From contig NZ_JQJJ01000013.1 of assembly GCF_000745475.1 (NCBI RefSeq), forward strand, positions 372,001 to 436,000: a stretch of 64,000 bases of DNA, given 5' to 3'. The notes below the pieces were generated by a model. It was not told the DNA's origin. It worked only from the letters and a program-made list of their open reading frames with translations, and did no database searches. This document shows positions 1 to 64,000 of the stretch, piece by piece. How positions within the stretch are numbered: position 1 is the first letter of the stretch; every line of letters begins with the position of its first letter. The translations under genes and the position numbers were made by a program. Source of the stretch: Allobosea sp. UNC402CLCol (lineage in GTDB: Bacteria > Pseudomonadota > Alphaproteobacteria > Rhizobiales > Beijerinckiaceae).

Positions 1-46
1 TGACGACGAGGGCCTGAGCCAGGCGGGAGGCGATGTGGCCTAGCAT
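1..46 (-). CDS. ABC transporter permease, DppB/OppB-like (N-terminus only)
   Basis: Only the first 15 codons are inside the window; the gene runs off the left edge. They read MLGHIASRLAQALVV, a short N-terminus running into a hydrophobic stretch, as at the start of DppB/OppB-type peptide permeases. It follows the creatininase-family gene on the same strand after a 22-nt gap, and a matching peptide-type binding protein lies at 1488-3083. Permease identity is inferred from this short stretch plus context and is uncertain. Confidence 0.4.
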   Translation of the reverse strand, partial: MLGHIASRLAQALVV

Positions 47-68
47 CCGTGAAGCCTTCGGCGCGACG

Positions 69-770
69 TCACGGCCAGTTCTCCACCATCGCTGCACGGG
101 TCTCCTCGACGCCGACCTGCCAGAGCTCCAGCATTTCCTCGTCCGGCCGCTGGTAAAGGCCGTGGAAATTGCCGTCTCCGAGGATCTCGCGCCGCTTCGC
201 CGGGCTGGCGGCCTGATATTCGGCGGCGTTGAAGGGCGGCTTCAGCGTATCGGGCATGGCCACGCCCGCAAGCCGCGTCCAGGGGAAGTTCTCCATCCAG
301 GAGGCGTGCGAGGCGGCCGGGTCGACCGCCTTGACCGCCGCCTGGAATTGCGGCGCCGCCCACCAATTATGCAGGCGGATGCTCGCATCCGGGTGACGAT
401 CGAGCCATTCGGTGGCGAAGTTCTGGGCCGGCGAATTGCCGCCATGGCCGTTGACCAGCACGATCCGGCGAAAGCCCGAGCGGTAGAAGCCGTCGAAGAT
501 GTCGCCCAGCAGGACCGCATAAGTGCTCAGCTTCAGCGAGATGCTGCCGGGGAAATCCAAGAATCCCGGCGTCAGGCCATAGGCGAGCACGGGAAAGACG
601 GGAATGCCGAGCGGCTCGGCCGCCTCCTGTGCCACGCGCTCGGACAGGATCACATCGGTCGCGAGGCTGAGATAGGCGTGCTGCTCGACGCTGCCGAGGG
701 GCAGGACGCAGCGATCGTCGCGGCGCGCCTGCGCCTCGATCTGCATCCAGTTCATCTCGGCAACCAGCAC
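69..770 (-). CDS. Creatininase-family metal-dependent amidohydrolase
   Basis: This 233-residue protein belongs to the creatininase/creatinine amidohydrolase superfamily, cytoplasmic metalloenzymes that open cyclic or linear amides. The metal-site signature is visible as PLGSVEQHAYL with E29, H31 and a following D39, and the second conserved block is LVNGHGGN. Length is typical of the family. The start is taken as GTG at 770 because AAGGA lies about 7 nt upstream; an internal ATG at 755 is the alternative. It is co-directional with the permease start at the left edge and divergent from the MarR gene. The true substrate cannot be read from sequence; creatinine itself is only one family option, and an amide delivered by the neighbouring peptide transporter is a reasonable inference. 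Confidence 0.8.
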   Translation of the reverse strand: MLVAEMNWMQIEAQARRDDRCVLPLGSVEQHAYLSLATDVILSERVAQEAAEPLGIPVFPVLAYGLTPGFLDFPGSISLKLSTYAVLLGDIFDGFYRSGFRRIVLVNGHGGNSPAQNFATEWLDRHPDASIRLHNWWAAPQFQAAVKAVDPAASHASWMENFPWTRLAGVAMPDTLKPPFNAAEYQAASPAKRREILGDGNFHGLYQRPDEEMLELWQVGVEETRAAMVENWP

Positions 771-862
771 GGTGCGTTCCTTGCTTGGGTCATTGGAGCG
801 ACGGACAAACTACTAATGCGATAGACTAAATGGATTGCGATGGCGCGATCCCGGCACTACCC

Positions 863-903
863 TTGACTCCGTCCCAAGATACGGTCAAGTTCCATCTGGA
901 ACT
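863..903 (+). promoter_or_regulatory. Putative promoter and MarR operator (inverted repeat)
   Basis: AGTTCC at 888-893 and GGAACT at 898-903 form a perfect 6-bp inverted repeat with a 4-nt spacer. It lies 24 nt before the MarR start and inside the divergent gap to the creatininase gene. A TTGACT hexamer at 863-868 could be a -35 element whose -10 region, about 17 nt downstream, would overlap the repeat. Short palindromes in divergent promoters are the usual binding sites of MarR dimers. The protein-site assignment is inference. Confidence 0.45.
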
Positions 904-927
904 AATTTGACCGAAGAGACAGCCGTC

Positions 928-1458
928 ATGAGCCGCTCTCCGAGCCCCCTTTCGCCTGTCGATCCCGCACGCGAAGCGGCGCTGGGCGCGCTCGATCCCT
1001 TGATCGTGACCAAGCTCTGGGAAAACCCCTGCTGGCTGTCCTTCCGGCTGAACTTCGTCGCCTTCCGCTTCAACGACCCGGTCTATCGCTGGATCGAGAC
1101 CCGCTACGGCCTGGTCCGGCCGGATTTCGTCGCGCTCTATGCGGTCGGCCTCAAGGAGGGCGTGGCGGCGAAGAACATCGTCGCCTCGGCCGGCCTGCCG
1201 AAGAACACGCTCTCGCGCGCGATCCAGAAGCTGCTGCAGCGGCGCCTCCTGAAGCGCGAGAGCGACCCGGCCGATCTGCGCAGCTACGTGCTGCATCTGA
1301 CGCCGGCCGGGCGCAAGATCTTCGACGAGACCATGCCGCTGATGGTGGAGCAGCAGCAGGCCATGCTCGCCTGCCTCAGCTCCGAAGAGCAGCGCCAGCT
1401 CCGCACGCTGATGGACAAGCTCGTCATCGCCTCGCCCGACTGGCCGCAAGAACTCTAG
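928..1458 (+). CDS. MarR-family transcriptional regulator
   Basis: This 176-residue winged-helix regulator starts at ATG 928. A longer reading back to 835 would run through the operator, and a TTG at 907 is possible but less likely. The DNA-binding part is about residues 75-130: a helix-turn-helix containing GLPKNTLSRAIQKL, then a wing region with DPADLRSYVLHLTPAGR, the typical MarR recognition-helix and wing pattern. It is divergent from the creatininase gene and sits 29 nt upstream of the peptide-binding-protein gene. It therefore probably controls both arms of the cluster in response to a transported or intermediate metabolite. The ligand is unknown. Confidence 0.85.
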   Translation: MSRSPSPLSPVDPAREAALGALDPLIVTKLWENPCWLSFRLNFVAFRFNDPVYRWIETRYGLVRPDFVALYAVGLKEGVAAKNIVASAGLPKNTLSRAIQKLLQRRLLKRESDPADLRSYVLHLTPAGRKIFDETMPLMVEQQQAMLACLSSEEQRQLRTLMDKLVIASPDWPQEL

Positions 1459-1487
1459 ACGACATCAACGCCAACAACAGGGGATCC

Positions 1488-3083
1488 ATGATGAATCTGG
1501 CACGCAGCTTTCGTCTCGCCGCCTTCGCCGCCCTGCTCGGCGCCACCGTCTCGACCGGCGCGCTGGCCCAGACGCTGACGATCGGCGTCCGCGCCGGCCC
1601 GGAATCGATCGACCCGCACTTCACCGCGACCGGCACCCATGCCGAGGCCCTGAAGCAGGTCTTCGACACGCTGATCTGGTCGGGCGACAAGCTCCAGCTC
1701 GAACCGCGGCTCGCCACGAGCTGGAAGGCGATCGAGCCCAATGTCTGGGAGTTCAAGCTGCGGCCCGGCGTCAAGTTCCATGACGGCTCGGACTTCACGG
1801 CGGAGGACGTGAAGTTCTCGATCGAGCGCATTCCGGTCGTCGCCGGCCCGAACCCGACGACGATCTATGTCCGCCGCGTCAAGGAGGTGAAGATCGTCGA
1901 TCCGCTGACGGTGCAGGTCGTCACCGACGGGCCCGCGCCGAACCTGCCGAACGACTTCATCCGCCTCTTCATCGTCTCGCACAAAGCGGCCGCCGGCCTG
2001 ACCAAGGACAATGCCAACGAGGCGTTCAACTCCGGCAAGGCCGCGATCGGCACCGGCCCCTATAAATTCGTGTCCTGGACGCCGAAGGACCAGCTCGTGC
2101 TCGAGCGCTTCGACGGCTATTGGGGCCCGAAGGAGCCCTGGGCCAAGGTCGTGCGCAAGGAACTGCCGAACGACGCCGCCCGCGTCGCGCAGCTCAAGGC
2201 GGGCCAGGTCGACATCATCGTGCGCGCGCCGGCTTCCGACGTGCCGACGCTCAAGCGCGACCCGAAGCTCACCGTCACCACCATCGAAAGCGTCTATCTC
2301 TTCAACATGGAGCTCGACATGCGGGACAAGTCCCCGCAGGTCAGCGCCAAGGACGGCTCGCCCCTGCCGAAGAACCCGATGCAGGACGTCCGGGTGCGCG
2401 AGGCGATCGACCTCGCCATCGACCGGCCGGCGCTCGCCGAGATCGCCATGGAAGGGCTGGGCGCCCCGGCCAACCAGCTGGTGACGCCGACCATCGCCGG
2501 CTTCAACAAGGAGCTGCCGGCGCTGAAGCCCGACCTCGCCAAAGCGAAGAAGCTGATGGAGGAGGCCGGCTACCCCAACGGCTTCAAGGTCACCTTCTCC
2601 TTCACCAATGACCGCCTGCCCGGCGACCGGCAGGTCGGCACCTCGATCGCCCAGATGCTGGCGCGCATCGGCATCGAGGTGAACGCCAATGCCCAGCCCG
2701 GCGCCGTCTTCTTCCCGGCCCGCCTGCGCGGGGATTTCTCGATGGCGATGTCCGGCTGGGGCACGCTGACGGGCGAGGCCAACTACACCCTGTCCTCGCT
2801 GGTGCATTCGAACGACCCGGCCAAGAAGCTCGGTGCCTTCAACGTCCAGAACTACGCCAACCCGCAGGTCGACAAGCTGATCGAGGACGCGGCCATCGAG
2901 ATGGACGAGGCCAAGCGCAACAAGATGCTCTCGGATGTCGCCGCGATCGTCGCCAAGGACCGGCCGCGCCTGCCGATCACCGCCGTCGGCTCGGCCTGGG
3001 CGATGCAGAAGGACAAGGTCACCATCGCGCCGCGCGTCGACGAGGACACGCTGGCGATGGACATCAAGCCTGTTAAGAAGTGA
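1488..3083 (+). CDS. ABC transporter peptide-type substrate-binding protein (SBP_bac_5)
   Basis: This is a 531-residue periplasmic binding protein of the DppA/OppA class. A Sec signal peptide occupies roughly residues 1-28 (basic start, hydrophobic core, cleavage after ALAQ). Family hallmarks are ESIDPHF near the mature N-terminus, WEFKLRPGVKFHDG around residues 85-100, and GTGPYKFVSW around residue 195. AGGGGATCC precedes the ATGATG start. The only permease in view is the one at the left edge on the other strand, so the transporter genes are split around the regulator. Neighbouring peptidase and amidase genes suggest the cargo is a peptide or amide, but peptide-type receptors also bind sugars, opines and metal chelates. 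Confidence 0.9.
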   Translation: MMNLARSFRLAAFAALLGATVSTGALAQTLTIGVRAGPESIDPHFTATGTHAEALKQVFDTLIWSGDKLQLEPRLATSWKAIEPNVWEFKLRPGVKFHDGSDFTAEDVKFSIERIPVVAGPNPTTIYVRRVKEVKIVDPLTVQVVTDGPAPNLPNDFIRLFIVSHKAAAGLTKDNANEAFNSGKAAIGTGPYKFVSWTPKDQLVLERFDGYWGPKEPWAKVVRKELPNDAARVAQLKAGQVDIIVRAPASDVPTLKRDPKLTVTTIESVYLFNMELDMRDKSPQVSAKDGSPLPKNPMQDVRVREAIDLAIDRPALAEIAMEGLGAPANQLVTPTIAGFNKELPALKPDLAKAKKLMEEAGYPNGFKVTFSFTNDRLPGDRQVGTSIAQMLARIGIEVNANAQPGAVFFPARLRGDFSMAMSGWGTLTGEANYTLSSLVHSNDPAKKLGAFNVQNYANPQVDKLIEDAAIEMDEAKRNKMLSDVAAIVAKDRPRLPITAVGSAWAMQKDKVTIAPRVDEDTLAMDIKPVKK

Positions 3084-3156
3084 CCCTTCGCCTCCGCCTC
3101 CCGGCCGGCCCCGTGCCGGCCGGGACGGACCAGATCACTTCGACGGAATTTCTTTC

Positions 3157-4104
3157 ATGACACTTGCTCTCGCCATCCACGGCGGCTGCGGCACCTTGCC
3201 GAAGGCCGAGATGACCGAAGCCGAATGGGCGCAGGCCCGCTCCGACCTCGCCGGCGCGTTGCGCGCCGGCTGGACCATCCTCGCCAAGGGTGGGCCGGCG
3301 GTGGACGCCGTCGAGGCCGCCGTGCGCGTCATGGAGGATTCGCCGCATTTCAATGCCGGCCACGGCGCCGCCTTCAACGCCGATGGCGAGCATGAGCTCG
3401 ACGCCTCGATCATGGATGGGGCGACGCTCGCTGCCGGCGCGATCTGCGCCGCCAAGCACATCCGCAATCCGATCGTCGCGGCCAAGGCGCTGATGTTGCG
3501 CGGCGATCCGCTGCTGCTGGCCGGTCCGGCCGCCGACGTCTTCGCCGAGCATGAGGGCGTCGACACCGTCCCCAACGAATATTTCTCGACCGAGCGGCGA
3601 CGTAAGAACCTCGCCTCGATGAAGATCCGCGAAATCGTCGGCACGGCTTCCGAAGCCAGCGAGGCCGAGAAGCACGGCACGGTCGGCGCCGTCGCCTGCG
3701 ACGCGCAGGGCCACCTCGCCGCCGCGACCTCGACCGGCGGCTACACCAACAAGCCGGCCGGGCGCGTCGGCGATTCGCCGATCATCGGCGCCGGCACCTA
3801 TGCCCGCGACGGGCGCTGCGCCGTCTCCGGCACCGGCAAGGGCGAGTATTTCATCCGCTATTGCGTCGGCCACGAGATCGCGTCGCTGATCGCCTATAAG
3901 GGCCTCACGCTGGATCAGGCGACGCAGGAGGTTCTGGGCGAGCTTTCCGACCACAAGATCGGCGCCGGGCTGGTGGCTGTCGGCGCCGACGGCACGATCG
4001 TCGCGCCCTACAACACTGAAGGCATGTATCGCGGCTGGGTGACGCCGGACGGGCTTTTGCACGTCGCCACCCATGGCGATGTCGAGATGGTCGGGCAGGC
4101 CTGA
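3157..4104 (+). CDS. iaaA: Isoaspartyl peptidase/L-asparaginase (Ntn-hydrolase)
   Basis: This 315-residue plant-type (type III) asparaginase/beta-aspartyl peptidase hydrolyses isoaspartyl dipeptides and asparagine. The protein opens with LAIHGGCGTLPK and contains AAVRVMEDSPHFNAGHGAAFN. The autocleavage and catalytic threonine is T175, in HGTVGAVA; processing just before it would give alpha and beta subunits. GGYTNKPAGRVGDSPIIGAGTYA is reduced here to its core NKPAGRVGDSP, the substrate-pocket block. The start is ATG 3157, since that is where homology begins. It lies 73 nt after the binding-protein gene and 13 nt before the next gene, so it probably forms an operon that imports and cleaves isoaspartyl-type peptides. 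Confidence 0.88.
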   Translation: MTLALAIHGGCGTLPKAEMTEAEWAQARSDLAGALRAGWTILAKGGPAVDAVEAAVRVMEDSPHFNAGHGAAFNADGEHELDASIMDGATLAAGAICAAKHIRNPIVAAKALMLRGDPLLLAGPAADVFAEHEGVDTVPNEYFSTERRRKNLASMKIREIVGTASEASEAEKHGTVGAVACDAQGHLAAATSTGGYTNKPAGRVGDSPIIGAGTYARDGRCAVSGTGKGEYFIRYCVGHEIASLIAYKGLTLDQATQEVLGELSDHKIGAGLVAVGADGTIVAPYNTEGMYRGWVTPDGLLHVATHGDVEMVGQA

Positions 4105-4117
4105 TGAGCCGGCGCGG

Positions 4118-5155
4118 ATGAGCGAACCGATCCTGATCTGGGGCGCCGGCGCGATCGGCGGGACGCTCGGCGCCTATTGGGCGCGGGCCGGCGTGCCTGT
4201 GCTCCTCGTCGATGTCGTACCCGGCCATGTCGAGGCCTGCCGCGCGCAGGGGCTCGCCATCTCCGGACCGGTCGAGGATTTCCGGCAGGTCGTGCCGGCC
4301 GTGACGCCGCAGGAGCTGGACGGCCGCTATCGGCGCATCGTGCTCGCCGTGAAGGCCGGAGCGACCGAGGCCGCGCTCGCCGCGCTGAAGCCGCATCTGG
4401 CCGAGGACGGTTTCGTGCTCTCCGCCCAGAACGGGCTCAACGAGCTCGCCATCGCCAGGGCGGTCGGCGAGCGGCGCACGCTCGGCTGCTTCGTCAATTT
4501 CGGGGCCGACTGGCTGGGCGACGGCGAGATCCTCTACGGCAATCGCGGTGCCGTGGTCGTCGGCGAGATCGACGGCTCCGTCAGCGAACGGGCGGCCGAG
4601 ATGCATCGCCTGCTCAGCCTGTTCGAGCCGGATTCGATCCTGACCGATAACATCTGGGGCTATCTCTGGGGCAAGCTCGCCTATGGCGCGATGCTGTTCG
4701 CCACGGCCCTGACCGACGATTCGATGTCGGCGAACTTCGCCGACCCGCAGCGCCTGCCGGTCTGGCTCGCGCTCGGCCGCGAGGTCGGCGCGGTGGCGAG
4801 CAAGCGCGGCATCACCTCGCTCGGCTTCGGCGAATTCGACCCGATGGTGTTCGCGCCGGGCGCGCCCGAGGGGCCGCAGGTCGCGACGATCGCATGGCTC
4901 GCCGACTACACCTCGCGGACGGCCAAGACCCATTCCGGCATCTGGCGCGACCTTGCGGTGCGCAAGCGCAGGACCGAGGTCGATCCGCAGATCGGCATCA
5001 TCGCCACGCTCGGACGCGAGGCCGGCGTCGCGACGCCGGCGCTGGAGACCCTGGTCTCGCTCATCCACGACATCGAGGAAGGCCGCCGCCCGATGGCCTT
5101 CGAGACGCTGAAGGTGCTGATCGACCGATGCAAATCCGTTTCGACGGCCGCGTAG
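4118..5155 (+). CDS. Ketopantoate reductase family NAD(P)H oxidoreductase
   Basis: This 345-residue two-domain dehydrogenase resembles PanE/ApbA. The N-terminal Rossmann fold shows LIWGAGAIGG (GxGxxG) at residues 7-16, and the helical C-terminal domain carries the family block WGKLAYGAM near residue 187. It starts at ATG 4118, 13 nt after the isoaspartyl peptidase, and its last 28 nt overlap the SDR gene, so translation is probably coupled. True pantothenate synthesis is doubtful because the gene sits in a catabolic cluster. A 2-oxo or 2-hydroxy acid from the imported compound is a more likely substrate. That is inference. Confidence 0.8.
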   Translation: MSEPILIWGAGAIGGTLGAYWARAGVPVLLVDVVPGHVEACRAQGLAISGPVEDFRQVVPAVTPQELDGRYRRIVLAVKAGATEAALAALKPHLAEDGFVLSAQNGLNELAIARAVGERRTLGCFVNFGADWLGDGEILYGNRGAVVVGEIDGSVSERAAEMHRLLSLFEPDSILTDNIWGYLWGKLAYGAMLFATALTDDSMSANFADPQRLPVWLALGREVGAVASKRGITSLGFGEFDPMVFAPGAPEGPQVATIAWLADYTSRTAKTHSGIWRDLAVRKRRTEVDPQIGIIATLGREAGVATPALETLVSLIHDIEEGRRPMAFETLKVLIDRCKSVSTAA

Positions 5156-5883
5156 CCCTCGTCACCGGTGCCGCCCAGGGCATCGGGCGCGCCATTGCCA
5201 CGGCGCTGGCAGAGGCCGGCGCGCGCGTCCATCTCGCCGACATCGATGCGGATGGCGTCAAAGAGACCGCCCGGAGCCTCGGCGCGACCGCCCATGCCGT
5301 CGATCTCGGCTCGCCCGAGGCGGCGCAGGCTCTGGTCCTTAGCATCGCCTCCGCGGATGACGGGCTCGATCTCCTGGTCCATGCCGCCGGCGGCGTGCGC
5401 GGGCAGGTCGGCCGGCCGATCGAGGACATCTCGGAAGAGGATTGGCGCGCCATCTTCGCCGCCAATGTCGATGCCGCCTTCTTCCTGGCGCAAGCCGCGG
5501 CTCCGGTGATGCGACGGGCCGGCTATGGCCGCATCGTCACGATCTCGTCGGGCGCGGGCCTGCGCCCGAGCCTCACCGGCATTCAGGCTTATGCCAGCGC
5601 CAAGCACGCTCTGGTCGGGCTGACCAGGCAGCTCGCCTGGGAGTTCGGCCCGCATGGCATCACGGTGAATTCGGTGGCGCCCGGCTTCGTCCGCTCCAAT
5701 CCCGCGACCGAGCGGCAATGGGAGGCGTACGGGCCGGAAGGGCAGAAGCGGCTGGTCGAGAGCATCCACACCCGCCGGCTCGGCACGCCGCAGGACATCG
5801 CCAACGCGACGCTGTTCTTCCTGAGCGAGCAGGCCGGCTGGATCAGCGGACAGGTGCTCTCGGTCGACGGCGGGCGCTCGTAG
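5128..5883 (+). CDS. SDR-family NAD(P)-dependent oxidoreductase
   Basis: This 251-residue classical short-chain dehydrogenase carries the cofactor motif TGAAQGIG at 13-20, an NNAG-like block HAAGG at 85-89, catalytic Y155 and K159 in YASAK, and a serine at 140/141. The C-terminus ends SGQVLSVDGG, typical of FabG-like SDRs. The start ATG 5128 lies inside the end of the previous gene (28-nt overlap), a strong sign of a common operon. The substrate is not predictable from sequence. Together with the preceding reductase it could interconvert a keto/hydroxy intermediate. A repeat element follows immediately and probably marks the end of the operon. Confidence 0.88.
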   Translation: MQIRFDGRVALVTGAAQGIGRAIATALAEAGARVHLADIDADGVKETARSLGATAHAVDLGSPEAAQALVLSIASADDGLDLLVHAAGGVRGQVGRPIEDISEEDWRAIFAANVDAAFFLAQAAAPVMRRAGYGRIVTISSGAGLRPSLTGIQAYASAKHALVGLTRQLAWEFGPHGITVNSVAPGFVRSNPATERQWEAYGPEGQKRLVESIHTRRLGTPQDIANATLFFLSEQAGWISGQVLSVDGGRS

Positions 5884-5902
5884 AGGCGGCTCGGAAACAC
5901 GC

Positions 5903-5996
5903 CGTCATCCCGGACAAGCGGCGAAGCCGCGCAGATCCGGGATCCATCACAGAGCGCAGAGCCTTACGATGGATCCCGGGTCAAGCCCGGGATGAC
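5903..5996. repeat. Mosaic inverted repeat, copy 1
   Basis: The element begins CGTCATCCCGG and ends CCGGGATGAC, so its ends are inverted repeats. Internal arms GATCCGGGATCCATC and GATGGATCCCGGGTC form further stems. Similar elements occur at 9080, 12538, 20833, 22897, 55678 and 60153, with a half copy near 63258, always between genes. It may act as a transcript end or an mRNA-stabilising hairpin. Confidence 0.8.
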
Positions 5997-6024
5997 AGCG
6001 TGTTTCCTCAGGAAACCGGCAGCG

Positions 6025-6459
6025 TCAACCGCAATTCGCCTGATCCGCCGGCATCTCCGCCCCGACCATCCAGCTCGTGCCGAACCGGTCGGTCAGCATG
6101 CCGAAGCGCGGCGACCAGAAGGTCTCGGCCATCGGCATGGTGACCTTGGCGCCACCTTCGGAGAGCCCTGCGAAGATGCGTTCCGCCTCCTCCGGCGTCT
6201 TGACCCCAACGCTGACAGAGACCGAGCGCATCGGGCCGTCGCTGCGATCCGGCGGCGCGTCCGAGGCCATCAGCATCTGGCCGTCGATCTCGAGGCAGGC
6301 GTGCAGGATCTTGTCGCGCCATTCGGGCGGGACGTGCTCCTCGGCCGGCGTGCCCTTGTGGTCCATCATGGCCAGCATCTTGCCGCCGAGCACCTTCTCG
6401 TAGTGGGTGAAGGCCTCGCGGCAATTGCCGCCGAACATCAGATAGGTCGAGAGTTTCAT
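6025..6459 (-). CDS. VOC-family protein, PhnB-like
   Basis: This 144-residue protein has the vicinal-oxygen-chelate (glyoxalase/bleomycin-resistance) fold, closest to the PhnB/3-demethylubiquinone-like branch. It begins with LSTYLMFGGNCREAF and FTHYEKVLGGKM, and ends with the characteristic block RFGMLTDRFGTSWMVG. A strong ribosome site, AAAGGAGGAG, precedes the ATG. It follows the SRPBCC gene on the same strand 60 nt downstream and probably belongs to the ArsR-controlled unit. PhnB-type proteins often have no proven enzyme activity, so no reaction is assigned. Confidence 0.82.
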   Translation of the reverse strand: MKLSTYLMFGGNCREAFTHYEKVLGGKMLAMMDHKGTPAEEHVPPEWRDKILHACLEIDGQMLMASDAPPDRSDGPMRSVSVSVGVKTPEEAERIFAGLSEGGAKVTMPMAETFWSPRFGMLTDRFGTSWMVGAEMPADQANCG

Positions 6460-6519
6460 CGTCGTCTCCTCCTTTGATTATCGCGTATCGGCGGCGTTCA
6501 GGCCCTGCGGCGACAGGCT

Positions 6520-7065
6520 TCAGGCGGGCCGCTCGGCGGCCGCCTTCATCGCTGCCAGACCGGATTCGAAATCGCCGCCGACCATGCGGTCCATATCCAT
6601 GAAGACATGCATGATCTTGCCGATGAAGGGCGTCGGGCCGGTCATGGTCCAGGTGACATTCGTCGCGGAGCCCTGCGGGGCGAGAGCGAAGACGACGTCG
6701 TTATGCGCCTCGAATGGCTTGAGAAAATCGAGCTTGAGCGCGATCCTGGCGGGCGGGTTGGCCTCGAGGATGCGCATGCCGCCCTCACCGACATTCTTGT
6801 CGCCGGCCCAGGCATAGGTCGCGCCGACCCCGCTTTCCGGCCCGCCATAGCTGCGCGTCATGGCGGGATCCTTCTTCTCCCAGGGCGACCAGGCGCCCCA
6901 GGCCTTGAAATCGGCGATGAGCGGATAGATCCGCTCCGGCGGCGCATTGATCGTGGCCGTGCGCGTGACCTGGAAGGTGTCGGGCTTGCGGGCGGCAAGG
7001 ATCAGCACCACCGCGACGGCGATCACGACGAGGCCGAGCAGGCTGAGGAGAGCTGTCTTGAGCAT
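6520..7065 (-). CDS. SRPBCC-family protein with N-terminal membrane anchor
   Basis: This 181-residue protein has an N-terminal hydrophobic helix (about residues 5-25, LLSLLGLVVIAVAVVLIL) followed by a START/Bet v1-like SRPBCC hydrophobic-ligand domain (polyketide_cyc2 type). Typical blocks are TINAPPERIYPLIADFKAW and WSPWEKKDP. It lies 39 nt downstream of the ArsR-type regulator, an association seen very often for SRPBCC proteins. The ligand and any reaction are unknown. Membrane anchoring suggests action at the inner membrane or periplasm. Confidence 0.85.
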   Translation of the reverse strand: MLKTALLSLLGLVVIAVAVVLILAARKPDTFQVTRTATINAPPERIYPLIADFKAWGAWSPWEKKDPAMTRSYGGPESGVGATYAWAGDKNVGEGGMRILEANPPARIALKLDFLKPFEAHNDVVFALAPQGSATNVTWTMTGPTPFIGKIMHVFMDMDRMVGGDFESGLAAMKAAAERPA

Positions 7066-7104
7066 GACGAGAAGCCTTTTGATCCAATTGAAGAGATCTG
7101 GACG

Positions 7105-7452
7105 TCAAACGCCCGGTTCCCCCGGCGGTTTCGCCTTGATCGCGCGCAGGACCTCGTCCAGCCGCCCCAGGCTCTGGTCCCAGAAACGGCTGTAATGCTC
7201 CAGCCATTCCGAGACGTCCTGCAACGGGCCGGGATCGAGCCGGCAGGGTCGCCACTGCGCCTCCCGCCCTCGCGTGATCAGCCCGGCCCGCTCCAGCACC
7301 TTCAGATGCTTGGAGACGGCCGGCAGGCTCATCGCGAAGGGCTCGGCCAGCTCCTTCACCGAGCTCTCGCCCTCCGACAGCCGGGCCAGGATGGCGCGGC
7401 GCGTCGGGTCGGCGAGGGCGGCGAAGGTCAGGCTGAGCGGGTCCGCCGACAT
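7105..7452 (-). CDS. ArsR-family winged-helix repressor
   Basis: This 115-residue ArsR/SmtB-fold regulator has FAALADPTRRAILARLSEG at residues 9-27 and the helix-turn-helix SLPAVSKHLKVLERAGL at about 42-58. The metal-binding cysteine box (CVC) of true arsenic and metal sensors is absent. It therefore belongs to the non-metal branch usually paired with SRPBCC genes. A promoter and a perfect palindrome lie directly upstream (see next entry), so autorepression is very likely. The leader before the ATG shows no clear Shine-Dalgarno sequence because the palindrome occupies that space. Confidence 0.88.
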   Translation of the reverse strand: MSADPLSLTFAALADPTRRAILARLSEGESSVKELAEPFAMSLPAVSKHLKVLERAGLITRGREAQWRPCRLDPGPLQDVSEWLEHYSRFWDQSLGRLDEVLRAIKAKPPGEPGV

Positions 7453-7457
7453 CTATG

Positions 7458-7514
7458 AAACCAATCAGTTAATTAACTGATTGGTTTAGTAATGCCGAAT
7501 TCCACCCGCGTCAA
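7458..7514 (-). promoter_or_regulatory. ArsR promoter and perfect 30-bp operator palindrome
   Basis: Positions 7458-7487 form a perfect 30-bp palindrome: the half AAACCAATCAGTTAA is exactly mirrored. On the minus strand a -35 TTGACG (7509-7514) and a -10 TACTAA (7486-7491) are separated by 17 nt. The -10 overlaps the first two bases of the palindrome, and the expected transcription start falls inside it. The palindrome ends 5 nt before the start codon. Repressor bound here would block both RNA polymerase and its own synthesis. Confidence 0.75.
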
Positions 7515-7600
7515 GCCGTCCTTTCCCCCAATCTGGCGGGGCGGACCGCCGGTTGTTGTCAGGACCGAGGGCGCATGGTTAGAACCGACGGGAGAGAAGG

Positions 7601-9067
7601 ATGCCGCCGCCCATGAGCTTCGAGACCGCCGCGACGCCCGAAGCCGCCATCGACCGCCTCGAACGGCTCTATGAGGAGGCGCGCGGCGCGCTGCGCAGCG
7701 ATCTCCAGCGCTTCTTCGAGACCGGAGAGCCGCCGACCCCGGAGCAGCGGGAGCGCTATCGCTACCCCATGCTGCGGGTGAGCTACGAGCCGTCCAAGCT
7801 GCCGGCGGCGACGCGGCGCGGCTACGCCAAATTCGCCGCGCCGGGCATCTACTCGACGACGGTGACCCAGCCGGCCGAGTTCAGGAGCTATCTGCTCGAC
7901 CAGCTCAAGCCGCTCGTCGCCGAATACGGCGCGATGATCGAGACCGGCATCAGCCAGCAGGAAATCCCCTATCCCTATGCGCTCGAAGGTGGCGACGAGC
8001 TGGGGCGCGGCAAGATCACCGCCGCCGAGCTCGCGCGCTATTTCCCGACCCCGCTGCTCGCGCTGGTCGGGGACGAGATCGCCGACGGCACCTTCGACAT
8101 CGTCGAGGGCGAGCCGCGGCCGCTTTCGCTCTTCGACGCGGTGCGCGTCGACTATTCGCTGCGCCGGCTGGTGCATTACACCGGCACCGACTGGCGGGCG
8201 GTGCAGCCCTGGGTGCTGCTGACCAACTACCATCGCTATGTCGACCAGTTCGTCCGGTTGGGCCTGGCCGAGATCGAGGCCGGCACGGCCGAGGCGCTGG
8301 TCGCGCCCGGCGGCATCCGCATCGACCGCGACGGCGTCGACGTCTCGGCGGCCGAGCGGGTGATGTCGGCGCCCTGGCACCGCTTCCAGATGCCGGCCTA
8401 TCACCTGATCCGGAAGGATGGCGACGGCGTCACCCTGGTCAATATCGGCGTCGGCCCGTCCAATGCGAAGAACATCACCGACCATCTGGCGGTGCTGCGC
8501 CCCAATTGCTGGCTGATGGTCGGCCATTGCGGCGGCCTGCGCCAGACGCAGATCATCGGCGACTACGTCCTCGCCCATGCCTATCTCCGGCAGGACGGCA
8601 TTCTGGACGAGCTGGTGCCGCCGGACATCCCGATCCCGGCCCTGGCCGAGGTGCAGGTCGCGCTGCAGCAGGCCGCGGCCGACATCACCGGCGAGAAGGG
8701 CGATACGTTGAAGCAGCGGCTGCGCACCGGCACCGTCGTGACGCAGGACGACCGCAACTGGGAGCTGCGCTGGACCAAGGAGCGCCGCCGCATCAACCTG
8801 TCGCGCGCCATCGCCGTCGACATGGAATCGGGCACCATCGCAGCGCAGGGCTATCGCTTGCGGGTGCCCTACGGCACGCTGCTCTGCGTCTCCGACAAGC
8901 CGCTGCATGGCGAGATCAAGCTGCCCGGCGCCGCCAACGCCTTCTACGAACGGGCGGTGGGCGAGCATCTGCGGATCGGACTCGACGCGCTGAAGAAGCT
9001 CAAGGAGACCGGCTCGGCGATCCATTCGCGCAAGCTCAGGAGCTTTGACGAGCCGCCGTTTCGGTAA
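7601..9067 (+). CDS. amn: AMP nucleosidase
   Basis: This 488-residue protein matches AMP nucleosidase, which cleaves AMP to adenine and ribose 5-phosphate in purine salvage. An N-terminal regulatory domain (about 1-180) includes RYRYPMLRVSYEPS. The catalytic nucleoside-phosphorylase-fold domain includes VNIGVGPSNAKNITDHLAVLRP, WLMVGHCGGLR and AVDMESGTIAAQGYR, and length fits the family. GGAGAGAAGG directly precedes ATG 7601. The gene is divergent from the ArsR unit with a 148-nt gap and is followed by a repeat element. No regulatory site specific to it is apparent. Confidence 0.93.
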   Translation: MPPPMSFETAATPEAAIDRLERLYEEARGALRSDLQRFFETGEPPTPEQRERYRYPMLRVSYEPSKLPAATRRGYAKFAAPGIYSTTVTQPAEFRSYLLDQLKPLVAEYGAMIETGISQQEIPYPYALEGGDELGRGKITAAELARYFPTPLLALVGDEIADGTFDIVEGEPRPLSLFDAVRVDYSLRRLVHYTGTDWRAVQPWVLLTNYHRYVDQFVRLGLAEIEAGTAEALVAPGGIRIDRDGVDVSAAERVMSAPWHRFQMPAYHLIRKDGDGVTLVNIGVGPSNAKNITDHLAVLRPNCWLMVGHCGGLRQTQIIGDYVLAHAYLRQDGILDELVPPDIPIPALAEVQVALQQAAADITGEKGDTLKQRLRTGTVVTQDDRNWELRWTKERRRINLSRAIAVDMESGTIAAQGYRLRVPYGTLLCVSDKPLHGEIKLPGAANAFYERAVGEHLRIGLDALKKLKETGSAIHSRKLRSFDEPPFR

Positions 9068-9079
9068 CTTAGAGAGGCG

Positions 9080-9177
9080 CGTCATGCTCGGGCTTGACCC
9101 GAGCATCTCAGGACGGAAAGGCGCCTCTTCCTGCGAGAGATTCTCGGGTCGAAGCTGTGCTTCGCCCGAGAATGACG
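9080..9177. repeat. Mosaic inverted repeat, copy 2
   Basis: It starts CGTCATGCTCGGG and ends CCCGAGAATGACG. Internal stems GCTCGGGCTTGACCCGAGC and TCTCGGGTCGAAG...CTTCGCCCGAGA are visible. It has the same architecture as the other copies but carries the CTCGGG variant core, and lies between the convergent amn and ubiB genes. Confidence 0.8.
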
Positions 9178-9190
9178 GCTGAGGCTTGAC

Positions 9191-10747
9191 CTAGCCGAAC
9201 ACGCCGTAGGCGACCAGTGCCGCGATCACCCAGAGCGCCGCCGTGCCCCAGCGATTGCGCTGCGCCTCGGCTCGGCCGATGGCGGCGACGCTGCGCTCGT
9301 CGAGCGCAAAGCCGTGGCGCGAGGCGTCCTCGAGCTGGCCCAGGATGCGCTCGGCCCGAACGACCGTGTCGGGCAGCGCCGCCAGCGAGCCGAGCAGGGA
9401 GCGGGCGCCGCGCCCGGCCTCCTCCAGCTTGCCGATCGGCCCGAGATTATGGGTGATCCAGCTGCGCACGACGGGGTCGGCCGTGCCCCACATATCGAGA
9501 TGCGGATCGAGCGAGCGCGCCACGCCCTCGACCACCACCATGGTCTTCTGCAGCATGACGAGCTCGGTGCGCGTCGCCATGTCGAACATGCCGGTGATCT
9601 CGAAGAGCAGGGTCAGGACCTTGGCCATCGAGATCTGGTCGGCGCGCTTGTCGTGGATCGGCTCGCCGACGGCGCGGATCGCCTGGGCGAAATCCGCGAC
9701 ATCGTGATGGGCGGGGACATAGCCCGCCTCGAAATGCACCTGCGCGACGCGCGTGTAGTCGCGGGTGATGAAGCCGAGCAGGATTTCCGCGAGGAAGCGC
9801 CGCTCCTTCAGGCCGAGCCGACCCATGATGCCGCCATCGACCGCGACGAGGCGCCCCTCCGCATCGACGAACAGGTTTCCGGGATGCATGTCGGCATGGA
9901 AGAAGCCGTCGCGGATCGCATGCTTCAGGAAGGACTGGATGATCTTGCGGGCCAGCTCCGGCAGGTCGTGGCCGGCGGCGCGCAGGCCCTCGACATCGGA
10001 GAGGCGGACGCCGTCGATCCATTCGTCGACCAGCATCTCGCGCGCGGTGAGCTGCCAATCCGGCTCCGGCACGCGGAAATCGGTGTCTTCCTTGGTATTC
10101 TCGGCGAATTCGGAGAGGGCGGCGGCCTCGAGCCTGAGGTCCATCTCCATCGCGACGGAGCGCGCCAGGGTCTCGACCACGCCGGTGAAGCGCAGACGGC
10201 GCGCCTCGGCCGAACGCATCTCGGCCATCTCGGCGCCGAAGCGCATCGCGGCGAGATCGCGGTTGAAGCGGTCGCGGATGCCCGGCCGCAGGATCTTCAC
10301 CGCCACCTCGCGGCCATCCTTCAGCCGGGCGCGGTGGACCTGAGCGATCGAGGCAGCCGCGACCGGCTCGCTGAACTCGGGAAACAGCGTCTCCAGCGGC
10401 ACGCCATGCGCAGCCTCGACGATGGCGCGCGCCTCCGCCATCGAAAAGGCCGGCATCCGGTCCTGCAGGGCGGACAGATCCTCGGCGATCTTCATGCCGA
10501 CGACGTCCGGCCGGGTCGCCAGGAACTGGCCGAACTTGACGTAGGAGGGGCCGAGCCGCGTCAGCGCCGCCGCGAGGCGGGTCGCGGAAGAACCGGCGCC
10601 GCGCCGCTCGATCAGCCGGCCGACACGGATCAGGCCTCGTGCCAGCGGCGGCAGCACGGAGGGGTCGACGAGCGCCAGCGCACCCTCGCGCGCCAGCACG
10701 AAGCCGACGCGCACGCCGCGCAGCATGTGGAAGAAGGAGGAGATCAT
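9191..10747 (-). CDS. ubiB: 2-octaprenylphenol hydroxylase accessory kinase-like protein UbiB
   Basis: This 518-residue atypical kinase-like ATPase of the ABC1/ADCK/UbiB family is needed for ubiquinone biosynthesis at the inner membrane. The signature KxGQ is present as YVKFGQFLATRPD (about residues 70-82). The alanine-rich nucleotide loop reads AAASIAQVHRA, the invariant lysine lies in VAVKILRPG, and catalytic-loop and metal residues lie in FFHADMHPGNLF and VAVDGG. A hydrophobic C-terminal helix (about 500-517) anchors the protein. It follows ubiE by 16 nt on the same strand, the usual alphaproteobacterial order, so the two are co-transcribed. Confidence 0.95.
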   Translation of the reverse strand: MISSFFHMLRGVRVGFVLAREGALALVDPSVLPPLARGLIRVGRLIERRGAGSSATRLAAALTRLGPSYVKFGQFLATRPDVVGMKIAEDLSALQDRMPAFSMAEARAIVEAAHGVPLETLFPEFSEPVAAASIAQVHRARLKDGREVAVKILRPGIRDRFNRDLAAMRFGAEMAEMRSAEARRLRFTGVVETLARSVAMEMDLRLEAAALSEFAENTKEDTDFRVPEPDWQLTAREMLVDEWIDGVRLSDVEGLRAAGHDLPELARKIIQSFLKHAIRDGFFHADMHPGNLFVDAEGRLVAVDGGIMGRLGLKERRFLAEILLGFITRDYTRVAQVHFEAGYVPAHHDVADFAQAIRAVGEPIHDKRADQISMAKVLTLLFEITGMFDMATRTELVMLQKTMVVVEGVARSLDPHLDMWGTADPVVRSWITHNLGPIGKLEEAGRGARSLLGSLAALPDTVVRAERILGQLEDASRHGFALDERSVAAIGRAEAQRNRWGTAALWVIAALVAYGVFG

Positions 10748-10763
10748 GCCGCCGCAGCCAGCA

Positions 10764-11576
10764 TCACAGCTTCCAGCCGGAATGCAGCGCCACGACGCCG
10801 CCGGTCATCGGCGTGAATTTCGCGCGGCGGAAGCCAGCATCCTCGATCATCCCCGCGAAGGCCTGTGGCTTCGGGAACTTGCGGATCGATTCGACGAGGT
10901 ACTGGTAGGGCTCGGCCTCGCCGGTGACCATGCGGCCCATCGGCGGGATCACCCTGAAGGAATAGGTCTCGTAGATCTTGTCGAGCAGGGGCACGTCGAC
11001 ATGGCTGAATTCGAGGCAGAGGAAGCGCCCGCCGCGCTTCAGCACGCGATAGGCCTCGGCCAAGGCCTTGTCGATGCGCGGCACGTTCCGGATGCCGAAG
11101 GCGATGGTGTAGCAATCAAAATGGTTGTCGGGCAGGCCGAGTTCCTCGGCATTGCCCTGGACGAAGCGGATGCGATCATTATCCGGGAAGCGCTTCTCGC
11201 CCCGCTCGCGCCCGACGCGCAGCATGTCGGCATTGATGTCGAGCACGGTGACATCGGTCTCAGGGCCGCCGGCCTCCAGCACCGAGAAGGCGACGTCGCC
11301 CGTGCCGCCGGCCACGTCGAGATGATGGAAGGCACGATCCTTCGGTGGGTTGATCGCGGTCAGCAGCGCGCTCTTCCAGGCCCGGTGCAGGCCGCCCGAC
11401 ATCATGTCGTTCATCAGGTCGTAGCGGTCTGCGACCTTGTGGAAGACGTCGTCGACCTTGGCCTGCTTCTCGGCGAGCTTCACCGTCTCGAAGCCGAAAT
11501 GGGTGGTGTCGGAAGCTGCTGTCACGGTCGGGCCGGCCTTGTGCAAATCTGTCTTGTATTCGCCTGAGCCGATCAA
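10764..11576 (-). CDS. ubiE: Bifunctional demethylmenaquinone/2-octaprenyl-benzoquinol C-methyltransferase UbiE
   Basis: This is a 270-residue SAM-dependent methyltransferase of ubiquinone (and menaquinone) synthesis. Family signatures are [21 protein letters not shown] around residues 46-66, the SAM motif [10 protein letters not shown], and the C-terminal RVIPPMGRM. The first roughly 20 residues are poorly conserved, so initiation may be a little downstream of 11576. It is divergent from mutM with a 63-nt gap and precedes ubiB. This block (ubiB, ubiE, mutM, enoyl-CoA hydratase, rpsT, dnaA) is a conserved arrangement in many Hyphomicrobiales. Confidence 0.95.
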
Positions 11577-11639
11577 TAGCCAAAGGCGGCGGGCTTGTCG
11601 CGGGCCCTCTCGACGCAGGCTTTATTTGAGGTCGCTGAT

Positions 11640-12530
11640 ATGCCGGAGCTACCCGAGGTCGAAACCGTCCGGCGCGGGCTGGAGCCCGCCTTGCTGGGCG
11701 AGCGCTTCGCACGCGTCGAGCTGCGCCGGCCGAACCTGCGCTTTCCGCTGCCCGATCATTTTTCCGAGCGGCTGACCGGCCGGCGCATCGAGGCGCTGTC
11801 GCGCCGCGCGAAATATCTCATTGCCGATCTCGACGACGGCCAGGCGCTCGTCATGCATCTGGGCATGAGCGGGCGCTTCATCGTCGAGGCGCCGGGCACG
11901 CCCCCGACCGAGCCGGGCTCCTATTATAACGAGATCGGTCGGCACCTGATCCACGACCATGTCGTGTTCGAGATGGGGACGGGCGCGCGCGTCACCTATA
12001 ATGACGTGCGCCGCTTCGGCTTCATGGATCTCGTTCCCCGCGCCGAACTGGCGACATCGAAGCATTTCGCCGGGATGGGCATCGAGCCGCTCGGCAACGA
12101 ACTCTCCGGCGAGACGCTGGCGAAGCTGTTCGCGGGGAAGTTCGCGCCCTTGAAGGCCGCGCTGCTCGACCAGCGGCTCGTGGCGGGCCTCGGCAATATC
12201 TATGTCTGCGAGGCGCTGTTCCGGGCCGGGCTCCATCCAGAGGCGGAAGCCGGAACGATCGCGACGCCGACGGGGCGGCCGCGCGAGAAGGCGCATGAGC
12301 TCGCCCGCATCATCCGCGAGGTGCTGGAGGAGGCCGTCGCGGCCGGGGGCTCGACGCTCCGCGACTTCGCCCATGCCGACGGCTCGCTCGGCTATTTCCA
12401 GCACCGTTTCAAGGTCTATGACCGCGAGGGCGAGACCTGCGTCACGCCCGGCTGCGGCAAGCTGGTGAAGCGCCTAGTGCAGTCGGGCCGCTCGACGTTT
12501 TATTGCGAGAGCTGCCAGCCGAGGCGGTAG
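11640..12530 (+). CDS. mutM: Formamidopyrimidine-DNA glycosylase (Fpg/MutM)
   Basis: This 296-residue base-excision repair enzyme removes 8-oxoguanine and formamidopyrimidines. The mature N-terminal proline nucleophile and glutamate are P2 and E3 in [16 protein letters not shown]. The conserved lysine region reads [10 protein letters not shown], and H2TH-domain residues appear in [20 protein letters not shown]. The C-terminal zinc finger has four cysteines (C-x4-C ... C-x2-C) in the last 35 residues. The start is fixed at ATG 11640 because P2 must be the second residue. All catalytic residues seem present. Confidence 0.96.
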
Positions 12531-12537
12531 AGACACG

Positions 12538-12631
12538 CGTCATTCTCGGGCTTGACTCGAGAATCTCCGGCCGGAAGTGACACTGGAGCCTCCTCTTGCA
12601 CGAGATGCTCGGGTCAAGCCCGAGCATGACG
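12538..12631. repeat. Mosaic inverted repeat, copy 3
   Basis: The element starts CGTCATTCTCGGG and ends CCCGAGCATGACG, beginning 8 nt after the mutM stop codon. Internal arms CTCGGGCTTGACTCGAG and GCTCGGGTCAAGCCCGAGC fold into stems. It belongs to the same family as the other copies. Confidence 0.8.
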
Positions 12632-12732
12632 CGCTGGGGGAGACAGCGAATGCGCGGATGTGCGCAACGCGCATGGACCGCTCTCGCGCCGCTCGCTAAA
12701 GCTGGCGGAGCAGGACCATCCGGGAGGCCGCC

Positions 12733-13506
12733 ATGGCTTATGAGACCATTCTCGTCGAGACGAAGGGCAAGGTCGGGCTGATCACGCTCAACCGACCGCA
12801 GGCGCTGAACGCGCTGAACGGCCAGCTCATCGACGATATCAATGCGGCGCTCGACGGCTTCGGCCGGGATGACGGCATCGGCTGCATCGTCATGACCGGC
12901 TCGGAAAAGGCCTTCGCTGCCGGCGCCGACATCAAGGAGATGCATGGCCGCACCTTCCCGGGCACCTATCTCGACGACAAGTTCGAGGACTGGGACCGGA
13001 TCGGCCGGCGCAAGAAGCCGATCATCGCGGCGGTCGCGGGCTTCGCGCTGGGCGGCGGCTGCGAGCTTGCCATGATGTGCGACTTCATCATCGCGGCGGA
13101 TAACGCGAAGTTCGGCCAGCCCGAGATCAATCTTGGCGTCATCCCCGGCGCCGGCGGCACGCAGCGCCTGACAAGGGCGGTGGGCAAGGCCAAGGCGATG
13201 GACCTGATCCTCACCGGCCGGATGATGAATGCCGAGGAAGCCGAGCGCTCCGGACTCGTCGCGCGCGTCGTGCCGCTCGCCGACCTGCTGACCGAGACGC
13301 TGAAGGCGGCCGAGGCGATCGCCACGAAGTCGCTGCCCTCCGTGCTGATGGCGAAGGAGGCGGTCGAGCGCGCTTTCGAGGTAACCCTTCAGGAGGGGTT
13401 GCGCTTCGAGCGCCGCGTCTTCTCCTCGCTCTTCGCCACCGCCGACCAGAAGGAAGGCATGTCCGCCTTCGCCGAGAAGCGGAAGCCGGATTTCAGGAAC
13501 GCCTGA
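12733..13506 (+). CDS. Enoyl-CoA hydratase/isomerase family protein
   Basis: This 257-residue crotonase-fold protein is predicted to hydrate trans-2-enoyl-CoA. The oxyanion-hole block is AAGADIKEM (about residues 62-70), and the two catalytic glutamates fall in [11 protein letters not shown] (E in the CEL triad) and [17 protein letters not shown], which closely match mitochondrial short-chain enoyl-CoA hydratase. GGAGG lies just upstream of ATG 12733. It occurs between mutM and rpsT in conserved synteny. Whether it serves general beta-oxidation or a specific pathway cannot be told. Confidence 0.92.
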
Positions 13507-13614
13507 GCAACCGGCCATCGCCTGCCGCATGGCGGCGTCGAGCGGCCCCGCCTTGATGGACCGGCGCTCCTGCTGGCAGATAGCACACGTCTTTCGCCAG
13601 CAGGATTTCCCGCC

Positions 13615-14598
13615 ATGAACGCCCAGACCGGACCGTCCCTCCCGACCTATGCCGATGTCGAGGCGGCGGCCGAGCGGCTGAAGGGCATCGCCCACCACAC
13701 GCCGGCGATGAGCTCCGCCACCGCCAACCGGCGGACGAATGCGAGCCTGGTCTTCAAGCCCGAGAATTTGCAGCGCATGGGCGCCTTCAAGTTCCGCGGC
13801 GGCTACAACGCCATCGCCTCGCTCTCACCCGCGCAGAAGAAGGCCGGCGTCGTCACCTTCTCCTCCGGCAACCATGCCCAGGCCATCGCCTATGCGGGCC
13901 AGCTCTTGGGCGTGCCGACCACGATCATCATGCCGAACGACGCGCCAGCCGCGAAGGTGGCGGCAACGGAGGGCTATGGCGGGCAGGTCGTGCGCTATGA
14001 CCGCTATACGCAGGATCGGCTCGCCATCGGGGATCGCCTCGCCAGCGAGCGCGGGCTGACGATCATCCCCCCTTACGACCATCCCCATGTCATCGCCGGC
14101 CAGGGCACGGCGACGAAGGAGCTGATCGAGGATGCCGGCCCCTTCGACATCCTGATCGTGCCGCTCGGCGGCGGCGGGCTGCTCGCCGGCGCGGCGCTCG
14201 CGGCGAAGGCGCTCAATCCGGGCTGCCGGATCTTCGGCGTCGAGCCGGAGGCCGGCAATGACGGGCAGCAGTCGCTGCGCAAGGGCGAGATCGTGAAGAT
14301 CGGCGTGCCCAAGACGATCGCGGACGGGGCGCAGACCGCCTTCCTCGGCGATCTCACCTTCCCGATCATCCAGCGCGACGTCGAGGACATCGTCACGGTC
14401 AGCGACGCGGCGCTGATCGACGCGATGCGCTTCTTCGCGGAGCGCATGAAGCTCGTCGTCGAGCCGACCGGCTGCCTCGCTGCGGCGGCGGCCTTCACCG
14501 GCGCCGTGCCCGTCGAAGGGCGGCGCGTCGGCGTCATTCTCTCCGGTGGCAATGTCGATCTGGCGAGCTTCGCCCGCTTCATCGCGCCGTCAGTGTGA
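13615..14598 (+). CDS. Threonine/serine dehydratase (PLP fold type II)
   Basis: This 327-residue catabolic-type threonine ammonia-lyase/serine racemase homologue lacks the ACT regulatory domain of biosynthetic IlvA. K59 in GAFKFRGGYNA is the expected PLP-binding lysine. The substrate loop SSGNHAQAIA and the glycine loop PLGGGGLLAG are both present, and near the C-terminus LSGGNVD provides the cofactor-ring contact. It stands alone between the enoyl-CoA hydratase (108 nt away) and rpsT. Serine racemase or hydroxyaspartate dehydratase are alternatives within the family. Confidence 0.88.
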   Translation: MNAQTGPSLPTYADVEAAAERLKGIAHHTPAMSSATANRRTNASLVFKPENLQRMGAFKFRGGYNAIASLSPAQKKAGVVTFSSGNHAQAIAYAGQLLGVPTTIIMPNDAPAAKVAATEGYGGQVVRYDRYTQDRLAIGDRLASERGLTIIPPYDHPHVIAGQGTATKELIEDAGPFDILIVPLGGGGLLAGAALAAKALNPGCRIFGVEPEAGNDGQQSLRKGEIVKIGVPKTIADGAQTAFLGDLTFPIIQRDVEDIVTVSDAALIDAMRFFAERMKLVVEPTGCLAAAAAFTGAVPVEGRRVGVILSGGNVDLASFARFIAPSV

Positions 14599-14629
14599 GC
14601 CTCATGGTAAAGCTCACGCGGATTCCGCG

Positions 14630-14658
14630 TTGACGGCGGCCGCGCGAGCGATTATAGC
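14630..14658 (+). promoter_or_regulatory. Probable rpsT promoter
   Basis: TTGACG (14630-14635), a 17-nt spacer and TATAGC (14653-14658) make a strong housekeeping-type promoter about 120 nt upstream of rpsT. A GANTC site (14621-14625) lies just upstream. No other gene in this 181-nt gap could use it. Confidence 0.65.
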
Positions 14659-14779
14659 CCCACCACTCGCGGCGGCCCGCGCAAGCTCGGCCGCCGCTCA
14701 CGTGTTTCCAGCAAGGTAGCGGTCAGAACCGCCGGCTCAACGCCAGGCGACGGACCGTGATGAAGACGAGGACGTTTGG

Positions 14780-15046
14780 ATGGCCAATACGACGTCGGCC
14801 AAGAAGGCCACGCGCAAGATCGCGCGGCGCACCGAGGTCAACAAGAACCGCCGCTCGCGCATGCGCACCTTCCTGCGCAAGGTCGAAGAGGCGATCGCCA
14901 CGGGCAACAAGGCCGCCGCGGCCGAGGCGCTCAAGGCTGCCCAGCCCGAGATCATGCGCGCCGCGCAGAAGGGCGTGGTTCACAAGAACACCGCCTCGCG
15001 CAAGGTTTCGCGTCTCGCCCATCGCATCGGCGCGCTGGCCTCCTGA
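14780..15046 (+). CDS. rpsT: 30S ribosomal protein S20
   Basis: This 88-residue, highly basic protein binds 16S rRNA early in 30S assembly. It begins [17 protein letters not shown] and carries the conserved [16 protein letters not shown] and [12 protein letters not shown] blocks, with length exactly as expected for S20. It has its own promoter and a strong terminator. Its place just upstream of dnaA is conserved across alphaproteobacteria. Confidence 0.97.
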
Positions 15047-15076
15047 GCCACCTTCGCGGGCCGCATCGCATCGTTT

Positions 15077-15105
15077 AAAAGCCCGGCTCGACGCCGGGCT
15101 TTTTT
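15077..15105 (+). terminator. Rho-independent terminator of rpsT
   Basis: GCCCGGC (15081-15087) pairs with GCCGGGC (15093-15099) around a 5-nt loop, flanked by A's and followed by a run of six T's. It lies 31 nt after the rpsT stop codon. Confidence 0.9.
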
Positions 15106-15830
15106 GTTGGCTTCAAGGCCCCCTGTTGCCGCCTCGCCACGCGCCGCCACGGAAGAAAAAAATCGTTACGGCAAGCCGATTCGGCAATCTTTCCACGGCT
15201 TTACGGACTTGACTCTCCGGGCGCTTTCGGGGCGCGGAATCGCTGCTTCAGCGAGAGTCTGCCGCACATGGAAAGTCATTATTTTTCATCACCTTAGCGG
15301 GCAAAGGATTTTGAGGTGAGAGAATCGCGGCGACTCCAAGGCACCCATTCGCCCCTTTGAAAAAAAAGATTCGGCCGCCGCGAGCGCGCCCGCTGTAAAG
15401 AAAAGATTAAGTTCCCCAACCAATTGCAGCCCCCCGACCCCGTTCGATCCGGGGGGCGGAAGCCACCTCGCTCCGAAGCCGGCTGAAAGGGATATTGCAG
15501 CCCGTCGAGCGCGCCCTGTAAGGTCACTTCATCGCCGGGCGGACAGCAATGAACGCGGTGGCGGTTTCCATAGATTATCGGTGTTTTGGCTCGCGACCAG
15601 GGAGGTTGGAGAATGCGGCTCTTTGTCTTCTGTATTGAGATGAAGCGCGGCTCCAGCCAGCGGCGAGCCTTCCAAGCGTAATCGACAGAACCGGGATTTC
15701 CTGACCTGTCGGGCGGATGCGCCTGCCGGGCCGGGATCCTTTTTAACCGGACAACAGCGCCGGGAAGGCGGTTGCCTCTGCAATCGCCCCTCCGAAGGCG
15801 TGTTCAATTTTGAAGCAAATGGGGCCATTG
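15106..15830. other. Long non-coding region upstream of dnaA
   Basis: About 725 nt lie between the rpsT terminator and dnaA with no convincing gene. The left half has A/T-rich patches and seven GANTC sites (separate entry). The right half has a C-rich/G-rich hairpin around 15429-15458 and no clear promoter I can name. No good match to the DnaA box TTATCCACA was found; the closest is a 6/9 match near 15189. I therefore do not call it the chromosomal origin. Short open frames here have no recognisable product. Confidence 0.6.
15178..15372. promoter_or_regulatory. Cluster of seven GANTC (CcrM) sites upstream of dnaA
   Basis: GANTC pentamers start at 15178, 15211, 15237, 15255, 15322, 15332 and 15368, seven in 195 nt. 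In coding DNA such as gyrB they appear only a few times in 2.4 kb. GANTC is the target of the cell-cycle methylase CcrM in alphaproteobacteria, and in Caulobacter dnaA transcription depends on the methylation state of its promoter. A similar role here is inferred. Confidence 0.6.
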
Positions 15831-17351
15831 ATGTTCGAGCGGCAGCAAATCGGAGATACGGTCGAGGCAGCGTCGGTGGTGGTGACAATGGCGGTCGAGG
15901 AGACTGCTCCGGTCGGAGCAGAGGACGCGTCGCTCCAGGACGCCTGGGAGCGTGTGCGCCGGCGCCTGCGTGCCGAACTCGGCGAGGATGTCTTCTCGAG
16001 CTGGTTCGCCCGGCTCGAAATCGCCGGCATCGTGGGGGGCATCGCCTATCTCACCGTCCCGACTCGCTTCCTGAAAAGCTGGCTCGAGGCCCATTACGCC
16101 GAGCGGCTGCGGGTGAACTGCATCGCCGAGCTGCCGGCGCCGAAGGGCGTGCTGCTCTCGGTCCGCCAGGCTTCACGCGACACCACGCCGGCGCCGCTGG
16201 CGGAAGCCGTGATGCGCAGCCGCCCCGCCTCTTCGACGACACCGGTCCCGGCCGAGGCGGCCAAGCCCGGCGCGGCGACCGCCCAGTCCGGCGAACCCGA
16301 GCTGGTCGATGTCTGCGGCACGACGCTCGACAGGCGGATGAGCTTCCAGAACTTCGTCGTCGGCAAGTCGAACCAGCTCTCCTTCGCCGCGGCCGAGCGC
16401 ATCGCGGCGGCGCCGGCCGGACAGAGCCCTTACAACCCGCTCTATCTCCATGCCGGTGTCGGCCTGGGCAAGACGCATCTGCTGCAGGCCATCGCGCAGG
16501 AAGCCAGGCGGCTGGGCAAGCGCGTCGCCTATTTCACGGCGGACCGCTTCATGTACGGCTTCGTCGCGGCGCTGAAATCGCAGACGGCGCTGGCCTTCAA
16601 GGAGAAGCTGCGCGGCATCGACCTGCTCGTCGTCGACGACGTGCAGTTCATCCAGGGCAAGTCGATCCAGCAGGAGTTCGGCCACACGATCAACGCGCTG
16701 CTCGATGCGGGCAAGCAGATCGTCGTCGCCGGCGACCGCCTTGCCGGCGAGCTCGAGGCCCTCGACGAGCGCATCCGTTCGCGGCTGGGCGGCGGTCTGG
16801 TTGTCGAAGTGGGCGAACTCGACGAAGCCTTGCGCGCCAAGATCCTGGCGACCCGGCTGGAAGCGCTGCAGAGCGCCCATCCCAACTTCCAGGTCAGCCC
16901 GGATGTGGTGGCCTATGTCGCCCGCGTCGTCGCCACCAATGGCCGCGATCTCGACGGCGCTGCCAACCGGCTGCTCGCCCATGCGACGCTGTCCGGCCAG
17001 TTCGTGACGCTGGAGACGGCGGAGGCGGCCATCCGCGACCTCGTGCGGACGCGCGAGCCGCGCCGGGTCAAGATCGAGGACATCCAGAAGCTGGTCGCGA
17101 CGCGCTACAATGTCAGCCGCGCCGATATCCTCTCCGAGCGCCGCACGGCCGCGGTCGTGAAGCCGCGCCAGATCGCGATGTATCTGTCGAAGGCGCTGAC
17201 CCCGCGTTCGCTGCCCGAGATCGGCCGGCGCTTCGGCGGGCGCGATCACACCACGGTGCTGCATGCCGTGCGCAAGATCGAGAAGGCGATCAGCGAGGAC
17301 CGCTCGCTGCATGAGGAGGTCGATCTCCTGAAGCGCATGCTGCAGGAGTGA
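15831..17351 (+). CDS. dnaA: Chromosomal replication initiator protein DnaA
   Basis: This AAA+ initiator of about 506 residues binds DnaA boxes and opens oriC. An N-terminal domain I (about residues 28-95, DAWERVRRRLRAEL and FSSWFARLEIAG) is followed by a variable linker and the ATPase domain with Walker A GVGLGKTHLL and Walker B LLVVDDVQFIQG. The C-terminal DNA-binding domain IV carries the DnaA signature FGGRDHTTVLHAVRKI. The start is uncertain: ATG 15831 is preferred, ATG 15819 and ATG 15889 are alternatives. It is followed by dnaN and recF. The GANTC cluster upstream suggests methylation-linked cell-cycle control. Confidence 0.95.
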   Translation: MFERQQIGDTVEAASVVVTMAVEETAPVGAEDASLQDAWERVRRRLRAELGEDVFSSWFARLEIAGIVGGIAYLTVPTRFLKSWLEAHYAERLRVNCIAELPAPKGVLLSVRQASRDTTPAPLAEAVMRSRPASSTTPVPAEAAKPGAATAQSGEPELVDVCGTTLDRRMSFQNFVVGKSNQLSFAAAERIAAAPAGQSPYNPLYLHAGVGLGKTHLLQAIAQEARRLGKRVAYFTADRFMYGFVAALKSQTALAFKEKLRGIDLLVVDDVQFIQGKSIQQEFGHTINALLDAGKQIVVAGDRLAGELEALDERIRSRLGGGLVVEVGELDEALRAKILATRLEALQSAHPNFQVSPDVVAYVARVVATNGRDLDGAANRLLAHATLSGQFVTLETAEAAIRDLVRTREPRRVKIEDIQKLVATRYNVSRADILSERRTAAVVKPRQIAMYLSKALTPRSLPEIGRRFGGRDHTTVLHAVRKIEKAISEDRSLHEEVDLLKRMLQE

Positions 17352-17505
17352 GGGAGCGGCCGCTCGCGCCTGTCCTGCCAAATGGTTGTGGTTGCCGGGA
17401 TGCGCGGCCCTTGCGCGCCCGGCTGCTGTCCGGCAATGTCGCTGGCCATTCATTCGGGCCCGGGCCGTCATGCCTGGGCGGCTAGCGTCAGAAGACTAGA
17501 CAATC

Positions 17506-18621
17506 ATGAAGGTCACGGTCGAACGTTCCACGCTGCTCAAATCGCTCGGCCACGTGCATCGCGTGGTGGAGCGCCGCAACACCATCCCGATCCTGTCGAA
17601 CCTGCTGCTCAGCGCCACTGATGGAGGCCTGCGCCTCAAGGCGACCGATCTCGACATCGAGGTGGTGGAGACGATTCCGGCCGATGTCACCGAGTCCGGC
17701 GCGACGACCGTGCCGGCGCACACCCTCTATGACATCGTCCGCAAGCTGTCGGACGGCGCGCAGGTCTCGCTGGAGACCACCGGCGACACCGGCCTCGTGC
17801 TGCGCTCGGGCCGCTCGCGCTTCCAGCTCCAGACCTTGCCGGAAAGCGATTTCCCGGACATCACCGCCGGCGAGATGGCGCATCGCTTCGTGCTGCCGGC
17901 CGGCGAGCTCAAGCGCCTGATCGACAAGACCCAGTTCGCGATCTCGACCGAGGAAACGCGCTACTATCTCAACGGCATTTATCTCCACACCATCGATGTC
18001 GATGGCCGCCCGGTGCTGCGCGCCGTCGCGACCGACGGGCACCGGCTCGCCCGGGTCGACACCGCCGCCCCGCAGGGCTCGGCCGGCATGCCCGGCGTGA
18101 TCGTGCCGCGCAAGGCCGTGGCCGAGATCCAGAAGCTGCTGGAGGATGGCGAGAGCGAGGTCGCGGTCGAGCTTTCCGGCTCGAAGATCCGCATCGCCGC
18201 CGCCGATGTCGTGCTGACGTCGAAGCTGATCGACGGCACCTTCCCCGACTATCAGCGCGTCATCCCCTCCGGCAACGACAAGCGGCTGACGGTGGACAGG
18301 GGCGATTTCGCCGCTTCCGTCGACCGCGTCTCGACGATCTCCTCCGAGCGCGGCCGGGCCGTGAAGCTCTCGATGGCGGACGGGCGCATGACGCTCTCCG
18401 TCACCAACCCGGATTCCGGCTCGGCGACCGAGGAGATCGAGGTCGATTACGAGGCGAGCCCGCTCGATATCGGCTTCAACGCCCGCTACCTGATGGACAT
18501 CGCCGCCCAGCTCGACGGCGACACGGCGCTGCTGAAGCTCGCCGACCCGGGTTCGCCGACCGTGATCCAGGACCGCGAAGGCGCCTCCGCGCTCTATGTG
18601 CTGATGCCGATGCGCGTGTGA
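17506..18621 (+). CDS. dnaN: DNA polymerase III beta sliding clamp
   Basis: This 371-residue clamp subunit encircles DNA and tethers polymerase III and many repair proteins. The three-domain repeat architecture is visible: VHRVVERRNTIPILSNLLL near the start, LQTLPESDFPDI at the end of domain I, FAISTEETRYYLNGIYLH in domain II, and the C-terminal ALYVLMPMRV that forms part of the client-binding pocket. It lies 154 nt after dnaA and 13 nt before recF, the classical dnaA-dnaN-recF order. Length is typical. Confidence 0.97.
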   Translation: MKVTVERSTLLKSLGHVHRVVERRNTIPILSNLLLSATDGGLRLKATDLDIEVVETIPADVTESGATTVPAHTLYDIVRKLSDGAQVSLETTGDTGLVLRSGRSRFQLQTLPESDFPDITAGEMAHRFVLPAGELKRLIDKTQFAISTEETRYYLNGIYLHTIDVDGRPVLRAVATDGHRLARVDTAAPQGSAGMPGVIVPRKAVAEIQKLLEDGESEVAVELSGSKIRIAAADVVLTSKLIDGTFPDYQRVIPSGNDKRLTVDRGDFAASVDRVSTISSERGRAVKLSMADGRMTLSVTNPDSGSATEEIEVDYEASPLDIGFNARYLMDIAAQLDGDTALLKLADPGSPTVIQDREGASALYVLMPMRV

Positions 18622-18634
18622 AGGGCTTTCGGCC

Positions 18635-19762
18635 GTGACGGCCGTTACGCGCCTGATCCTGCAGGATTTCCGTTCCTACGAGGCCCTCGATCTCCCGGTC
18701 GAGGGTCAAATCGTTGCGCTGATCGGCGAGAACGGTGCCGGCAAGACCAATATCCTCGAAGCGCTCTCGCTCTTCGCGCCCGGCCGTGGCCTGCGCCGGG
18801 CCGAGCTGCCCGGCATGGCGCGCCAGGGCGGCGACGGCAGCTTCGCCGCGTCCATCACCTTGGCCGATGAGGCCGGCCGGCTTGGTATCGGGCTCGGACC
18901 ACTCGATGCGGAAGGGCGCCGCCCGCGCATCGCCCGCATCGACGGCACGACCGCCGGCTCGGCGCTGGCCTTCAGCGAATATCTGCGGCTGGTCTGGCTG
19001 ACGCCCGATCTCGACGGGCTGTTCCGCGGCGCCGCCGGCGACCGGCGCCGTTTCCTCGACCGTCTCGTGCTGGCGATCGATCCCGGCCATGCGACCCGCT
19101 CGAACGCGCTGGAGCGGGCTCTGCGCTCGCGCAACCGTATCCTGGAAGAGAGCCCCAATCAGGGACAATGGCTCGACGCCGTCGAGCGCGAGGTCGCCGA
19201 ACTCGGCGTCGCGGTCGCCGCCGCCCGGGCCGAGACGGTGGCGCGGCTCTCCGCCATCATCGCCGAGACGCGAGACGAGGCCTCGCCCTTCCCTTTCGCG
19301 GATATCGAGCTCTCCGGCGAGATCGACGCGCTGGTCGCGCGCCTGCCGGCCGTCGACGCGGAGGACGCCTATCGCGACCTGCTGCGTCAGGGCCGCCACC
19401 GCGACCGTGCCGCCGGGCGCACGCTCGCGGGGCCGCAAGCCTCCGATCTCGAGGTCCGGCACGGGCCGAAGGATATTCCAGCCGGCCAGGGTTCGACCGG
19501 CGAGCAGAAAGCGCTGCTGATCGGGCTCGTGCTCGCCCATGCCAGGCTGGTCGCCGCGATGAGCGGCATCGCGCCGCTGGTCCTGCTCGACGAGATTGCC
19601 GCCCATCTCGATCCGCGCCGCCGCGCGGCGCTCTACGGCGGGCTGACCGGGCTCGGCTGCCAGGTCTGGATGACCGGTGCCGACGCTGCCTTGTTCGGCG
19701 ATTTGCCGGCCGGCGCGCAGCGCTTTTCGGTGACGCCGGGGCGGATCGATCCGCTCGATTGA
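18635..19762 (+). CDS. recF: DNA replication and repair protein RecF
   Basis: This 375-residue SMC-like ATPase acts with RecO and RecR to load RecA at gaps. It starts with GTG 18635, 13 nt after dnaN, and reads TRLILQDFRSYEALDL. Walker A is GENGAGKTNILEALS (about residues 32-46), the signature segment is PAGQGSTGEQKALLIGLVLAHA, and the D-loop/Walker B is PLVLLDEIAAHLDPRRR. It most likely shares transcripts with dnaN. Confidence 0.95.
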   Translation: MTAVTRLILQDFRSYEALDLPVEGQIVALIGENGAGKTNILEALSLFAPGRGLRRAELPGMARQGGDGSFAASITLADEAGRLGIGLGPLDAEGRRPRIARIDGTTAGSALAFSEYLRLVWLTPDLDGLFRGAAGDRRRFLDRLVLAIDPGHATRSNALERALRSRNRILEESPNQGQWLDAVEREVAELGVAVAAARAETVARLSAIIAETRDEASPFPFADIELSGEIDALVARLPAVDAEDAYRDLLRQGRHRDRAAGRTLAGPQASDLEVRHGPKDIPAGQGSTGEQKALLIGLVLAHARLVAAMSGIAPLVLLDEIAAHLDPRRRAALYGGLTGLGCQVWMTGADAALFGDLPAGAQRFSVTPGRIDPLD

Positions 19763-19838
19763 TCGGTCAGGCCACGGCTTGCGATGGGACGCTTCGTCAG
19801 GTTCCTGCTAATCTCGCGGGCAGTCTCGGAGGCTTTCC

Positions 19839-20453
19839 ATGGACATCTCCAGCCTTGCCCTGTTCGCCAGCGTGTATTTCCTCGCCGTCGCCTCGCCCGG
19901 CCCCGCCATCGCGGCGCTGGTCGCGCGCTCGCTGTCATCGGGCTTCCGGCGCTCCTTGCCGTTCCTCGCCGGCATCGTCGCGGGCGATCTCGTCTGGTTC
20001 GCACTGACCGCGCTGGGCTTGAGCGTGCTGATGCAGAGCTTCCACGGCGTCTTCGTCGCGATCAAATATGCCGGCTGCGCCTATCTGCTCTACCTCGCCT
20101 ACAAGGCCTGGACGGCGCCGGCCGAAGCACCGAAGCCCTCCGCTGCCGCCCGCGGCGAGGGTGCGCGCCTGTTCCTCGGCGGCATTGCGCTGACGCTCGG
20201 CAATCCCAAGGTCATGGTCTTCTTCCTGTCGATCCTGCCGCTGGTGATCGACCTCAACGCGATGAGCACGCTGGCCTTCGTCGAAGTCGCCGCGCTGATC
20301 GCCCCGATCATCACGGGGACGCTGATGGCCTATGCCTATGCGGCCGACCGGGCCCGGCGCCTCGTCGCCAGCCCGCGCGCGATGCGCTGGATCAACCGGA
20401 CGACCGGCGGCGTGATGGCCGGCGCAGCCGCCACGATCGCAACGCGGAGCTGA
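19839..20453 (+). CDS. LysE-family amino-acid exporter
   Basis: This 204-residue inner-membrane protein of the LysE/RhtB translocator family has about six hydrophobic segments. The family block ASPGPAIAALVARSLSSG lies at residues 18-35, and the NPKVMVFFLSILP segment near residue 125 is characteristic. Members export lysine, homoserine, threonine or related compounds; the substrate here is unknown. It sits 76 nt after recF. A small membrane-protein gene starts 5 nt after its stop codon and may be co-translated. Confidence 0.88.
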   Translation: MDISSLALFASVYFLAVASPGPAIAALVARSLSSGFRRSLPFLAGIVAGDLVWFALTALGLSVLMQSFHGVFVAIKYAGCAYLLYLAYKAWTAPAEAPKPSAAARGEGARLFLGGIALTLGNPKVMVFFLSILPLVIDLNAMSTLAFVEVAALIAPIITGTLMAYAYAADRARRLVASPRAMRWINRTTGGVMAGAAATIATRS

Positions 20454-20458
20454 TCGGC

Positions 20459-20812
20459 TTGGCTCTGGCAGCCGGCCTCATCGATCTCGGCTTCGCGCTG
20501 TTTCATGCCGCGTTCCGGCGTCTGTTCGGCTGGCCGGAGCGTTTGACGCCATCCGGCGGCCTGAACACGGCGATCACGCAGACGCTCAACGCGATGCTGA
20601 CCTTCGTCTTCCTCGCCTATGGCGCGACCTTGATCTGGCTGGCCGGGCAAGGCCGCGTCCACCCTGTGCTGCCGCTCGTGGGCGCCGCCTTCTGGGGCCT
20701 GCGGCTGACGCTGCAATTCATCTGGTTCGACCTCAAACCCTGGCCGTCGAAGTTGATCACGGCGGTTTTTGCTCTGGCGATCGCGATCCACCTGCTGGCC
20801 GTCAAAGTCTGA
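20459..20812 (+). CDS. Small hydrophobic membrane protein of unknown function
   Basis: I do not recognise this protein. It is about 117 residues with roughly four hydrophobic segments: residues 1-16, 38-58 (LNAMLTFVFLAYGATLIWLAG), about 65-83, and the last 18 residues. The reading frame contains no ATG near its start. TTG 20459 is proposed because GGAG lies 9 nt upstream and coding resemblance begins there. It starts 5 nt after the LysE-family stop codon, suggesting translational coupling and perhaps a joint membrane role. The upstream part of the same open frame overlaps LysE in another frame and is discarded. Confidence 0.6.
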   Translation: MALAAGLIDLGFALFHAAFRRLFGWPERLTPSGGLNTAITQTLNAMLTFVFLAYGATLIWLAGQGRVHPVLPLVGAAFWGLRLTLQFIWFDLKPWPSKLITAVFALAIAIHLLAVKV

Positions 20813-20832
20813 GAGCCATCCAAGCTTTACGC

Positions 20833-20958
20833 CGTCATCCCGGACGAAGCCCTCGGGTCCGATCTTCGATCGGCCCAAGGCTAAACTCCGCGGAGATCCG
20901 GGATCCATCGTAAAGCGCGGCGCCTTTCGATGGATCCCGGGTCAAGCCTGGGATGACG
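20833..20958. repeat. Mosaic inverted repeat, copy 4
   Basis: It starts CGTCATCCCGGACG and ends CCTGGGATGACGG. The internal arms GATCCGGGATCCATCG and CGATGGATCCCGGGTC match copy 1. An extra segment around 20860-20890 makes this copy about 30 nt longer than the others. Confidence 0.8.
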
Positions 20959-21041
20959 GTGGTGGCTCCGAAGGATACCGACACAGGCTTTCGGCTCGAA
21001 AGGCTGGCCAAGCGCGCCCGGCTGCGGCACATCCCTTGTCC

Positions 21042-22880
21042 ATGTCGCCATCCCGCGAATCAGACGCCCGCGCGATCCTCAAATCCGTCTGGGGCTACGA
21101 TGATTTCCGCCCCGGCCAGTGGGAGGTGATCGCAGCCGCGCTCAACGGCGAAGACGTCTTCGCGGTGATGCCCACGGGCTCCGGCAAGTCGATGTGCTAC
21201 CAATTGCCGGCGCTGGTCGCGGGCGGCTTGACGCTGGTCGTCTCGCCCTTGATCGCCCTGATGCGCGACCAGGTCGGCCAGCTCGTGCGAGCCGGCGTAT
21301 CGGCCGCCTCGCTCAACTCAATGAACAGCGAGAGCGAGGCCAGCGAGGCCTGGGACAAGCTCAATTCCGGCGATCTCCGGCTGCTCTTCGTCTCGCCCGA
21401 ACGCTTGGCCGGCGAGGGACTGGTCACCCGCCTGAAGCGGCTCGGTGTGACTCGGCTCGCCATCGATGAGGCGCATTGCGTCTCGCAATGGGGCCATGAT
21501 TTCCGCCCGGAATATCGCCTGCTCGCCAAGACGCGCGAGGCGCTGGGCGGCGTGCCGGTGACGGCGCTGACCGCCACCGCCGACCGGCAGACCCAGGCCG
21601 ATATCGCCCAGCAACTCTTCCCGCAGCCGCCGCGCATGGTGGTGCATTCCTTCGACCGGCCGAACCTGAAACTCGCCTTCGCGCCGAAGGAGCAGCCGCG
21701 CCGGCAGATCGACGACTTCCTGCGCCGGCACCGCAACGGCTCCGGCATCGTCTACTGCTCCTCGCGCAGCAAGACCGAGCGTCTCGCCACGGCGCTCAGC
21801 GAAAAGGGCTGGAATGCCCTGCCCTACCATGCCGGGCTCGAACAGGAGACGCGCAACCGTAACCAGGACATCTTCCTGCAGGAGGACGGCGTCGTCGTCT
21901 GCGCCACCATCGCCTTCGGCATGGGCATCAACAAGCCGGATGTGCGCTTCGTCGTCCATGCCGATATGCCGGGCTCGATCGAGGGCTATTACCAGGAGAT
22001 CGGCCGCGCCGGGCGCGACGGCCTGCCGGCGGATACGCTGACGCTCTATGGCGTCGACGACATGTCTCTGAGGCGCCGCCAGATCGACGAGAAGCAGATC
22101 GACGACGAGCGCCGGCGCATCGAGCACAAGCGCCTCAACGCGATGATCGATCTCTGCGAGAACGCGCTCTGCCGGCGCAGCGCCTTGCTGGCCTATTTCG
22201 GCGAGGAGACGCCGCCTTGCCGGCATGGCAACGCGCCGTTCCGCTGCGATCTCTGCGGCGCCGAGGCGCCCGCACTGCAGGATGCGACGCTCGATGCGCG
22301 CAAGCTGCTCTCGGCCGTGATCCGTTCCGGCGAGCGCTTCGGCGCCGGCCATCTCGCCGATATCCTGACGGGCACGACGACCGAGGTCATCCGCCGCCAG
22401 AACCATGACGGGCTGAAGACCTTCGGCGTCGGCGCCGACAAGCCCAAGGCCGCCTGGATGGGGCTGACGCGCAAGCTCTTCGCCGCCGGGGCGCTGGCCG
22501 AAGCCAGCGCCGAACATGGCGGCTTCAAGCTGACGCCGAAGGGCGAGGACATCCTGTTCGGCCGAGAGGAGATCGCGCTCCGGGCCGACCCGTTCGCCGA
22601 GCGACGCTCCCGCCGCTCGGAGCGCGACGCGGCCCGCGCCGACGGGCTCGACGAGGGCACGGCCGGCCTGTTCGAGCATCTGCGTAAGCTCAGGCTCCAG
22701 ATCGCCCGCGAGGAGGGCGTGGCGGCCTATATCATCTTCACCGACCGGACCCTGATCGCGATGGCGCGCGAGCGGCCGCTGGGCCTGGACGAGATGCGGG
22801 CGATCGAGGGCGTCGGCGAGCGCAAGCTCGCGCAATATGGCGAGGCCTTCGTCGAGGCGATTTCGGAGTTTCGAGGCTAA
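21042..22880 (+). CDS. recQ: ATP-dependent DNA helicase RecQ
   Basis: This 612-residue 3'-5' helicase acts in recombination and fork repair. Domains in order: DEAH helicase core with Walker A MPTGSGKSMCYQ (about 45-56) and box II IDEAHCVSQWGHDFRPEY; second RecA lobe with the motif VI segment QEIGRAGRDG; zinc-binding and winged-helix RQC region with cysteines in CENALCRR and CRHGNAPFRCDLCG; and a C-terminal HRDC domain (last roughly 80 residues, LRLQIAREEGVAAYIIFTD). The start is ATG 21042, where homology begins. It stands between recF and gyrB, flanked by repeat elements, and appears complete. Confidence 0.95.
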   Translation: MSPSRESDARAILKSVWGYDDFRPGQWEVIAAALNGEDVFAVMPTGSGKSMCYQLPALVAGGLTLVVSPLIALMRDQVGQLVRAGVSAASLNSMNSESEASEAWDKLNSGDLRLLFVSPERLAGEGLVTRLKRLGVTRLAIDEAHCVSQWGHDFRPEYRLLAKTREALGGVPVTALTATADRQTQADIAQQLFPQPPRMVVHSFDRPNLKLAFAPKEQPRRQIDDFLRRHRNGSGIVYCSSRSKTERLATALSEKGWNALPYHAGLEQETRNRNQDIFLQEDGVVVCATIAFGMGINKPDVRFVVHADMPGSIEGYYQEIGRAGRDGLPADTLTLYGVDDMSLRRRQIDEKQIDDERRRIEHKRLNAMIDLCENALCRRSALLAYFGEETPPCRHGNAPFRCDLCGAEAPALQDATLDARKLLSAVIRSGERFGAGHLADILTGTTTEVIRRQNHDGLKTFGVGADKPKAAWMGLTRKLFAAGALAEASAEHGGFKLTPKGEDILFGREEIALRADPFAERRSRRSERDAARADGLDEGTAGLFEHLRKLRLQIAREEGVAAYIIFTDRTLIAMARERPLGLDEMRAIEGVGERKLAQYGEAFVEAISEFRG

Positions 22881-22896
22881 GGCTCACCCTGTCCGT

Positions 22897-23003
22897 CGTC
22901 ATTCCGGGCGCAGCGAAGCGGAGACCCGGAATCCATCGTCGAACGCCGGAGCCCTCCGATGGATTCCGGATCGGCGCCGCTTCGCGGCTTGTCCGGAATG
23001 ACG
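22897..23003. repeat. Mosaic inverted repeat, copy 5
   Basis: It starts CGTCATTCCGGGCGCAGCGAAGCG and ends TCCGGAATGACG. Internal arms GGAATCCATCG and CGATGGATTCCGG pair, and the core uses TTCCGG instead of TCCCGG. It lies between recQ and the gyrB promoter. Confidence 0.8.
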
Positions 23004-23051
23004 AGGCAGGCGAACCAAACCGCCCCTCCACGCACACGCACGCGTAGGCGC

Positions 23052-25575
<2,524 letters not shown>

Positions 25576-25598
25576 TCCCACAGCAACGGCCTGCGTCA

Positions 25599-25621
25599 CC
25601 GGAGCGCTTTCGGCGCTCCGG
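25599..25621 (+). terminator. Hairpin after gyrB, possible terminator
   Basis: A 9-bp perfect stem, CCGGAGCGC (25599-25607) with GCGCTCCGG (25613-25621), encloses a 5-nt loop and starts 24 nt after the gyrB stop codon. A T-run is missing, so it may need Rho or may only protect the mRNA end. Confidence 0.45.
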
Positions 25622-25642
25622 CTTCGGCGTTATGGTCCGGTC

Positions 25643-25819
25643 ATGGCCCAGACGGAGCAACAACCCGGTGTCGAGAGCGGCCCGCCCGGCCGGGCTGGCA
25701 TCCTGCTGCTCGCCGGCGGGGCTCTCGCTCTGGTTCTGACCGGCCTGCTGCTGTGGTGGCGCGAGGGCAGCCGGCTGTTCACCGACGGTCTGATCGCCGC
25801 CATCGTCGCCTGCTTCTAG
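25643..25819 (+). CDS. 58-residue single-pass membrane protein of unknown function
   Basis: This short gene begins at ATG 25643 and encodes a soluble, polar N-terminus (MAQTEQQPGVESG), one hydrophobic helix at about residues 19-38 (ILLLAGGALALVLTGLLLW) and a short C-terminus ending IVACF. Its stop lies 30 nt before the SCO gene, so co-expression is likely. I do not recognise a family. By context it could be a small assembly partner in copper or oxidase biogenesis, but that is only a guess. Confidence 0.55.
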   Translation: MAQTEQQPGVESGPPGRAGILLLAGGALALVLTGLLLWWREGSRLFTDGLIAAIVACF

Positions 25820-25849
25820 CGGTCTCCAGCTTCTCTTCGGGACATCACC

Positions 25850-26446
25850 GTGAATCGCCGCCTCATCCTGCCCCTCGTCGTCTTCCTCGCCGGCGCGCTC
25901 GCGCTCGCCGCAGCGGCGATCCTCACCTTCTCCCCCGGTGGCCGGACGACGGGGAGCGGGACGGCCAGCGTCGGCGGCCCCTTCACCCTGACCACGCAGG
26001 ACGGCAAGCCGCTCTCCGATACGGATCTGCGCGGCTCGCCCTTCCTGGTCTTCTTCGGCTTCACCCATTGCCCCGATGTCTGCCCGACCAAGCTCTTCGA
26101 GATCTCCGAAGCGCTGCGCGCCGCCGGCGAAAGCGACAAGGCCAAGAACCTGAAGGCGCTGTTCGTGACCGTCGATCCCGAGCGCGACACGCCGGAGGTG
26201 ATGAAGAGCTATCTCAGCTCCTTCGATCCGCGCATCATCGGCCTCACCGGCGATCGCGCGGCGATCGATGCGACGATCAAGGCTTATCGCGCTTATGCGA
26301 AGAAGACGCCGCTCAAGGATGGCGACTACACGATGGACCATACCGCGCTGGTCTATCTGATGGGCAAGGATGGCAGCTTCGTCGGCGCCTTCAATATCGA
26401 ACAGGCACCGGCGCAGGCGGCGACGGAGTGGCTTCGCCAGAGCTGA
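25850..26446 (+). CDS. SCO1/SenC-family copper chaperone
   Basis: This 198-residue thioredoxin-fold protein of the SCO family assists CuA-site assembly in cytochrome c oxidase. It starts with GTG 25850. Residues 5-25 are a hydrophobic signal anchor, so the domain is periplasmic. The copper ligands are the CxxxC in THCPDVCPTKLFE (about residues 73-77) and the distal histidine in MDHTALVYLMG near residue 163, so all three are present. Upstream is a 58-residue membrane protein. Its last 56 nt overlap the convergent glycosyltransferase gene. No oxidase genes are in view. Confidence 0.92.
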   Translation: MNRRLILPLVVFLAGALALAAAAILTFSPGGRTTGSGTASVGGPFTLTTQDGKPLSDTDLRGSPFLVFFGFTHCPDVCPTKLFEISEALRAAGESDKAKNLKALFVTVDPERDTPEVMKSYLSSFDPRIIGLTGDRAAIDATIKAYRAYAKKTPLKDGDYTMDHTALVYLMGKDGSFVGAFNIEQAPAQAATEWLRQS

Positions 26447-28316
26447 CGGCCTCGGCCGGCGGCGTCCGCCGGCGCGCCAGCCCGTGCTCCGTCTTGTTCC
26501 AGGCGAAGCGCCGGGCGAAGTATTCGTAAAAGGCCATCCAGGCCGCGACCGAGACCAGCCCGTAATAGAGCGGCAGCAACGGCAGCAGCCATAACAGGCT
26601 CGGGTCGCGCCGGCGCAGCGCGCCGATGGCCGGTGGCAGGAACAGCGAGAGCGTGCCGAAGAGCCAGATCGACAGCGCAAAGGCCGATGTCACGGTGGTC
26701 AGCGCGCTCGCCGGGTCGAAGAGCGAGCCCTCCCAATAGGCGATGAGCGTCGCGACCGCGAAAACGGGATAGCCGAGCGCCGTCACGATCGTGCCCAGCG
26801 CCAGCGACGCGAAGGCGAAGGTCGCGGCGAAGCCGGCCTCGCGCAGCAGTTTCAACGGCGCGCGCGAATGCGTCACCGCCGTCTGCATGTAGCCCTTGAT
26901 CCAGCGTGAACGCTGGCTGAGCCAGGCCTTGACCGTGACCGGGGCCTCCTCGCGCGTATCCGACGGCAGATCGCCGATACGGTAGCCGGCCCTGGCCAGC
27001 CGAACCGCGAGATCGGCATCCTCGGTGACGTTCCAGGCGTCCCAGCCGCCCAGCGCCCGAAGCACATCAGTCCGGAAATGATTGGAGGTGCCGCCCAGCA
27101 TGATCGGCAACCGGGCGCGCAGCAGCCCGGGATTGAGCACCTCGAAAAGCCCTGCATATTCCAACGCGAACAAGGCCGGCAGCAGGCCCTCCTCGGCATG
27201 GTCGATCACCAGCCGTGCCTGGAGGCAGGCGAGATCGTCGGAAGCGCGATGGAAGCGTGCTGCCGCCAGCCGCAATTGCTGGGGATCGGGAATGTCCTCG
27301 GCGTCGAAGATGGTGAAGAGGCTCCCGCGCGCCTCGAGCAATGCGAGGTTCAGCGCCCGCGGCTTCGTCCGGGGCTGGCCGGGCGGCACGATCGTGACGG
27401 TGACATGCGCCGGCAGGGACATCGGCGCGAGCGCCGCCCGCATGCCGGCATCTTCAGCTTCGACCAGCAGGCGAATGTCCAGCTTGGCCGGTGGGTAGTC
27501 CAGCTCCGACAGCGCCCGGAGCATCTGCCGCAGCACCGCCTCCTCCCGGTACATCGGCACGGCGACGGTGTAGACCGGCAAACGGCTGTCATCGAGGCGC
27601 CAGCGCTGGGTGCGCCAGAGATCGGGGGAGGTGCGCTCGATCGAGGCCGCAAGCCTGAGCAGGATGAGCCCCAGAAACAGCGGCCCGAGCAGCAGGGCAA
27701 GCGCGAAGAAGCTCTCCAGCGGCGCGAAGATGCCCCCGAGCGTTGCCGTCGCGAGGCCGATGCCGGTCGCGGCGACCTGGCCGCGGCTGGCGCCGGTGCG
27801 GGCGCTGTCACGCGCAAGGCCCGGCTCGTCGAGCCCGGCAGCAGATCGGGCCAGCCCTTCGCCATTGGCCTCCCGCAGGCGGTCCGCGAAGCGACGGGGC
27901 GTGGTGACCGCGACATCGTCGCGGTGGCGCGGCCCGGCCGAGATCATATGGCGCAGGGCGGCGCCTTCGGGCGCGAGCAGGAAGCGCAAGCGCGGGTTCA
28001 CCCGTCCCGCCAAAGGAGCGATGCCGCCGCGCAGGATCGCCTCATGCCGGCCACCGGACGGGAGATCGAAGGCGTCGGTATGGAAAGGCAGGCCGAGCTC
28101 GGCAGCGAGCGCCCGATAATAGCTCTCCTGATCGATCAACCCGAGCGCGAAAACCTCGCGCACCGCGTCGGTGCCGTAGCGCCGCGCGCGACGCGCGGCA
28201 AGGGCAAGGCCGGCCGGCACGACGCCGTGGCGGGGGAGAAAAGCGATCTCGACGGGCAAATCGGCGAAGCCGCGCCCCTGCGGATCGACAACATCGCCCC
28301 GACCGTCGCCCCCCAC
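26391..28316 (-). CDS. Family-2 membrane glycosyltransferase with N-terminal GspE/MshEN-like domain
   Basis: This 641-residue processive-type GT2 synthase starts at GTG 28316; a stop codon closes the frame shortly upstream with no ATG between. The catalytic domain contains TVAVPMYREE, the DxD-type FDAEDIPDP, GGTSNHFRTD, the acceptor aspartate in VTEDADLAVR and QRSRWIKGYMQT (QxxRW), all as in cellulose-synthase-like enzymes. One hydrophobic stretch precedes the domain (about 205-230) and four follow it. Residues about 35-160 (GLIDQESYYRALAAELGLPF) resemble the N-terminal domain of type II secretion ATPases, a domain that binds c-di-GMP in MshE. The polysaccharide product is unknown. It overlaps the SCO gene and lies where trpA usually follows trpB. 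Confidence 0.85.
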   Translation of the reverse strand: MGGDGRGDVVDPQGRGFADLPVEIAFLPRHGVVPAGLALAARRARRYGTDAVREVFALGLIDQESYYRALAAELGLPFHTDAFDLPSGGRHEAILRGGIAPLAGRVNPRLRFLLAPEGAALRHMISAGPRHRDDVAVTTPRRFADRLREANGEGLARSAAGLDEPGLARDSARTGASRGQVAATGIGLATATLGGIFAPLESFFALALLLGPLFLGLILLRLAASIERTSPDLWRTQRWRLDDSRLPVYTVAVPMYREEAVLRQMLRALSELDYPPAKLDIRLLVEAEDAGMRAALAPMSLPAHVTVTIVPPGQPRTKPRALNLALLEARGSLFTIFDAEDIPDPQQLRLAAARFHRASDDLACLQARLVIDHAEEGLLPALFALEYAGLFEVLNPGLLRARLPIMLGGTSNHFRTDVLRALGGWDAWNVTEDADLAVRLARAGYRIGDLPSDTREEAPVTVKAWLSQRSRWIKGYMQTAVTHSRAPLKLLREAGFAATFAFASLALGTIVTALGYPVFAVATLIAYWEGSLFDPASALTTVTSAFALSIWLFGTLSLFLPPAIGALRRRDPSLLWLLPLLPLYYGLVSVAAWMAFYEYFARRFAWNKTEHGLARRRTPPAEAVSSGEATPSPPAPVPVRY

Positions 28317-28450
28317 GGTCCAATCCCGTCCGACGCCACGCCAGCCGGGCGCCCAGCACGCCCGGCAAACCTATGGTTGCGGTTTCAGGCGCGCGAGTCG
28401 AGTCGCGAAGTCGTACGACTTTCGGAATTTCCGGGCCGACGGGCGTGCCG

Positions 28451-29664
<1,214 letters not shown>

Positions 29665-29668
<4 letters not shown>

Positions 29669-30345
29669 GCCGTCAAACCTTCCTGCATTGCCGCCGCGGC
29701 CTTGCGGGCCGATGCGATGAATTCCGCGATCCGGGCCGGATCCTTGACGCCCGGCGCGCGCTCGACGCCGCTTGATACGTCAACGCCGGCCGGCCGGGTC
29801 ACCCGGATCGCCTCCGCGACATTCGCCGGATCGAGCCCGCCCGATAGCATGAAGCGCAGCGCAGGGTCGAGGCCGGTCAGCAATGTCCAGTCGAAGGCGC
29901 GGCCATGCCCGCCGGGGAAGGCGGCGTCCTTCGGCGGCTTGGCATCGAGCAGGATGCGATCGACCACGGCCGCATAGCGCGGGACGCGATCCAGATCGGC
30001 CGCCGTCGCGACGCCGAGCGCCTTCATCACCGGCCTGCCGCTCGCCGAGGCGATGGCCGCGGCGAGCTCCGGCGATTCCGAGCCATGCAATTGCAGCCGG
30101 TCCGGCTTCAGCAATTCCACCAGATCGGCCGCGCGCTTTTCGTCCCAATCGACGATCAGCGCGACGATTTCCGCCTTGCCGCGCGCCTGTGCGGCGAGTT
30201 CCGCAGCGCGTTCCGGCGTGACGAAGCGCGGGCTCTTCGGATGGAAGACGAAGCCGATCATGTCGGCGCCGCCGCTGAGCGCCGCGTCCAGCGTCTCGGG
30301 AGTCGAGAGGCCGCAGATCTTGATCGTTAAGGCTGCGTTTACCAT
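29665..30345 (-). CDS. trpF: Phosphoribosylanthranilate isomerase
   Basis: This 226-residue TIM-barrel enzyme converts phosphoribosylanthranilate to CdRP in tryptophan synthesis. Signatures are [16 protein letters not shown] with the catalytic cysteine at the N-terminus, [12 protein letters not shown], the catalytic aspartate in [11 protein letters not shown], the phosphate-binding [15 protein letters not shown], and [16 protein letters not shown] near the end. It lies upstream of trpB with a 4-nt overlap. The gap to the divergent TAXI gene (178 nt) probably holds the promoter, though I see no clear hexamers or leader peptide. Confidence 0.96.
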
Positions 30346-30523
30346 CGTTCCGTCTTAGCGCCGGTTTGAAAGCCTTCACGCTGAGGGCTTCGATTGCCGG
30401 ACGGGCATCTAGCATAGTCGCGTCATCTGCGCAGTGGGCCGATTCCATGCCACACTTGCGACATGGTGGCGAAGGAAGCGATGCTGTAACGGGGCGAAGA
30501 CAAGGGGCGTAGCCGGTTTCGCG

Positions 30524-31810
30524 ATGCGGTGGAGCGTATTGACCATTGCGGCGGCCCTGCTCGCCATCCTCGGCGTCACCGCCGCAGCCCTCTATATCTA
30601 TAGCCAACCGCGCACGCTGCGCCTCGCAGTGGGGCCGCTCGGCTCGGAGGATGCGCGCATGGCCGCCGCCTTCGTGCAGGGGCTCAACCGGGATAAGGCC
30701 GATGTCCGCATCCGCCTCCTCCTGACCGAGGGGGCCGAGGACAGCGCGAAGCGGATCGATGCCGGCGAAGCCGACCTCGCCTTGCTTCGGGCCGATATCG
30801 CCATGCCCTCGACGGCCGACACCGTGCTCATCACCCGCCGGACCTTTCCCTTCATCATCACGACGAAGGAGACCGCGATCGGCCGCATCGCCGATCTGCG
30901 CGGCCGCAGGATCGGTGTCGGACGCAATCCGGCCGGCAATATCGTGCTGCTGAAGCGGGTGCTGGCGCAGTACGAGGTGAGGCCGGAAGAGGTCGAGATC
31001 GTCGGGCTGACACAGGACGAGATCGTCACCGCGGCGAAGGACAGGCGCATCGACGCCTTCTTCTCGATCAATGCGGTCGGCTCCCACACCAACAATGACG
31101 GCTTGCGCCGGCTGCGCGAGGCCTGGGGCGAGGATCCGGTGCTGATCCCGATCCGCGAAGCCGATGCGCTCGCGGCTCATTACCGCGCGATCGAGACCGG
31201 CGAGATCGTGCGCGGCGCGCTGGGCGGCGACCCGCCGCGCCCGGCCGAGAGCCTGCAGACCATCGCAATCACCTCGCGCCTCGTCGCCGCCCAGAGCCTC
31301 GACGACACGCTCGTCGGCAACCTGACCAAGGATATCCTCGCGCTCAGGCTCACGCTGGCGAGCGAGCTGCCCGCGATCCAGGCGCTGGAGACGCCCTCGA
31401 CCGACAAGGATGCGCCGCTGCCGGTCCATACCGGCGCCGCCGCCTATATCGATGGCGAGCAGGAGAGCTTCTTCGACCGCTATGGCGACTGGTTCTATAT
31501 CGGCGCGATGGCGCTGTCGGCGCTCGGCACCGGCGCGGCCACGATCCTCGGCCGCGAGGGCGCCACCCGCCGCCGCCGCGCCATGGCCGGCCTCGACACA
31601 TTGCTGGAGCTGCTCGGCACCATCCGCTCCTGCGAGGACGAGGCGGAACTGGCCCGGCTCGGCCGCGAGGCGGACATGGTCCTGACCCGCGTGCTCGCCG
31701 ATTATGCCAAGGGCGATCTCGATGCGGCCGCGCTCGCGGCCTACCGCCTCGCCATCGATCAGGTCGGCCGGGCCGTCGCCGAGCGGCAGCGGGCACTGGC
31801 CGAAGGTTGA
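30524..31810 (+). CDS. TAXI-family TRAP-type solute-binding protein
   Basis: This protein of about 428 residues resembles TAXI-type TRAP transporter receptors. Residues 3-27 are a hydrophobic signal anchor without an obvious cleavage site. The binding domain (about 30-310) includes LRLAVGPLGSEDARMAAAF and RGRRIGVGRNPAGN. A second hydrophobic segment (about 325-345) is followed by a charged cytoplasmic tail with LDTLLELLGTIRSCEDEAEL. Tethering to the membrane at both ends is unlike classical soluble TRAP receptors. No TRAP permease gene is adjacent, so the transporter partner is elsewhere or the protein acts as a sensor. Confidence 0.78.
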   Translation: MRWSVLTIAAALLAILGVTAAALYIYSQPRTLRLAVGPLGSEDARMAAAFVQGLNRDKADVRIRLLLTEGAEDSAKRIDAGEADLALLRADIAMPSTADTVLITRRTFPFIITTKETAIGRIADLRGRRIGVGRNPAGNIVLLKRVLAQYEVRPEEVEIVGLTQDEIVTAAKDRRIDAFFSINAVGSHTNNDGLRRLREAWGEDPVLIPIREADALAAHYRAIETGEIVRGALGGDPPRPAESLQTIAITSRLVAAQSLDDTLVGNLTKDILALRLTLASELPAIQALETPSTDKDAPLPVHTGAAAYIDGEQESFFDRYGDWFYIGAMALSALGTGAATILGREGATRRRRAMAGLDTLLELLGTIRSCEDEAELARLGREADMVLTRVLADYAKGDLDAAALAAYRLAIDQVGRAVAERQRALAEG

Positions 31811-31821
31811 GCCCGTTCACC

Positions 31822-31848
31822 TTTCGGCACCGGCTGCGGTTGCCGAAA
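31822..31848 (+). terminator. Hairpin after the TAXI gene
   Basis: TTTCGGCA (31822-31829) pairs perfectly with TGCCGAAA (31841-31848) across an 11-nt loop that can pair further with one bulge. It lies 12 nt after the stop codon and lacks a T-run, so it is a weak or factor-dependent terminator at best. Confidence 0.35.
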
Positions 31849-31963
31849 CGGCCGCCAACGTTTATGTGCAGCGCAACGAATTCCAGATTCACGTGAAACG
31901 GGCTGCGCCGGCAGGGCTTTGAACCTGACCGGCTCGTGGCCTTGAAAGCAAGGCCCTATCCGC

Positions 31964-33787
31964 ATGTCCATGCGCAACATCGCCATCATCGCGCACGTCG
32001 ACCATGGCAAGACCACGCTCGTCGACAAGCTGCTGCAGCAGTCCGGCACCTACCGCGACAACCAGCGCGTCATCGAGCGCGTGATGGATTCCAACGACCT
32101 CGAGAAGGAGCGCGGCATCACCATCCTGGCCAAGGCGACCTCGGTCGTCTGGAAGGACACGCGCATCAACATTGTCGACACCCCCGGCCACGCCGATTTC
32201 GGCGGCGAGGTCGAGCGCATCCTGAACATGGTCGATTCGGCCATCGTGCTGGTCGACGCGGCCGAGGGCCCGATGCCGCAGACCAAGTTCGTGGTCTCCA
32301 AGGCGCTGAAGCTCGGCCTCAAGCCCATCGTGGCGATCAACAAGGTCGACAAGCCCGACGCCCGCACCACCGAAGTCATCAATGAGGTCTTCGATCTCTT
32401 CGCCGCGCTCGACGCGACCGACGAGCAGCTCGACTTCCCGATCCTCTACGGTTCGGGCAAGCAGGGCTGGATGGCGCATGATCCGGCCGGCCCGCAGGAC
32501 CAGGGCCTGGCCCCGATGTACGACCTGATCCTCTCGCATGTGCCCGAGCCGCGCGTCGAGGAAGGCCCGTTCCGGATGATCGGCACGCTGCTGGAGGCCA
32601 ACCCCTATCTCGGCCGCATCATCACCGGCCGCGTGGTCTCCGGCACGGCCAAGCCGAACCAGCAGATCAAGGTGCTCTCGGGCGACGGCTCCACCGTCGA
32701 GACCGGCCGCATCACCAAGATCCTCGCCTTCCGCGGCCTCGAGCGCACGCCGATCGAGGAAGCGATTCCGGGCGACATCGTCTCGATCGCGGGCCTGGTG
32801 AAGGGCTCGGTCGCCGACACCTTCTGCGACCCCTCCGTCACCGAGCCGATCGAGGCCCAGCCGATCGACCCGCCGACGGTGTCGATGACCTTCATGGTCA
32901 ACGACTCGCCGCTCGCCGGCACCGAGGGCGACAAGGTCACCACCCGCGTCATCCGCGACCGCCTGCTCAAGGAGGCCGAGGGCAATGTCGCGCTGAAGAT
33001 CGAGGAAGCCTCCGACAAGGACAGCTACATCGTCTCCGGCCGCGGTGAATTGCAGCTCGCGATCCTGATCGAGACGATGCGCCGCGAGGGCTTCGAGCTC
33101 GGCGTCTCGCGTCCCCGCGTCGTGCTCAAGCGCGACGAGAGCGGCCAGCTCCTGGAGCCGATCGAGGAGGTCATCATCGACGTCGACGAGGAGCATTCCG
33201 GCGTCGTCGTACAGAAGATGTCGGAGCGCAAGGCCGACATGCTGGAGATGCGTCCCTCCGGCGGCAATCGCCTGCGCCTGATGTTCCATGCCCCGACGCG
33301 CGGCCTGATCGGCTATCAGGGCGAGCTCCTGACCGACACGCGTGGCACGGCGATCATGAACCGCCTGTTCCATGACTACCTGCCCTACAAGGGCGAGATC
33401 GGCGGGCGCCGCAACGGCGTGCTGATCGCGATGGAGACCGGCGAGGCCGTCGCCTACGCGCTGTGGAACCTCGAAGATCGCGGCCCGATGATGATCGAGC
33501 CCGGCTGGAAGGTCTATCAGGGCATGATCGTCGGCGAGCACACCCGCGAGAACGACCTCGAGGTGAACGTGCTCAAGGGCAAGAAGCTCACCAACATCCG
33601 CACGACGTCGAAGGACGAGGCCGTGCGCCTGACGCCGCCGATCCGCATGACGCTGGAGCGCTCGCTGGCCTGGATCGACGACGACGAGCTCGTCGAGGTC
33701 ACGCCGAAGTCGATCCGCCTGCGCAAGGCCATCCTCGACCCCAACGAGCGCAAGCGCTCGCAGAAGATGAAGGCCGAAGTGGCCTGA
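31964..33787 (+). CDS. typA: Ribosome-associated GTPase TypA/BipA
   Basis: This 607-residue translational GTPase helps 50S maturation and stress adaptation. The GTPase domain has G1 [16 protein letters not shown]2 [12 protein letters not shown]3 [12 protein letters not shown] and G4 NKVDKPDAR. These are followed by EF-Tu-like domain II, EF-G-like domains III and V, and the BipA-specific C-terminal domain with [28 protein letters not shown]. The start is ATG 31964. It has its own strong terminator and seems monocistronic. Confidence 0.97.
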
Positions 33788-33792
33788 TCGGC

Positions 33793-33824
33793 AATGCCCG
33801 GGTCCTGACCCGGGCATTTTTTTG
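33793..33824 (+). terminator. Rho-independent terminator of typA
   Basis: AATGCCCGGGT pairs with ACCCGGGCATT around a short loop and is followed by seven T's. It lies directly after the typA stop codon. Confidence 0.92.
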
Positions 33825-33966
33825 ATCTGAAGCCGGGTCTGCGCTCAGCGCAGCCCGAAGATGACGCACCGGGCGATTGCCCTCGCGCACGCGCTCTGGT
33901 CCTCTGCGCGCCTCTAGATCATCGCGCGTCCGACCGGACGCGGTCACGGTGATCTATCACGGTGTT

Positions 33967-34017
33967 ATCGCATCGGATTTTTCCGAAAAGTGGAGCCCGC
34001 TTTTCGGTCCGATGCGA
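33967..34017. repeat. Short inverted repeat of a common rhizobial type
   Basis: CGCATCGGA at the left mirrors TCCGATGCG at the right, and the inner arms CCGAAAAG and CTTTTCGG pair around a short GC-rich loop. Similar cruciform-like elements are scattered in Hyphomicrobiales genomes. It lies 20 nt upstream of the aldo/keto reductase start and may affect its leader. Confidence 0.6.
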
Positions 34018-34036
34018 AAGGGGAAGGACCATCGCC

Positions 34037-34969
34037 ATGCAGTTCCGCAATCTCGGCCGCTCGGGCCTGCGCGTCTCGCTCGTCGGCCTCGGCTGCAACA
34101 ATTTCGGCGGCCGCATCGATCTCGAGGCGACGCGCAAGGTCGTCGATGCCGCCATCGAGCACGGCATCACGCTGTTCGACACGGCCGACATCTATGGCGA
34201 GAAGGGCGGTTCGGAGACCGCGCTCGGCCAGGTGCTGGGCGCGCGCCGCAAGGACATCGTGCTCGCCTCCAAATTCGGCATGAAGATGTTCCATGGCGGC
34301 GAGGGCGGCTCTCGCCGCTACATCATGACCGCCGTCGAAGAGTCGCTGCAGCGGCTGAAGACCGACTGGATCGATCTCTACCAGTTCCACAAGCCCGACC
34401 CGCTGACGCCGATCGACGAGACGCTGCGCGCGCTGGAAGACCTCGTGACCCAGGGTAAGGTCCGCTATATCGGCTGCTCCAACATGGTCGCCTGGCAGGT
34501 GGCCGATGCGCAATGGACGGCGCGCGATCTCGGCCTCACCGGCTTCGCCTCGGCGCAGGACGAGTACAGCCTGCTGAAGCGCGGCGCCGAGCAGGATCTG
34601 ATCCCGGCGATCGCCCATTACGGCATGGGTCTGCTGCCCTATTTCCCGCTCGCCAATGGCGCGCTCACCGGCAAGTACAAACGCGGCGCGGCGATGCCGG
34701 AAGGCGCGCGGCTGACCAAGCTGCCGGAGCGCGCCGGCCAGATCTTCAGCGAGGAGAACTGGCGCAAGATCGAGGGGTTGACCGCCTTCGCCGAGCAGCG
34801 CGGCCACAGCCTCGTCGAGCTCGCCTTCTCCTGGCTGGCGGCGCAACCGGTCGTCTCCAGCGTCATCGCCGGCGCGACCAAGCCGGAGCAGATCGCGGCC
34901 AATGTGAAGGCGGCCGACTGGGCCCTGACGGCGGGAGAGCTGGCTGAGATCGATGAGATCGTGAAGTAG
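34037..34969 (+). CDS. Aldo/keto reductase
   Basis: This 310-residue NADPH-dependent oxidoreductase is a TIM barrel. The catalytic tetrad is recognisable: aspartate and tyrosine in LFDTADIYGEKG (about residues 48-59), lysine in LASKFGMK and histidine in LYQFHKPDP. The C-terminal cofactor loop is SVIAGATKPEQIAANV. It resembles the YghZ/potassium-channel-beta-like group of bacterial AKRs, and the substrate is unknown. GGGAAGGACC lies upstream of ATG 34037. It appears to be a single-gene unit between two repeat elements. Confidence 0.9.
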   Translation: MQFRNLGRSGLRVSLVGLGCNNFGGRIDLEATRKVVDAAIEHGITLFDTADIYGEKGGSETALGQVLGARRKDIVLASKFGMKMFHGGEGGSRRYIMTAVEESLQRLKTDWIDLYQFHKPDPLTPIDETLRALEDLVTQGKVRYIGCSNMVAWQVADAQWTARDLGLTGFASAQDEYSLLKRGAEQDLIPAIAHYGMGLLPYFPLANGALTGKYKRGAAMPEGARLTKLPERAGQIFSEENWRKIEGLTAFAEQRGHSLVELAFSWLAAQPVVSSVIAGATKPEQIAANVKAADWALTAGELAEIDEIVK

Positions 34970-34990
34970 GCCCGGAAACGCAACGCGAAC

Positions 34991-35137
34991 CGCTCTCCTG
35001 TAAGGAGAGGGGCAGGGGTGAGGTGTAGGCCGTTTGACCAGTGGGGCGCCCAGCCTTCCCCGCAGCAGCGGCCACCTTACGGAAGCCCGTCCAACGGCCT
35101 TCCCCTCACCCTGCCCTCTCCCTCGGGGAGAGGGGCC
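34991..35137. repeat. Dispersed inverted repeat of the CCCTCACCCTGCCC type
   Basis: The left arm CTCTCCTGTAAGGAGAGGGGCAGGG and the right arm CCCTGCCCTCTCCCTCGGGGAGAGGGG are mutually complementary, and each also folds on itself. Between them is a region around the self-complementary CCGTTTGACC/CCAACGG. Its place between two genes and its layout suggest a non-autonomous dispersed element. Confidence 0.65.
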
Positions 35138-35240
35138 CGCGCCTTCTTCGGGAAGCGCAGGCGCCATTCCTGACAGCTTCGTGCATCCCGTCGCGCCATC
35201 GCCATGGACCGCCCGCGCGCGCCCGCTTATGGTCCGCGCC

Positions 35241-38200
35241 ATGAGCGATAAAGCCACGACCGCCCCCGCCCTGAAGCCCGGCGACCACCTCTTCCTGGTC
35301 GACGGCTCGAACTTCATTTTCCGGGCCTATTTCCAGTCGATCAACCAGGACCGGAAATACAATGCCCGTTCTGACGGCTTGCCGTCCGGAGCGGTCCGGC
35401 TCTTCGCCACCAAGCTCTTTCAGTTCGTGCGCGAGGGCGTGCTCGGCGTCAGGCCGACCCATCTCGCCATCGTCTTCGACAAGTCGGAGAACTCGTTCCG
35501 CAAGGCGATCTACCCGGCCTACAAGGGCAACCGCTCGGAGCCGCCGGCCGATCTCATTCCCCAGTTCCCGCTGATGCGCGAGGCGGTGCGCGCCTTCGGA
35601 CTGATCCCGGTCGAGCAGGATGTCTACGAGGCCGACGACCTGATCGCGACCTATGCGAAGCAGGCGCGCGAGGCCGGCGCCGATGTGCTGATCGTCTCCG
35701 CCGACAAGGACCTGATGCAGCTCGTGCGGCCGGGTGTCGCCATGTACGACCCCGCCTCGGGCGACCAGAAGAAGGGCGCGGGCTTCCGCGCCGAGCGTCG
35801 CATCAGCGAGCCGGAGGTCGTCGAGTATTTCGGCGTCACGCCCGACAAGGTCACCGATGTGCAGGCGCTCGCGGGCGATGCCACCGACAACGTGCCGGGC
35901 GCGCCCGGCATCGGCATCAAGACGGCGGCCCAACTCATCGGCGAATATGGCGATCTCGAAACCCTGCTGGCGCGCGCCGGCGAGATCAAGCAGCCGAAGC
36001 GCCGGGAGACGCTGACCAATCCCGAGGTCGTCGAGAAGGTCCGGATCTCGCACAAGCTCGTCACGCTCGTGGACGACGTGAAGGTCGAGACGCCGCTGGA
36101 GACCCTGACGCTCGATCAGCCGGACCCGGCCAAGCTCATCGCCTTCCTCAAGGCGATGGAATTCACCACCATCACCAAGCGCGTCGCCGAGGCCTATGAG
36201 GCGGATGTCGGCGCCGTCGATGCCGATCCGGCGCTCGCTCCCGGCGGTTCGCGCGCGGCCGAGCTCAAGGCGCTCTATGCCGGCGCCGATGTCATCGAGG
36301 ACGCGGTTTCCGACGTGACGCTGGCCGCCCCGTCAGCCTCGGCCACTCTGCCCGAAGCGACCGGCGGCGAAGCCGGCTGGATGAAGCCCGCCGATCTCGC
36401 TGCATCTCGCAAGAACGAGGCGATCGCGGGCAAGATCGACCGCTCCACATATGAATGCGTGCGCACACTCGCCGATCTCGAACGCTGGATCGGCTGGGCT
36501 TATGAGGCCGGCCATGTCGCTCTCGACACCGAGACGAACTCGCTCGATGCGATGCAGGCCGATCTCGTCGGCATCTCGCTCGCGGTCGCGCCCGGCCGCG
36601 CCTGCTATATCCCGCTGCAGCATCGTGCCGGCGATGGCGGGCTCTTCGATGAAGGTCTGCTGCCCGAGCAGATTCCGCTGGCGCAGGCCGTGGCGGCGCT
36701 GAAGCCCCTGCTGGCCGACAAAAGCGTGCTCAAGATCGGCCAGAACCTCAAATACGACCTGCTGGTTCTGGAACGCCACGGCCTCACCGTGTCCGCGATC
36801 GAGGACACGATGCTGATCTCCTATGCGCTCGATGCCGGCAGCAACAGCCACGGCATGGACCGGCTCTCCGAGCTCCATCTCGGCCATGAGACGATTCCGT
36901 ATGCGCAGGTCGCCGGCAGCGGCAAGTCGCAGATCACCTTCGACAAGGTGCCGCTCGACAAGGCGACCGACTACGCCGCCGAGGATGCCGACGTCACGCT
37001 CAGGCTCTGGCTCGCGCTGAAGCCACGGCTTGCCGCCGAGAAGAAGACCGCCGTCTATGAGGTTCTGGAACGGCCGATGGTCGCCGTGCTCGCCGCGATG
37101 GAGACGCGCGGCATCGCCATCGACCGGCAGATCCTCTCCCGCCTCTCCGGCGATTTCGCGCAGGGGCTGGCGCGGCTGGAGGACGAGATCTACGAGCTCG
37201 CCGGCGAGAAGTTCACCATCGGCAGCCCGAAGCAGCTCGGCGACATCCTGTTCGGCAAGATGGGGCTGGCAGGAGCCAAGAAGACCGCGACCGGCCAATG
37301 GGCGACGGGCGCCGGCGTGCTCGAAGACCTCGCGGAGCAGGGCCATCCGCTGCCCTCCAAGATTCTGGAGTGGCGCCAGCTTGCCAAGCTGAAATCGACC
37401 TATACGGACTCGCTACCCGCCTATGTGAACCCTCAGACCAACCGGGTCCACACCTCCTATGCGCTGGCGGCGACGACGACGGGTCGGCTCTCCTCCTCCG
37501 AGCCCAATCTGCAGAACATCCCGATCCGCACCGAGGCCGGGCGCAAGATCAGGACGGCCTTCATTCCGGAAAAGGGCTTCAAGCTGGTCTCGGCCGATTA
37601 CAGCCAGATCGAACTACGCCTGCTCGCCCATATCGCCGAAATTCCGCAGCTCCGGCAGGCTTTCGCGGATGGCATCGACATCCATGCGATGACGGCCTCC
37701 GAGATGTTCGGCGTTCCCGTCCAGGGCATGCCGAGCGAGGTGCGCCGCCGCGCCAAGGCGATCAATTTCGGCATCATCTACGGCATCTCGGCCTTCGGGC
37801 TGGCCAACCAGCTCGGCATCGGCCGCGAGGAGGCCAGCGCATATATCCGCAAGTATTTCGAGCGCTTCCCCGGCATCCGCGACTATATGGACCAGACCAA
37901 GACCCATGTGCGTGCCCATGGCCAGGTCACCACGATCTTCGGCCGCGTCTGCCATTTCCCGGCGGTGGCCTCGAAGAACCCGTCCGAGCGCGCCTTCGTC
38001 GAGCGCCAGGCGATCAACGCCCCGATCCAGGGCTCGGCCGCCGACATCATCCGCCGGGCCATGACCCGCATGGACGCGGCGCTCGCCGCCCAGCGGCTCA
38101 ATGCCCGCATGCTGTTGCAGGTCCATGACGAGCTCGTCTTCGAGGTTCCCGACGAGGAGGTCGAGAAGACGCTGCCGGTGATCGAGAGGGTGATGATCGA

Positions 38201-38282
38201 GGCTCCGCATCCGGCCGTACAGCTCAGGGTGCCGCTCGCCGTCGAGGCCCGCGCCGCCGGCAACTGGGACGAGGCGCACTGA
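35241..38282 (+). CDS. polA: DNA polymerase I
   Basis: This 1013-residue polymerase acts in repair and RNA-primer removal. The 5'-3' exonuclease domain (about 1-300) contains FLVDGSNFIFRAYF, EADDLIATYA and GDATDNVPGAPGIG. The 3'-5' exonuclease domain (about 410-600) keeps the acidic pair in ALDTETNSLDAM, so proofreading is likely active. The polymerase domain has motif A SADYSQIELRLLAHIA, motif B RRRAKAINFGIIYG and motif C QVHDELVFEV. The start is ATG 35241; an in-frame ATG lies 12 nt upstream. A repeat element precedes the gene and a hairpin follows it. Confidence 0.96.
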   Translation: MSDKATTAPALKPGDHLFLVDGSNFIFRAYFQSINQDRKYNARSDGLPSGAVRLFATKLFQFVREGVLGVRPTHLAIVFDKSENSFRKAIYPAYKGNRSEPPADLIPQFPLMREAVRAFGLIPVEQDVYEADDLIATYAKQAREAGADVLIVSADKDLMQLVRPGVAMYDPASGDQKKGAGFRAERRISEPEVVEYFGVTPDKVTDVQALAGDATDNVPGAPGIGIKTAAQLIGEYGDLETLLARAGEIKQPKRRETLTNPEVVEKVRISHKLVTLVDDVKVETPLETLTLDQPDPAKLIAFLKAMEFTTITKRVAEAYEADVGAVDADPALAPGGSRAAELKALYAGADVIEDAVSDVTLAAPSASATLPEATGGEAGWMKPADLAASRKNEAIAGKIDRSTYECVRTLADLERWIGWAYEAGHVALDTETNSLDAMQADLVGISLAVAPGRACYIPLQHRAGDGGLFDEGLLPEQIPLAQAVAALKPLLADKSVLKIGQNLKYDLLVLERHGLTVSAIEDTMLISYALDAGSNSHGMDRLSELHLGHETIPYAQVAGSGKSQITFDKVPLDKATDYAAEDADVTLRLWLALKPRLAAEKKTAVYEVLERPMVAVLAAMETRGIAIDRQILSRLSGDFAQGLARLEDEIYELAGEKFTIGSPKQLGDILFGKMGLAGAKKTATGQWATGAGVLEDLAEQGHPLPSKILEWRQLAKLKSTYTDSLPAYVNPQTNRVHTSYALAATTTGRLSSSEPNLQNIPIRTEAGRKIRTAFIPEKGFKLVSADYSQIELRLLAHIAEIPQLRQAFADGIDIHAMTASEMFGVPVQGMPSEVRRRAKAINFGIIYGISAFGLANQLGIGREEASAYIRKYFERFPGIRDYMDQTKTHVRAHGQVTTIFGRVCHFPAVASKNPSERAFVERQAINAPIQGSAADIIRRAMTRMDAALAAQRLNARMLLQVHDELVFEVPDEEVEKTLPVIERVMIEAPHPAVQLRVPLAVEARAAGNWDEAH

Positions 38283-38305
38283 AGCCTCGCCCCGTCGCCG
38301 GCTGC

Positions 38306-38331
38306 GGAACAGAAGCAGGTCCGCCCGCGTT
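38306..38331 (+). promoter_or_regulatory. Candidate EcfG-type promoter upstream of the YqjD/YqjE-like pair
   Basis: GGAAC (38306-38310), an 18-nt spacer and GTT (38329-38331, preceded by C) match the general stress promoter pattern. The next gene starts at 38433, but a hairpin at 38343-38367 lies directly downstream. Confidence 0.4.
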
Positions 38332-38342
38332 GGCGCCCTGAG

Positions 38343-38368
38343 AGAGACCCGCATCAGGCGGGTCTCTT
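38343..38368 (+). terminator. Hairpin after polA, probable terminator
   Basis: AGAGACCCGC (38343-38352) pairs with GCGGGTCTCT (38358-38367) across a 5-nt loop. Only two T's follow the stem base, so termination strength is uncertain. It lies about 60 nt after the polA stop. Confidence 0.55.
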
Positions 38369-38432
38369 GCGGCCAACGTCCAGTCCGGACACCATTGGTC
38401 TTCACGGCATCGAGCGACAGGAAACCAGCGTC

Positions 38433-38792
38433 ATGGCAAGAACGACATCTCCGAAACGTTCGGCGGCCGCGGCCGTCAAGGACGCCAAGGCCGGGATCGA
38501 AGCCGGCACCGAGGATGTCGCGCAGAAAGCGCGCCGCGCCGGTGCCCGTGCCAAGCGTCAGGCGAGCGCGCTCGAGGAGACCCTGACCCGCAGCGCCGAG
38601 GATATCGCCGCAACCGTCAGCGACCGGCTGCGCTCCGTCGGCGTCGATACCGACCGGATGGTCGACGTCGCCAAGGAACAGGCGACAGAATTGCAGAAGC
38701 TGGTCGAGGACGAGATTCGCGAGCGGCCCCTGCGGGCGCTCGGGCTGGCGGCCGCCGTCGGCCTCTTCGTCGGCTACCTTTCGGCGCGATAG
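38433..38792 (+). CDS. ElaB/YqjD-like (DUF883-type) membrane-anchored protein
   Basis: This 119-residue protein has a long charged helical region (residues 1-95, rich in A, K, E and R) and one C-terminal hydrophobic helix (ALGLAAAVGLFVGYLSAR) preceded by RERPLRALG. That is the hallmark of ElaB/YqjD tail-anchored proteins, some of which bind ribosomes at the membrane in stationary phase. Start is ATG 38433. It is 3 nt upstream of the YqjE-like gene, so the two are surely co-translated. A candidate stress-sigma promoter lies upstream, consistent with the stress induction known for enterobacterial relatives. Confidence 0.75.
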   Translation: MARTTSPKRSAAAAVKDAKAGIEAGTEDVAQKARRAGARAKRQASALEETLTRSAEDIAATVSDRLRSVGVDTDRMVDVAKEQATELQKLVEDEIRERPLRALGLAAAVGLFVGYLSAR

Positions 38793-38795
38793 CCG

Positions 38796-39227
38796 ATGTT
38801 CGGGGGGCTCGGTTCCTTCATCGCTTCGGAAGTCTCCGGAACGGTGAAACGCAACGCCACGGTCTTCGGCCTGTTCGCCTTCGCGGCCCTGTTGCTGCTC
38901 TGCGCCGGAGGCTACGCGCTCAATGCGCTGCACATCGTTCTGACGGAGCGCTATGGCGCGGTCGCGGCAAGCCTGTGGATCGCGGGCGGCCTCGCGATCT
39001 CGGCGCTGATCGCCTTCGGCATCGCGCTCTTCGTCAGGAACCGCCCGCGCCCGCAGCGCCCGATCGCCGCCACCGCGGCCTTCGCCGCCGCTCCGCTGGC
39101 CGCCAAGATGCTGACCTCGCGGACCGGATGGCGCATCGCGGCCCTGGCTGGAATCGCGGTGCTGGGCACCGTCCTCGGCCGGCAGCTTTTTTCGGGCGGT
39201 GACGGCGAGGACACGGATGAGGCCTGA
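38796..39227 (+). CDS. YqjE/holin-X-like inner-membrane protein
   Basis: This 143-residue protein has two or three transmembrane helices: about residues 23-46 (VFGLFAFAALLLLCAGGYAL), 58-82 (SLWIAGGLAISALIAFGIALF) and a weaker one near 112-128. It matches the layout of the phage-holin-like YqjE/DUF1469 group that accompanies YqjD-type proteins. The start lies 3 nt after the previous stop. The acidic tail ends GDGEDTDEA. The function is unknown; a role in envelope or membrane adaptation under stress is inferred from the pairing. Confidence 0.7.
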   Translation: MFGGLGSFIASEVSGTVKRNATVFGLFAFAALLLLCAGGYALNALHIVLTERYGAVAASLWIAGGLAISALIAFGIALFVRNRPRPQRPIAATAAFAAAPLAAKMLTSRTGWRIAALAGIAVLGTVLGRQLFSGGDGEDTDEA

Positions 39228-39306
39228 AGCGCCTCACCCCGCGCGGGTGGACGGAGGCTGTCTTTTTACATAGGGATACGGGTATGCGTCCTGTAACAGG
39301 ACAGGC

Positions 39307-40683
39307 ATGTCTGATCTCGTGAGGCCCCGGAACCGCTTGCCGCTCCCCGCCTTTCCCCTGCTCGGCGCGCGGCTGCGCTCAGCAACGATCACGATCGGCG
39401 CGATCGGCGTCGTCGCCATCGCGATCGTTCTGGCGGCCTGGATCAATCTGCAGGCGCGCCACGCCGCGGACCAGGTTTCGCACGCGATCGAGATCCGGGA
39501 ACGGGCGGAACGCTTCCTCGGCCGGCTCCGCGATGCCGAAACCGGCCAGCGCGGCTATCTGCTGACCGGTCAGGCCGCCTATCTCGAACCCTTCACCGAA
39601 GGCAGTGCGACGGCCGGTCCGGAGCTCGACGTGCTCGAGGCGCTGGTCGATGCCGACCCTGCCCAGAAGCAGCGCGTGGCCAGCCTGCGCGAGACCATGC
39701 GGCTCAAGCTCACCGAGCTGAACAGGACGATCGAACTCACGCGCAACGGGCGCCGCGAGGAGGCCGTCGCCATGATGCGCGACGGGCCCGGCATCGCCAC
39801 GATGGACAAGCTGCGCGACGCGGTCCAGGAAATCCAGCAGACGGAGAACATCCGCCTGCGCTCGCTCTACCGCAGCGAGGAACGGCGACGCCTTTGGGGA
39901 AGCACCGGCATCGTCGTCGCCCTTGCCGGGCTGGCCTTCGCCGCCTGGCAACTCCTGCGCAGGCGCCAGCGTCGCAGCACGGAGCTGGCGGTCAGCAATG
40001 CCGAGCTCGAGCAGATGGTCAACGATCGGACCCGTGAGCTCGAAGGCGAGCGCCTGCGCATCGAGGCGCTGCTGCGTGACGTCAATCACCGCGTCGGCAA
40101 CAACCTCGCCATGGTCTCCGCATTGCTGAACGTGCAAAGCCGGCAGACGCGCGAGCCTGCGGTCAAGGCGGCGCTGGGGCAGGCGCAGTCCCGCATCCAG
40201 GCGATCGCCGCCGGGCAAAGGCGGCTGCGCTTGGACATCGAGACCGATGCCATCGAGGCGCGTCCTTACATGGAGGACCTGCTCGCCGAGATCGGCAAAT
40301 CGGCCGAGGGACGGCCGATCACGATCGAGCTCGACATGGATTCGATTCGGCTGCCTGGCCGCGATGCGGTGTCCTATGTCGTCATCGTCAATGAGCTCGT
40401 CACCAACGCGATCAAGCACGCCTTTCCGGACAACATGGCCGGGCGGATCGCGATCCGCCTCGAACGCGCCGAGCAGGACGGCGAGCCCGCCCTGTCACTG
40501 TCGATCGAGGATGACGGCATCGGCATGCCGGCGGAGAACCACAGCAAGGGGCTCGGCCAGACCGTGATCGCGAGCCTGCTGCGCAGCATGCGGGCGACGA
40601 TGACGACGCTGCCGCTTCACCCCGGCGCCGACCGCCCGGGAACTCGTGTCACCGTGATTTTCCCGAAGCGCGACGGCGCCTGA
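39307..40683 (+). CDS. CHASE3 sensor histidine kinase (HisKA_2/HWE type)
   Basis: This 458-residue membrane kinase has TM1 at about 22-45, a periplasmic CHASE3 domain (RFLGRLRDAETGQRGYLLTG at about 70-89), TM2 at about 197-214, a coiled linker, and an HWE-class kinase core. H261 in VNHRVGNNLAMV is the phosphorylated histidine. The N box is intact (VNELVTNAIKHAF, N362 and N367), as are G1 (EDDGIGMP) and G2 (KGLGQTVI). It should therefore be an active kinase. It converges on the single-domain response regulator gene 18 nt away. Kinases of this class feed PhyR in other alphaproteobacteria, so it is a good candidate input to the stress response encoded nearby. Confidence 0.88.
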   Translation: MSDLVRPRNRLPLPAFPLLGARLRSATITIGAIGVVAIAIVLAAWINLQARHAADQVSHAIEIRERAERFLGRLRDAETGQRGYLLTGQAAYLEPFTEGSATAGPELDVLEALVDADPAQKQRVASLRETMRLKLTELNRTIELTRNGRREEAVAMMRDGPGIATMDKLRDAVQEIQQTENIRLRSLYRSEERRRLWGSTGIVVALAGLAFAAWQLLRRRQRRSTELAVSNAELEQMVNDRTRELEGERLRIEALLRDVNHRVGNNLAMVSALLNVQSRQTREPAVKAALGQAQSRIQAIAAGQRRLRLDIETDAIEARPYMEDLLAEIGKSAEGRPITIELDMDSIRLPGRDAVSYVVIVNELVTNAIKHAFPDNMAGRIAIRLERAEQDGEPALSLSIEDDGIGMPAENHSKGLGQTVIASLLRSMRATMTTLPLHPGADRPGTRVTVIFPKRDGA

Positions 40684-40701
40684 CCTCTGGGGGCAGGCGG
40701 A

Positions 40702-41079
40702 TCAGGCGATGCTTTCGGGAACGATGCCCCCGATCGCCGCCATGACGAAAGCCACGACCTCGCGCGTCGAGAAGGGCTTGCGCAGGAAGCGAGCCTGCCG
40801 CAGCGGCTTGGGCACCTCCTGCGGCGCCGAGCCGGACACGAAGGCGAAGGGAATGCCGGTCTTGCGCAGCGTGTCCGCGACTTCGAAGGTCTTGCCGTCG
40901 ACGACGTCGATGTCGAGCAGGGCGCAGGAGAGCTGCCCGGCTGCAGCCCGCCAGGCCTGAGCGACGGATTCGACGACGATGAGCTCGGCCGCCTCGCCGA
41001 GCTGCTCCGCCACCGCCATTTCGATGTCCATGGCGATGAACGGGTCGTCTTCGACAATCAGAACGCGAACAGCAGCCAT
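40702..41079 (-). CDS. Single-domain response regulator
   Basis: This protein of about 125 residues is a receiver domain with no output domain. The acidic pair is D11/D12 in LIVEDDPFIAMD, the phosphoacceptor is D56 in ALLDIDVVDG, and the lysine is K101 in RKPFS. The usual threonine/serine position is S82. ATG 41079 is preferred; a GTG at 41100 would add 7 residues. An EcfG-type promoter lies 39 nt upstream. Stress-controlled lone receivers (such as Sphingomonas SdrG and Caulobacter LovR) tune phosphate flow to PhyR. A similar job is inferred here. Confidence 0.85.
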   Translation of the reverse strand: MAAVRVLIVEDDPFIAMDIEMAVAEQLGEAAELIVVESVAQAWRAAAGQLSCALLDIDVVDGKTFEVADTLRKTGIPFAFVSGSAPQEVPKPLRQARFLRKPFSTREVVAFVMAAIGGIVPESIA

Positions 41080-41117
41080 TGAAACGGCTTTCTCACTCAC
41101 TTCAACCTGTTACCCCC

Positions 41118-41142
41118 AACGTAACAGGGGTCACGATGTTCC
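41118..41142 (-). promoter_or_regulatory. EcfG-type promoter of the single-domain response regulator
   Basis: On the minus strand GGAAC (41138-41142), a 17-nt spacer and GTT (41118-41120, preceded by C) match the alphaproteobacterial general stress promoter exactly. The direct neighbour is the receiver gene. Confidence 0.7.
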
Positions 41143-41236
41143 TGCCTCCAACGCGCCGCGGCCAGGATTACATCCGTTTTGACTCAATTCTGTCGGATCA
41201 CGGTTAGCAAAGGGTAAGCGCCCCCCTCCCACGCGA

Positions 41237-41743
41237 TCAGCGCCGGCGCCCGGTACCGGAGCTCGCGAGCGTCAACTCGAATTGCGTGACGCCACCGGCG
41301 GCATTGAAGCCGCGCGTCGTCTGAATCGCACGCGGCTGCAAGCTGACCTTGTCATCCTCGCCGCCGATCAAGGGCGATGAGGCGGCACCGCTTGCGGGCG
41401 CGGCGGCGGCCGTCTGCGCCGTGTAGCGGCCGTTCAGCGCGCCGAGCGGAGCGCGCGCATAAGGGCCGTAGACATGCCAGGACATCGTCGTGGGGCGGAT
41501 CGAGCCGAGATCGAGGCCGAACTGGCGGACGATGCCGGTATAGTACTGCATCGGCCCTCGCCTCGGCCTGAAACGGCATTCGAGCGGCTTTTGCGTCTTC
41601 ACGGCCGCCCCGAAGCTCGCCCCGACCGTACAGGACAGCCGCCCGGTCGGAGGCCCCGACTGCGCCCGCGCCGGGACCGGGCCGAACAGGCAGGCGAGCG
41701 CGGCCGCGGCGCCGAAGCATGACGTGTAGTGCCGAATGCTCAT
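41237..41743 (-). CDS. DUF992-family secreted protein
   Basis: This 168-residue protein has a signal peptide (residues 1-28, hydrophobic core CFGAAAALACLFG, cleavage after ARAQ). The mature part starts with GRLSCTVGASFGAAV and contains the paired cysteines and the SWHVYGPYARAPLGALNGRY segment typical of DUF992, a periplasmic protein family of unknown function common in Hyphomicrobiales. The C-terminal tail with LIGGEDDKVSLQPRAIQ is also family-like. Start is ATG 41743; an upstream extension lacks a signal sequence. It is monocistronic, and no EcfG-type promoter was found. Confidence 0.75.
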   Translation of the reverse strand: MSIRHYTSCFGAAAALACLFGPVPARAQSGPPTGRLSCTVGASFGAAVKTQKPLECRFRPRRGPMQYYTGIVRQFGLDLGSIRPTTMSWHVYGPYARAPLGALNGRYTAQTAAAAPASGAASSPLIGGEDDKVSLQPRAIQTTRGFNAAGGVTQFELTLASSGTGRRR

Positions 41744-41919
41744 CTTGAAAGCTCCCGCCAGAGGACTCACCGCCCGGATCGCACTGCAATCTGGGTGATC
41801 ATGCATTCCCTATCAATATGCGAAGACGGATGCACCGTTCGGGTCGATTTCGACACGATCGGGTCCGGCTTCGGGTGACCCAACGAAACGCCTCAAGATG
41901 CCCACAGTTCCGGCATAAT

Positions 41920-41944
41920 GGAACCACCGAGAGCCTGTTGCGTT
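41920..41944 (+). promoter_or_regulatory. EcfG-type promoter of the 79-residue unknown protein
   Basis: GGAAC (41920-41924), a 17-nt spacer and GTT (41942-41944, preceded by C) form an exact match. The small gene begins 28 nt after the -10 element. Confidence 0.65.
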
Positions 41945-41972
41945 GCGGCTTCATCCTGGCATGGGAATGTCG

Positions 41973-42212
41973 ATGTCCGTGAGTCGCCTGCGTGGGAAAA
42001 CCCCGACACCCCCGGAGCCGACCGCCGGAGCGGATCTGCTCGTGCCGCCGTTCTGGGAGCTCGAGGATCTGCTCGCCGACGGGCTCGCATGCGAGGCGGC
42101 CCTTCAGGTGATGGCCGCCCGCCGCGCCGCGCTGAGGCTGGTCGACGGCTCGGAGCCTGAGGCCGACCCGGCCAGTGAGCTCGCCGCCCGCCGCTTCAAG
42201 CTGATCTTCTGA
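41973..42212 (+). CDS. Small soluble protein of unknown function, probable stress regulon
   Basis: I do not recognise this 79-residue protein. It has a proline-rich N-terminus (RLRGKTPTPPEP), then an acidic amphipathic segment FWELEDLLADGLACEAAL and a basic segment VMAARRAALRLVDG, ending ELAARRFKLIF. No signal or membrane helix is visible. ATG 41973 has GGGAA about 8 nt upstream; ATG 41961 and ATG 41967 are alternatives. An EcfG-type promoter lies just upstream, so expression during general stress is likely. The alternation of acidic and basic helices suggests protein-protein contact, which is speculative. Confidence 0.6.
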   Translation: MSVSRLRGKTPTPPEPTAGADLLVPPFWELEDLLADGLACEAALQVMAARRAALRLVDGSEPEADPASELAARRFKLIF

Positions 42213-42231
42213 GCGCAAGACGACCGCGAAC

Positions 42232-43038
42232 CTATTGGCAGAAGCGCGAGGCATGCGTGCGGCGCTCCTGAATGTCGATGTGCAGATGGTCGGCGTGGGC
42301 GGCATCCGCGCCGGGCCCCAGCGCCGTCATGAACGCGCCGCAGGCCGATTGGCGCACGGCCGTCAGGAACCGGTTCTGAGCCAGGCCGGCCGGCTTCTCC
42401 ACCGAAACCTGCGTCGCGGCTTTCCCCTCGCCGAGGTGGAACGCGAAGATGTCGAGCGCCTTGCCCGTGGCATGCTCGCTGACGGGCCCGGCCGAGGCGC
42501 GGTTGCGTCGCCGGCATTCATGCCCGCCGCCGACGCGCAATTCGGTGAGATCGCTGTCGAAATGTCCCCGTGCCAGCGGCCGGACGCTATCGTCGAGCCA
42601 GCCCGCGACGGTCTTCGCCATGACGCAGCTCAGCGTCACCGGCGGCGCGAAGGTGACGGTGCCCGCGCCCGCCGTCCCGGTTGCGCGGAGGGCAAGTGCC
42701 TTCACGATGACGGGCTCGTCGACGCGGCAGGCGGGATCGCCTTGCGCGAGCTTCGGATCGGCGGCCTCGACGCTGTTGCCCGGGATTGCCTTGAGAGCCG
42801 CCAGGCAGGACGCTTCCCCGCCTGCGGGTAACGTTTTCGCCTGCTCGCTGGCAGGCGGGGCTGCGCCCACCGGCGCCGCGGCAGGCCGCATCCCGAGCTG
42901 TTCAGTCGAAGGGCCAAGCTCGGCCGGCCGGACCGGCGGAAGCGCGCGCGAAAACGCCCCGCCGTCCTTCCGCGACGCCTGCGCGGCGGCAGGGGCGTCG
43001 GAAAGAAGCGGCAAGCCGCAACAGAGAGCCAATGCCAC
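42232..43038 (-). CDS. Extensin-family (DUF2272/LAS-like) secreted protein
   Basis: This protein of about 268 residues has an extensin-like C-terminal domain, a bacterial fold related to peptidoglycan D,D/L,D-peptidases. The zinc-site-like residues lie in SEHATGKALDIFAFHL and HADHLHIDIQ. Four cysteines in the domain could form disulfides. A hydrophobic stretch with APAAAQA resembles a signal-peptide cleavage region. The start is unclear: GTG 43038 lacks a basic N-region, while the reading frame continues upstream through LIRPARS, so a rarer start near 43066 overlapping the previous stop codon is possible. It follows the 54-residue gene on the same strand and probably shares its stress promoter. 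Confidence 0.7.
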   Translation of the reverse strand: MALALCCGLPLLSDAPAAAQASRKDGGAFSRALPPVRPAELGPSTEQLGMRPAAAPVGAAPPASEQAKTLPAGGEASCLAALKAIPGNSVEAADPKLAQGDPACRVDEPVIVKALALRATGTAGAGTVTFAPPVTLSCVMAKTVAGWLDDSVRPLARGHFDSDLTELRVGGGHECRRRNRASAGPVSEHATGKALDIFAFHLGEGKAATQVSVEKPAGLAQNRFLTAVRQSACGAFMTALGPGADAAHADHLHIDIQERRTHASRFCQ

Positions 43039-43061
43039 AGCGAGGCTGCGAGCGGGCCGGA

Positions 43062-43226
43062 TCAGCCGTCGAGGGCCGAAGCGCTGGCCACCGCAATGCT
43101 GGTCAATGCCGCGAGCGCCAGCGAGAGAATCTCGTTGCTGATCGCTCCGGGCTGCACCGTTCCGGAAAACAACGCAGCCGCGACCGTCGCCGCGCCCCCT
43201 GCTGCAACCACGAAGGTCGTTGCCAT
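43062..43226 (-). CDS. 54-residue hydrophobic protein of unknown function, probable stress regulon
   Basis: This small protein is almost wholly hydrophobic, with two possible membrane helices: residues 4-22 (TFVVAAGGAATVAAALFSG) and 32-50 (ILSLALAALTSIAVASASA), joined by TVQPGAISNE. GGGGAGG lies about 10 nt before ATG 43226. An EcfG-type promoter lies 47 nt upstream, and the extensin-family gene follows directly, so they form a probable stress-induced pair. No family is recognised. A signal-peptide-bearing peptide or a small two-helix membrane protein are both possible. Confidence 0.6.
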   Translation of the reverse strand: MATTFVVAAGGAATVAAALFSGTVQPGAISNEILSLALAALTSIAVASASALDG

Positions 43227-43272
43227 GGCCCACACCCTCCCCAACTGCAAACCAACCCGACATCAAGTCGCG

Positions 43273-43297
43273 AACGCAGCGTGACGAGGCTTGTTCC
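43273..43297 (-). promoter_or_regulatory. EcfG-type promoter of the 54-residue protein and extensin-family pair
   Basis: On the minus strand GGAAC (43293-43297), 17 nt and GTT (43273-43275, preceded by C) match exactly. A 40-nt leader would contain the GGGGAGG ribosome site. Confidence 0.65.
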
Positions 43298-43359
43298 GCA
43301 GCGTGCGCCAAAAGCAAGGCCCGCAGCGAAGGCGAGCCCGATTATCCTTCACAGATCCT

Positions 43360-44154
43360 TCACGCCGCCTTCCGGCCGGCCCGGCGATCGAAGAACAGCG
43401 CCTGGCTGATCGCAGCCTTCACCGCCTCGGGCTGGAACGGCTTGGTGATGAGGAAGGCCGGCTCCGGCCTGTCGCCCGTCAAAAGCCGCTCCGGATAGGC
43501 GGTGATGAAGATCACCGGCACGTCAATCGAGGTCAAGATCTCGTTAACGGCGTCGAGACCGGAGCTGCCATCGGCCAGCTGAATATCGGCGAGCACGAGC
43601 CCGGGGCGCTTCTTGGCGACCAGAGCGATCGCCTCGCGCTGGGTGCGCGCAATGCCGGTGACGCTGTGGCCGAGCTCCTCGACCATCGTCTCGATGTCGA
43701 GCGCGATGATCGGCTCGTCCTCGATGATCAGGACATCGGTCGCGACCTGCTCGGCGATTTCCTGGCCCGCGATCTGAACCAGCGCGGCGGCGTCCGGGGA
43801 CGAGATCTCCATGATCGCCGCAACCTCCTCGATCGAGAAGCCCTCCACGGTCCGCAGCAGGAAGGCCTGGCGCGGACGCGGCGTCAGTGCCTCGAGATTG
43901 CGCTCGGCCGGCGAATTACCGAGCTCGACAACCGTCTCGCGCGTGTCGATTCCGACCGAGGACCAGAGCTTGAGGAAGGTCCGGTAGAGCCCGATGCGCG
44001 GGTCCAGGTCACGGGGAAAGCTGGAGGGGTCGGCGATGAGCGCTTCCAGCATGGCGACGACATGCGCGTCGCCGCTGGTCTGCGTGCCGCTCAACGCGCG
44101 AGCGAAGCGGCGCAGGTAAGGAAGATAAGGCGCAATTTCCTTGGCTATCGTCAT
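43360..44154 (-). CDS. phyR: General stress response regulator PhyR
   Basis: This 264-residue response regulator has an inverted layout. An N-terminal sigma-factor-like domain (residues 1-130, with IAPYLPYLRRFARALSG and TPRPRQAFLLRTVEGFSIEEVA) is followed by a receiver with D146, phosphoacceptor D190 (VLADIQLAD), T218 and K238. When phosphorylated it mimics EcfG and sequesters NepR, freeing the sigma factor. It is divergent from nepR-ecfG. AAGGA lies upstream of ATG 44154. I saw no exact EcfG promoter for phyR itself. Confidence 0.97.
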   Translation of the reverse strand: MTIAKEIAPYLPYLRRFARALSGTQTSGDAHVVAMLEALIADPSSFPRDLDPRIGLYRTFLKLWSSVGIDTRETVVELGNSPAERNLEALTPRPRQAFLLRTVEGFSIEEVAAIMEISSPDAAALVQIAGQEIAEQVATDVLIIEDEPIIALDIETMVEELGHSVTGIARTQREAIALVAKKRPGLVLADIQLADGSSGLDAVNEILTSIDVPVIFITAYPERLLTGDRPEPAFLITKPFQPEAVKAAISQALFFDRRAGRKAA

Positions 44155-44231
44155 CAAACCGTCCTTTTTATTGTGCGCGGATAATGACTTAGGTACCGCA
44201 GGAGACAAGCAATTTATTTTTTTGGAAAGTG

Positions 44232-44256
44232 GGAACCTTTCAAGAGGGAGGCTGTT
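44232..44256 (+). promoter_or_regulatory. EcfG-type promoter of nepR-ecfG
   Basis: GGAAC (44232-44236), 17 nt and GTT (44254-44256) match the general stress promoter and lie 111 nt before nepR. Autoregulation of this operon is well known in the group. Confidence 0.75.
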
Positions 44257-44367
44257 ATTAGGGCGCATTGGTGTCGCCGTCGCCGCCCGAGGCTGGTTCC
44301 GCCATGATCGGAAGTTACATGCGGGACCTGCTGGAAAAGCAGGCCTGGTCTCGGCGCGAGGGCTGAT

Positions 44368-44589
44368 ATGACGAATCTGGATGCTGCAATGCCTGATCCC
44401 GGAGGCGACAACGACGATCTCGACATGGTTCTCGATCCCAGGGTCCAGGAATCCATCGGCCGCTCGCTGAAGGCGCATTACGACGACATCGTGAACGCGC
44501 CGATACCCGACAAGTTTCTCGTGCTGCTGGCGCAGCTGGAGGCGACGGAGCAGCGCGCAGGCGGAGCGTCGTCCCATGAGTGCCAATGA
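44368..44589 (+). CDS. nepR: Anti-sigma factor NepR
   Basis: This 73-residue anti-sigma factor holds EcfG inactive until PhyR~P binds it. The two conserved helices are visible in IGRSLKAHYDDIVNAPIPD and KFLVLLAQLE (about residues 31-60), with the NepR signature PIPDKF between them. The disordered acidic N-terminus is typical. Its last 14 nt overlap the start of ecfG, giving tight translational coupling and balanced amounts of both proteins. Confidence 0.95.
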   Translation: MTNLDAAMPDPGGDNDDLDMVLDPRVQESIGRSLKAHYDDIVNAPIPDKFLVLLAQLEATEQRAGGASSHECQ

Positions 44590-45166
44590 CTGCAAGGCGA
44601 GCGACTTCAAGGCCAATGAGTTCAAGGACGGCCTGATCAAGGAGATTCCGAATCTCCGCGCCTTCGCCGCCTCTCTCTCCGGCTCGATGCAGCTCGCCGA
44701 CGATCTGGTTCAGGACACGCTGCTCAAGGCCTGGGGCAATTCCGAGAAGTTCGAGCCGGGAACGAGCCTGCGCGCCTGGCTCTTCACCATCCTGCGCAAC
44801 ACCTATTATTCGCTCTACCGCAAGCGCGGCCGCGAGGTGCAGGACAGCGAAGGCACCTATGCCGAGCGTCTGGCGACGCATGGCAACCAGGAAAGCCATC
44901 TCGATCTCGCCGACTTCCGCAAGGCGCTGGCCAAGTTGCCCGAGGAGCAGCGCGAGGTGCTGATCATGGTCGGCGCGACCGGGCTCTCCTATGAGGAGGC
45001 GGCGGAGATCTGCGGCGTCGCGATCGGAACCATCAAGAGCCGCGTCAATCGTGCCCGCACCAAGCTCGCCGAACTCCTCTCCATTGGCAGCGTCGACGAT
45101 CTCGGACCGGATCGGACCAGCGCGGCCGCCATGCAAAGGGCGGGCTCCGAACCAGTCGGCTCCTGA
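44576..45166 (+). CDS. ecfG: ECF sigma factor EcfG (general stress response)
   Basis: This 196-residue extracytoplasmic-function sigma factor contains region 2 (about 22-90: FAASLSGSMQLADDLVQDTLLKAW and FEPGTSLRAWLFTILRNTYYS) and region 4 (about 120-175: LPEEQREVLIMVGATGLSYEEAAEICGV with HTH IGTIKSRVNRAR). It lacks zinc-finger or other extra domains. It directs RNA polymerase to GGAAC...GTT promoters, many of which lie nearby. It overlaps nepR by 14 nt and ends exactly where the next kinase gene begins. Confidence 0.96.
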   Translation: MSANDCKASDFKANEFKDGLIKEIPNLRAFAASLSGSMQLADDLVQDTLLKAWGNSEKFEPGTSLRAWLFTILRNTYYSLYRKRGREVQDSEGTYAERLATHGNQESHLDLADFRKALAKLPEEQREVLIMVGATGLSYEEAAEICGVAIGTIKSRVNRARTKLAELLSIGSVDDLGPDRTSAAAMQRAGSEPVGS

Positions 45167-46822
45167 ATGCGCCTGACGCGATTCAGCACTGTCCGGGGGC
45201 GCTTGCTGGCGCTGCTGATCGCGATCGCGCTTCCGATCGGCTGCGTTACCGCCCTGGCTGCCGCCACGGCCTATCGCACCATCACCGGCGCCATCGAGAC
45301 CGCGCAGGTCCGGGCGGCCGACGAGTTCGCCATTCGCACGCGGATCTGGTATCGCGGCGCCCTGCGCTCGCTCCTGTCCTTCGGCACGGCCACGGCCGAA
45401 GCCGGGCTTTCGCCCGAGCTTTGCAGGGAGGCCGGCCTCAAGATGCTCGCCCAGGTCCGCGGCTTCTCCGCCGTGCTGGTGCGCGGCGCCGACGGGCAGC
45501 TTTGCACCGCAGCGCTCGATGCCGGCATCGATGCGCAAACGCTGGATCGAACGGCGACGCGCCTGCGCGACCTTCCCGCCGTGGCGCCCTGGAGCGGCAT
45601 CGATCTCGGCAAGTCGCATTACGACCAGGCCACGATCGGCAACCGGCGCTATCTCACCGTGCATACCGAAAATCCGACGGCATCCGGAGCGGGTCTGCGC
45701 GAGGCTCTGCTGCTGATCGAGCCCGAGGTGCTGGAGAACGTCTTCGACCTCGGCGAGGGCGGCACGGACATGGATGTCGCGCTCGTCTCGCAAGGCAGCG
45801 GCGTGGTCGCCAGCCGCGGCGACGGCGAGGCTCTGGGCTGGCTGCCGCGCGACGCCCGTCTCCCGCAGGCGCTTGAGCGCTGGCGCGCGCCGAGCCGCCA
45901 GGGCGACGAACGCGTCTATGTCGCGCGCATGGTCGCCGAACCCGATTTCTACGTCGTCGCCTCCTTCGACGATTCGCGCGAGCAGGGCGCGCGCATCCAG
46001 TTCGCGGTGCTCCTGCTCGCGCCGTTGCTGACATTGACCTTGCTGTGCATCGTCTATCTGCGCGCCATCGACCGGCACTGCGTGCGCTGGCTGCGCAGCA
46101 TCGAGGCGGCGGCCCGCTCCCGTGCGACCGCGCGACGGGCGGCGCGTGCGGCCGTCGCCGACGACATGCCGAGCGACATCCGCAGCGTCGCCGAAGCCTT
46201 CAACATGATGGTGGACGAGCAGGAGGTGCGGCAGCGGCGCCTGCAGACCGCCCTCGACGACAACCGCTTCCTGGTGCGCGAACTGCACCATCGGGTGAAG
46301 AACAGCCTCCAGGTGGTGCAGAGCTATATCGGGCTGACCAAGCGCGACTATCGCGACGAGGCCAGGCTCGCCTTGGCCGACGCGGAATGCCGCGTCCACG
46401 TCCTGTCCGCAGCCTATCGCTTCACCCTCGCGGATGGCGAGATGCAACCGGTCCGGGTCGACCTGTTCCTCGAGGACGTCGTCACGATGATCTCGAACCT
46501 GATCCGCCGGCGCGATCAGTGGATCTCGGGCCGGATCGAGACAGCCGCGACCTTGTCGGTCGATCGCATCATCCCTCTCGGCTTTCTCGTCGCCGACGTC
46601 GCCTCACGCGTGCTGCGCAGCACGCCCGGGGTGCGGATCACGCTGACGGTCCACGATCTCGACGACACGACGATCGAGGTCGCGATCGAGGCCGACCGCG
46701 AGATCGTGCATCAGGAGCCACCGCGCCTGTTCGCCGGCCTGCTCGCGCAGATCGAGGCGGTTCAGTCCGGACCGCCGGAGGGGCGCAATCTCGGGCGTTG
46801 GCGAGTCAGCCATAAGGGCTGA
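45167..46822 (+). CDS. Membrane sensor histidine kinase with degenerate ATPase domain
   Basis: This 551-residue protein starts at ATG 45167, directly after the ecfG stop codon, so it belongs to the nepR-ecfG operon. TM1 lies at about 8-30, followed by a periplasmic sensor domain of some 245 residues, TM2 at about 282-302, a HAMP-like linker, and a HisKA_2-type dimerisation segment with H375 in ELHHRVKNSLQVVQ. The C-terminal ATPase part is abnormal. Where the N box should be it reads PLGFLVADVASRVL, with no asparagine, and no DxGxG or GxGL loop follows. Autophosphorylation therefore looks impossible. Related kinases next to ecfG (PhyK-type) control PhyR, so this may be a pseudokinase or phosphatase-type regulator. 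Confidence 0.8.
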   Translation: MRLTRFSTVRGRLLALLIAIALPIGCVTALAAATAYRTITGAIETAQVRAADEFAIRTRIWYRGALRSLLSFGTATAEAGLSPELCREAGLKMLAQVRGFSAVLVRGADGQLCTAALDAGIDAQTLDRTATRLRDLPAVAPWSGIDLGKSHYDQATIGNRRYLTVHTENPTASGAGLREALLLIEPEVLENVFDLGEGGTDMDVALVSQGSGVVASRGDGEALGWLPRDARLPQALERWRAPSRQGDERVYVARMVAEPDFYVVASFDDSREQGARIQFAVLLLAPLLTLTLLCIVYLRAIDRHCVRWLRSIEAAARSRATARRAARAAVADDMPSDIRSVAEAFNMMVDEQEVRQRRLQTALDDNRFLVRELHHRVKNSLQVVQSYIGLTKRDYRDEARLALADAECRVHVLSAAYRFTLADGEMQPVRVDLFLEDVVTMISNLIRRRDQWISGRIETAATLSVDRIIPLGFLVADVASRVLRSTPGVRITLTVHDLDDTTIEVAIEADREIVHQEPPRLFAGLLAQIEAVQSGPPEGRNLGRWRVSHKG

Positions 46823-46855
46823 GATCGCTGCGCGGGCGGGTCTCCAGCGCGTCGG

Positions 46856-47746
46856 TCAGCAGGGCTTTTCCAGCGGAGCCTCAACCGGCTCGATCAGGAC
46901 GCCGACGCTCAACCCCAGGAAGGCGCCCGGCGGCCCCGTGAAGCTGCCGGCGATCGGCGATGCGTCCTCGGGGACACGCGCCACCGCGATGCGCAGAAGC
47001 TGCCGATCGGCGACGAGATCATTGGTCGGATCGAACTCGACCCAGCCATCGCCGGGGATGAAGACATCCGCCCAGGCATGCGTCAAGCCGACAGGCGAGA
47101 TGAGCCCGGCCGCGTCCGGCGTCTGATCCTGGATATAACCGGTGACGAAGCGCGCCGCGAAACCCATGCGGCGCGCCAGCTCGATGAACAGCCAGGCGTA
47201 GTCGCGGCAGGAGCCGCTGCCGAGCAGCAGCGTGTCGGCCGGATGCTGGGTACCCTCGTCGTAGCGGACGGCGTAGCTCAGCCCGGCATGGATCGCATGG
47301 GCGAGATCACGCAGGAGATGGCCCGAACCCGGGCCGAACCCGGCACGGAAATCGGCGAGCCAGCGCTCGATCACGCCGTCGGGATCGGCCGCGGCGAGGT
47401 GGAGATAGGGCTGCAGGACCATGCGTTCGCCGTCGCTGTAGACGACACCGGTCAAGGCCGCGCCCGGTGCGAGCCTGCTGCGCGGCAGCGCCGAACCGAA
47501 GCGCTCGAGCATCAATTCGCTGACGATCTCGAGCGTGTCGTGGGGTTCCGCGAATGTCGCGACGGCGACCGGGTTGCCATAGGCATCGTGCATCCAGCGC
47601 AGCATCGCAGGAGGCGAGATCGCCAGGGCGGTATCGACCAGCCGCAGATCAAAGCTGTCGCGCGGCCTGAGCATCAGCCGATGCGGGCCGAAGCTGACCG
47701 GCTCGGCATAGCGGTAGGTCGTTGCATGGCGGACACGCAGATGCAT
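46856..47746 (-). CDS. Transglutaminase-like cysteine protease family protein
   Basis: This 296-residue protein has an N-terminal bacterial transglutaminase-associated domain (LRVRHATTYRYAEPVSFGPHR) followed by a transglutaminase core. The catalytic triad is visible as cysteine in GSGSCRDYAWLF (about residue 181), histidine in GLTHAWADVFIPG and aspartate in WVEFDPTNDLVADRQ. Proteins of this COG1305 group are widespread and mostly uncharacterised; peptidase action is likelier than cross-linking. No signal peptide is seen. A terminator-like hairpin and a candidate stress promoter lie upstream. It is convergent with the kinase gene. Confidence 0.88.
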   Translation of the reverse strand: MHLRVRHATTYRYAEPVSFGPHRLMLRPRDSFDLRLVDTALAISPPAMLRWMHDAYGNPVAVATFAEPHDTLEIVSELMLERFGSALPRSRLAPGAALTGVVYSDGERMVLQPYLHLAAADPDGVIERWLADFRAGFGPGSGHLLRDLAHAIHAGLSYAVRYDEGTQHPADTLLLGSGSCRDYAWLFIELARRMGFAARFVTGYIQDQTPDAAGLISPVGLTHAWADVFIPGDGWVEFDPTNDLVADRQLLRIAVARVPEDASPIAGSFTGPPGAFLGLSVGVLIEPVEAPLEKPC

Positions 47747-47775
47747 CGGTTCCCCTGTCGGCGCCCTTCACCCGC

Positions 47776-47803
47776 AAAAAACAAGCCGCCCCAGGGCGGC
47801 TTT
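47776..47803 (-). terminator. Rho-independent terminator (minus strand) upstream of the transglutaminase gene
   Basis: On the minus strand AAGCCGCC pairs with GGCGGCTT around a 4-nt loop, followed by G and six T's (47781-47776). It could end transcripts from the 92-residue gene, attenuate the transglutaminase gene or end a small RNA. Confidence 0.7.
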
Positions 47804-47828
47804 GAAGTGCGGCGCGAGGATGCGCTGC
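47776..47828 (-). ncRNA. Candidate short stress-induced RNA or attenuated leader
   Basis: An EcfG-type promoter at 47835-47859 and the strong terminator at 47776-47803 would bound a transcript of about 50 nt. It would carry an unpaired 5' part with a UCCUC motif, complementary to Shine-Dalgarno sequences, and a 3' terminator stem. No protein fits. It may simply be the attenuated leader of the transglutaminase mRNA. Confidence 0.3.
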
Positions 47829-47834
47829 GGGCTC

Positions 47835-47859
47835 AACGCGGAAAAGCGTGATTGGTTCC
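47835..47859 (-). promoter_or_regulatory. EcfG-type promoter upstream of the transglutaminase gene
   Basis: On the minus strand GGAAC (47855-47859), 17 nt and GTT (47835-47837, preceded by C) match exactly. The first gene downstream is the transglutaminase at 47746, with a terminator in between. Confidence 0.5.
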
Positions 47860-47868
47860 GCTGCTCCT

Positions 47869-47953
47869 GGAGCATTTTCGAGCGAAGTGGACACCGGTTT
47901 GCGTGAAGAAAATGCGATAAAACAAGGAGATCGGAGAAGCGCGGAAATGCTCT
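47869..47953. repeat. Hyphomicrobiales-type dispersed repeat
   Basis: The ends GAGCATTTTC and GGAAATGCTC are near-perfect inverted repeats; inside are CGAAGTGGACACCGGTTTGCG and AAGAAAATGCGATAAAACAA. This sequence type is scattered widely in rhizobial genomes. Its right end supplies the stop codon region of the 92-residue gene. Confidence 0.7.
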
Positions 47954-48230
47954 AGCGCAGGATCAGGGCGCGGACGCCATCCGCCATCGCCTGCTTCGAC
48001 GGCGCCGGGATGCTGCGGCGGGCGGCGCTCTCGCTGCGGTCCGCCCGATCGACGGCGGCGAAGCGGGCTTCACCCGGCTGCGCATGACCACGCAAGGCGG
48101 CAACGGTGGTCGAGCTCTGGTCGGTCGGCATCTGCAAGCCGGCGCCGAAGCTCAGGCCGGTCACCACGGCCGCCATGCAGCCGAAAAAGAACAAGGCGCG
48201 CTTGGCGGGGGCCAGGCTGTCGTTCAGCAT
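47952..48230 (-). CDS. Small membrane-anchored protein of unknown function
   Basis: This 92-residue protein has one hydrophobic helix at about residues 12-32 (ALFFFGCMAAVVTGLSFGAGL) and a polar, presumably periplasmic remainder with STTVAALRGHAQPGEARF. It ends DGVRALILR, with its stop codon inside a dispersed repeat. No family is recognised. A candidate EcfG-type promoter (18-nt spacing) lies upstream, divergent from the one before the Crp/Fnr gene. Confidence 0.55.
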   Translation of the reverse strand: MLNDSLAPAKRALFFFGCMAAVVTGLSFGAGLQMPTDQSSTTVAALRGHAQPGEARFAAVDRADRSESAARRSIPAPSKQAMADGVRALILR

Positions 48231-48284
48231 CTTCGTCTCCCAACGCCTGCGCCAGCCCGGATGGGCCGGCTGTTACGAGATAGA

Positions 48285-48310
48285 AACGCGGCCGGACGGT
48301 TTCCGGTTCC
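48285..48310 (-). promoter_or_regulatory. Candidate EcfG-type promoter of the 92-residue protein
   Basis: On the minus strand GGAAC (48306-48310), an 18-nt spacer and GTT (48285-48287) resemble the stress promoter, with one base more than most sites here. The gene starts 55 nt downstream. Confidence 0.4.
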
Positions 48311-48357
48311 CCGGGACGGGACGACGAAGGCAAAAGCTGGTCGAAACCGGCCCTCGT

Positions 48358-48383
48358 GGAACGCCGAACGGCTTCCCGGCGTT
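48358..48383 (+). promoter_or_regulatory. Candidate EcfG-type promoter of the Crp/Fnr gene
   Basis: GGAAC (48358-48362), 18 nt and GTT (48381-48383, preceded by C) lie 47 nt before the start codon of the regulator. Confidence 0.45.
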
Positions 48384-48430
48384 ATTCGGCCGCCGGCGCA
48401 ATCTTCCGCCGCGAGGGGGGAACAGATTCA

Positions 48431-49189
48431 ATGATGAACCTCAATTCGAGGCCGGGCCGCATCGGCACGCCCTGCCTTGCCTGTCCTTTGCGCATGAAGC
48501 CCGCCTTCGAGGACAAGACCGATGACGAGATCCGTTTCATCCAGGCGATGAAGACCGATCACCGCAGCCTGAAGGCGGGGAGCGACATCATTAGCCCGGA
48601 CCAGGAAAGCGCCGAGCTCTACACGCTCTTCTCGGGCTGGGCCTTCCGCTACAAATCCCTGCCGGACGGGCGCCGCCAGATCCTCAACTTTCTCCTGCCC
48701 GGCGACATCGTCGGCCTGCAGGCCTCCCTGCTCGCCGCGGCCCAGCACGGCATCGAAGCGCTCACCGATGTCGAACTCTGCGTTTTCCCGCGCAAACGGA
48801 TCTGGGACCTGTTCGTGCGGATGCCCAATCTCGCCTATGAGCTCGCCTGGCTCGGCTCCCGCGAGGAGTCCATGATCGACGACAACCTGACCTCGGTGGG
48901 CCAGCGCAATGCCAGCGAGCGTATCGCGGCCCTCGTCATCACGCTCTATCGCCGCGCCGATGCGCTCGGGCTGGTCAGCGACAGCAGCTTCGACTTTCCC
49001 CTGTCGCAGCAACAGCTTGCCGATGCGCTTGGCCTCTCCCTGGTCCATACCAGCAAGACATGGTCGAAACTGCGCAAGGCGGGGCTGTTCACCATTTCCG
49101 GCGGACGGCTGACCCTGCTGAATCCGCGCCTCACCGCCCGCATGGCCGCTGTCTACGAGCAGAGCAAAGCGCCGCGGCCGCTGATCTGA
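48431..49189 (+). CDS. Crp/Fnr-family transcriptional regulator
   Basis: This 252-residue regulator has a cyclic-nucleotide-binding-fold sensor domain (about 30-145, with LYTLFSGWAFRYKSLPDGRRQILNFLLPGDI reduced here to its core GRRQILNFLLPGDIVG) and a winged-helix domain (about 165-230, LSQQQLADALGLSLVHTSKTWSKLRKAG). The N-terminus has CLACPL, two cysteines only, so an Fnr-type four-cysteine iron-sulfur cluster is not supported. GAGGGGGG lies 10 nt before the ATGATG start. The upstream stress-type promoter suggests it is a second-tier regulator of the stress response. Confidence 0.9.
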   Translation: MMNLNSRPGRIGTPCLACPLRMKPAFEDKTDDEIRFIQAMKTDHRSLKAGSDIISPDQESAELYTLFSGWAFRYKSLPDGRRQILNFLLPGDIVGLQASLLAAAQHGIEALTDVELCVFPRKRIWDLFVRMPNLAYELAWLGSREESMIDDNLTSVGQRNASERIAALVITLYRRADALGLVSDSSFDFPLSQQQLADALGLSLVHTSKTWSKLRKAGLFTISGGRLTLLNPRLTARMAAVYEQSKAPRPLI

Positions 49190-49310
49190 CGCCATTTCGT
49201 GGCCAACGGCCGAGATGGGGCTTGGCGAGAGGCCAGACTTGACCCCATATGCCGGGTGGGTAACGTTCCGCAGCGCTTGAAGGCGAAGTTCGGGGCGCGC
49301 AAGGGGTATC

Positions 49311-50105
49311 ATGTCTTCGACGATCAGACATCGTCCGCCGCGCGCGGGCTCGATCGCGGCCCGGCTCGGCCAGTCGCGCGTCGCCAGCCGGCTCGAAGGC
49401 GAGGTGCGCGTCACCGCGGCCGATCTGGTCGATTGCGTGGCCGAGGCCAGGCTCAAGGTCGCGGCCGTCCGCTACAAGGTCGAAGGCGAGGTCCGCAACA
49501 AGGCGGAGAAGCTCAAGAGCCGCGTCAGCGTGGCCGCGGAGAAGCTGGGCGACGAGGCGCGCTTCATCAAATCCTGGATCGACGATCCGCTGCGGACCGG
49601 CTCGGTAACCCCCTCGAGCCCGGCCCTGGCGCGGCGCATGGCGTCCTATGTCGATCCGGAGCAGCCCGGCCCCGTCATCGAGATCGGCCCTGGTACCGGT
49701 CCCGTGACCGAAGCCCTGATCGAGCGCGGCGTCGACGAGGAGCGTCTCATCCTCGTGGAATACAGCCCCGAATTCTGCGAATTGCTGCGCAAGCGCTTCC
49801 CGCGGGCCACCGTCGTCCAGGGCGATGCCTACGCCCTCTCGACAACGCTGGCGGGGCACCTGACCGAGAAGGCCGCCGCCCTGGTCTCGAGCCTGCCCCT
49901 GTTCAACCGCCCGCCCCCGAGCCGGACGGCGCTGGCGAAGGAGGCGTTCCCGTTGATGGTCGAAGGCGCGCCCTTCATCCAGTTCACCTATTCGGTGATC
50001 TCGCCGATCCCGCGCAAGGGCTCCGGCCTGAAGGCCTTCGTCTCCGATTGGGTCCTGCGCAACATTCCGCCGGCGCGGGTCTGGGTCTACCGCGAAGCGA
50101 GCTGA
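49311..50105 (+). CDS. Phospholipid N-methyltransferase-like SAM methyltransferase
   Basis: This 264-residue protein has a catalytic domain (about residues 85-264) resembling rhizobial PmtA, which methylates phosphatidylethanolamine toward phosphatidylcholine. The block FIKSWIDDPLRTGSVTPSSPALARRMASYVD precedes SAM motif I EIGPGTGPVTEALIERG and LVEYSPEFCELLRKRFP; only short cores of these are diagnostic. Unusually, about 80 residues of basic/acidic helical sequence (RLEGEVRVTAADLVDCVAEA and VEGEVRNKAEKL) precede the domain and could bind membrane. AAGGGG lies upstream of ATG 49311. A role in membrane lipid adaptation is inferred. Confidence 0.75.
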   Translation: MSSTIRHRPPRAGSIAARLGQSRVASRLEGEVRVTAADLVDCVAEARLKVAAVRYKVEGEVRNKAEKLKSRVSVAAEKLGDEARFIKSWIDDPLRTGSVTPSSPALARRMASYVDPEQPGPVIEIGPGTGPVTEALIERGVDEERLILVEYSPEFCELLRKRFPRATVVQGDAYALSTTLAGHLTEKAAALVSSLPLFNRPPPSRTALAKEAFPLMVEGAPFIQFTYSVISPIPRKGSGLKAFVSDWVLRNIPPARVWVYREAS

Positions 50106-50190
50106 GCCCCGTCGGATCCGGTTGCGGGCCATGCAAATAATGCGGGCCAGCCGAACCGAATCGTAACCGCTCGACGTTAGACAGCCTGTT

Positions 50191-50216
50191 GGAACGGGCG
50201 TTGCATCGGACCTGTT
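50191..50216 (+). promoter_or_regulatory. Candidate EcfG-type promoter of the diguanylate cyclase gene
   Basis: GGAAC (50191-50195), 18 nt and GTT (50214-50216, preceded by T) lie 26 nt before the start codon. This is the weakest of the nine sites. Confidence 0.35.
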
Positions 50217-50241
50217 CGCAGCGAGGACTTCGACCGGCCCC

Positions 50242-51432
50242 ATGAGCGGTGCAGCCCTGCGTTACACTCTGCCGCGCTGGCGCGTGACGCGCTGGCTCGC
50301 CGATGCCGGCCCGGACGTTCCTGCCGAGATCAGGACCGCACTGATCGCCAGCCTGTTCGGCACGCTGCCGATCTTCGTCGGCGGCGTCATCAACTCGCTC
50401 GCTGTTTCCTTCCTGATCGCCTGGCGCATCCCGACCCTGCCGTTCCAGCTCTGGTGCGTCTTCGAGGTGCTGTGCTGCCTCGCCCGGCTCTTCGTGCTCA
50501 TCAACGCCCGCCGCAGGGCGGAACGCGGCGAGCCGACCTGGACGGACACCTATCTCCTGCTCGGCGTGGCCTGGGCGGCCGGCATCGGGGCCGGCACCTT
50601 TCTGAGCCTGACGAGCGGCGACTGGGTCGTCGCCACACTCGCCTGCCTGTCGGCGGCCGCCATGGTCGGCGGCATCTGCTTCCGGAATTTCGGAGCGCCG
50701 CGCATGGCGGGCGTGATGATCGGGCTGACGCTGGGACCATGCTGCTTCGCGACGCTGTTCGCCGGCGAGCCGATCATGCTCATCACCTTCATGCAGATCC
50801 CGCTCTATCTCTTCAGCATGACGGTCGCGGCCTACAAGCTGAACGGGATGCTGATCTCGACGATGCGGGCCGAGCGCGAGAACGCCTTCCACGCCCGTCA
50901 CGACATGCTGACCGGCCTGTCGAACCGGGCCGGGCTGACACGTGCCTTCGAGACCCGCTTCGGCAGCGCCTCCGCCCCGCACGGCCTGGCGTTGATCTAT
51001 CTCGATCTCGACGGCTTCAAATCCGTGAACGATACCCACGGCCACCCGGCCGGCGACGCGCTGCTGCAGCTCGTCGCCGAGCGATTGCGCGGCCTCGTGC
51101 GCAGCTCCGACCTTGCCGCGCGGATCGGCGGCGACGAATTCGTCGTCCTGTCCGAGCAGACCGAACGGGTGCAGCTGCAGCGCATCGGCGAGCGCCTCGT
51201 CGCGGAGATCTCCGAGCCCTACGAGCTCGACAGCGGCCACCGGCTGCATATCGGCGCCTCGGTCGGCATTGCGCTGGCCCCTGAGCACGGAACCGACATG
51301 AACGCCCTGATGGTGGCGGCCGACGCAGCGCTCTACCAGGCGAAGTCGCGCGGAAAATCGCTTTGCGTCATCGCCAGCCAGCGCGCCGTCATCGACGGGC
51401 AGGGCGCCGGCAACCGCCCTCTCCTGCACTAA
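50242..51432 (+). CDS. Membrane diguanylate cyclase (GGDEF)
   Basis: This 396-residue protein has an N-terminal membrane region with about five or six helices between residues 30 and 215, then a GGDEF domain. The active-site GGDEF is intact at about residues 296-300 ([11 protein letters not shown]), with the upstream [19 protein letters not shown] segment and [22 protein letters not shown]. It should therefore make c-di-GMP. The inhibitory site RxxD is not obvious. It lies in the stress region with a candidate stress promoter directly upstream. A GspE/MshEN-like domain in the glycosyltransferase at 26391-28316 is one possible c-di-GMP target in the same window. Confidence 0.9.
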
Positions 51433-51608
51433 GGGAGAACCGGTTTTTCGCAGGAATCCTGCTGCGACTCCTCGGCGAGAGACGGATTCAGATTTCAGAT
51501 GGCATCATCCGGCTCCAAGGGCGAAGAGGCGGCATCGCCCCCGCCTCGCTTGACCTGAGCGCGTGCATCGGGCTTGCCTCATTGCGACAGAAGGGCAGGA
51601 GGGGAAGC

Positions 51609-52541
51609 TTGGCCGATCTCGCGCGCCTCGTGCAGGACATCGCGACGGAGATGCGCGACGCGAGCGACCGCGGCGAGGTCGCGAGCTATATCCCGCCGCT
51701 CGCCCGCGTCGATCCCCGCCAGTTCGGACTCTGCGTCGTGACCGCCGAGGGTGCCGTCCACAGCGCCGGCGAAAGCGAGGAGCCCTTCTCGATCCAGAGC
51801 ATCTCCAAGGTGTTCGCGCTGACACAGGCGCTGGGCAAGGTCGGCGACACGCTCTGGCGCCGTGTCGGGCGCGAACCCTCGGGCACGCCGTTCAACTCGA
51901 TCGTGCAGCTCGAGCGCGAGCAGGGCATCCCGCGCAACCCCTTCATCAATGCCGGCGCGCTGGTGGTCTCCGACATCAATCTCGCCGGGCACGCACCGCG
52001 CGAGGCGATCGGCGAATTGCTGCGCTTCACGCGCTATCTTGCCGATGACGACGGCATCATCATCGACGAGGCGGTGGCGCGGGCCGAACAGGCGACCGGC
52101 TTCCGCAACATCGCACTCGCCAACTACATGAAGGCGTTCGGCAACATCCACCATGCGCCGGAGCTGACGCTCGGCGTCTATTTCCACCAATGCGCCATCG
52201 CCATGAGCTGCCGCCAGCTCGCCATGGCCGGGCGCTTCCTGATGCATGGCGGGCTGCATCTGCCGGGCGGGCCGCGGGTCGTCTCGGCCCAACGGGCACG
52301 GCGCATCAACGCGCTGATGCTGACCTGCGGCCATTACGATGCCTCGGGCGATTTCGCCTTTCGCGTCGGATTGCCCGGAAAATCCGGCGTCGGCGGCGGC
52401 ATCCTCGCCATCGCTCCAGGCAAGGCCGCGATCGCGGCCTGGTCGCCGGGCCTCAACGCCAACGGCAATTCCATGCTGGGAACGCTCGCGCTGGAGCGGC
52501 TCGCCGAGGCGACCGGCTGGTCGGTCTTCAACCCGGGCTGA
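51609..52541 (+). CDS. glsA: Glutaminase A
   Basis: This 310-residue serine-dependent glutaminase hydrolyses glutamine to glutamate and ammonia. The SxxK nucleophile motif is in [11 protein letters not shown] (about residues 63-67), with [21 protein letters not shown] and [26 protein letters not shown] following. The start is decided by the ribosome site: AGGAGG lies about 6 nt before TTG 51609, and homology begins at [10 protein letters not shown]; no ATG is available nearby. The 176-nt gap after the cyclase gene shows no clear promoter. Glutaminase can serve acid tolerance as well as nitrogen use. Confidence 0.93.
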
Positions 52542-52613
52542 GGGCGAAGGCCACGCCGGCAAGCGCAGGTCTCGCGGCAGGCCGCCACAACATGCTGAAG
52601 CTTCGAGGGACAT

Positions 52614-52688
52614 TGGAGCGGGCGATCGGGATCGAACCGACGACATTCAGCTTGGGAAGCTGACGTTCTACCACTGAACTACGCCCGC
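52614..52688 (-). tRNA. tRNA-Gly (anticodon CCC)
   Basis: A full cloverleaf is visible on the minus strand: 7-bp acceptor stem GCGGGCG/CGCCCGC, D arm with AGTGGTA, anticodon stem TCAGC/GCTGA with loop TTCCCAA (anticodon CCC), and T arm with TTCGATC. The 3' CCA is encoded (52614-52616). Confidence 0.95.
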
Positions 52689-52779
52689 ATGCCGCGCGGA
52701 CTGCAAAGCAGCGCCGTGGCAGGCGCAGTTTCATAGCGGCTCCGCGAGCAGGTGTCATCCGGGAATTTCCGGGAGAAGC

Positions 52780-53868
52780 TCAGCCCTTGAAATGCTTCGA
52801 GAGCTTGAGGGCCTGGCCCTGATAGTTCGAGCTCAACCCGGCGCCGTAAAGCGCGGCCGGTCGGGCCGCCATCGTCTCGTAGACCAGCCGGCCGACGATC
52901 TGGCCGTCCTCGATGATGAAAGGCACGTCGCGGGAGCGCACCTCGAGCACGGCTCGCGCGCCTTGGCCGCCAGCAGCGCTGTGGCCGAAGCCGGGGTCGA
53001 AGAAGCCCGCATAGTGGACGCGAAACTCGCCCACCAGCGCGTCGAAGGGGGTCATCTCGGCCGCGTAATCCGGCGGGACATGCACCGCCTCCTTCGAGGC
53101 GAGGATATAGAACTGGCCGGGATCGAGGATCAGGCTGCGCGAACCGTCATCGGGGATCGGCTCCCAGAAATCGGCGGCGCGATAGGCCCCTACCCGGTCG
53201 ACATCGATCAACGCGGTGTAGTGCTTGCCGCGATAGCCGAGCAGGCCATCGAAGCCGGAGAGGTCGACGCTGACGGCGACGCCGCCCTGGAAGGACGGCT
53301 CGGCGGCGCTGACCAGCGTCTCGCGGGCATGGACCTCCTGCAGCGCCCGGTCGTCGAGGCGGGCCTCGCCGGTCCGGAAGCGGATCTGCGAGAGCCGCGA
53401 GCCCGAGCGCACCAGCACCGGGAAGGTGCGCGGCGAGATCTCGATGAAGAGCGGGCCCTCATAGCCGTCCTCGACGAGGTCGAACTCGCGGGCCCTGTCG
53501 GTGATGACGCGGGTGAAGACGTCGAGCCGGCCGGTCGAGCTCTTGGGGTTGGCCGCGGCGCGCAGGCCCTTCGGCAGCCGCAAACCCTCCATCAGCTCGG
53601 CGATGTAGACACAGTCGGTCTCCAGCACAGCGCCGCGCGTCAGGTCGATCTCGTGCAGAGAGAGCTCGTCGATGCGGCCACGCACCGTGCGGTCCGGGCC
53701 GGGCAGGAAGCTGGCGCGCACGCGATAGGCGCGCTCGCCCAGGCGCAGGTCGAGGCTTGCCGGCTGCACCTGCCCTTCGGCCGGCGGATGGGCGAGCCGG
53801 ATCACGCCCTGCTCGATGAAGGCGCGGATGGAGCTGTCGGGCTGGATTCCGGGCTTGAAGGGCAGCAT
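52780..53868 (-). CDS. dcd: 2'-deoxycytidine 5'-triphosphate deaminase
   Basis: This 362-residue protein is the long, duplicated form of dCTP deaminase/dUTPase-fold enzymes found in alphaproteobacteria; it deaminates dCTP to dUTP for thymidylate supply. The N-terminal half has QPASLDLRLGERAYRVRASFLPG and NPKSSTGRLDVFTRV; the C-terminal half has FYILASKEAVHVPPDYAAEM and FHYAGFFDPGFG-like VHYAGFFDPGFG. The start is ATG 53868; an upstream extension has no family similarity. It lies between the tRNA and a 234-nt gap before apaG. Confidence 0.9.
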   Translation of the reverse strand: MLPFKPGIQPDSSIRAFIEQGVIRLAHPPAEGQVQPASLDLRLGERAYRVRASFLPGPDRTVRGRIDELSLHEIDLTRGAVLETDCVYIAELMEGLRLPKGLRAAANPKSSTGRLDVFTRVITDRAREFDLVEDGYEGPLFIEISPRTFPVLVRSGSRLSQIRFRTGEARLDDRALQEVHARETLVSAAEPSFQGGVAVSVDLSGFDGLLGYRGKHYTALIDVDRVGAYRAADFWEPIPDDGSRSLILDPGQFYILASKEAVHVPPDYAAEMTPFDALVGEFRVHYAGFFDPGFGHSAAGGQGARAVLEVRSRDVPFIIEDGQIVGRLVYETMAARPAALYGAGLSSNYQGQALKLSKHFKG

Positions 53869-54102
53869 GCGAGGTCCGCGAGGATAATCGGTTAGGGCTA
53901 GCGAAGGCGCGGGCGCAGGCCAAGCCGAATGCGCAGCTTTCGCCGCGTTGTCCACGCCTGCATGCATGCCGGCGGCATTGACGCTGCCGCCAGCCGGTTC
54001 ATAACAGCACGGCGGCAGCTAGGCCCGCGGCCCTGGAGGCGCGGCGTTCTCGAAGTCCGGCGTCTTTGAAGTTCGGAGTCATTTTGGTTCGGAGTCCTGG
54101 CA

Positions 54103-54495
54103 ATGTATCAGGCGCAGACGCATGGCGTGCGTGTGACCGCGGTGCCGAAATTCATGGAGGCGGAATCATCGCCGCCGCAAGGCCGCTATTTCTGGGCCTA
54201 TTCGATCGAGATCGCCAATCTCTCGACACAGACCGTGCAATTGCTGACGCGCCACTGGCTCATCACCGACGGGCATGGCGAAGTCCATGAGGTGCGCGGC
54301 GACGGCGTCGTCGGCCGGCAGCCGGTGCTGGGGCCGGGCGAAAGCTTCAGCTATACCTCGGGCTGCCCCTTGGCGACGCCGGACGGCTCGATGCACGGTT
54401 TCTACGCCATGCTCGGCGAGAACGGCGAGATCTTCGATGTCGAGGTGCCGCTGTTTCCGCTCGATTCCCCCCATGTGAAGAAGGTTCTGCATTGA
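54103..54495 (+). CDS. apaG: Co2+/Mg2+ efflux-associated protein ApaG
   Basis: This 130-residue protein has the ApaG fibronectin-like fold. It begins VRVTAVPKFMEAESSPPQGRYFWAY, contains the conserved QLLTRHWLITDG and GDGVVGRQPVLGPGESFSYTSG (core GVVGRQPVLGPGE), and ends with FDVEVPLFPLD. Its biochemical role is not settled; links to cobalt resistance and pyrophosphate binding are reported for the family. Its stop codon overlaps the start of argE (TTGA), so the two are translationally coupled. Confidence 0.93.
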   Translation: MYQAQTHGVRVTAVPKFMEAESSPPQGRYFWAYSIEIANLSTQTVQLLTRHWLITDGHGEVHEVRGDGVVGRQPVLGPGESFSYTSGCPLATPDGSMHGFYAMLGENGEIFDVEVPLFPLDSPHVKKVLH

Positions 54496-55670
54496 CCGCC
54501 CATCCGCCCGCCGGGCAGCGCTACACGCCGCTCGAGATGCTCGCCCGCCTCGTCGCCTTCGATACGGTGAGCCATAAATCCAATCTGCCGCTGATCGATT
54601 TCGTCGAGGACTATCTCGCCGGCTGGGGCGTCGCCTCCACACGCTTCCCCAACGCCGCCGGCGACAAGGCGGCGCTCTTCGCCACGCTCGGGCCGCAGGA
54701 CCGGGGCGGCATCGTACTCTCGGGCCATACCGATGTCGTGCCGGTCGAGGGGCAGGCCTGGAGCCGCGATCCCTTCACGCTGCATGTGGAGGGCGCGCGC
54801 GCCTATGGGCGCGGCGCCGTCGACATGAAGGGTTTCGTCGCGCTCGCGCTGGCGCTGGTGCCGGATTTTCTGGCGGCCGGGCTCAGGACGCCGATCCACC
54901 TGTTCTTCTCCTACGACGAGGAGGTGACCTGCCTCGGCGTCATCGACGGCATCGCCGCGATGGGCAGGACGCTGCCCCGGCCGCTCGCGGTCATCGTCGG
55001 CGAGCCGACATCGCTCGACATCGCCGACGCGCATAAGGGCATCCGCACCTTCCTGACGTCGATCACGGGCTTCGCGGCGCATTCCTCCAAGCCGCAGCTC
55101 GGCGCCAGCGCCGTCCATGCCGGCGCCTTGCTGGCAGCCGAGCTCGACCGGATGCAGGAGGAGGCCAAGGAGCGGCCCGACGGGAGCGGCCGCTTCGACC
55201 CGCCCTATGACACCGTCCATGTCGGCAAGTTCCATGGCGGCATCGCCCGCAACATCCTCGCCGACAAGGCGGAGCTGTCCTGGGAAATCCGCACCCTGCC
55301 GGGCTCCGACCCGGAGGCCGGACCGGCGCGCTTCGGCCGCCTGTCGGAAACGGTGCTGGCGCGGATGCGGAAGACGGCGCCGTCCTCGACCATCGAGACG
55401 GTGATGACCTCGGATGTGCCGGGCCTCGCGCCCGATCCCGGCTCGGAAGCGGAGCGGCTCGCCATGCGCCTCTCCGGCCGCAACCACACCATCGCCGTCG
55501 CCTATGCGACCGAAGCGGGGCATTTCCAGCGCGCTGGCCTGCCGACCGTGGTCTGCGGTCCCGGCTCGATCGACCAGGCGCATCAGCCGGACGAGTACAT
55601 CACGCTGGAGCAGCTCCAGGCCGGCGAGGCCTTCATGCGCAAGCTGATGGCGGAGTGCAAAGCGGGGTAA
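54492..55670 (+). CDS. argE: Acetylornithine deacetylase
   Basis: This 392-residue M20-family zinc amidohydrolase releases ornithine from N-acetylornithine. It starts with TTG 54492, which overlaps the apaG stop codon; family similarity begins upstream of the first internal ATG (YTPLEMLARLVAFDTVS). Metal ligands and catalytic residues lie in LSGHTDVVPVEGQAWSRDPF (core SGHTDVVP), GRGAVDMKGF, SYDEEVTCLGV and the C-terminal GPGSIDQAHQPDE. The dimerisation domain is complete. argF and argD are 1-3 kb downstream on the opposite strand. Confidence 0.92.
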   Translation: MTAHPPAGQRYTPLEMLARLVAFDTVSHKSNLPLIDFVEDYLAGWGVASTRFPNAAGDKAALFATLGPQDRGGIVLSGHTDVVPVEGQAWSRDPFTLHVEGARAYGRGAVDMKGFVALALALVPDFLAAGLRTPIHLFFSYDEEVTCLGVIDGIAAMGRTLPRPLAVIVGEPTSLDIADAHKGIRTFLTSITGFAAHSSKPQLGASAVHAGALLAAELDRMQEEAKERPDGSGRFDPPYDTVHVGKFHGGIARNILADKAELSWEIRTLPGSDPEAGPARFGRLSETVLARMRKTAPSSTIETVMTSDVPGLAPDPGSEAERLAMRLSGRNHTIAVAYATEAGHFQRAGLPTVVCGPGSIDQAHQPDEYITLEQLQAGEAFMRKLMAECKAG

Positions 55671-55677
55671 TCGCGGG

Positions 55678-55782
55678 CGTCATGCTCGGGCTTGCCCCGA
55701 GCATCTCGTGACGCGAGGGCTTTGCCGTCTCATTCGGCAATGAGATTCCCGGGTCGCCGCCTCGCGGCACCCGGGAATGACG
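55678..55782. repeat. Mosaic inverted repeat, copy 6
   Basis: It starts CGTCATGCTCGGGC and ends CCCGGGAATGACG, joining a CTCGGG-type left half with a CCCGGG-type right half. It lies between the convergent argE and hslO genes. Confidence 0.8.
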
Positions 55783-55789
55783 ACAGCCT

Positions 55790-56785
55790 TCAAAGTCCCG
55801 ACGTCACCCCCTGCTCGACCTCCGACGGCTCGAAGGAATAACGCCGCGAGCAGAACTCGCAGGTGACGCCGAGCTTGCCGTCATCGGCGATCATGGCGCG
55901 GCGATCCTCGGGCGAGAAGCCGCGCAGCATCGAGAGCACGCGCTCGCGCGAGCAGCGGCAGGCCTCGTGCACGACAACCGGCTCGAAGACGCGGGCGCCG
56001 CGCTCATGGAACAGGCGATAGAGCAGGCGCTCGCTCGCCAGCGTTGGGTCCAGCAGTTCGTGGTCCTCGACCGTCTCGACCAGCGAGCGCGCCTCCATCC
56101 AGGCATCGTCACTGACGCCGTCGGGGTCGTTGCCGGCCAGGATCTCGTGGCCCTCGGGCACGTCGCCGGGATGGATGTCGGCCGCGCGCAGGCGTTCGGG
56201 CGAATGCGGCATGAACTGGACGAGGATGCCGCCGGCGCGCCAATGCGACCGCCCTCCGGTCGTGACGGTGCCGACGGCGAGCCGAACTCGCGTCGGGATC
56301 TGCTCCGACTGGCGGAAGTACTGGTGCGCCGCCTCTTCCAGGCTCTGCCGCGTCAGGGGCACGATGCCCTGATAACGCGTCGTCGCCGAGCCCTGGTCGA
56401 TGGTCATCGCAAGATGACCTTCGCCGAGCAGATCGCCGGTCGAGAGCTTGTCCAGCGCGACCGCCTCGACGAGCTTCGCCTCGTCGATATGGGCGACGGC
56501 GCGGAAATTGTCAGGGGCAGTGAAGTCGACCACCATCATCGGGATGGCGCCATCGCTCTTGGTCTGGAGCTGGAAGCGCCCCTCGAACTTCAGCGCCGTG
56601 CCCAGCAGCACGGTGAGCGCCGCCGCCTCGCCGAGCACGCGGGAGACGGGCTCGGGATAGTCATGGCGCGCGAGGACGGTGTCGATCGACGCGCCCAGCC
56701 GCACGACGCGGCCGCGCACGTCGAGATCGGGGACGGCGAAGGGCAGGACGCTGTCGTCGAACCCGGCCGTGACGTCGGCGGCCAT
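55790..56785 (-). CDS. hslO: Redox-regulated holdase chaperone Hsp33
   Basis: This 331-residue Hsp33 becomes active when oxidised and prevents protein aggregation. The four zinc cysteines are present as a CxC in EACRCSRERVLSML and a CxxC in GVTCEFCSRRY. The N-terminal substrate domain contains RVLGEAAALTVLLGTALKFEGRFQLQ (core ALTVLLGTALKFEGR). The C-terminal tail extends past the last cysteines. Its start overlaps the argF stop by one base, so it is in an argD-argF-hslO operon, a grouping seen in other alphaproteobacteria. Confidence 0.95.
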   Translation of the reverse strand: MAADVTAGFDDSVLPFAVPDLDVRGRVVRLGASIDTVLARHDYPEPVSRVLGEAAALTVLLGTALKFEGRFQLQTKSDGAIPMMVVDFTAPDNFRAVAHIDEAKLVEAVALDKLSTGDLLGEGHLAMTIDQGSATTRYQGIVPLTRQSLEEAAHQYFRQSEQIPTRVRLAVGTVTTGGRSHWRAGGILVQFMPHSPERLRAADIHPGDVPEGHEILAGNDPDGVSDDAWMEARSLVETVEDHELLDPTLASERLLYRLFHERGARVFEPVVVHEACRCSRERVLSMLRGFSPEDRRAMIADDGKLGVTCEFCSRRYSFEPSEVEQGVTSGL

Positions 56786-57705
56786 CAGGCCGCGACCCCG
56801 CCGAAGCACCAGGCGAGGATGCCTTTCTGCGCATGCAGCCGGTTCTCGGCCTCGTCGAAGACGGCCGATTGCGGGCCGTCCATGATCTGGTCGGTGACCT
56901 CCTCGCCGCGCGAGGCCGGCAGGCAATGCATGAAGATCGCCTCCTTCTCGGCGCGCTCCATCAGCCTGTCATCGACCTGGTAGGGCCGCAGAAGGTTGTG
57001 GCGGGTGCCTTCCTCGTCGCCCATCGAGACCCAGCAATCGGTAATGACGCAATCGGCGCCCTCGACCGCCGCCTCGGGATGGGTGGTCAGCGAGAGCTTC
57101 GCACCCTGCTTCTTCGCCCAGGCGACCAGGGCCGGTGGGGGCGCCAGCTCCTCGGGCGTGGCGATGGCGAGCTCGAAATCGAGCCGGCCGGCGGCATGGA
57201 TCCAGGAGGTCAGCACGTTGTTGGTGTCGCCGGTCCAGGCGATGCGCTTCCCCTTGATCGAGCCCTTGCGCTCCTCGAAGGTCATGACATCGGCCATGAC
57301 CTGGCAGGGATGCTGGCGCTTGGTCAGGCCGTTGATGACCGGGACCGAGGCGTATTTCGCCATCTCGACCACGGCATCATGGTCGAGCATGCGGATCATG
57401 ATCGCATCGACATAGCGCGACAGCACGCGGGCGGTGTCGGCGATGGTCTCGCGCTCTCCGAGTTCGATCTCCCGGCCGGTCACCATCATCGGCGAGCCGC
57501 CGAGTTCCCGGATGCCGACATCGAAGGAGACGCGGGTCCGCAGCGAGGGCTGCTCGAAGATCATGGCGATGACCTTGCCTTCGAGCAGGCGGTCCCCCGC
57601 GGCGGCAGGGGTGCGGCGTCGCGCCTTGATCTCCTCGCCGGCGCGCAGGATCGAGCGCAGCTCGCTGCCGGAGAAATCGGAAAGGTCGAGGAAATGGCGC
57701 GTCAC
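56785..57705 (-). CDS. argF: Ornithine carbamoyltransferase
   Basis: This 306-residue enzyme makes citrulline from ornithine and carbamoyl phosphate. Carbamoyl-phosphate binding residues are in [28 protein letters not shown] supplies the HPxQ motif, and the catalytic cysteine is in [12 protein letters not shown]; ornithine contacts lie in DCWVSMGDE. Length is normal. It lies 39 nt after argD and touches hslO, forming one operon. Confidence 0.96.
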
Positions 57706-57744
57706 GGGCGCTTCCTTCGCTTCGCTGGATGGGATCGGTTGAAC

Positions 57745-58965
57745 TTACTCTGCCGCAGGGCGCTTCAGCGTCGCCTCGACGGCGCTCGCCGCCTTGTCGA
57801 GCCGCGAGACCGCCTCGGCGACATCCGCCTCGGTGATGATCAGCGGCGGCAGCAGGCGCACGACATTGTCACCGGCGCCGACGACAAGGAGACCCTGGGC
57901 ACGGGCCTCGTTGACGAAGTCGGTGTTGAGCGTGTGGAGCTTGAGGCCGAGCATCAGCCCCTCGCCGCGGATCTCGGCGATGATGTCGGGATGCCTGTCC
58001 TTGAGCTCGGCCAGCGACTGCTTCAGCCGAAGCGCGATCTGGCCGACATTCTCGATGAAGCCCGGCGCCAGCACCACGTCGAGCACGGCATTGCCGACCG
58101 CCATGGCGAGCGGATTGCCGCCGAAGGTGGTGCCGTGCGTGCCGAGCGTCATGCCCGAGGCCGCTTCCTCGGTCGCGAGGCAGGCGCCCATCGGGAAGCC
58201 GCCGCCGATGCCCTTGGCGATCGACATGATGTCCGGCGTCACGCCGTAATGCTCATGGGCGAAGAACTTGCCGGTGCGGCCGACGCCGGTCTGGATCTCG
58301 TCGAAGATCAGCAGCAGGCCCTGTTCGTCGCAGATCTGGCGCAGCAGCTTGAGGAAGCGCGAGGGCACCGAGCGCAGGCCGCCTTCGCCCTGGATCGGCT
58401 CGATCATCAGCGCGGCGGTCTCGGACGTGATCGCGGCGCGCAGCGCCTTCTCGTCGTCGAAGGGCACCTGGTCGAAGCCGTCGACCTTGGGGCCGAAGCC
58501 GTCAATGTATTTCTGCTGGCCGCCGGCGGCGATGGTCGCCAGCGTGCGGCCATGGAAGGCGCCCTCGAAGGTGACGATGTGGTAGCGCTCGGGATGGCCC
58601 TTCGCGGCATGGTATTTCCGCGCCATCTTGATGGCGCACTCATTGGCCTCGGCCCCCGAATTGGTGAAGAACACCCGCTCGGCGAAGGTTGCCTCGCAGA
58701 GCCGGCGGGCGAGGCGCTCGCCTTCCGGCGCCGCATAGAGGTTCGAGGTGTGCCAGATCTTGCCGGCCTGCTCGGTCAAAGTCTTGACCAGATGCGGATG
58801 GGCGTGGCCGAGCGCATTGACGGCGATGCCGGCGCCGAAATCGAGATAGCGCGTGCCGTCGGCGGTGATCGCCCAGGGCCCCTCACCGCGCTCGAAGGCG
58901 ACGGGAGCGCGGGCATAGGTCGGCACGAGCACGGACTGGCTGGCGGAAACGGGGGCGGGAGCCAT
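57745..58965 (-). CDS. argD: Acetylornithine aminotransferase
   Basis: This 406-residue class-III PLP aminotransferase acts in arginine (and possibly lysine) synthesis. Cofactor contacts include [29 protein letters not shown] and [17 protein letters not shown]; the Schiff-base lysine is in [17 protein letters not shown]. Start is ATG 58965, where similarity begins. It is the first gene of argD-argF-hslO and is divergent from gcrA across a 565-nt region. Confidence 0.95.
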
Positions 58966-59181
58966 GAGGCAAAATCCTCGCGAGGGGGACGGATGAGAAC
59001 GGATTGGCGCTGGGGTCGAGAACGCGATCCGGGTGAGATGCCGCAGCATGCGGCCAAGTTGCGACCCGGCGACGACGTTATCGTCGCAGCCAGTTCCTGA
59101 CCTCTCGTCGCGCCGTCATCCGCATCGTTCGGGGCCTTGATCCGCAAAACATAAGCGCCGCCCGAGCGGGCGGCGTCACCT

Positions 59182-59190
59182 TGTGGATAA
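59182..59190 (-). promoter_or_regulatory. Perfect DnaA box upstream of gcrA
   Basis: The minus strand reads TTATCCACA, identical to the strong DnaA box. It lies about 340 nt before gcrA and 217 nt before argD. DnaA is known to activate gcrA in Caulobacter. This is the only perfect box I noticed in the window. Confidence 0.55.
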
Positions 59191-59230
59191 ATATGCTTAA
59201 GGCAGCCGGCACTGTCAATTCCATGCCGCC

Positions 59231-59467
59231 GATTCCCTTGCCGGCTCTGCCGTGACGGCAGTGTTGCCGAAAAGATTCGCTTGACCCGCCAATCGCGAAT
59301 CGCCTGGGGAAAAGCCCAATTCGGATTCGGCGACTCTTGTCCGCGAGTCACCGCCCCTTGTATGGTCTCATTCGTCAGATACGACATTTCGTGCGGCGTC
59401 CCCAGTCCCGTCTGTTGCGGAAGCAACGGTTTTTGTCTCAGCGACAGAAGCCGCCGGTTCCGGATTC
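59231..59467. promoter_or_regulatory. Cluster of seven GANTC (CcrM) sites upstream of gcrA
   Basis: GANTC starts at 59231, 59274, 59297, 59324, 59332, 59345 and 59463; five fall within 76 nt. The GcrA protein encoded downstream is itself a reader of GANTC methylation, so methylation-dependent autoregulation is a natural inference. Confidence 0.6.
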
Positions 59468-59530
59468 CGCCACGAAGCACCCTTAAGGGCGGCACCGCGA
59501 GGGGCCGGCCGGACAAGACAGGTGATGCGG

Positions 59531-60082
59531 ATGAACGAAGCCGGAGCATGGACCGACGAGCGGGTCGAACTGCTCAAGAAGCTCTGGAGCGACGGTCTGA
59601 GCGCAAGCCAGATCGCCGCCGAGCTCGGAAACGTCACGCGCAACGCGGTGATCGGCAAGGTGCACCGGCTCGGCCTGTCGGGCCGTGCCAAGAGCGCCGC
59701 TGCGCCGGCCACGCCGCGCAATGCCGCCCCGCGCAAGGCCCCGGCACGGGCGCCGAGCCATCCGATGAACAACGCCGCCGGCGCCACCCGCGGCACCCAT
59801 GCGCTCGCTCCGCATTTCGCGACGCAGCCAGAGGCCGATATCGAGGCCGAGCAGGCGCCGCGGCCGTCCGAGGACGTGGTGATCCCGTTCTCGGAGCGGG
59901 TCACCATCATGGAACTGCGCGAATATATGTGCCGCTGGCCGATGGGCGACCCGACAACGCCGGAATTCCGCTTCTGCGGCGCGCGCTCGCAGACCGGCAT
60001 GCCCTATTGCAGCCACCACGCCCGCATTGCCTACCAGCCCGCTGCCGACCGCCGGCGCGACCGGAGCAAGGTGCGAGCCTGA
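59531..60082 (+). CDS. gcrA: Cell-cycle regulator GcrA
   Basis: This 183-residue alphaproteobacterial cell-cycle regulator binds sigma-70 RNA polymerase and CcrM-methylated GANTC promoters. The N-terminal DNA-binding domain is unmistakable: WTDERVELLKKLWSDGLSAS, then ELGNVTRNAVIGKVHRLGLSGR. A proline/alanine-rich linker (about 60-120) leads to the C-terminal sigma-70-binding domain with ELREYMCRWPMGDP and FRFCGARSQTGMPYCSHHARIAY. ATG 59531 is preferred because AGGTGA lies 6 nt upstream; GTG 59522 and ATG 59525 are alternatives. A strong terminator follows. Confidence 0.95.
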   Translation: MNEAGAWTDERVELLKKLWSDGLSASQIAAELGNVTRNAVIGKVHRLGLSGRAKSAAAPATPRNAAPRKAPARAPSHPMNNAAGATRGTHALAPHFATQPEADIEAEQAPRPSEDVVIPFSERVTIMELREYMCRWPMGDPTTPEFRFCGARSQTGMPYCSHHARIAYQPAADRRRDRSKVRA

Positions 60083-60106
60083 TCAGGCTGATGGCTTTGA
60101 AATAAG

Positions 60107-60132
60107 AAAACCGGCCGAAAGGCCGGTTTTTT
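60107..60132 (+). terminator. Rho-independent terminator of gcrA
   Basis: CCGGCC (60111-60116) and GGCCGG (60121-60126) form the core of a stem with a GAAA tetraloop, extended by A/T pairs and six T's. Confidence 0.92.
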
Positions 60133-60152
60133 GTTGGCTGGTCGAAAGCTTG

Positions 60153-60254
60153 CGTCATGCTCGGGCTTGACCCGAGCATCTCATGACGAGGAAGCTCCAG
60201 AGCCTTCTCTTGAACGAGATCCCGGGCCTGCGCTTCGCTCCGCCCGAGAATGAC
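60153..60254. repeat. Mosaic inverted repeat, copy 7
   Basis: It starts CGTCATGCTCGGGCTTGACC and ends CGCCCGAGAATGAC, closely resembling copy 2. It lies between the gcrA terminator and the aapM stop codon. Confidence 0.8.
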
Positions 60255-60268
60255 GGCAAGCGGCCTCC

Positions 60269-61330
60269 TTACAACCTGCGCCGCTTCTCCAGCGAGCGGC
60301 TCCAGCGCGAGAGGGCGAAGCAGATCAGCCAGTAGATCGCGCCCGAGAAGGCATAGGCCTCCATGTTCATGCCGACCCAGTTGGGATCGGCGAGCGAGGC
60401 CTGGGCGATGCCGAGCAGGTCGAGGATCGAGACGACCAGCACCAGCGTCGTGTTCTTGATCAGGGCGATGAACTCGTTGGTCATCGCCGGCAGCGAGATA
60501 CGCAGCGCCTGCGGCAGGACGATCAGCCCCGTCGCCTTCCAATAGGTCAGTCCGAGCGCCGTCGCCGCCTCGCGTTGGCCCTTGGGCAGCGCCTGCAGGC
60601 CACCACGCACGGCCTCGGCCATATAGGCGGCAATGACGAAGCCGAGCCCGATCACGGCGCGCGCCAGCCGGTCGATATCGATGCCGCCCGGCATGATCAG
60701 CGGCAGCAGCAGCGAAGCCAGGAAGATCACCGCGATGATCGGCACCCCGCGCCAGAACTCGATGAAGATGACGCTGATCAACCGGATGACGCGCAGCCCC
60801 GATTGCCGCCCGAGCGCGAAGAGGATGCCGAGCGGGATCGCGATCAGACTCGCATAGACCGAGATGAACAGGGTGAGCATCAGCCCGCCCCAGTCGCGCG
60901 TCTCGACATGGCGCAGGCCGAAGCCGCCGGAGAGCAGCCAGATGCCGAGCGGCGGCAGCAGGACGAGCATGGCGACGCCGAGCTTCAACTTCAGCCGCTG
61001 CGGCGCGAAGACGACCCCCGCGACGCCGAGCACGAAGGCGATGCCGGCGATATCGACGCGCCAGCGCTGGTCGGCGGGATAGAGCCCATACATGAACTGG
61101 CCGAAGCGGGCGCGGATGAAGACCCAGCAGGCCCCGCCCGCGGTGCAGTCGGCGCGGGTCGTGCCGCGCCAGCTCGCATCGATCAGCGCCCAGCGGATCA
61201 GCGGCACCGCGACCCAGGCGATGGCGAGCGCCAGCACCACCGTGACGAAGGCGGTGAAGGGCGTGCCGAACAGGCGCTCGCGCCAGAGCGAGAGCGACGA
61301 GGCGCTCCGGGGGGAAGCCAGGCCGCTCAT
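60269..61330 (-). CDS. aapM: General L-amino-acid ABC transporter permease AapM
   Basis: This 353-residue inner-membrane permease belongs to the polar amino-acid (HisM/GlnP) type, long form. It has an extended N-terminus with several hydrophobic segments and a core with the EAA loop EAVRGGLQALPKGQREAATALGL (core GQREAATALGL). The motif IIAVIFLASLLLPL and the C-terminal LSRWSRSLEKR are family-typical. The start overlaps the aapQ stop by 4 nt. In rhizobia the ATPase gene aapP follows aapM, but here the operon ends at a repeat and no ATPase gene is in view. Confidence 0.92.
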   Translation of the reverse strand: MSGLASPRSASSLSLWRERLFGTPFTAFVTVVLALAIAWVAVPLIRWALIDASWRGTTRADCTAGGACWVFIRARFGQFMYGLYPADQRWRVDIAGIAFVLGVAGVVFAPQRLKLKLGVAMLVLLPPLGIWLLSGGFGLRHVETRDWGGLMLTLFISVYASLIAIPLGILFALGRQSGLRVIRLISVIFIEFWRGVPIIAVIFLASLLLPLIMPGGIDIDRLARAVIGLGFVIAAYMAEAVRGGLQALPKGQREAATALGLTYWKATGLIVLPQALRISLPAMTNEFIALIKNTTLVLVVSILDLLGIAQASLADPNWVGMNMEAYAFSGAIYWLICFALSRWSRSLEKRRRL

Positions 61331-62490
61331 CGCGTCACCAGAGCGATGCGGGCGTTGTACCAGTTCATGATCGCCGAAACCGCAAGCCCGATGACGAGAT
61401 AGACCGCGAGCGTCATGGCGATGATCTCGATCGCCTGGCCGGTGTTGTTCAGCGCCGAGCCCATGAACAGGCTGACCAGATCGGGATAGGCGATGGCCGC
61501 GCCGAAGGAGGAGTTCTTCAGCACGTTGAGATACTGGTTGGTCAAGGGCGGGATCATCACCCGCAGCGCCTGCGGGATGGTCACGAGCCGCAGGATCTGG
61601 CCGGAGCGCAGGCCGAGCGCCGAACCCGCCTCGGTCTGGCCATGCGAGACCGACTGGATGCCGCCGCGCACGATCTCGGCGATGAAGCCGGCGGTATAGG
61701 TGACGAGCGCCGCCAGCAGCGCGACGAATTCAGGGATGACTGCGAAGCCACCGCGATAATTGAAGCCGCGCAGCACCGGCACGTCCCAACGCGTCGCCAG
61801 CACGGCCCAGGTCAAGGCCAGCACCGGCACCGCGAGCAGCAGGGCGAGCCCGACGCGTAGCGTCGGCGCGTGGAGCCCGGTCCGCTCCTGGCGCTTGCGG
61901 GCCCAGACATGGAAAGCGGCGTAAGCCAGGACGCTGGCGAGGATGATCAGGCCGGCGATGCGCAGGTTGCCCATGGCATCCGGCAGGGGGATGGTGAGGC
62001 CGCGATTGTTGAGGAAGGCGACGCCGAACAGTCCGATGCTCTGGCGCGGCGCCGGCAAGGCGGCGATGACGCCGAAATACCAGAACAGCACGAAGAACAG
62101 CAGCGGGATGTTGCGGACGAACTCGATATAGGCGCCGGCGATGGTCGAGAGCAGCCAGTGCGAGGAGAGCCGGGCGATGCCGACGACGAAGCCGAGCGCG
62201 GTGGCGAGAATGATCGCGATCACCGTCACCAGCATGGTGTTGGCGACGCCGACCCAGAACAGGCCGAGGATGTTGTCGGCTTGGGTGTAGCCGGTGAGGA
62301 CGAAGGGCACCTCGATGCCAGAGGTGCGCCAGAGGAAGCCGAAGCCCGAGGCGATGCCGGCCTTGACCATGTTCTCCGAGGCGTTGCGCACGAAGAAGAT
62401 GGTCAGGCCGACGAGCAGGACCACGACGACGATCTGATAGAGCCAGTCGCGGACGCGCTTGTCGTTGATGAGGGAGAGGGCTTTGGTCAA
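61327..62490 (-). CDS. aapQ: General L-amino-acid ABC transporter permease AapQ
   Basis: This 387-residue partner permease of AapM starts with TTG 62490. It begins TKALSLINDKRVRDWLYQIV, typical of AapQ, and has about eight hydrophobic segments; the EAA loop reads EIVRGGIQSVSHGQTEAGSALGL (core GQTEAGSALGL) and the coupling block is NQYLNVLKNSSFGAAIAYPDL. It overlaps aapM by 4 nt. Upstream, where aapJ would normally be adjacent, a lower-GC gene of different origin is inserted. AGGA about 12 nt upstream is a weak ribosome site. Confidence 0.92.
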   Translation of the reverse strand: MTKALSLINDKRVRDWLYQIVVVVLLVGLTIFFVRNASENMVKAGIASGFGFLWRTSGIEVPFVLTGYTQADNILGLFWVGVANTMLVTVIAIILATALGFVVGIARLSSHWLLSTIAGAYIEFVRNIPLLFFVLFWYFGVIAALPAPRQSIGLFGVAFLNNRGLTIPLPDAMGNLRIAGLIILASVLAYAAFHVWARKRQERTGLHAPTLRVGLALLLAVPVLALTWAVLATRWDVPVLRGFNYRGGFAVIPEFVALLAALVTYTAGFIAEIVRGGIQSVSHGQTEAGSALGLRSGQILRLVTIPQALRVMIPPLTNQYLNVLKNSSFGAAIAYPDLVSLFMGSALNNTGQAIEIIAMTLAVYLVIGLAVSAIMNWYNARIALVTR

Positions 62491-62582
62491 GAAGTCTAGA
62501 TCCTGATATTTAACAATAGCCGGGGTTAAACTCGAAAATTTATCCGACAGGAATACTTATAAATACAAAAACTAACCTCTTA

Positions 62583-63161
62583 TCACGGCCATTCGGCAAT
62601 AAAATCCTTAGCTAGGTAGGGTTGTATTTTATCCCATTCGCTGAGCACCCGCGCACAAAGTTCCGGGTCAGTATGCCAGAGCGCATTGGGTGTTTCGTAG
62701 TGATTTACGACAACGAGCATTTTTTCAGGCTCCCGCCAGTGGCGATGAAGTGTCATCGGATATCGGCGCGAAGTCCAGAGATTGCCAAGGCAAATTACAG
62801 TGCGGATATTGTCGAGGCCGAGGTGTTCGGCAATGATCGGCAATGAGAATATGACGTTCTCACCAGTGTTTGTCGCCTTGTGCTCCTCAAGGATCGAAGC
62901 AGCAGGCACCCCGAGCGACACAAGCCCCGCCTTGATAATTTGACACTCGGTCATGTCGGAGCCTGGCGTAAGGCCGCCACTGACGATGAGCCAACGGCAA
63001 TATCCATCACGCCAAAGATGATAAGCAGCATCGATGCGCTCTTTAACGCCGTCGCGCGTTCCAAACACGAACAACAGGTCGGCCGGTTTGAGCCCCGTGG
63101 TTAGGAGATGCTCACTGTTGATCCGTGCGATTTCAGTTGAATTCGGTATTCGGCTGATCAT
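62583..63161 (-). CDS. YdcF-like (DUF218/ElyC-SanA family) protein, probably acquired
   Basis: This 192-residue DUF218-type protein shows DLLFVFGTRDGVKERIDAAYHLW near the start, LIVSGGLTPGSDMTECQIIKAGL, the acidic/asparagine motif in EHKATNTGENVIFS, and CLGNLWTSRRYPMTLHRHW. No signal or membrane helix is visible, so it is cytoplasmic, unlike SanA/ElyC. ATG 63161 is preferred; TTG 63167 is possible. Its base composition is clearly more A/T-rich than its neighbours, and it splits the aapJ-aapQ pair, both signs of insertion by horizontal transfer. The function is unknown; some relatives bind SAM or nucleotides. Confidence 0.8.
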   Translation of the reverse strand: MISRIPNSTEIARINSEHLLTTGLKPADLLFVFGTRDGVKERIDAAYHLWRDGYCRWLIVSGGLTPGSDMTECQIIKAGLVSLGVPAASILEEHKATNTGENVIFSLPIIAEHLGLDNIRTVICLGNLWTSRRYPMTLHRHWREPEKMLVVVNHYETPNALWHTDPELCARVLSEWDKIQPYLAKDFIAEWP

Positions 63162-63222
63162 GCCCAAATATCCAAATCACATAGGTTTTGCTGTCCCAAA
63201 CACGCCATTCAGTTGAACGTCG

Positions 63223-63253
63223 AGCGCCAAGCACCTCTGTGGTGCTTGGCGCT
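63223..63253. terminator. Strong hairpin between aapJ and the ydcF-like gene
   Basis: AGCGCCAAGCACC (63223-63235) and GGTGCTTGGCGCT (63241-63253) form a perfect 13-bp stem with a 5-nt loop. On the minus strand it follows aapJ. A stable hairpin after the binding-protein gene usually protects its mRNA and lowers expression of the permease genes; there is no clear T-run. Confidence 0.6.
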
Positions 63254-63257
63254 CTGG

Positions 63258-63304
63258 CATGGGTCCCGGATCGGCGCGGCTGACGCCGCTTGTCCGGGAT
63301 GACG
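63258..63304. repeat. Half copy of the mosaic inverted repeat
   Basis: Only the right half is present: GGGTCCCGGATCGGCG...CGCTTGTCCGGGATGACG. It matches the right end of copy 5 (22970-23003) and lies just downstream of aapJ. Confidence 0.6.
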
Positions 63305-63332
63305 CGCTGGCGGGGTCGCTAGGCGTCCGCTC

Positions 63333-64000
63333 TCACTGGAAGGGCGGGGTGAACAGCAGGCCGCCCTTGGTCCAGAGCTGGTTCTGGCCGCGCTCGAGCT
63401 TCAGCGGCGACCCCATGCCGACGGTGCGCTCATAGCTCTCGCCGTAATTCCCGACCTGCTTGATGGCGTTGTACATCCAGTCGTTCGGGAGCCCCATCAT
63501 CTCGCCGAAGCCGCCCTCGGCGCCGAGCAGGCGGCGGACCTCGGAATTCTTCGAGCTCGCCTTCATCTCGTCGACGTTCTTGGAGGTGACGCCGAGCGCT
63601 TCGGCCGCGATGGTGCCGTTCAGCACCCAGCGCACGATGAGCTGCCAGCGCTCGTCGCCCCAGCGCGTCACCGGCCCCTGCGGGTCGTTCGAGATCGGCT
63701 TGGTCAGGATGATGTGATCGTCGGGGACCTTGAGCTTGATGCGCTGGCCGGCGAGCGCGCCGACACCGGCGGTGTAGGCGTCGCAGCGCCCGGCGTCATA
63801 GGCGGCGATGGCGTCGTCGTTCTTCTGGAAATTGGTGATGGTGACCTTGAGGTTGCGCTCGCGGAACCAATCGGCGGCGTTCTTCTCCTCGGTCGAGCCG
63901 GCGGCGACGCAGACCGAGGCGCCGTCGAGGCCCTCGGCCTCCTTCACATTCGCCGATTTGCGGACGATGAAGGTCTGGCCCTCATAGAAATTGATGCCCT
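63333..64000 (-). CDS. aapJ: General L-amino-acid ABC transporter substrate-binding protein AapJ (C-terminal part)
   Basis: The last roughly 222 codons of the periplasmic amino-acid receptor are present; the N-terminus and signal peptide lie beyond the right edge. The visible part includes INFYEGQTFIVRKS, LDGASVCVAAGSTEEKNAADWF, the ligand-domain block YDAGRCDAYTAGVGALAGQR, GDERWQLIVRWVLNGTIAAE and the AapJ-type ending NDWMYNAIKQVGNYGESYERTVG. The open frame continues uninterrupted to the edge. It is separated from aapQ by about 840 nt that hold a half repeat, a hairpin and the ydcF-like gene. Confidence 0.93.
   Translation of the reverse strand, partial: GINFYEGQTFIVRKSANVKEAEGLDGASVCVAAGSTEEKNAADWFRERNLKVTITNFQKNDDAIAAYDAGRCDAYTAGVGALAGQRIKLKVPDDHIILTKPISNDPQGPVTRWGDERWQLIVRWVLNGTIAAEALGVTSKNVDEMKASSKNSEVRRLLGAEGGFGEMMGLPNDWMYNAIKQVGNYGESYERTVGMGSPLKLERGQNQLWTKGGLLFTPPFQ

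Follow-up and report, generated by a model that had tools for sequence, protein, structure and literature searches.

Why are so many EcfG-type promoter matches packed around ecfG in this genome, and what circuit do they serve? The region in question, 12 kb of the 64,000-nt stretch of DNA that we analysed (the window), is where a Bosea species carries the core locus of the alphaproteobacterial general stress response (GSR). The sequence-only reading had placed phyR, nepR, and ecfG in its middle, and Pfam matches for all three bear this out, as do solved relatives in the case of PhyR (PDB 4g97 and 3n0r, among others). The phyR gene (43360..44154, minus strand, with its ATG at 44154) encodes an anti-anti-sigma response regulator in which a sigma-like domain is fused to a receiver (PF22029, PF22233, and PF00072). 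The anti-sigma factor gene nepR (44368..44589, plus strand) was identified by PF18557, with 51.8 bits against a cut-off of 25.7; the NCBIfam NepR model gave 27.2 bits, below its cut-off of 100. The ecfG gene (44576..45166, plus strand) encodes an ECF sigma factor of the ECF15 group by Pfam and by NCBIfam NF009199 (251.7 bits, cut-off 219), and its product is 54-66% identical to the EcfG of seven other families. The genome contains a second EcfG paralogue (C8), which is 49% identical.

The pattern GGAAC-N16..19-GTT has 11 matches in the window, every one of them within the 12 kb region. Ten of the 11 have N17/18 spacing and form the densest N17/18 cluster of the genome. The coordinates of the nine GGAAC-N17/18-GTT sites listed earlier are all exact, with spacers of N17 or N18, but that list omitted the matches at 41887(-) and 46446(-). 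Given the start codons that we inferred at the locus, the nine listed sites are intergenic and directed toward genes. Nine strong EcfG-type promoter sites are left after 46446(-) and 50191(+) are set aside; they precede the nepR-ecfG-phyT operon, the lone receiver gene, the yqjD-yqjE-kinase operon, and another six genes or operons. The scores given below come from a matrix for which the scored Bosea promoters themselves served as the training set. Only N17 and N18 sites were collected from Bosea (n=159, with 132 N17 and 27 N18), and their -10 element prefers GCGTT.

The yqjD-yqjE-kinase operon is preceded by an N18 promoter (38306..38331, plus strand, score 17.2), and a site is found upstream of yqjD in all 18 Bosea relatives having that gene. 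Its first product is a YqjD-like DUF883_C protein by Pfam (38433..38792, plus strand, start inferred); the YqjE-like membrane protein (38796..39227, plus strand) had no family match and is named by its position and hydrophobic stretches. The N17 promoter before the lone receiver gene (41118..41142, minus strand, score 18.8) occurs in 23 of 23 Bosea relatives. The window's best-scoring site, an intergenic N17 promoter (41887..41911, minus strand, score 21.6), lies before a gene for a DUF992 protein (41237..41743, minus strand, Pfam) that is probably exported, and is present in 18 of 23 relatives. Back to back with it is another N17 promoter (41920..41944, plus strand, score 18.6), found in all 13 Bosea relatives with a detected orthologue of the downstream gene, among which the control spacers match in 5 and 2. 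That gene is an ORF encoding a small protein with a PFWELE stretch (41961..42212, plus strand, start inferred), without a family match in Pfam or NCBIfam. Since the promoter overlaps the first TTG of the ORF, the true start must lie downstream, probably at the ATG at 41961.

Nearer the core, an N17 promoter (43273..43297, minus strand, score 16.6) precedes a hydrophobic 54-aa small ORF (43062..43226, minus strand), which was not in the earlier list, followed by the gene for an Extensin-like_C protein (42232..43065, minus strand, Pfam). Position 43065 is where a signal-like stretch begins, and the frame is open further upstream. The 54-aa ORF was found in 16 of the 23 relatives examined (17 of 24 including the window), and 15 of those 16 have the site. 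The nepR-ecfG-phyT operon has an N17 promoter (44232..44256, plus strand, score 18.7) that is present in 23 of 24 Bosea relatives, and in the intergenic footprint GGAAC is invariant across 25 of 25 rows.

On the far side of the core, the N17 promoter (47835..47859, minus strand, score 20.2) before a gene for a transglutaminase-like protein (46856..47746, minus strand, Pfam) occurs in just eight of 17 Bosea relatives. An N18 promoter (48285..48310, minus strand, score 16.5) found in all 24 relatives lies before a small protein with an N-terminal hydrophobic stretch (47952..48230, minus strand), an ORF that likewise had no match in Pfam or NCBIfam. The N18 promoter (48358..48383, plus strand, score 15.3) before a Crp/Fnr-family regulator gene (48434..49189, plus strand, start inferred; identified by Pfam, with the NCBIfam FnrL and FixK models below cut-off) is kept in just 10 of 22. 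A PmtA-like methyltransferase gene (49311..50105, plus strand; Pfam-level search, NCBIfam below cut-off) has no site of its own, and one was found in 1 of 24 relatives. As for the two matches set aside, the N16 match inside the phyT-like gene (46446..46469, minus strand, score 11.5) is probably due to chance. The match at 50191..50216 (plus strand), before a diguanylate cyclase (GGDEF) gene (50242..51432, plus strand, Pfam), scores 8.5, on a par with weak matches in other parts of the window, and no site occurs there in any of the 11 Bosea relatives with a detected GGDEF gene; it is probably not a conserved promoter. Of the EcfG targets originally proposed, the receiver, two small proteins, the extensin-like protein, the YqjD/E pair, and the Crp/Fnr regulator are candidates behind strong sites; the cyclase is probably not a target.

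Could such matches be a product of chance or base composition? The motif has just eight fixed bases, and its genome-wide total is not elevated: the N16-19 pattern has 326 matches in 5.61 Mb and the N17/18 pattern 225 (140 N17 and 85 N18), fewer than the 252 (183 and 69) obtained with the pattern written backwards. The matches at 46446(-) and 50191(+) do resemble chance matches. The local density, however, is elevated. Ten of the 225 N17/18 matches fall in 11.9 kb, where the mean per such window is 0.48, and the runner-up clusters in the genome have seven (C3) and six (C14). Shuffling the window gave 2.97 matches on average and at most eight, against the 11 real ones, and in 5000 uniform random placements of the 225 matches there were never more than eight per window, against ten here. 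The sequence-only reading had asked how the genome-wide density compares with that of the region; it is far lower, not equal, and the description of these sites as EcfG-type and clustered in a stress region holds. Across 24 Bosea relatives, most of the nine strong sites are also kept in front of the corresponding genes, with low control-spacer counts. On density and conservation together we reject a chance origin for these nine as a group, and consider it hardly credible for the matches in general. It is rather likely, on the other hand, that the clustering is ordinary, the neighbourhood of ecfG being commonly rich in EcfG promoters among relatives and this locus being a normal member of that set. 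We surveyed the best 80 of 591 candidate loci, five of them Bosea, and found 534 N17/18 sites around ecfG against 82.75 by control spacers, with the enrichment dropping to the control level 8-10 kb from ecfG. In 61 non-Bosea loci, with the 2 kb before ecfG excluded, the bins out to 8 kb were above control except that 8-6 kb upstream. Counts of 9-12 sites were reached in several Mesorhizobium loci and in a Microvirga and a Maritalea, as many as the 9-11 of the four full-length Bosea loci. Given the enrichment across the best 80 of 591 loci, EcfG-site clustering at ecfG is not special to this genome. What this leaves unexplained is the lack of a strict phyR-side site in Bosea (see below) and the pairing of a PhyT-type gene with a lone receiver, which profiles built on Bosea sequences detected in five of five Bosea and none of the 75 other loci among these 80.

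The clustering is local to the GSR core loci of relatives and is conserved across the genus, which makes recent acquisition as an island improbable. The receiver, DUF992, phyR, nepR, and phyT-like genes are at the locus in all 23 untruncated Bosea relatives, which speaks against a sporadic distribution; a tRNA-Gly is found 2.4 kb outside the region. Other parts of the genome also have the EcfG motif in front of typical GSR genes, and plausible sites there often score below 15. Sampled genome stretches of 400 kb had three sites scoring at least 15, and a rough and partly circular estimate is about 42 equally strong sites genome-wide, against nine here. Among the lower-scoring plausible sites, those in front of the genes for a DNA ligase, a PRC-barrel protein, and a DUF892 protein stay under 14. 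An estimate from spacer excess was dropped, as the N17 backwards control (97 + 86) lies above the real count (66 + 74). Some share of the 225 strict matches is due to chance, given the 252 of the backwards control. The proposal that a good part of the regulon is packed together here may or may not hold on these counts.

Directly after ecfG lies a gene for a PhyT/PhyK-type protein (45167..46822, plus strand) with a periplasmic dCACHE-like domain, a DHp domain (PF07568) in which HHRVKN is present in 25 of 25 Bosea, and a degenerate ATPase domain. The N and G1 patterns of the ATPase occur in none of the 25 and a loose G2 pattern in four, the C-terminus is degenerate, and no HATPase Pfam match to the protein was found. 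Its predicted model matches dCACHE ligand-binding folds, with a putative membrane topology, and a PDB sequence search returned nothing at E 0.01. These features suggest that it is probably a histidine phosphotransferase. The PhyT/PhyK-type identity of this gene was absent from the sequence-only reading.

The lone receiver domain (40702..41079, minus strand) has SdrG as its nearest solved relative (5ieb, E 1.1e-10), followed by 2lpm. Its Asp is conserved in 24 of 24 rows. All 24 have FVSGS where the FATGUY stretch is expected, and none has the intact motif; receivers near Mesorhizobium ecfG have FASGY or FATGY at this position. By its sequence, the protein is an SdrG-like relative and is not classed as a FATGUY member. 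The third component is a CHASE3 HisKA_2 histidine kinase, a Pak-like sensor kinase (39307..40683, plus strand), assigned by Pfam with the NCBIfam PhyK model below cut-off. The HRVGN, N, and G1 patterns are present in 19 of 19 rows and the G2 pattern in 13. The kinase gene is in the fetched region of 18 of 24 Bosea relatives, one of the other six being a truncated contig. With the PhyT/PhyK-type gene and the SdrG-like receiver in place, the locus brings together most of the known relay.

The phyR and nepR-ecfG units are described as usually both EcfG-driven (PMC8103513, PMC4814048), and this dual control is believed to hold the two in constant proportion (PMC4814048). A strict EcfG site on the phyR side, facing nepR, was found in none of the 25 Bosea, against 57 of 69 other named loci (six of the 80 being left out for a weak or missing phyR match or too little upstream DNA) and all seven genomes of other families. 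The absence is not unique to Bosea, as 12 of the 69 non-Bosea loci share it. Before phyR lies a housekeeping-like element, CTTGTC-N17-CATTAT with an A-rich tract upstream (44181..44223, minus strand), which is conserved in Bosea and may serve as the phyR promoter; an insertion sets it further from phyR in L050-L053.

It is conceivable that phyR is still under EcfG through a weak match that lies within nepR, some 325-363 nt ahead of phyR. This match scores 11-14.6 in 16 of the 25 Bosea, with 12.1 for the window, and at least 14 in four of 25 and in three of the five named Bosea loci. It falls below 8 in nine of the 25, however, and in fifteen of the sixteen the -35 box reads GAAAC or GGAAT. It also overlaps a conserved NepR coding stretch, and a start there would give phyR a leader of more than 300 nt, whereas the conserved element described above is well placed in the window. 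We regard EcfG control of phyR by this route as improbable. A different doubt concerns the lone receiver, which could act as a sink for phosphate like LovR, damping the response, and not as a hub like SdrG or MrrA. In favour of a sink, it lies behind an EcfG site, lovK and lovR being under SigT control in Caulobacter according to PMC5964349, and its FATGUY stretch is replaced by FVSGS. Its best solved match is nevertheless SdrG, and a search of the genome at E 0.001 turned up no second lone receiver of the SdrG-like type, the three other matches falling in open frames of 329, 449 (PhyR), and 521 aa. A sink here would consequently leave the genome without a hub, and we consider this role somewhat unlikely.

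The whole explanation that we prefer, with a probability of roughly 0.78, is a GSR core with a linked PhyT-type relay and an EcfG loop that spares PhyR. Stress-sensing kinases, the local CHASE3 kinase among them, would phosphorylate the SdrG-like receiver, and the PhyT/PhyK-type protein, its ATP-binding motifs lost, would relay the phosphate from the receiver to PhyR. Phosphorylated PhyR would remove NepR from EcfG, and the freed EcfG would activate promoters at this locus and beyond it. Through this loop the cell would make more of the sigma factor, of its inhibitor NepR, of the upstream relay, and of PhyT, which holds PhyR, but not of PhyR itself. With PhyR outside the loop, a constant amount of PhyR should cap the response, which may be self-damping. 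A more tentative possibility is that Bosea has rewired GSR feedback from an amplifying switch into a self-limiting pulse generator with its whole relay in one place, EcfG boosting NepR, the phosphotransferase, and the relay while PhyR is constitutive. If only the inhibitor side is autoregulated in Bosea, the genus would offer a natural experiment on the sign of feedback in the bacterial GSR. The relay (phosphotransferase, receiver, and often kinase) is compact for biochemistry beyond Sphingomonas and Caulobacter, and the enrichment around ecfG in the best 80 of 591 loci allows quick nomination of GSR genes without an assigned function, such as those of the three small proteins here.

The locus has the same three proteins in the same divergent layout as the GSR cores of Methylobacterium, Bradyrhizobium, Sphingomonas melonis Fr1, and Caulobacter, and it resembles them in the EcfG-type promoter on nepR-ecfG and in the kinase-like gene beside ecfG. 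It differs in the phyR promoter, where the strict EcfG site lacking in 25 of 25 Bosea is usual elsewhere, although not universal. M. extorquens appears in PMC4814048 as the opposite exception, with EcfG promoters mapped or predicted before phyR and nepR and none before the six ecfG genes. The Bosea sites have the same boxes as the published EcfG-type promoter, given as GGAAC-N17-20-GTT (PMC6599016) or GAAC-N16,17-C/GGTT (PMC4814048), without meaningful difference.

With the Pak-SdrG-PhyT-PhyR relay of S. melonis Fr1 and the MrrA-PhyK-PhyR relay of C. crescentus, the locus shares a PhyT/PhyK-type protein with HRxxN, an SdrG-like lone receiver, and a HisKA_2 kinase. The degenerate ATPase of the Bosea protein is a likeness to PhyT, whereas PhyK keeps a conserved ATPase. 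The Bosea receiver differs from SdrG and MrrA in having FVSGS and not the FATGUY stretch. The sdrG and pak genes are described as scattered in S. melonis (PMC5898713), whereas in this genome a receiver gene and a kinase gene adjoin the core, and an EcfG-type promoter precedes each of them.

A pattern scan of the 64-kb window found eleven matches to the strict motif of an EcfG-type site (GGAAC-N16..19-GTT), every one of them inside 38306-50216; shuffled windows gave a mean of 2.97 matches and a maximum of 8. The sequence-only reading had located nine of these sites, each at its exact coordinate, and had missed two: one at 41887(-), before the DUF992 gene, and one at 46446(-), a match with an N16 spacer inside a coding region. 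The genome (5.61 Mb, 16 contigs) contains 326 matches with spacers of N16-19, 140 with N17 and 85 with N18. Because the motif's genome-wide count does not exceed that of its backwards control (183 for N17 and 69 for N18), most matches elsewhere may be due to chance. Ten of the genome's 225 N17/18 matches fall in the 11.9 kb here, the densest spot in the genome, followed by clusters of seven on contig C3 and six on contig C14. When 225 points were placed at random in 5000 runs, such a stretch never held more than 8, under a null of uniform positions whose question does not extend to general stress response (GSR) genes clustering for other reasons. The earlier proposal of a stress-response region richer in sites than the genome at large is borne out to this extent.

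We scored the sites with a matrix derived from 159 examples that precede orthologous genes, taken from the window and from its Bosea relatives. Nine window sites score at least 15.3: 38306(+), 41118(-), 41887(-), 41920(+), 43273(-), 44232(+), 47835(-), 48285(-) and 48358(+). The matches at 50191(+) and 46446(-) are weak, at 8.5 and 11.5. The training and test sets of the matrix overlap, so the independent support comes from conservation, counted over those relatives where the gene was detected and the DNA upstream of it was long enough. A site is present before yqjD in 18/18 relatives, before the lone receiver gene in 23/23, before the small gene behind 41920 in 13/13, before the small gene at 48230 in 24/24, before nepR in 23/24 and before the DUF992 gene in 18/23. 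Lower counts were obtained for the Crp/Fnr gene (10/22), the transglutaminase-like gene (8/17), the methyltransferase gene (1/24), the GGDEF gene (0/11) and phyR (0/24). Three controls on the same upstream stretches (spacers 12-15, spacers 20-23 and the reversed motif) gave 0 or 1 in most gene rows, with higher counts for the 41920 gene (5/13 and 2/13) and nepR (3/24). At 41887-41944 two divergent EcfG-type promoters stand back to back with 8 bp between their GGAAC boxes, and many Bosea relatives show this pairing too.

Pfam supports the assignment of PhyR, NepR, EcfG, DUF883, the CHASE3 kinase, DUF992, the extensin-like protein (ExtC), transglutaminase, Crp/Fnr, methyltransferase and GGDEF; start codons were inferred by eye, and that of extC is provisional. 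The CHASE3 kinase lies within the examined region in 18/24 Bosea relatives. The small proteins at 41961 and 48230 had no match in Pfam or NCBIfam. In the former (41961-42212) most of the Bosea rows examined retain a recognisable PFWELE stretch despite low overall similarity. Directly behind the site at 43273(-) is a hydrophobic 54-residue open reading frame (43062-43226, minus strand) absent from the earlier list, for which NCBIfam gave no family match. It occurs in 16/23 relatives examined, and a 43273-type site precedes it in 15 of these 16. Among the seven relatives without it, extC was found in six, all with a site 76-111 nt before extC.

At other places in the genome, genes with the strict motif before them include those for an ATP-dependent DNA ligase, PRC-barrel proteins (one slightly under the Pfam cut-off), DUF892, a Pyrid_ox_like protein, L,D-transpeptidase and glycogen/alpha-glucan enzymes. 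The ten proteins scanned were picked from site clusters rather than at random, and some of the motif sites elsewhere score below 14. Their positions are consistent with EcfG using the motif in this genome and show that likely targets are present outside the region; the share of targets inside it is not given by this sample. Contigs C3 (74 kb) and C14 are unusually site-rich (15/225 and 29/225), and possibly represent an accessory stress replicon. On C3 the DNA ligase, PRC-barrel and L,D-transpeptidase genes stand behind EcfG-type sites, and contig C11 carries similar copies of the ligase and PRC-barrel genes, also with such sites. A second EcfG-like sigma factor, 49% identical, is encoded on contig C8 (828318-828818), and no sites scoring at least 14 were found in the 19 kb examined around it.

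A named genome collection yielded 591 candidate loci, and we surveyed the best 80 over up to 10 kb on either side of ecfG. These 80 contain 534 N17/18 sites; the expectation derived from eight other spacers is 82.75. For the 61 non-Bosea loci of full length, density is 1.44 sites per kb in the 2-kb bin before ecfG, where the core promoters are themselves counted. The other bins from 6 kb upstream to 8 kb downstream have 0.12-0.49, compared with 0.02-0.10 for control spacers; beyond these limits they have 0.02-0.07, compared with 0.03-0.08 for the controls. Since the excess is found in non-Bosea loci too, enrichment around ecfG is shared. Four full-length Bosea loci have 9-11 sites per 20 kb, towards the top of the range, and are equalled by several Mesorhizobium and other loci. 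Among the literature matches listed, subscription papers being outside the scope, there was no publication on the Bosea GSR or on enrichment of EcfG promoters around ecfG. The one listed paper in which Bosea, EcfG and "general stress response" all occur deals with the duckweed microbiome and names EcfG solely in its references (PMC12329958).

In the usual GSR arrangement the phyR and nepR-ecfG units are both EcfG-driven (PMC8103513, PMC4814048). A strict site within 260 nt before phyR was found in 0/25 Bosea genomes and in 7/7 genomes of other families. In the named loci, of which 6/80 were dropped, 57/74 have a strict phyR-side site, including 0/5 Bosea; thus 12/69 non-Bosea loci also have none. 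A matrix score of at least 14 within 400 nt before phyR was reached in 58/69 non-Bosea loci, and in 4/25 Bosea genomes and 3/5 named Bosea loci, each of the Bosea cases being a weak match inside nepR that scores at least 11 in 16/25. In an alignment of the 25 intergenic regions no row departs from GGAAC at the nepR site. At the place on the phyR side where an EcfG site would be expected, the alignment shows a conserved element that reads CTTGTC-N17-CATTAT in the window and is preceded by an A-rich tract; its -10 part varies in form among species. In four Bosea relatives (L050-L053) inserted DNA containing an inverted repeat separates this promoter-like element from phyR, placing the element further from the gene.

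The best solved relative of the lone receiver, encoded behind 41118(-), is SdrG (5ieb, E 1.1e-10), followed by 2lpm, which we take to be Sma0114 of S. meliloti. Its Asp is kept in 24/24 rows, and FVSGS takes the place of the FASGY shown by most receivers near Mesorhizobium ecfG. Judged by its sequence, it is SdrG-like and not a FATGUY member. A genome search at E 0.001 gave no second lone relative; its three additional hits are PhyR and a pair located in open frames 329 and 521 residues long. This receiver and the PhyT-type protein encoded after ecfG occur jointly in 5/5 Bosea and 0/75 other loci, counted with Bosea-built profiles that will miss distant forms.

In the PhyT-type protein Pfam matched HisKA_2 and no HATPase. 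Across the window and its 24 relatives, HHRVKN is present in 25/25 sequences, the N-box and G1 patterns in 0/25 and a loose G2 pattern in 4/25. The best NCBIfam match is the PhyK model, far below cut-off and ending before the ATPase end. An AlphaFold model from 24 sequences (mean pLDDT 85, pTM 0.52) has long helices, an N-terminal alpha/beta domain, a DHp and a small C-terminal domain. Foldseek ranks 1-3 were integrative models of membrane receptors, followed from rank 4 by dCACHE ligand-binding domains (TM by target about 0.65) and from rank 18 by the HisKA_2 kinase EL346. The N-terminal domain has two conserved cysteines (24/25 and 25/25); PhyK is reported to need a periplasmic cysteine for its function (PMC5964349). 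The PhyT of S. melonis has HRxxN and a degenerated ATPase, is encoded at the phyR locus and relays phosphate from SdrG to PhyR (PMC5898713), and Caulobacter PhyK relays phosphate from MrrA to PhyR (PMC5964349).
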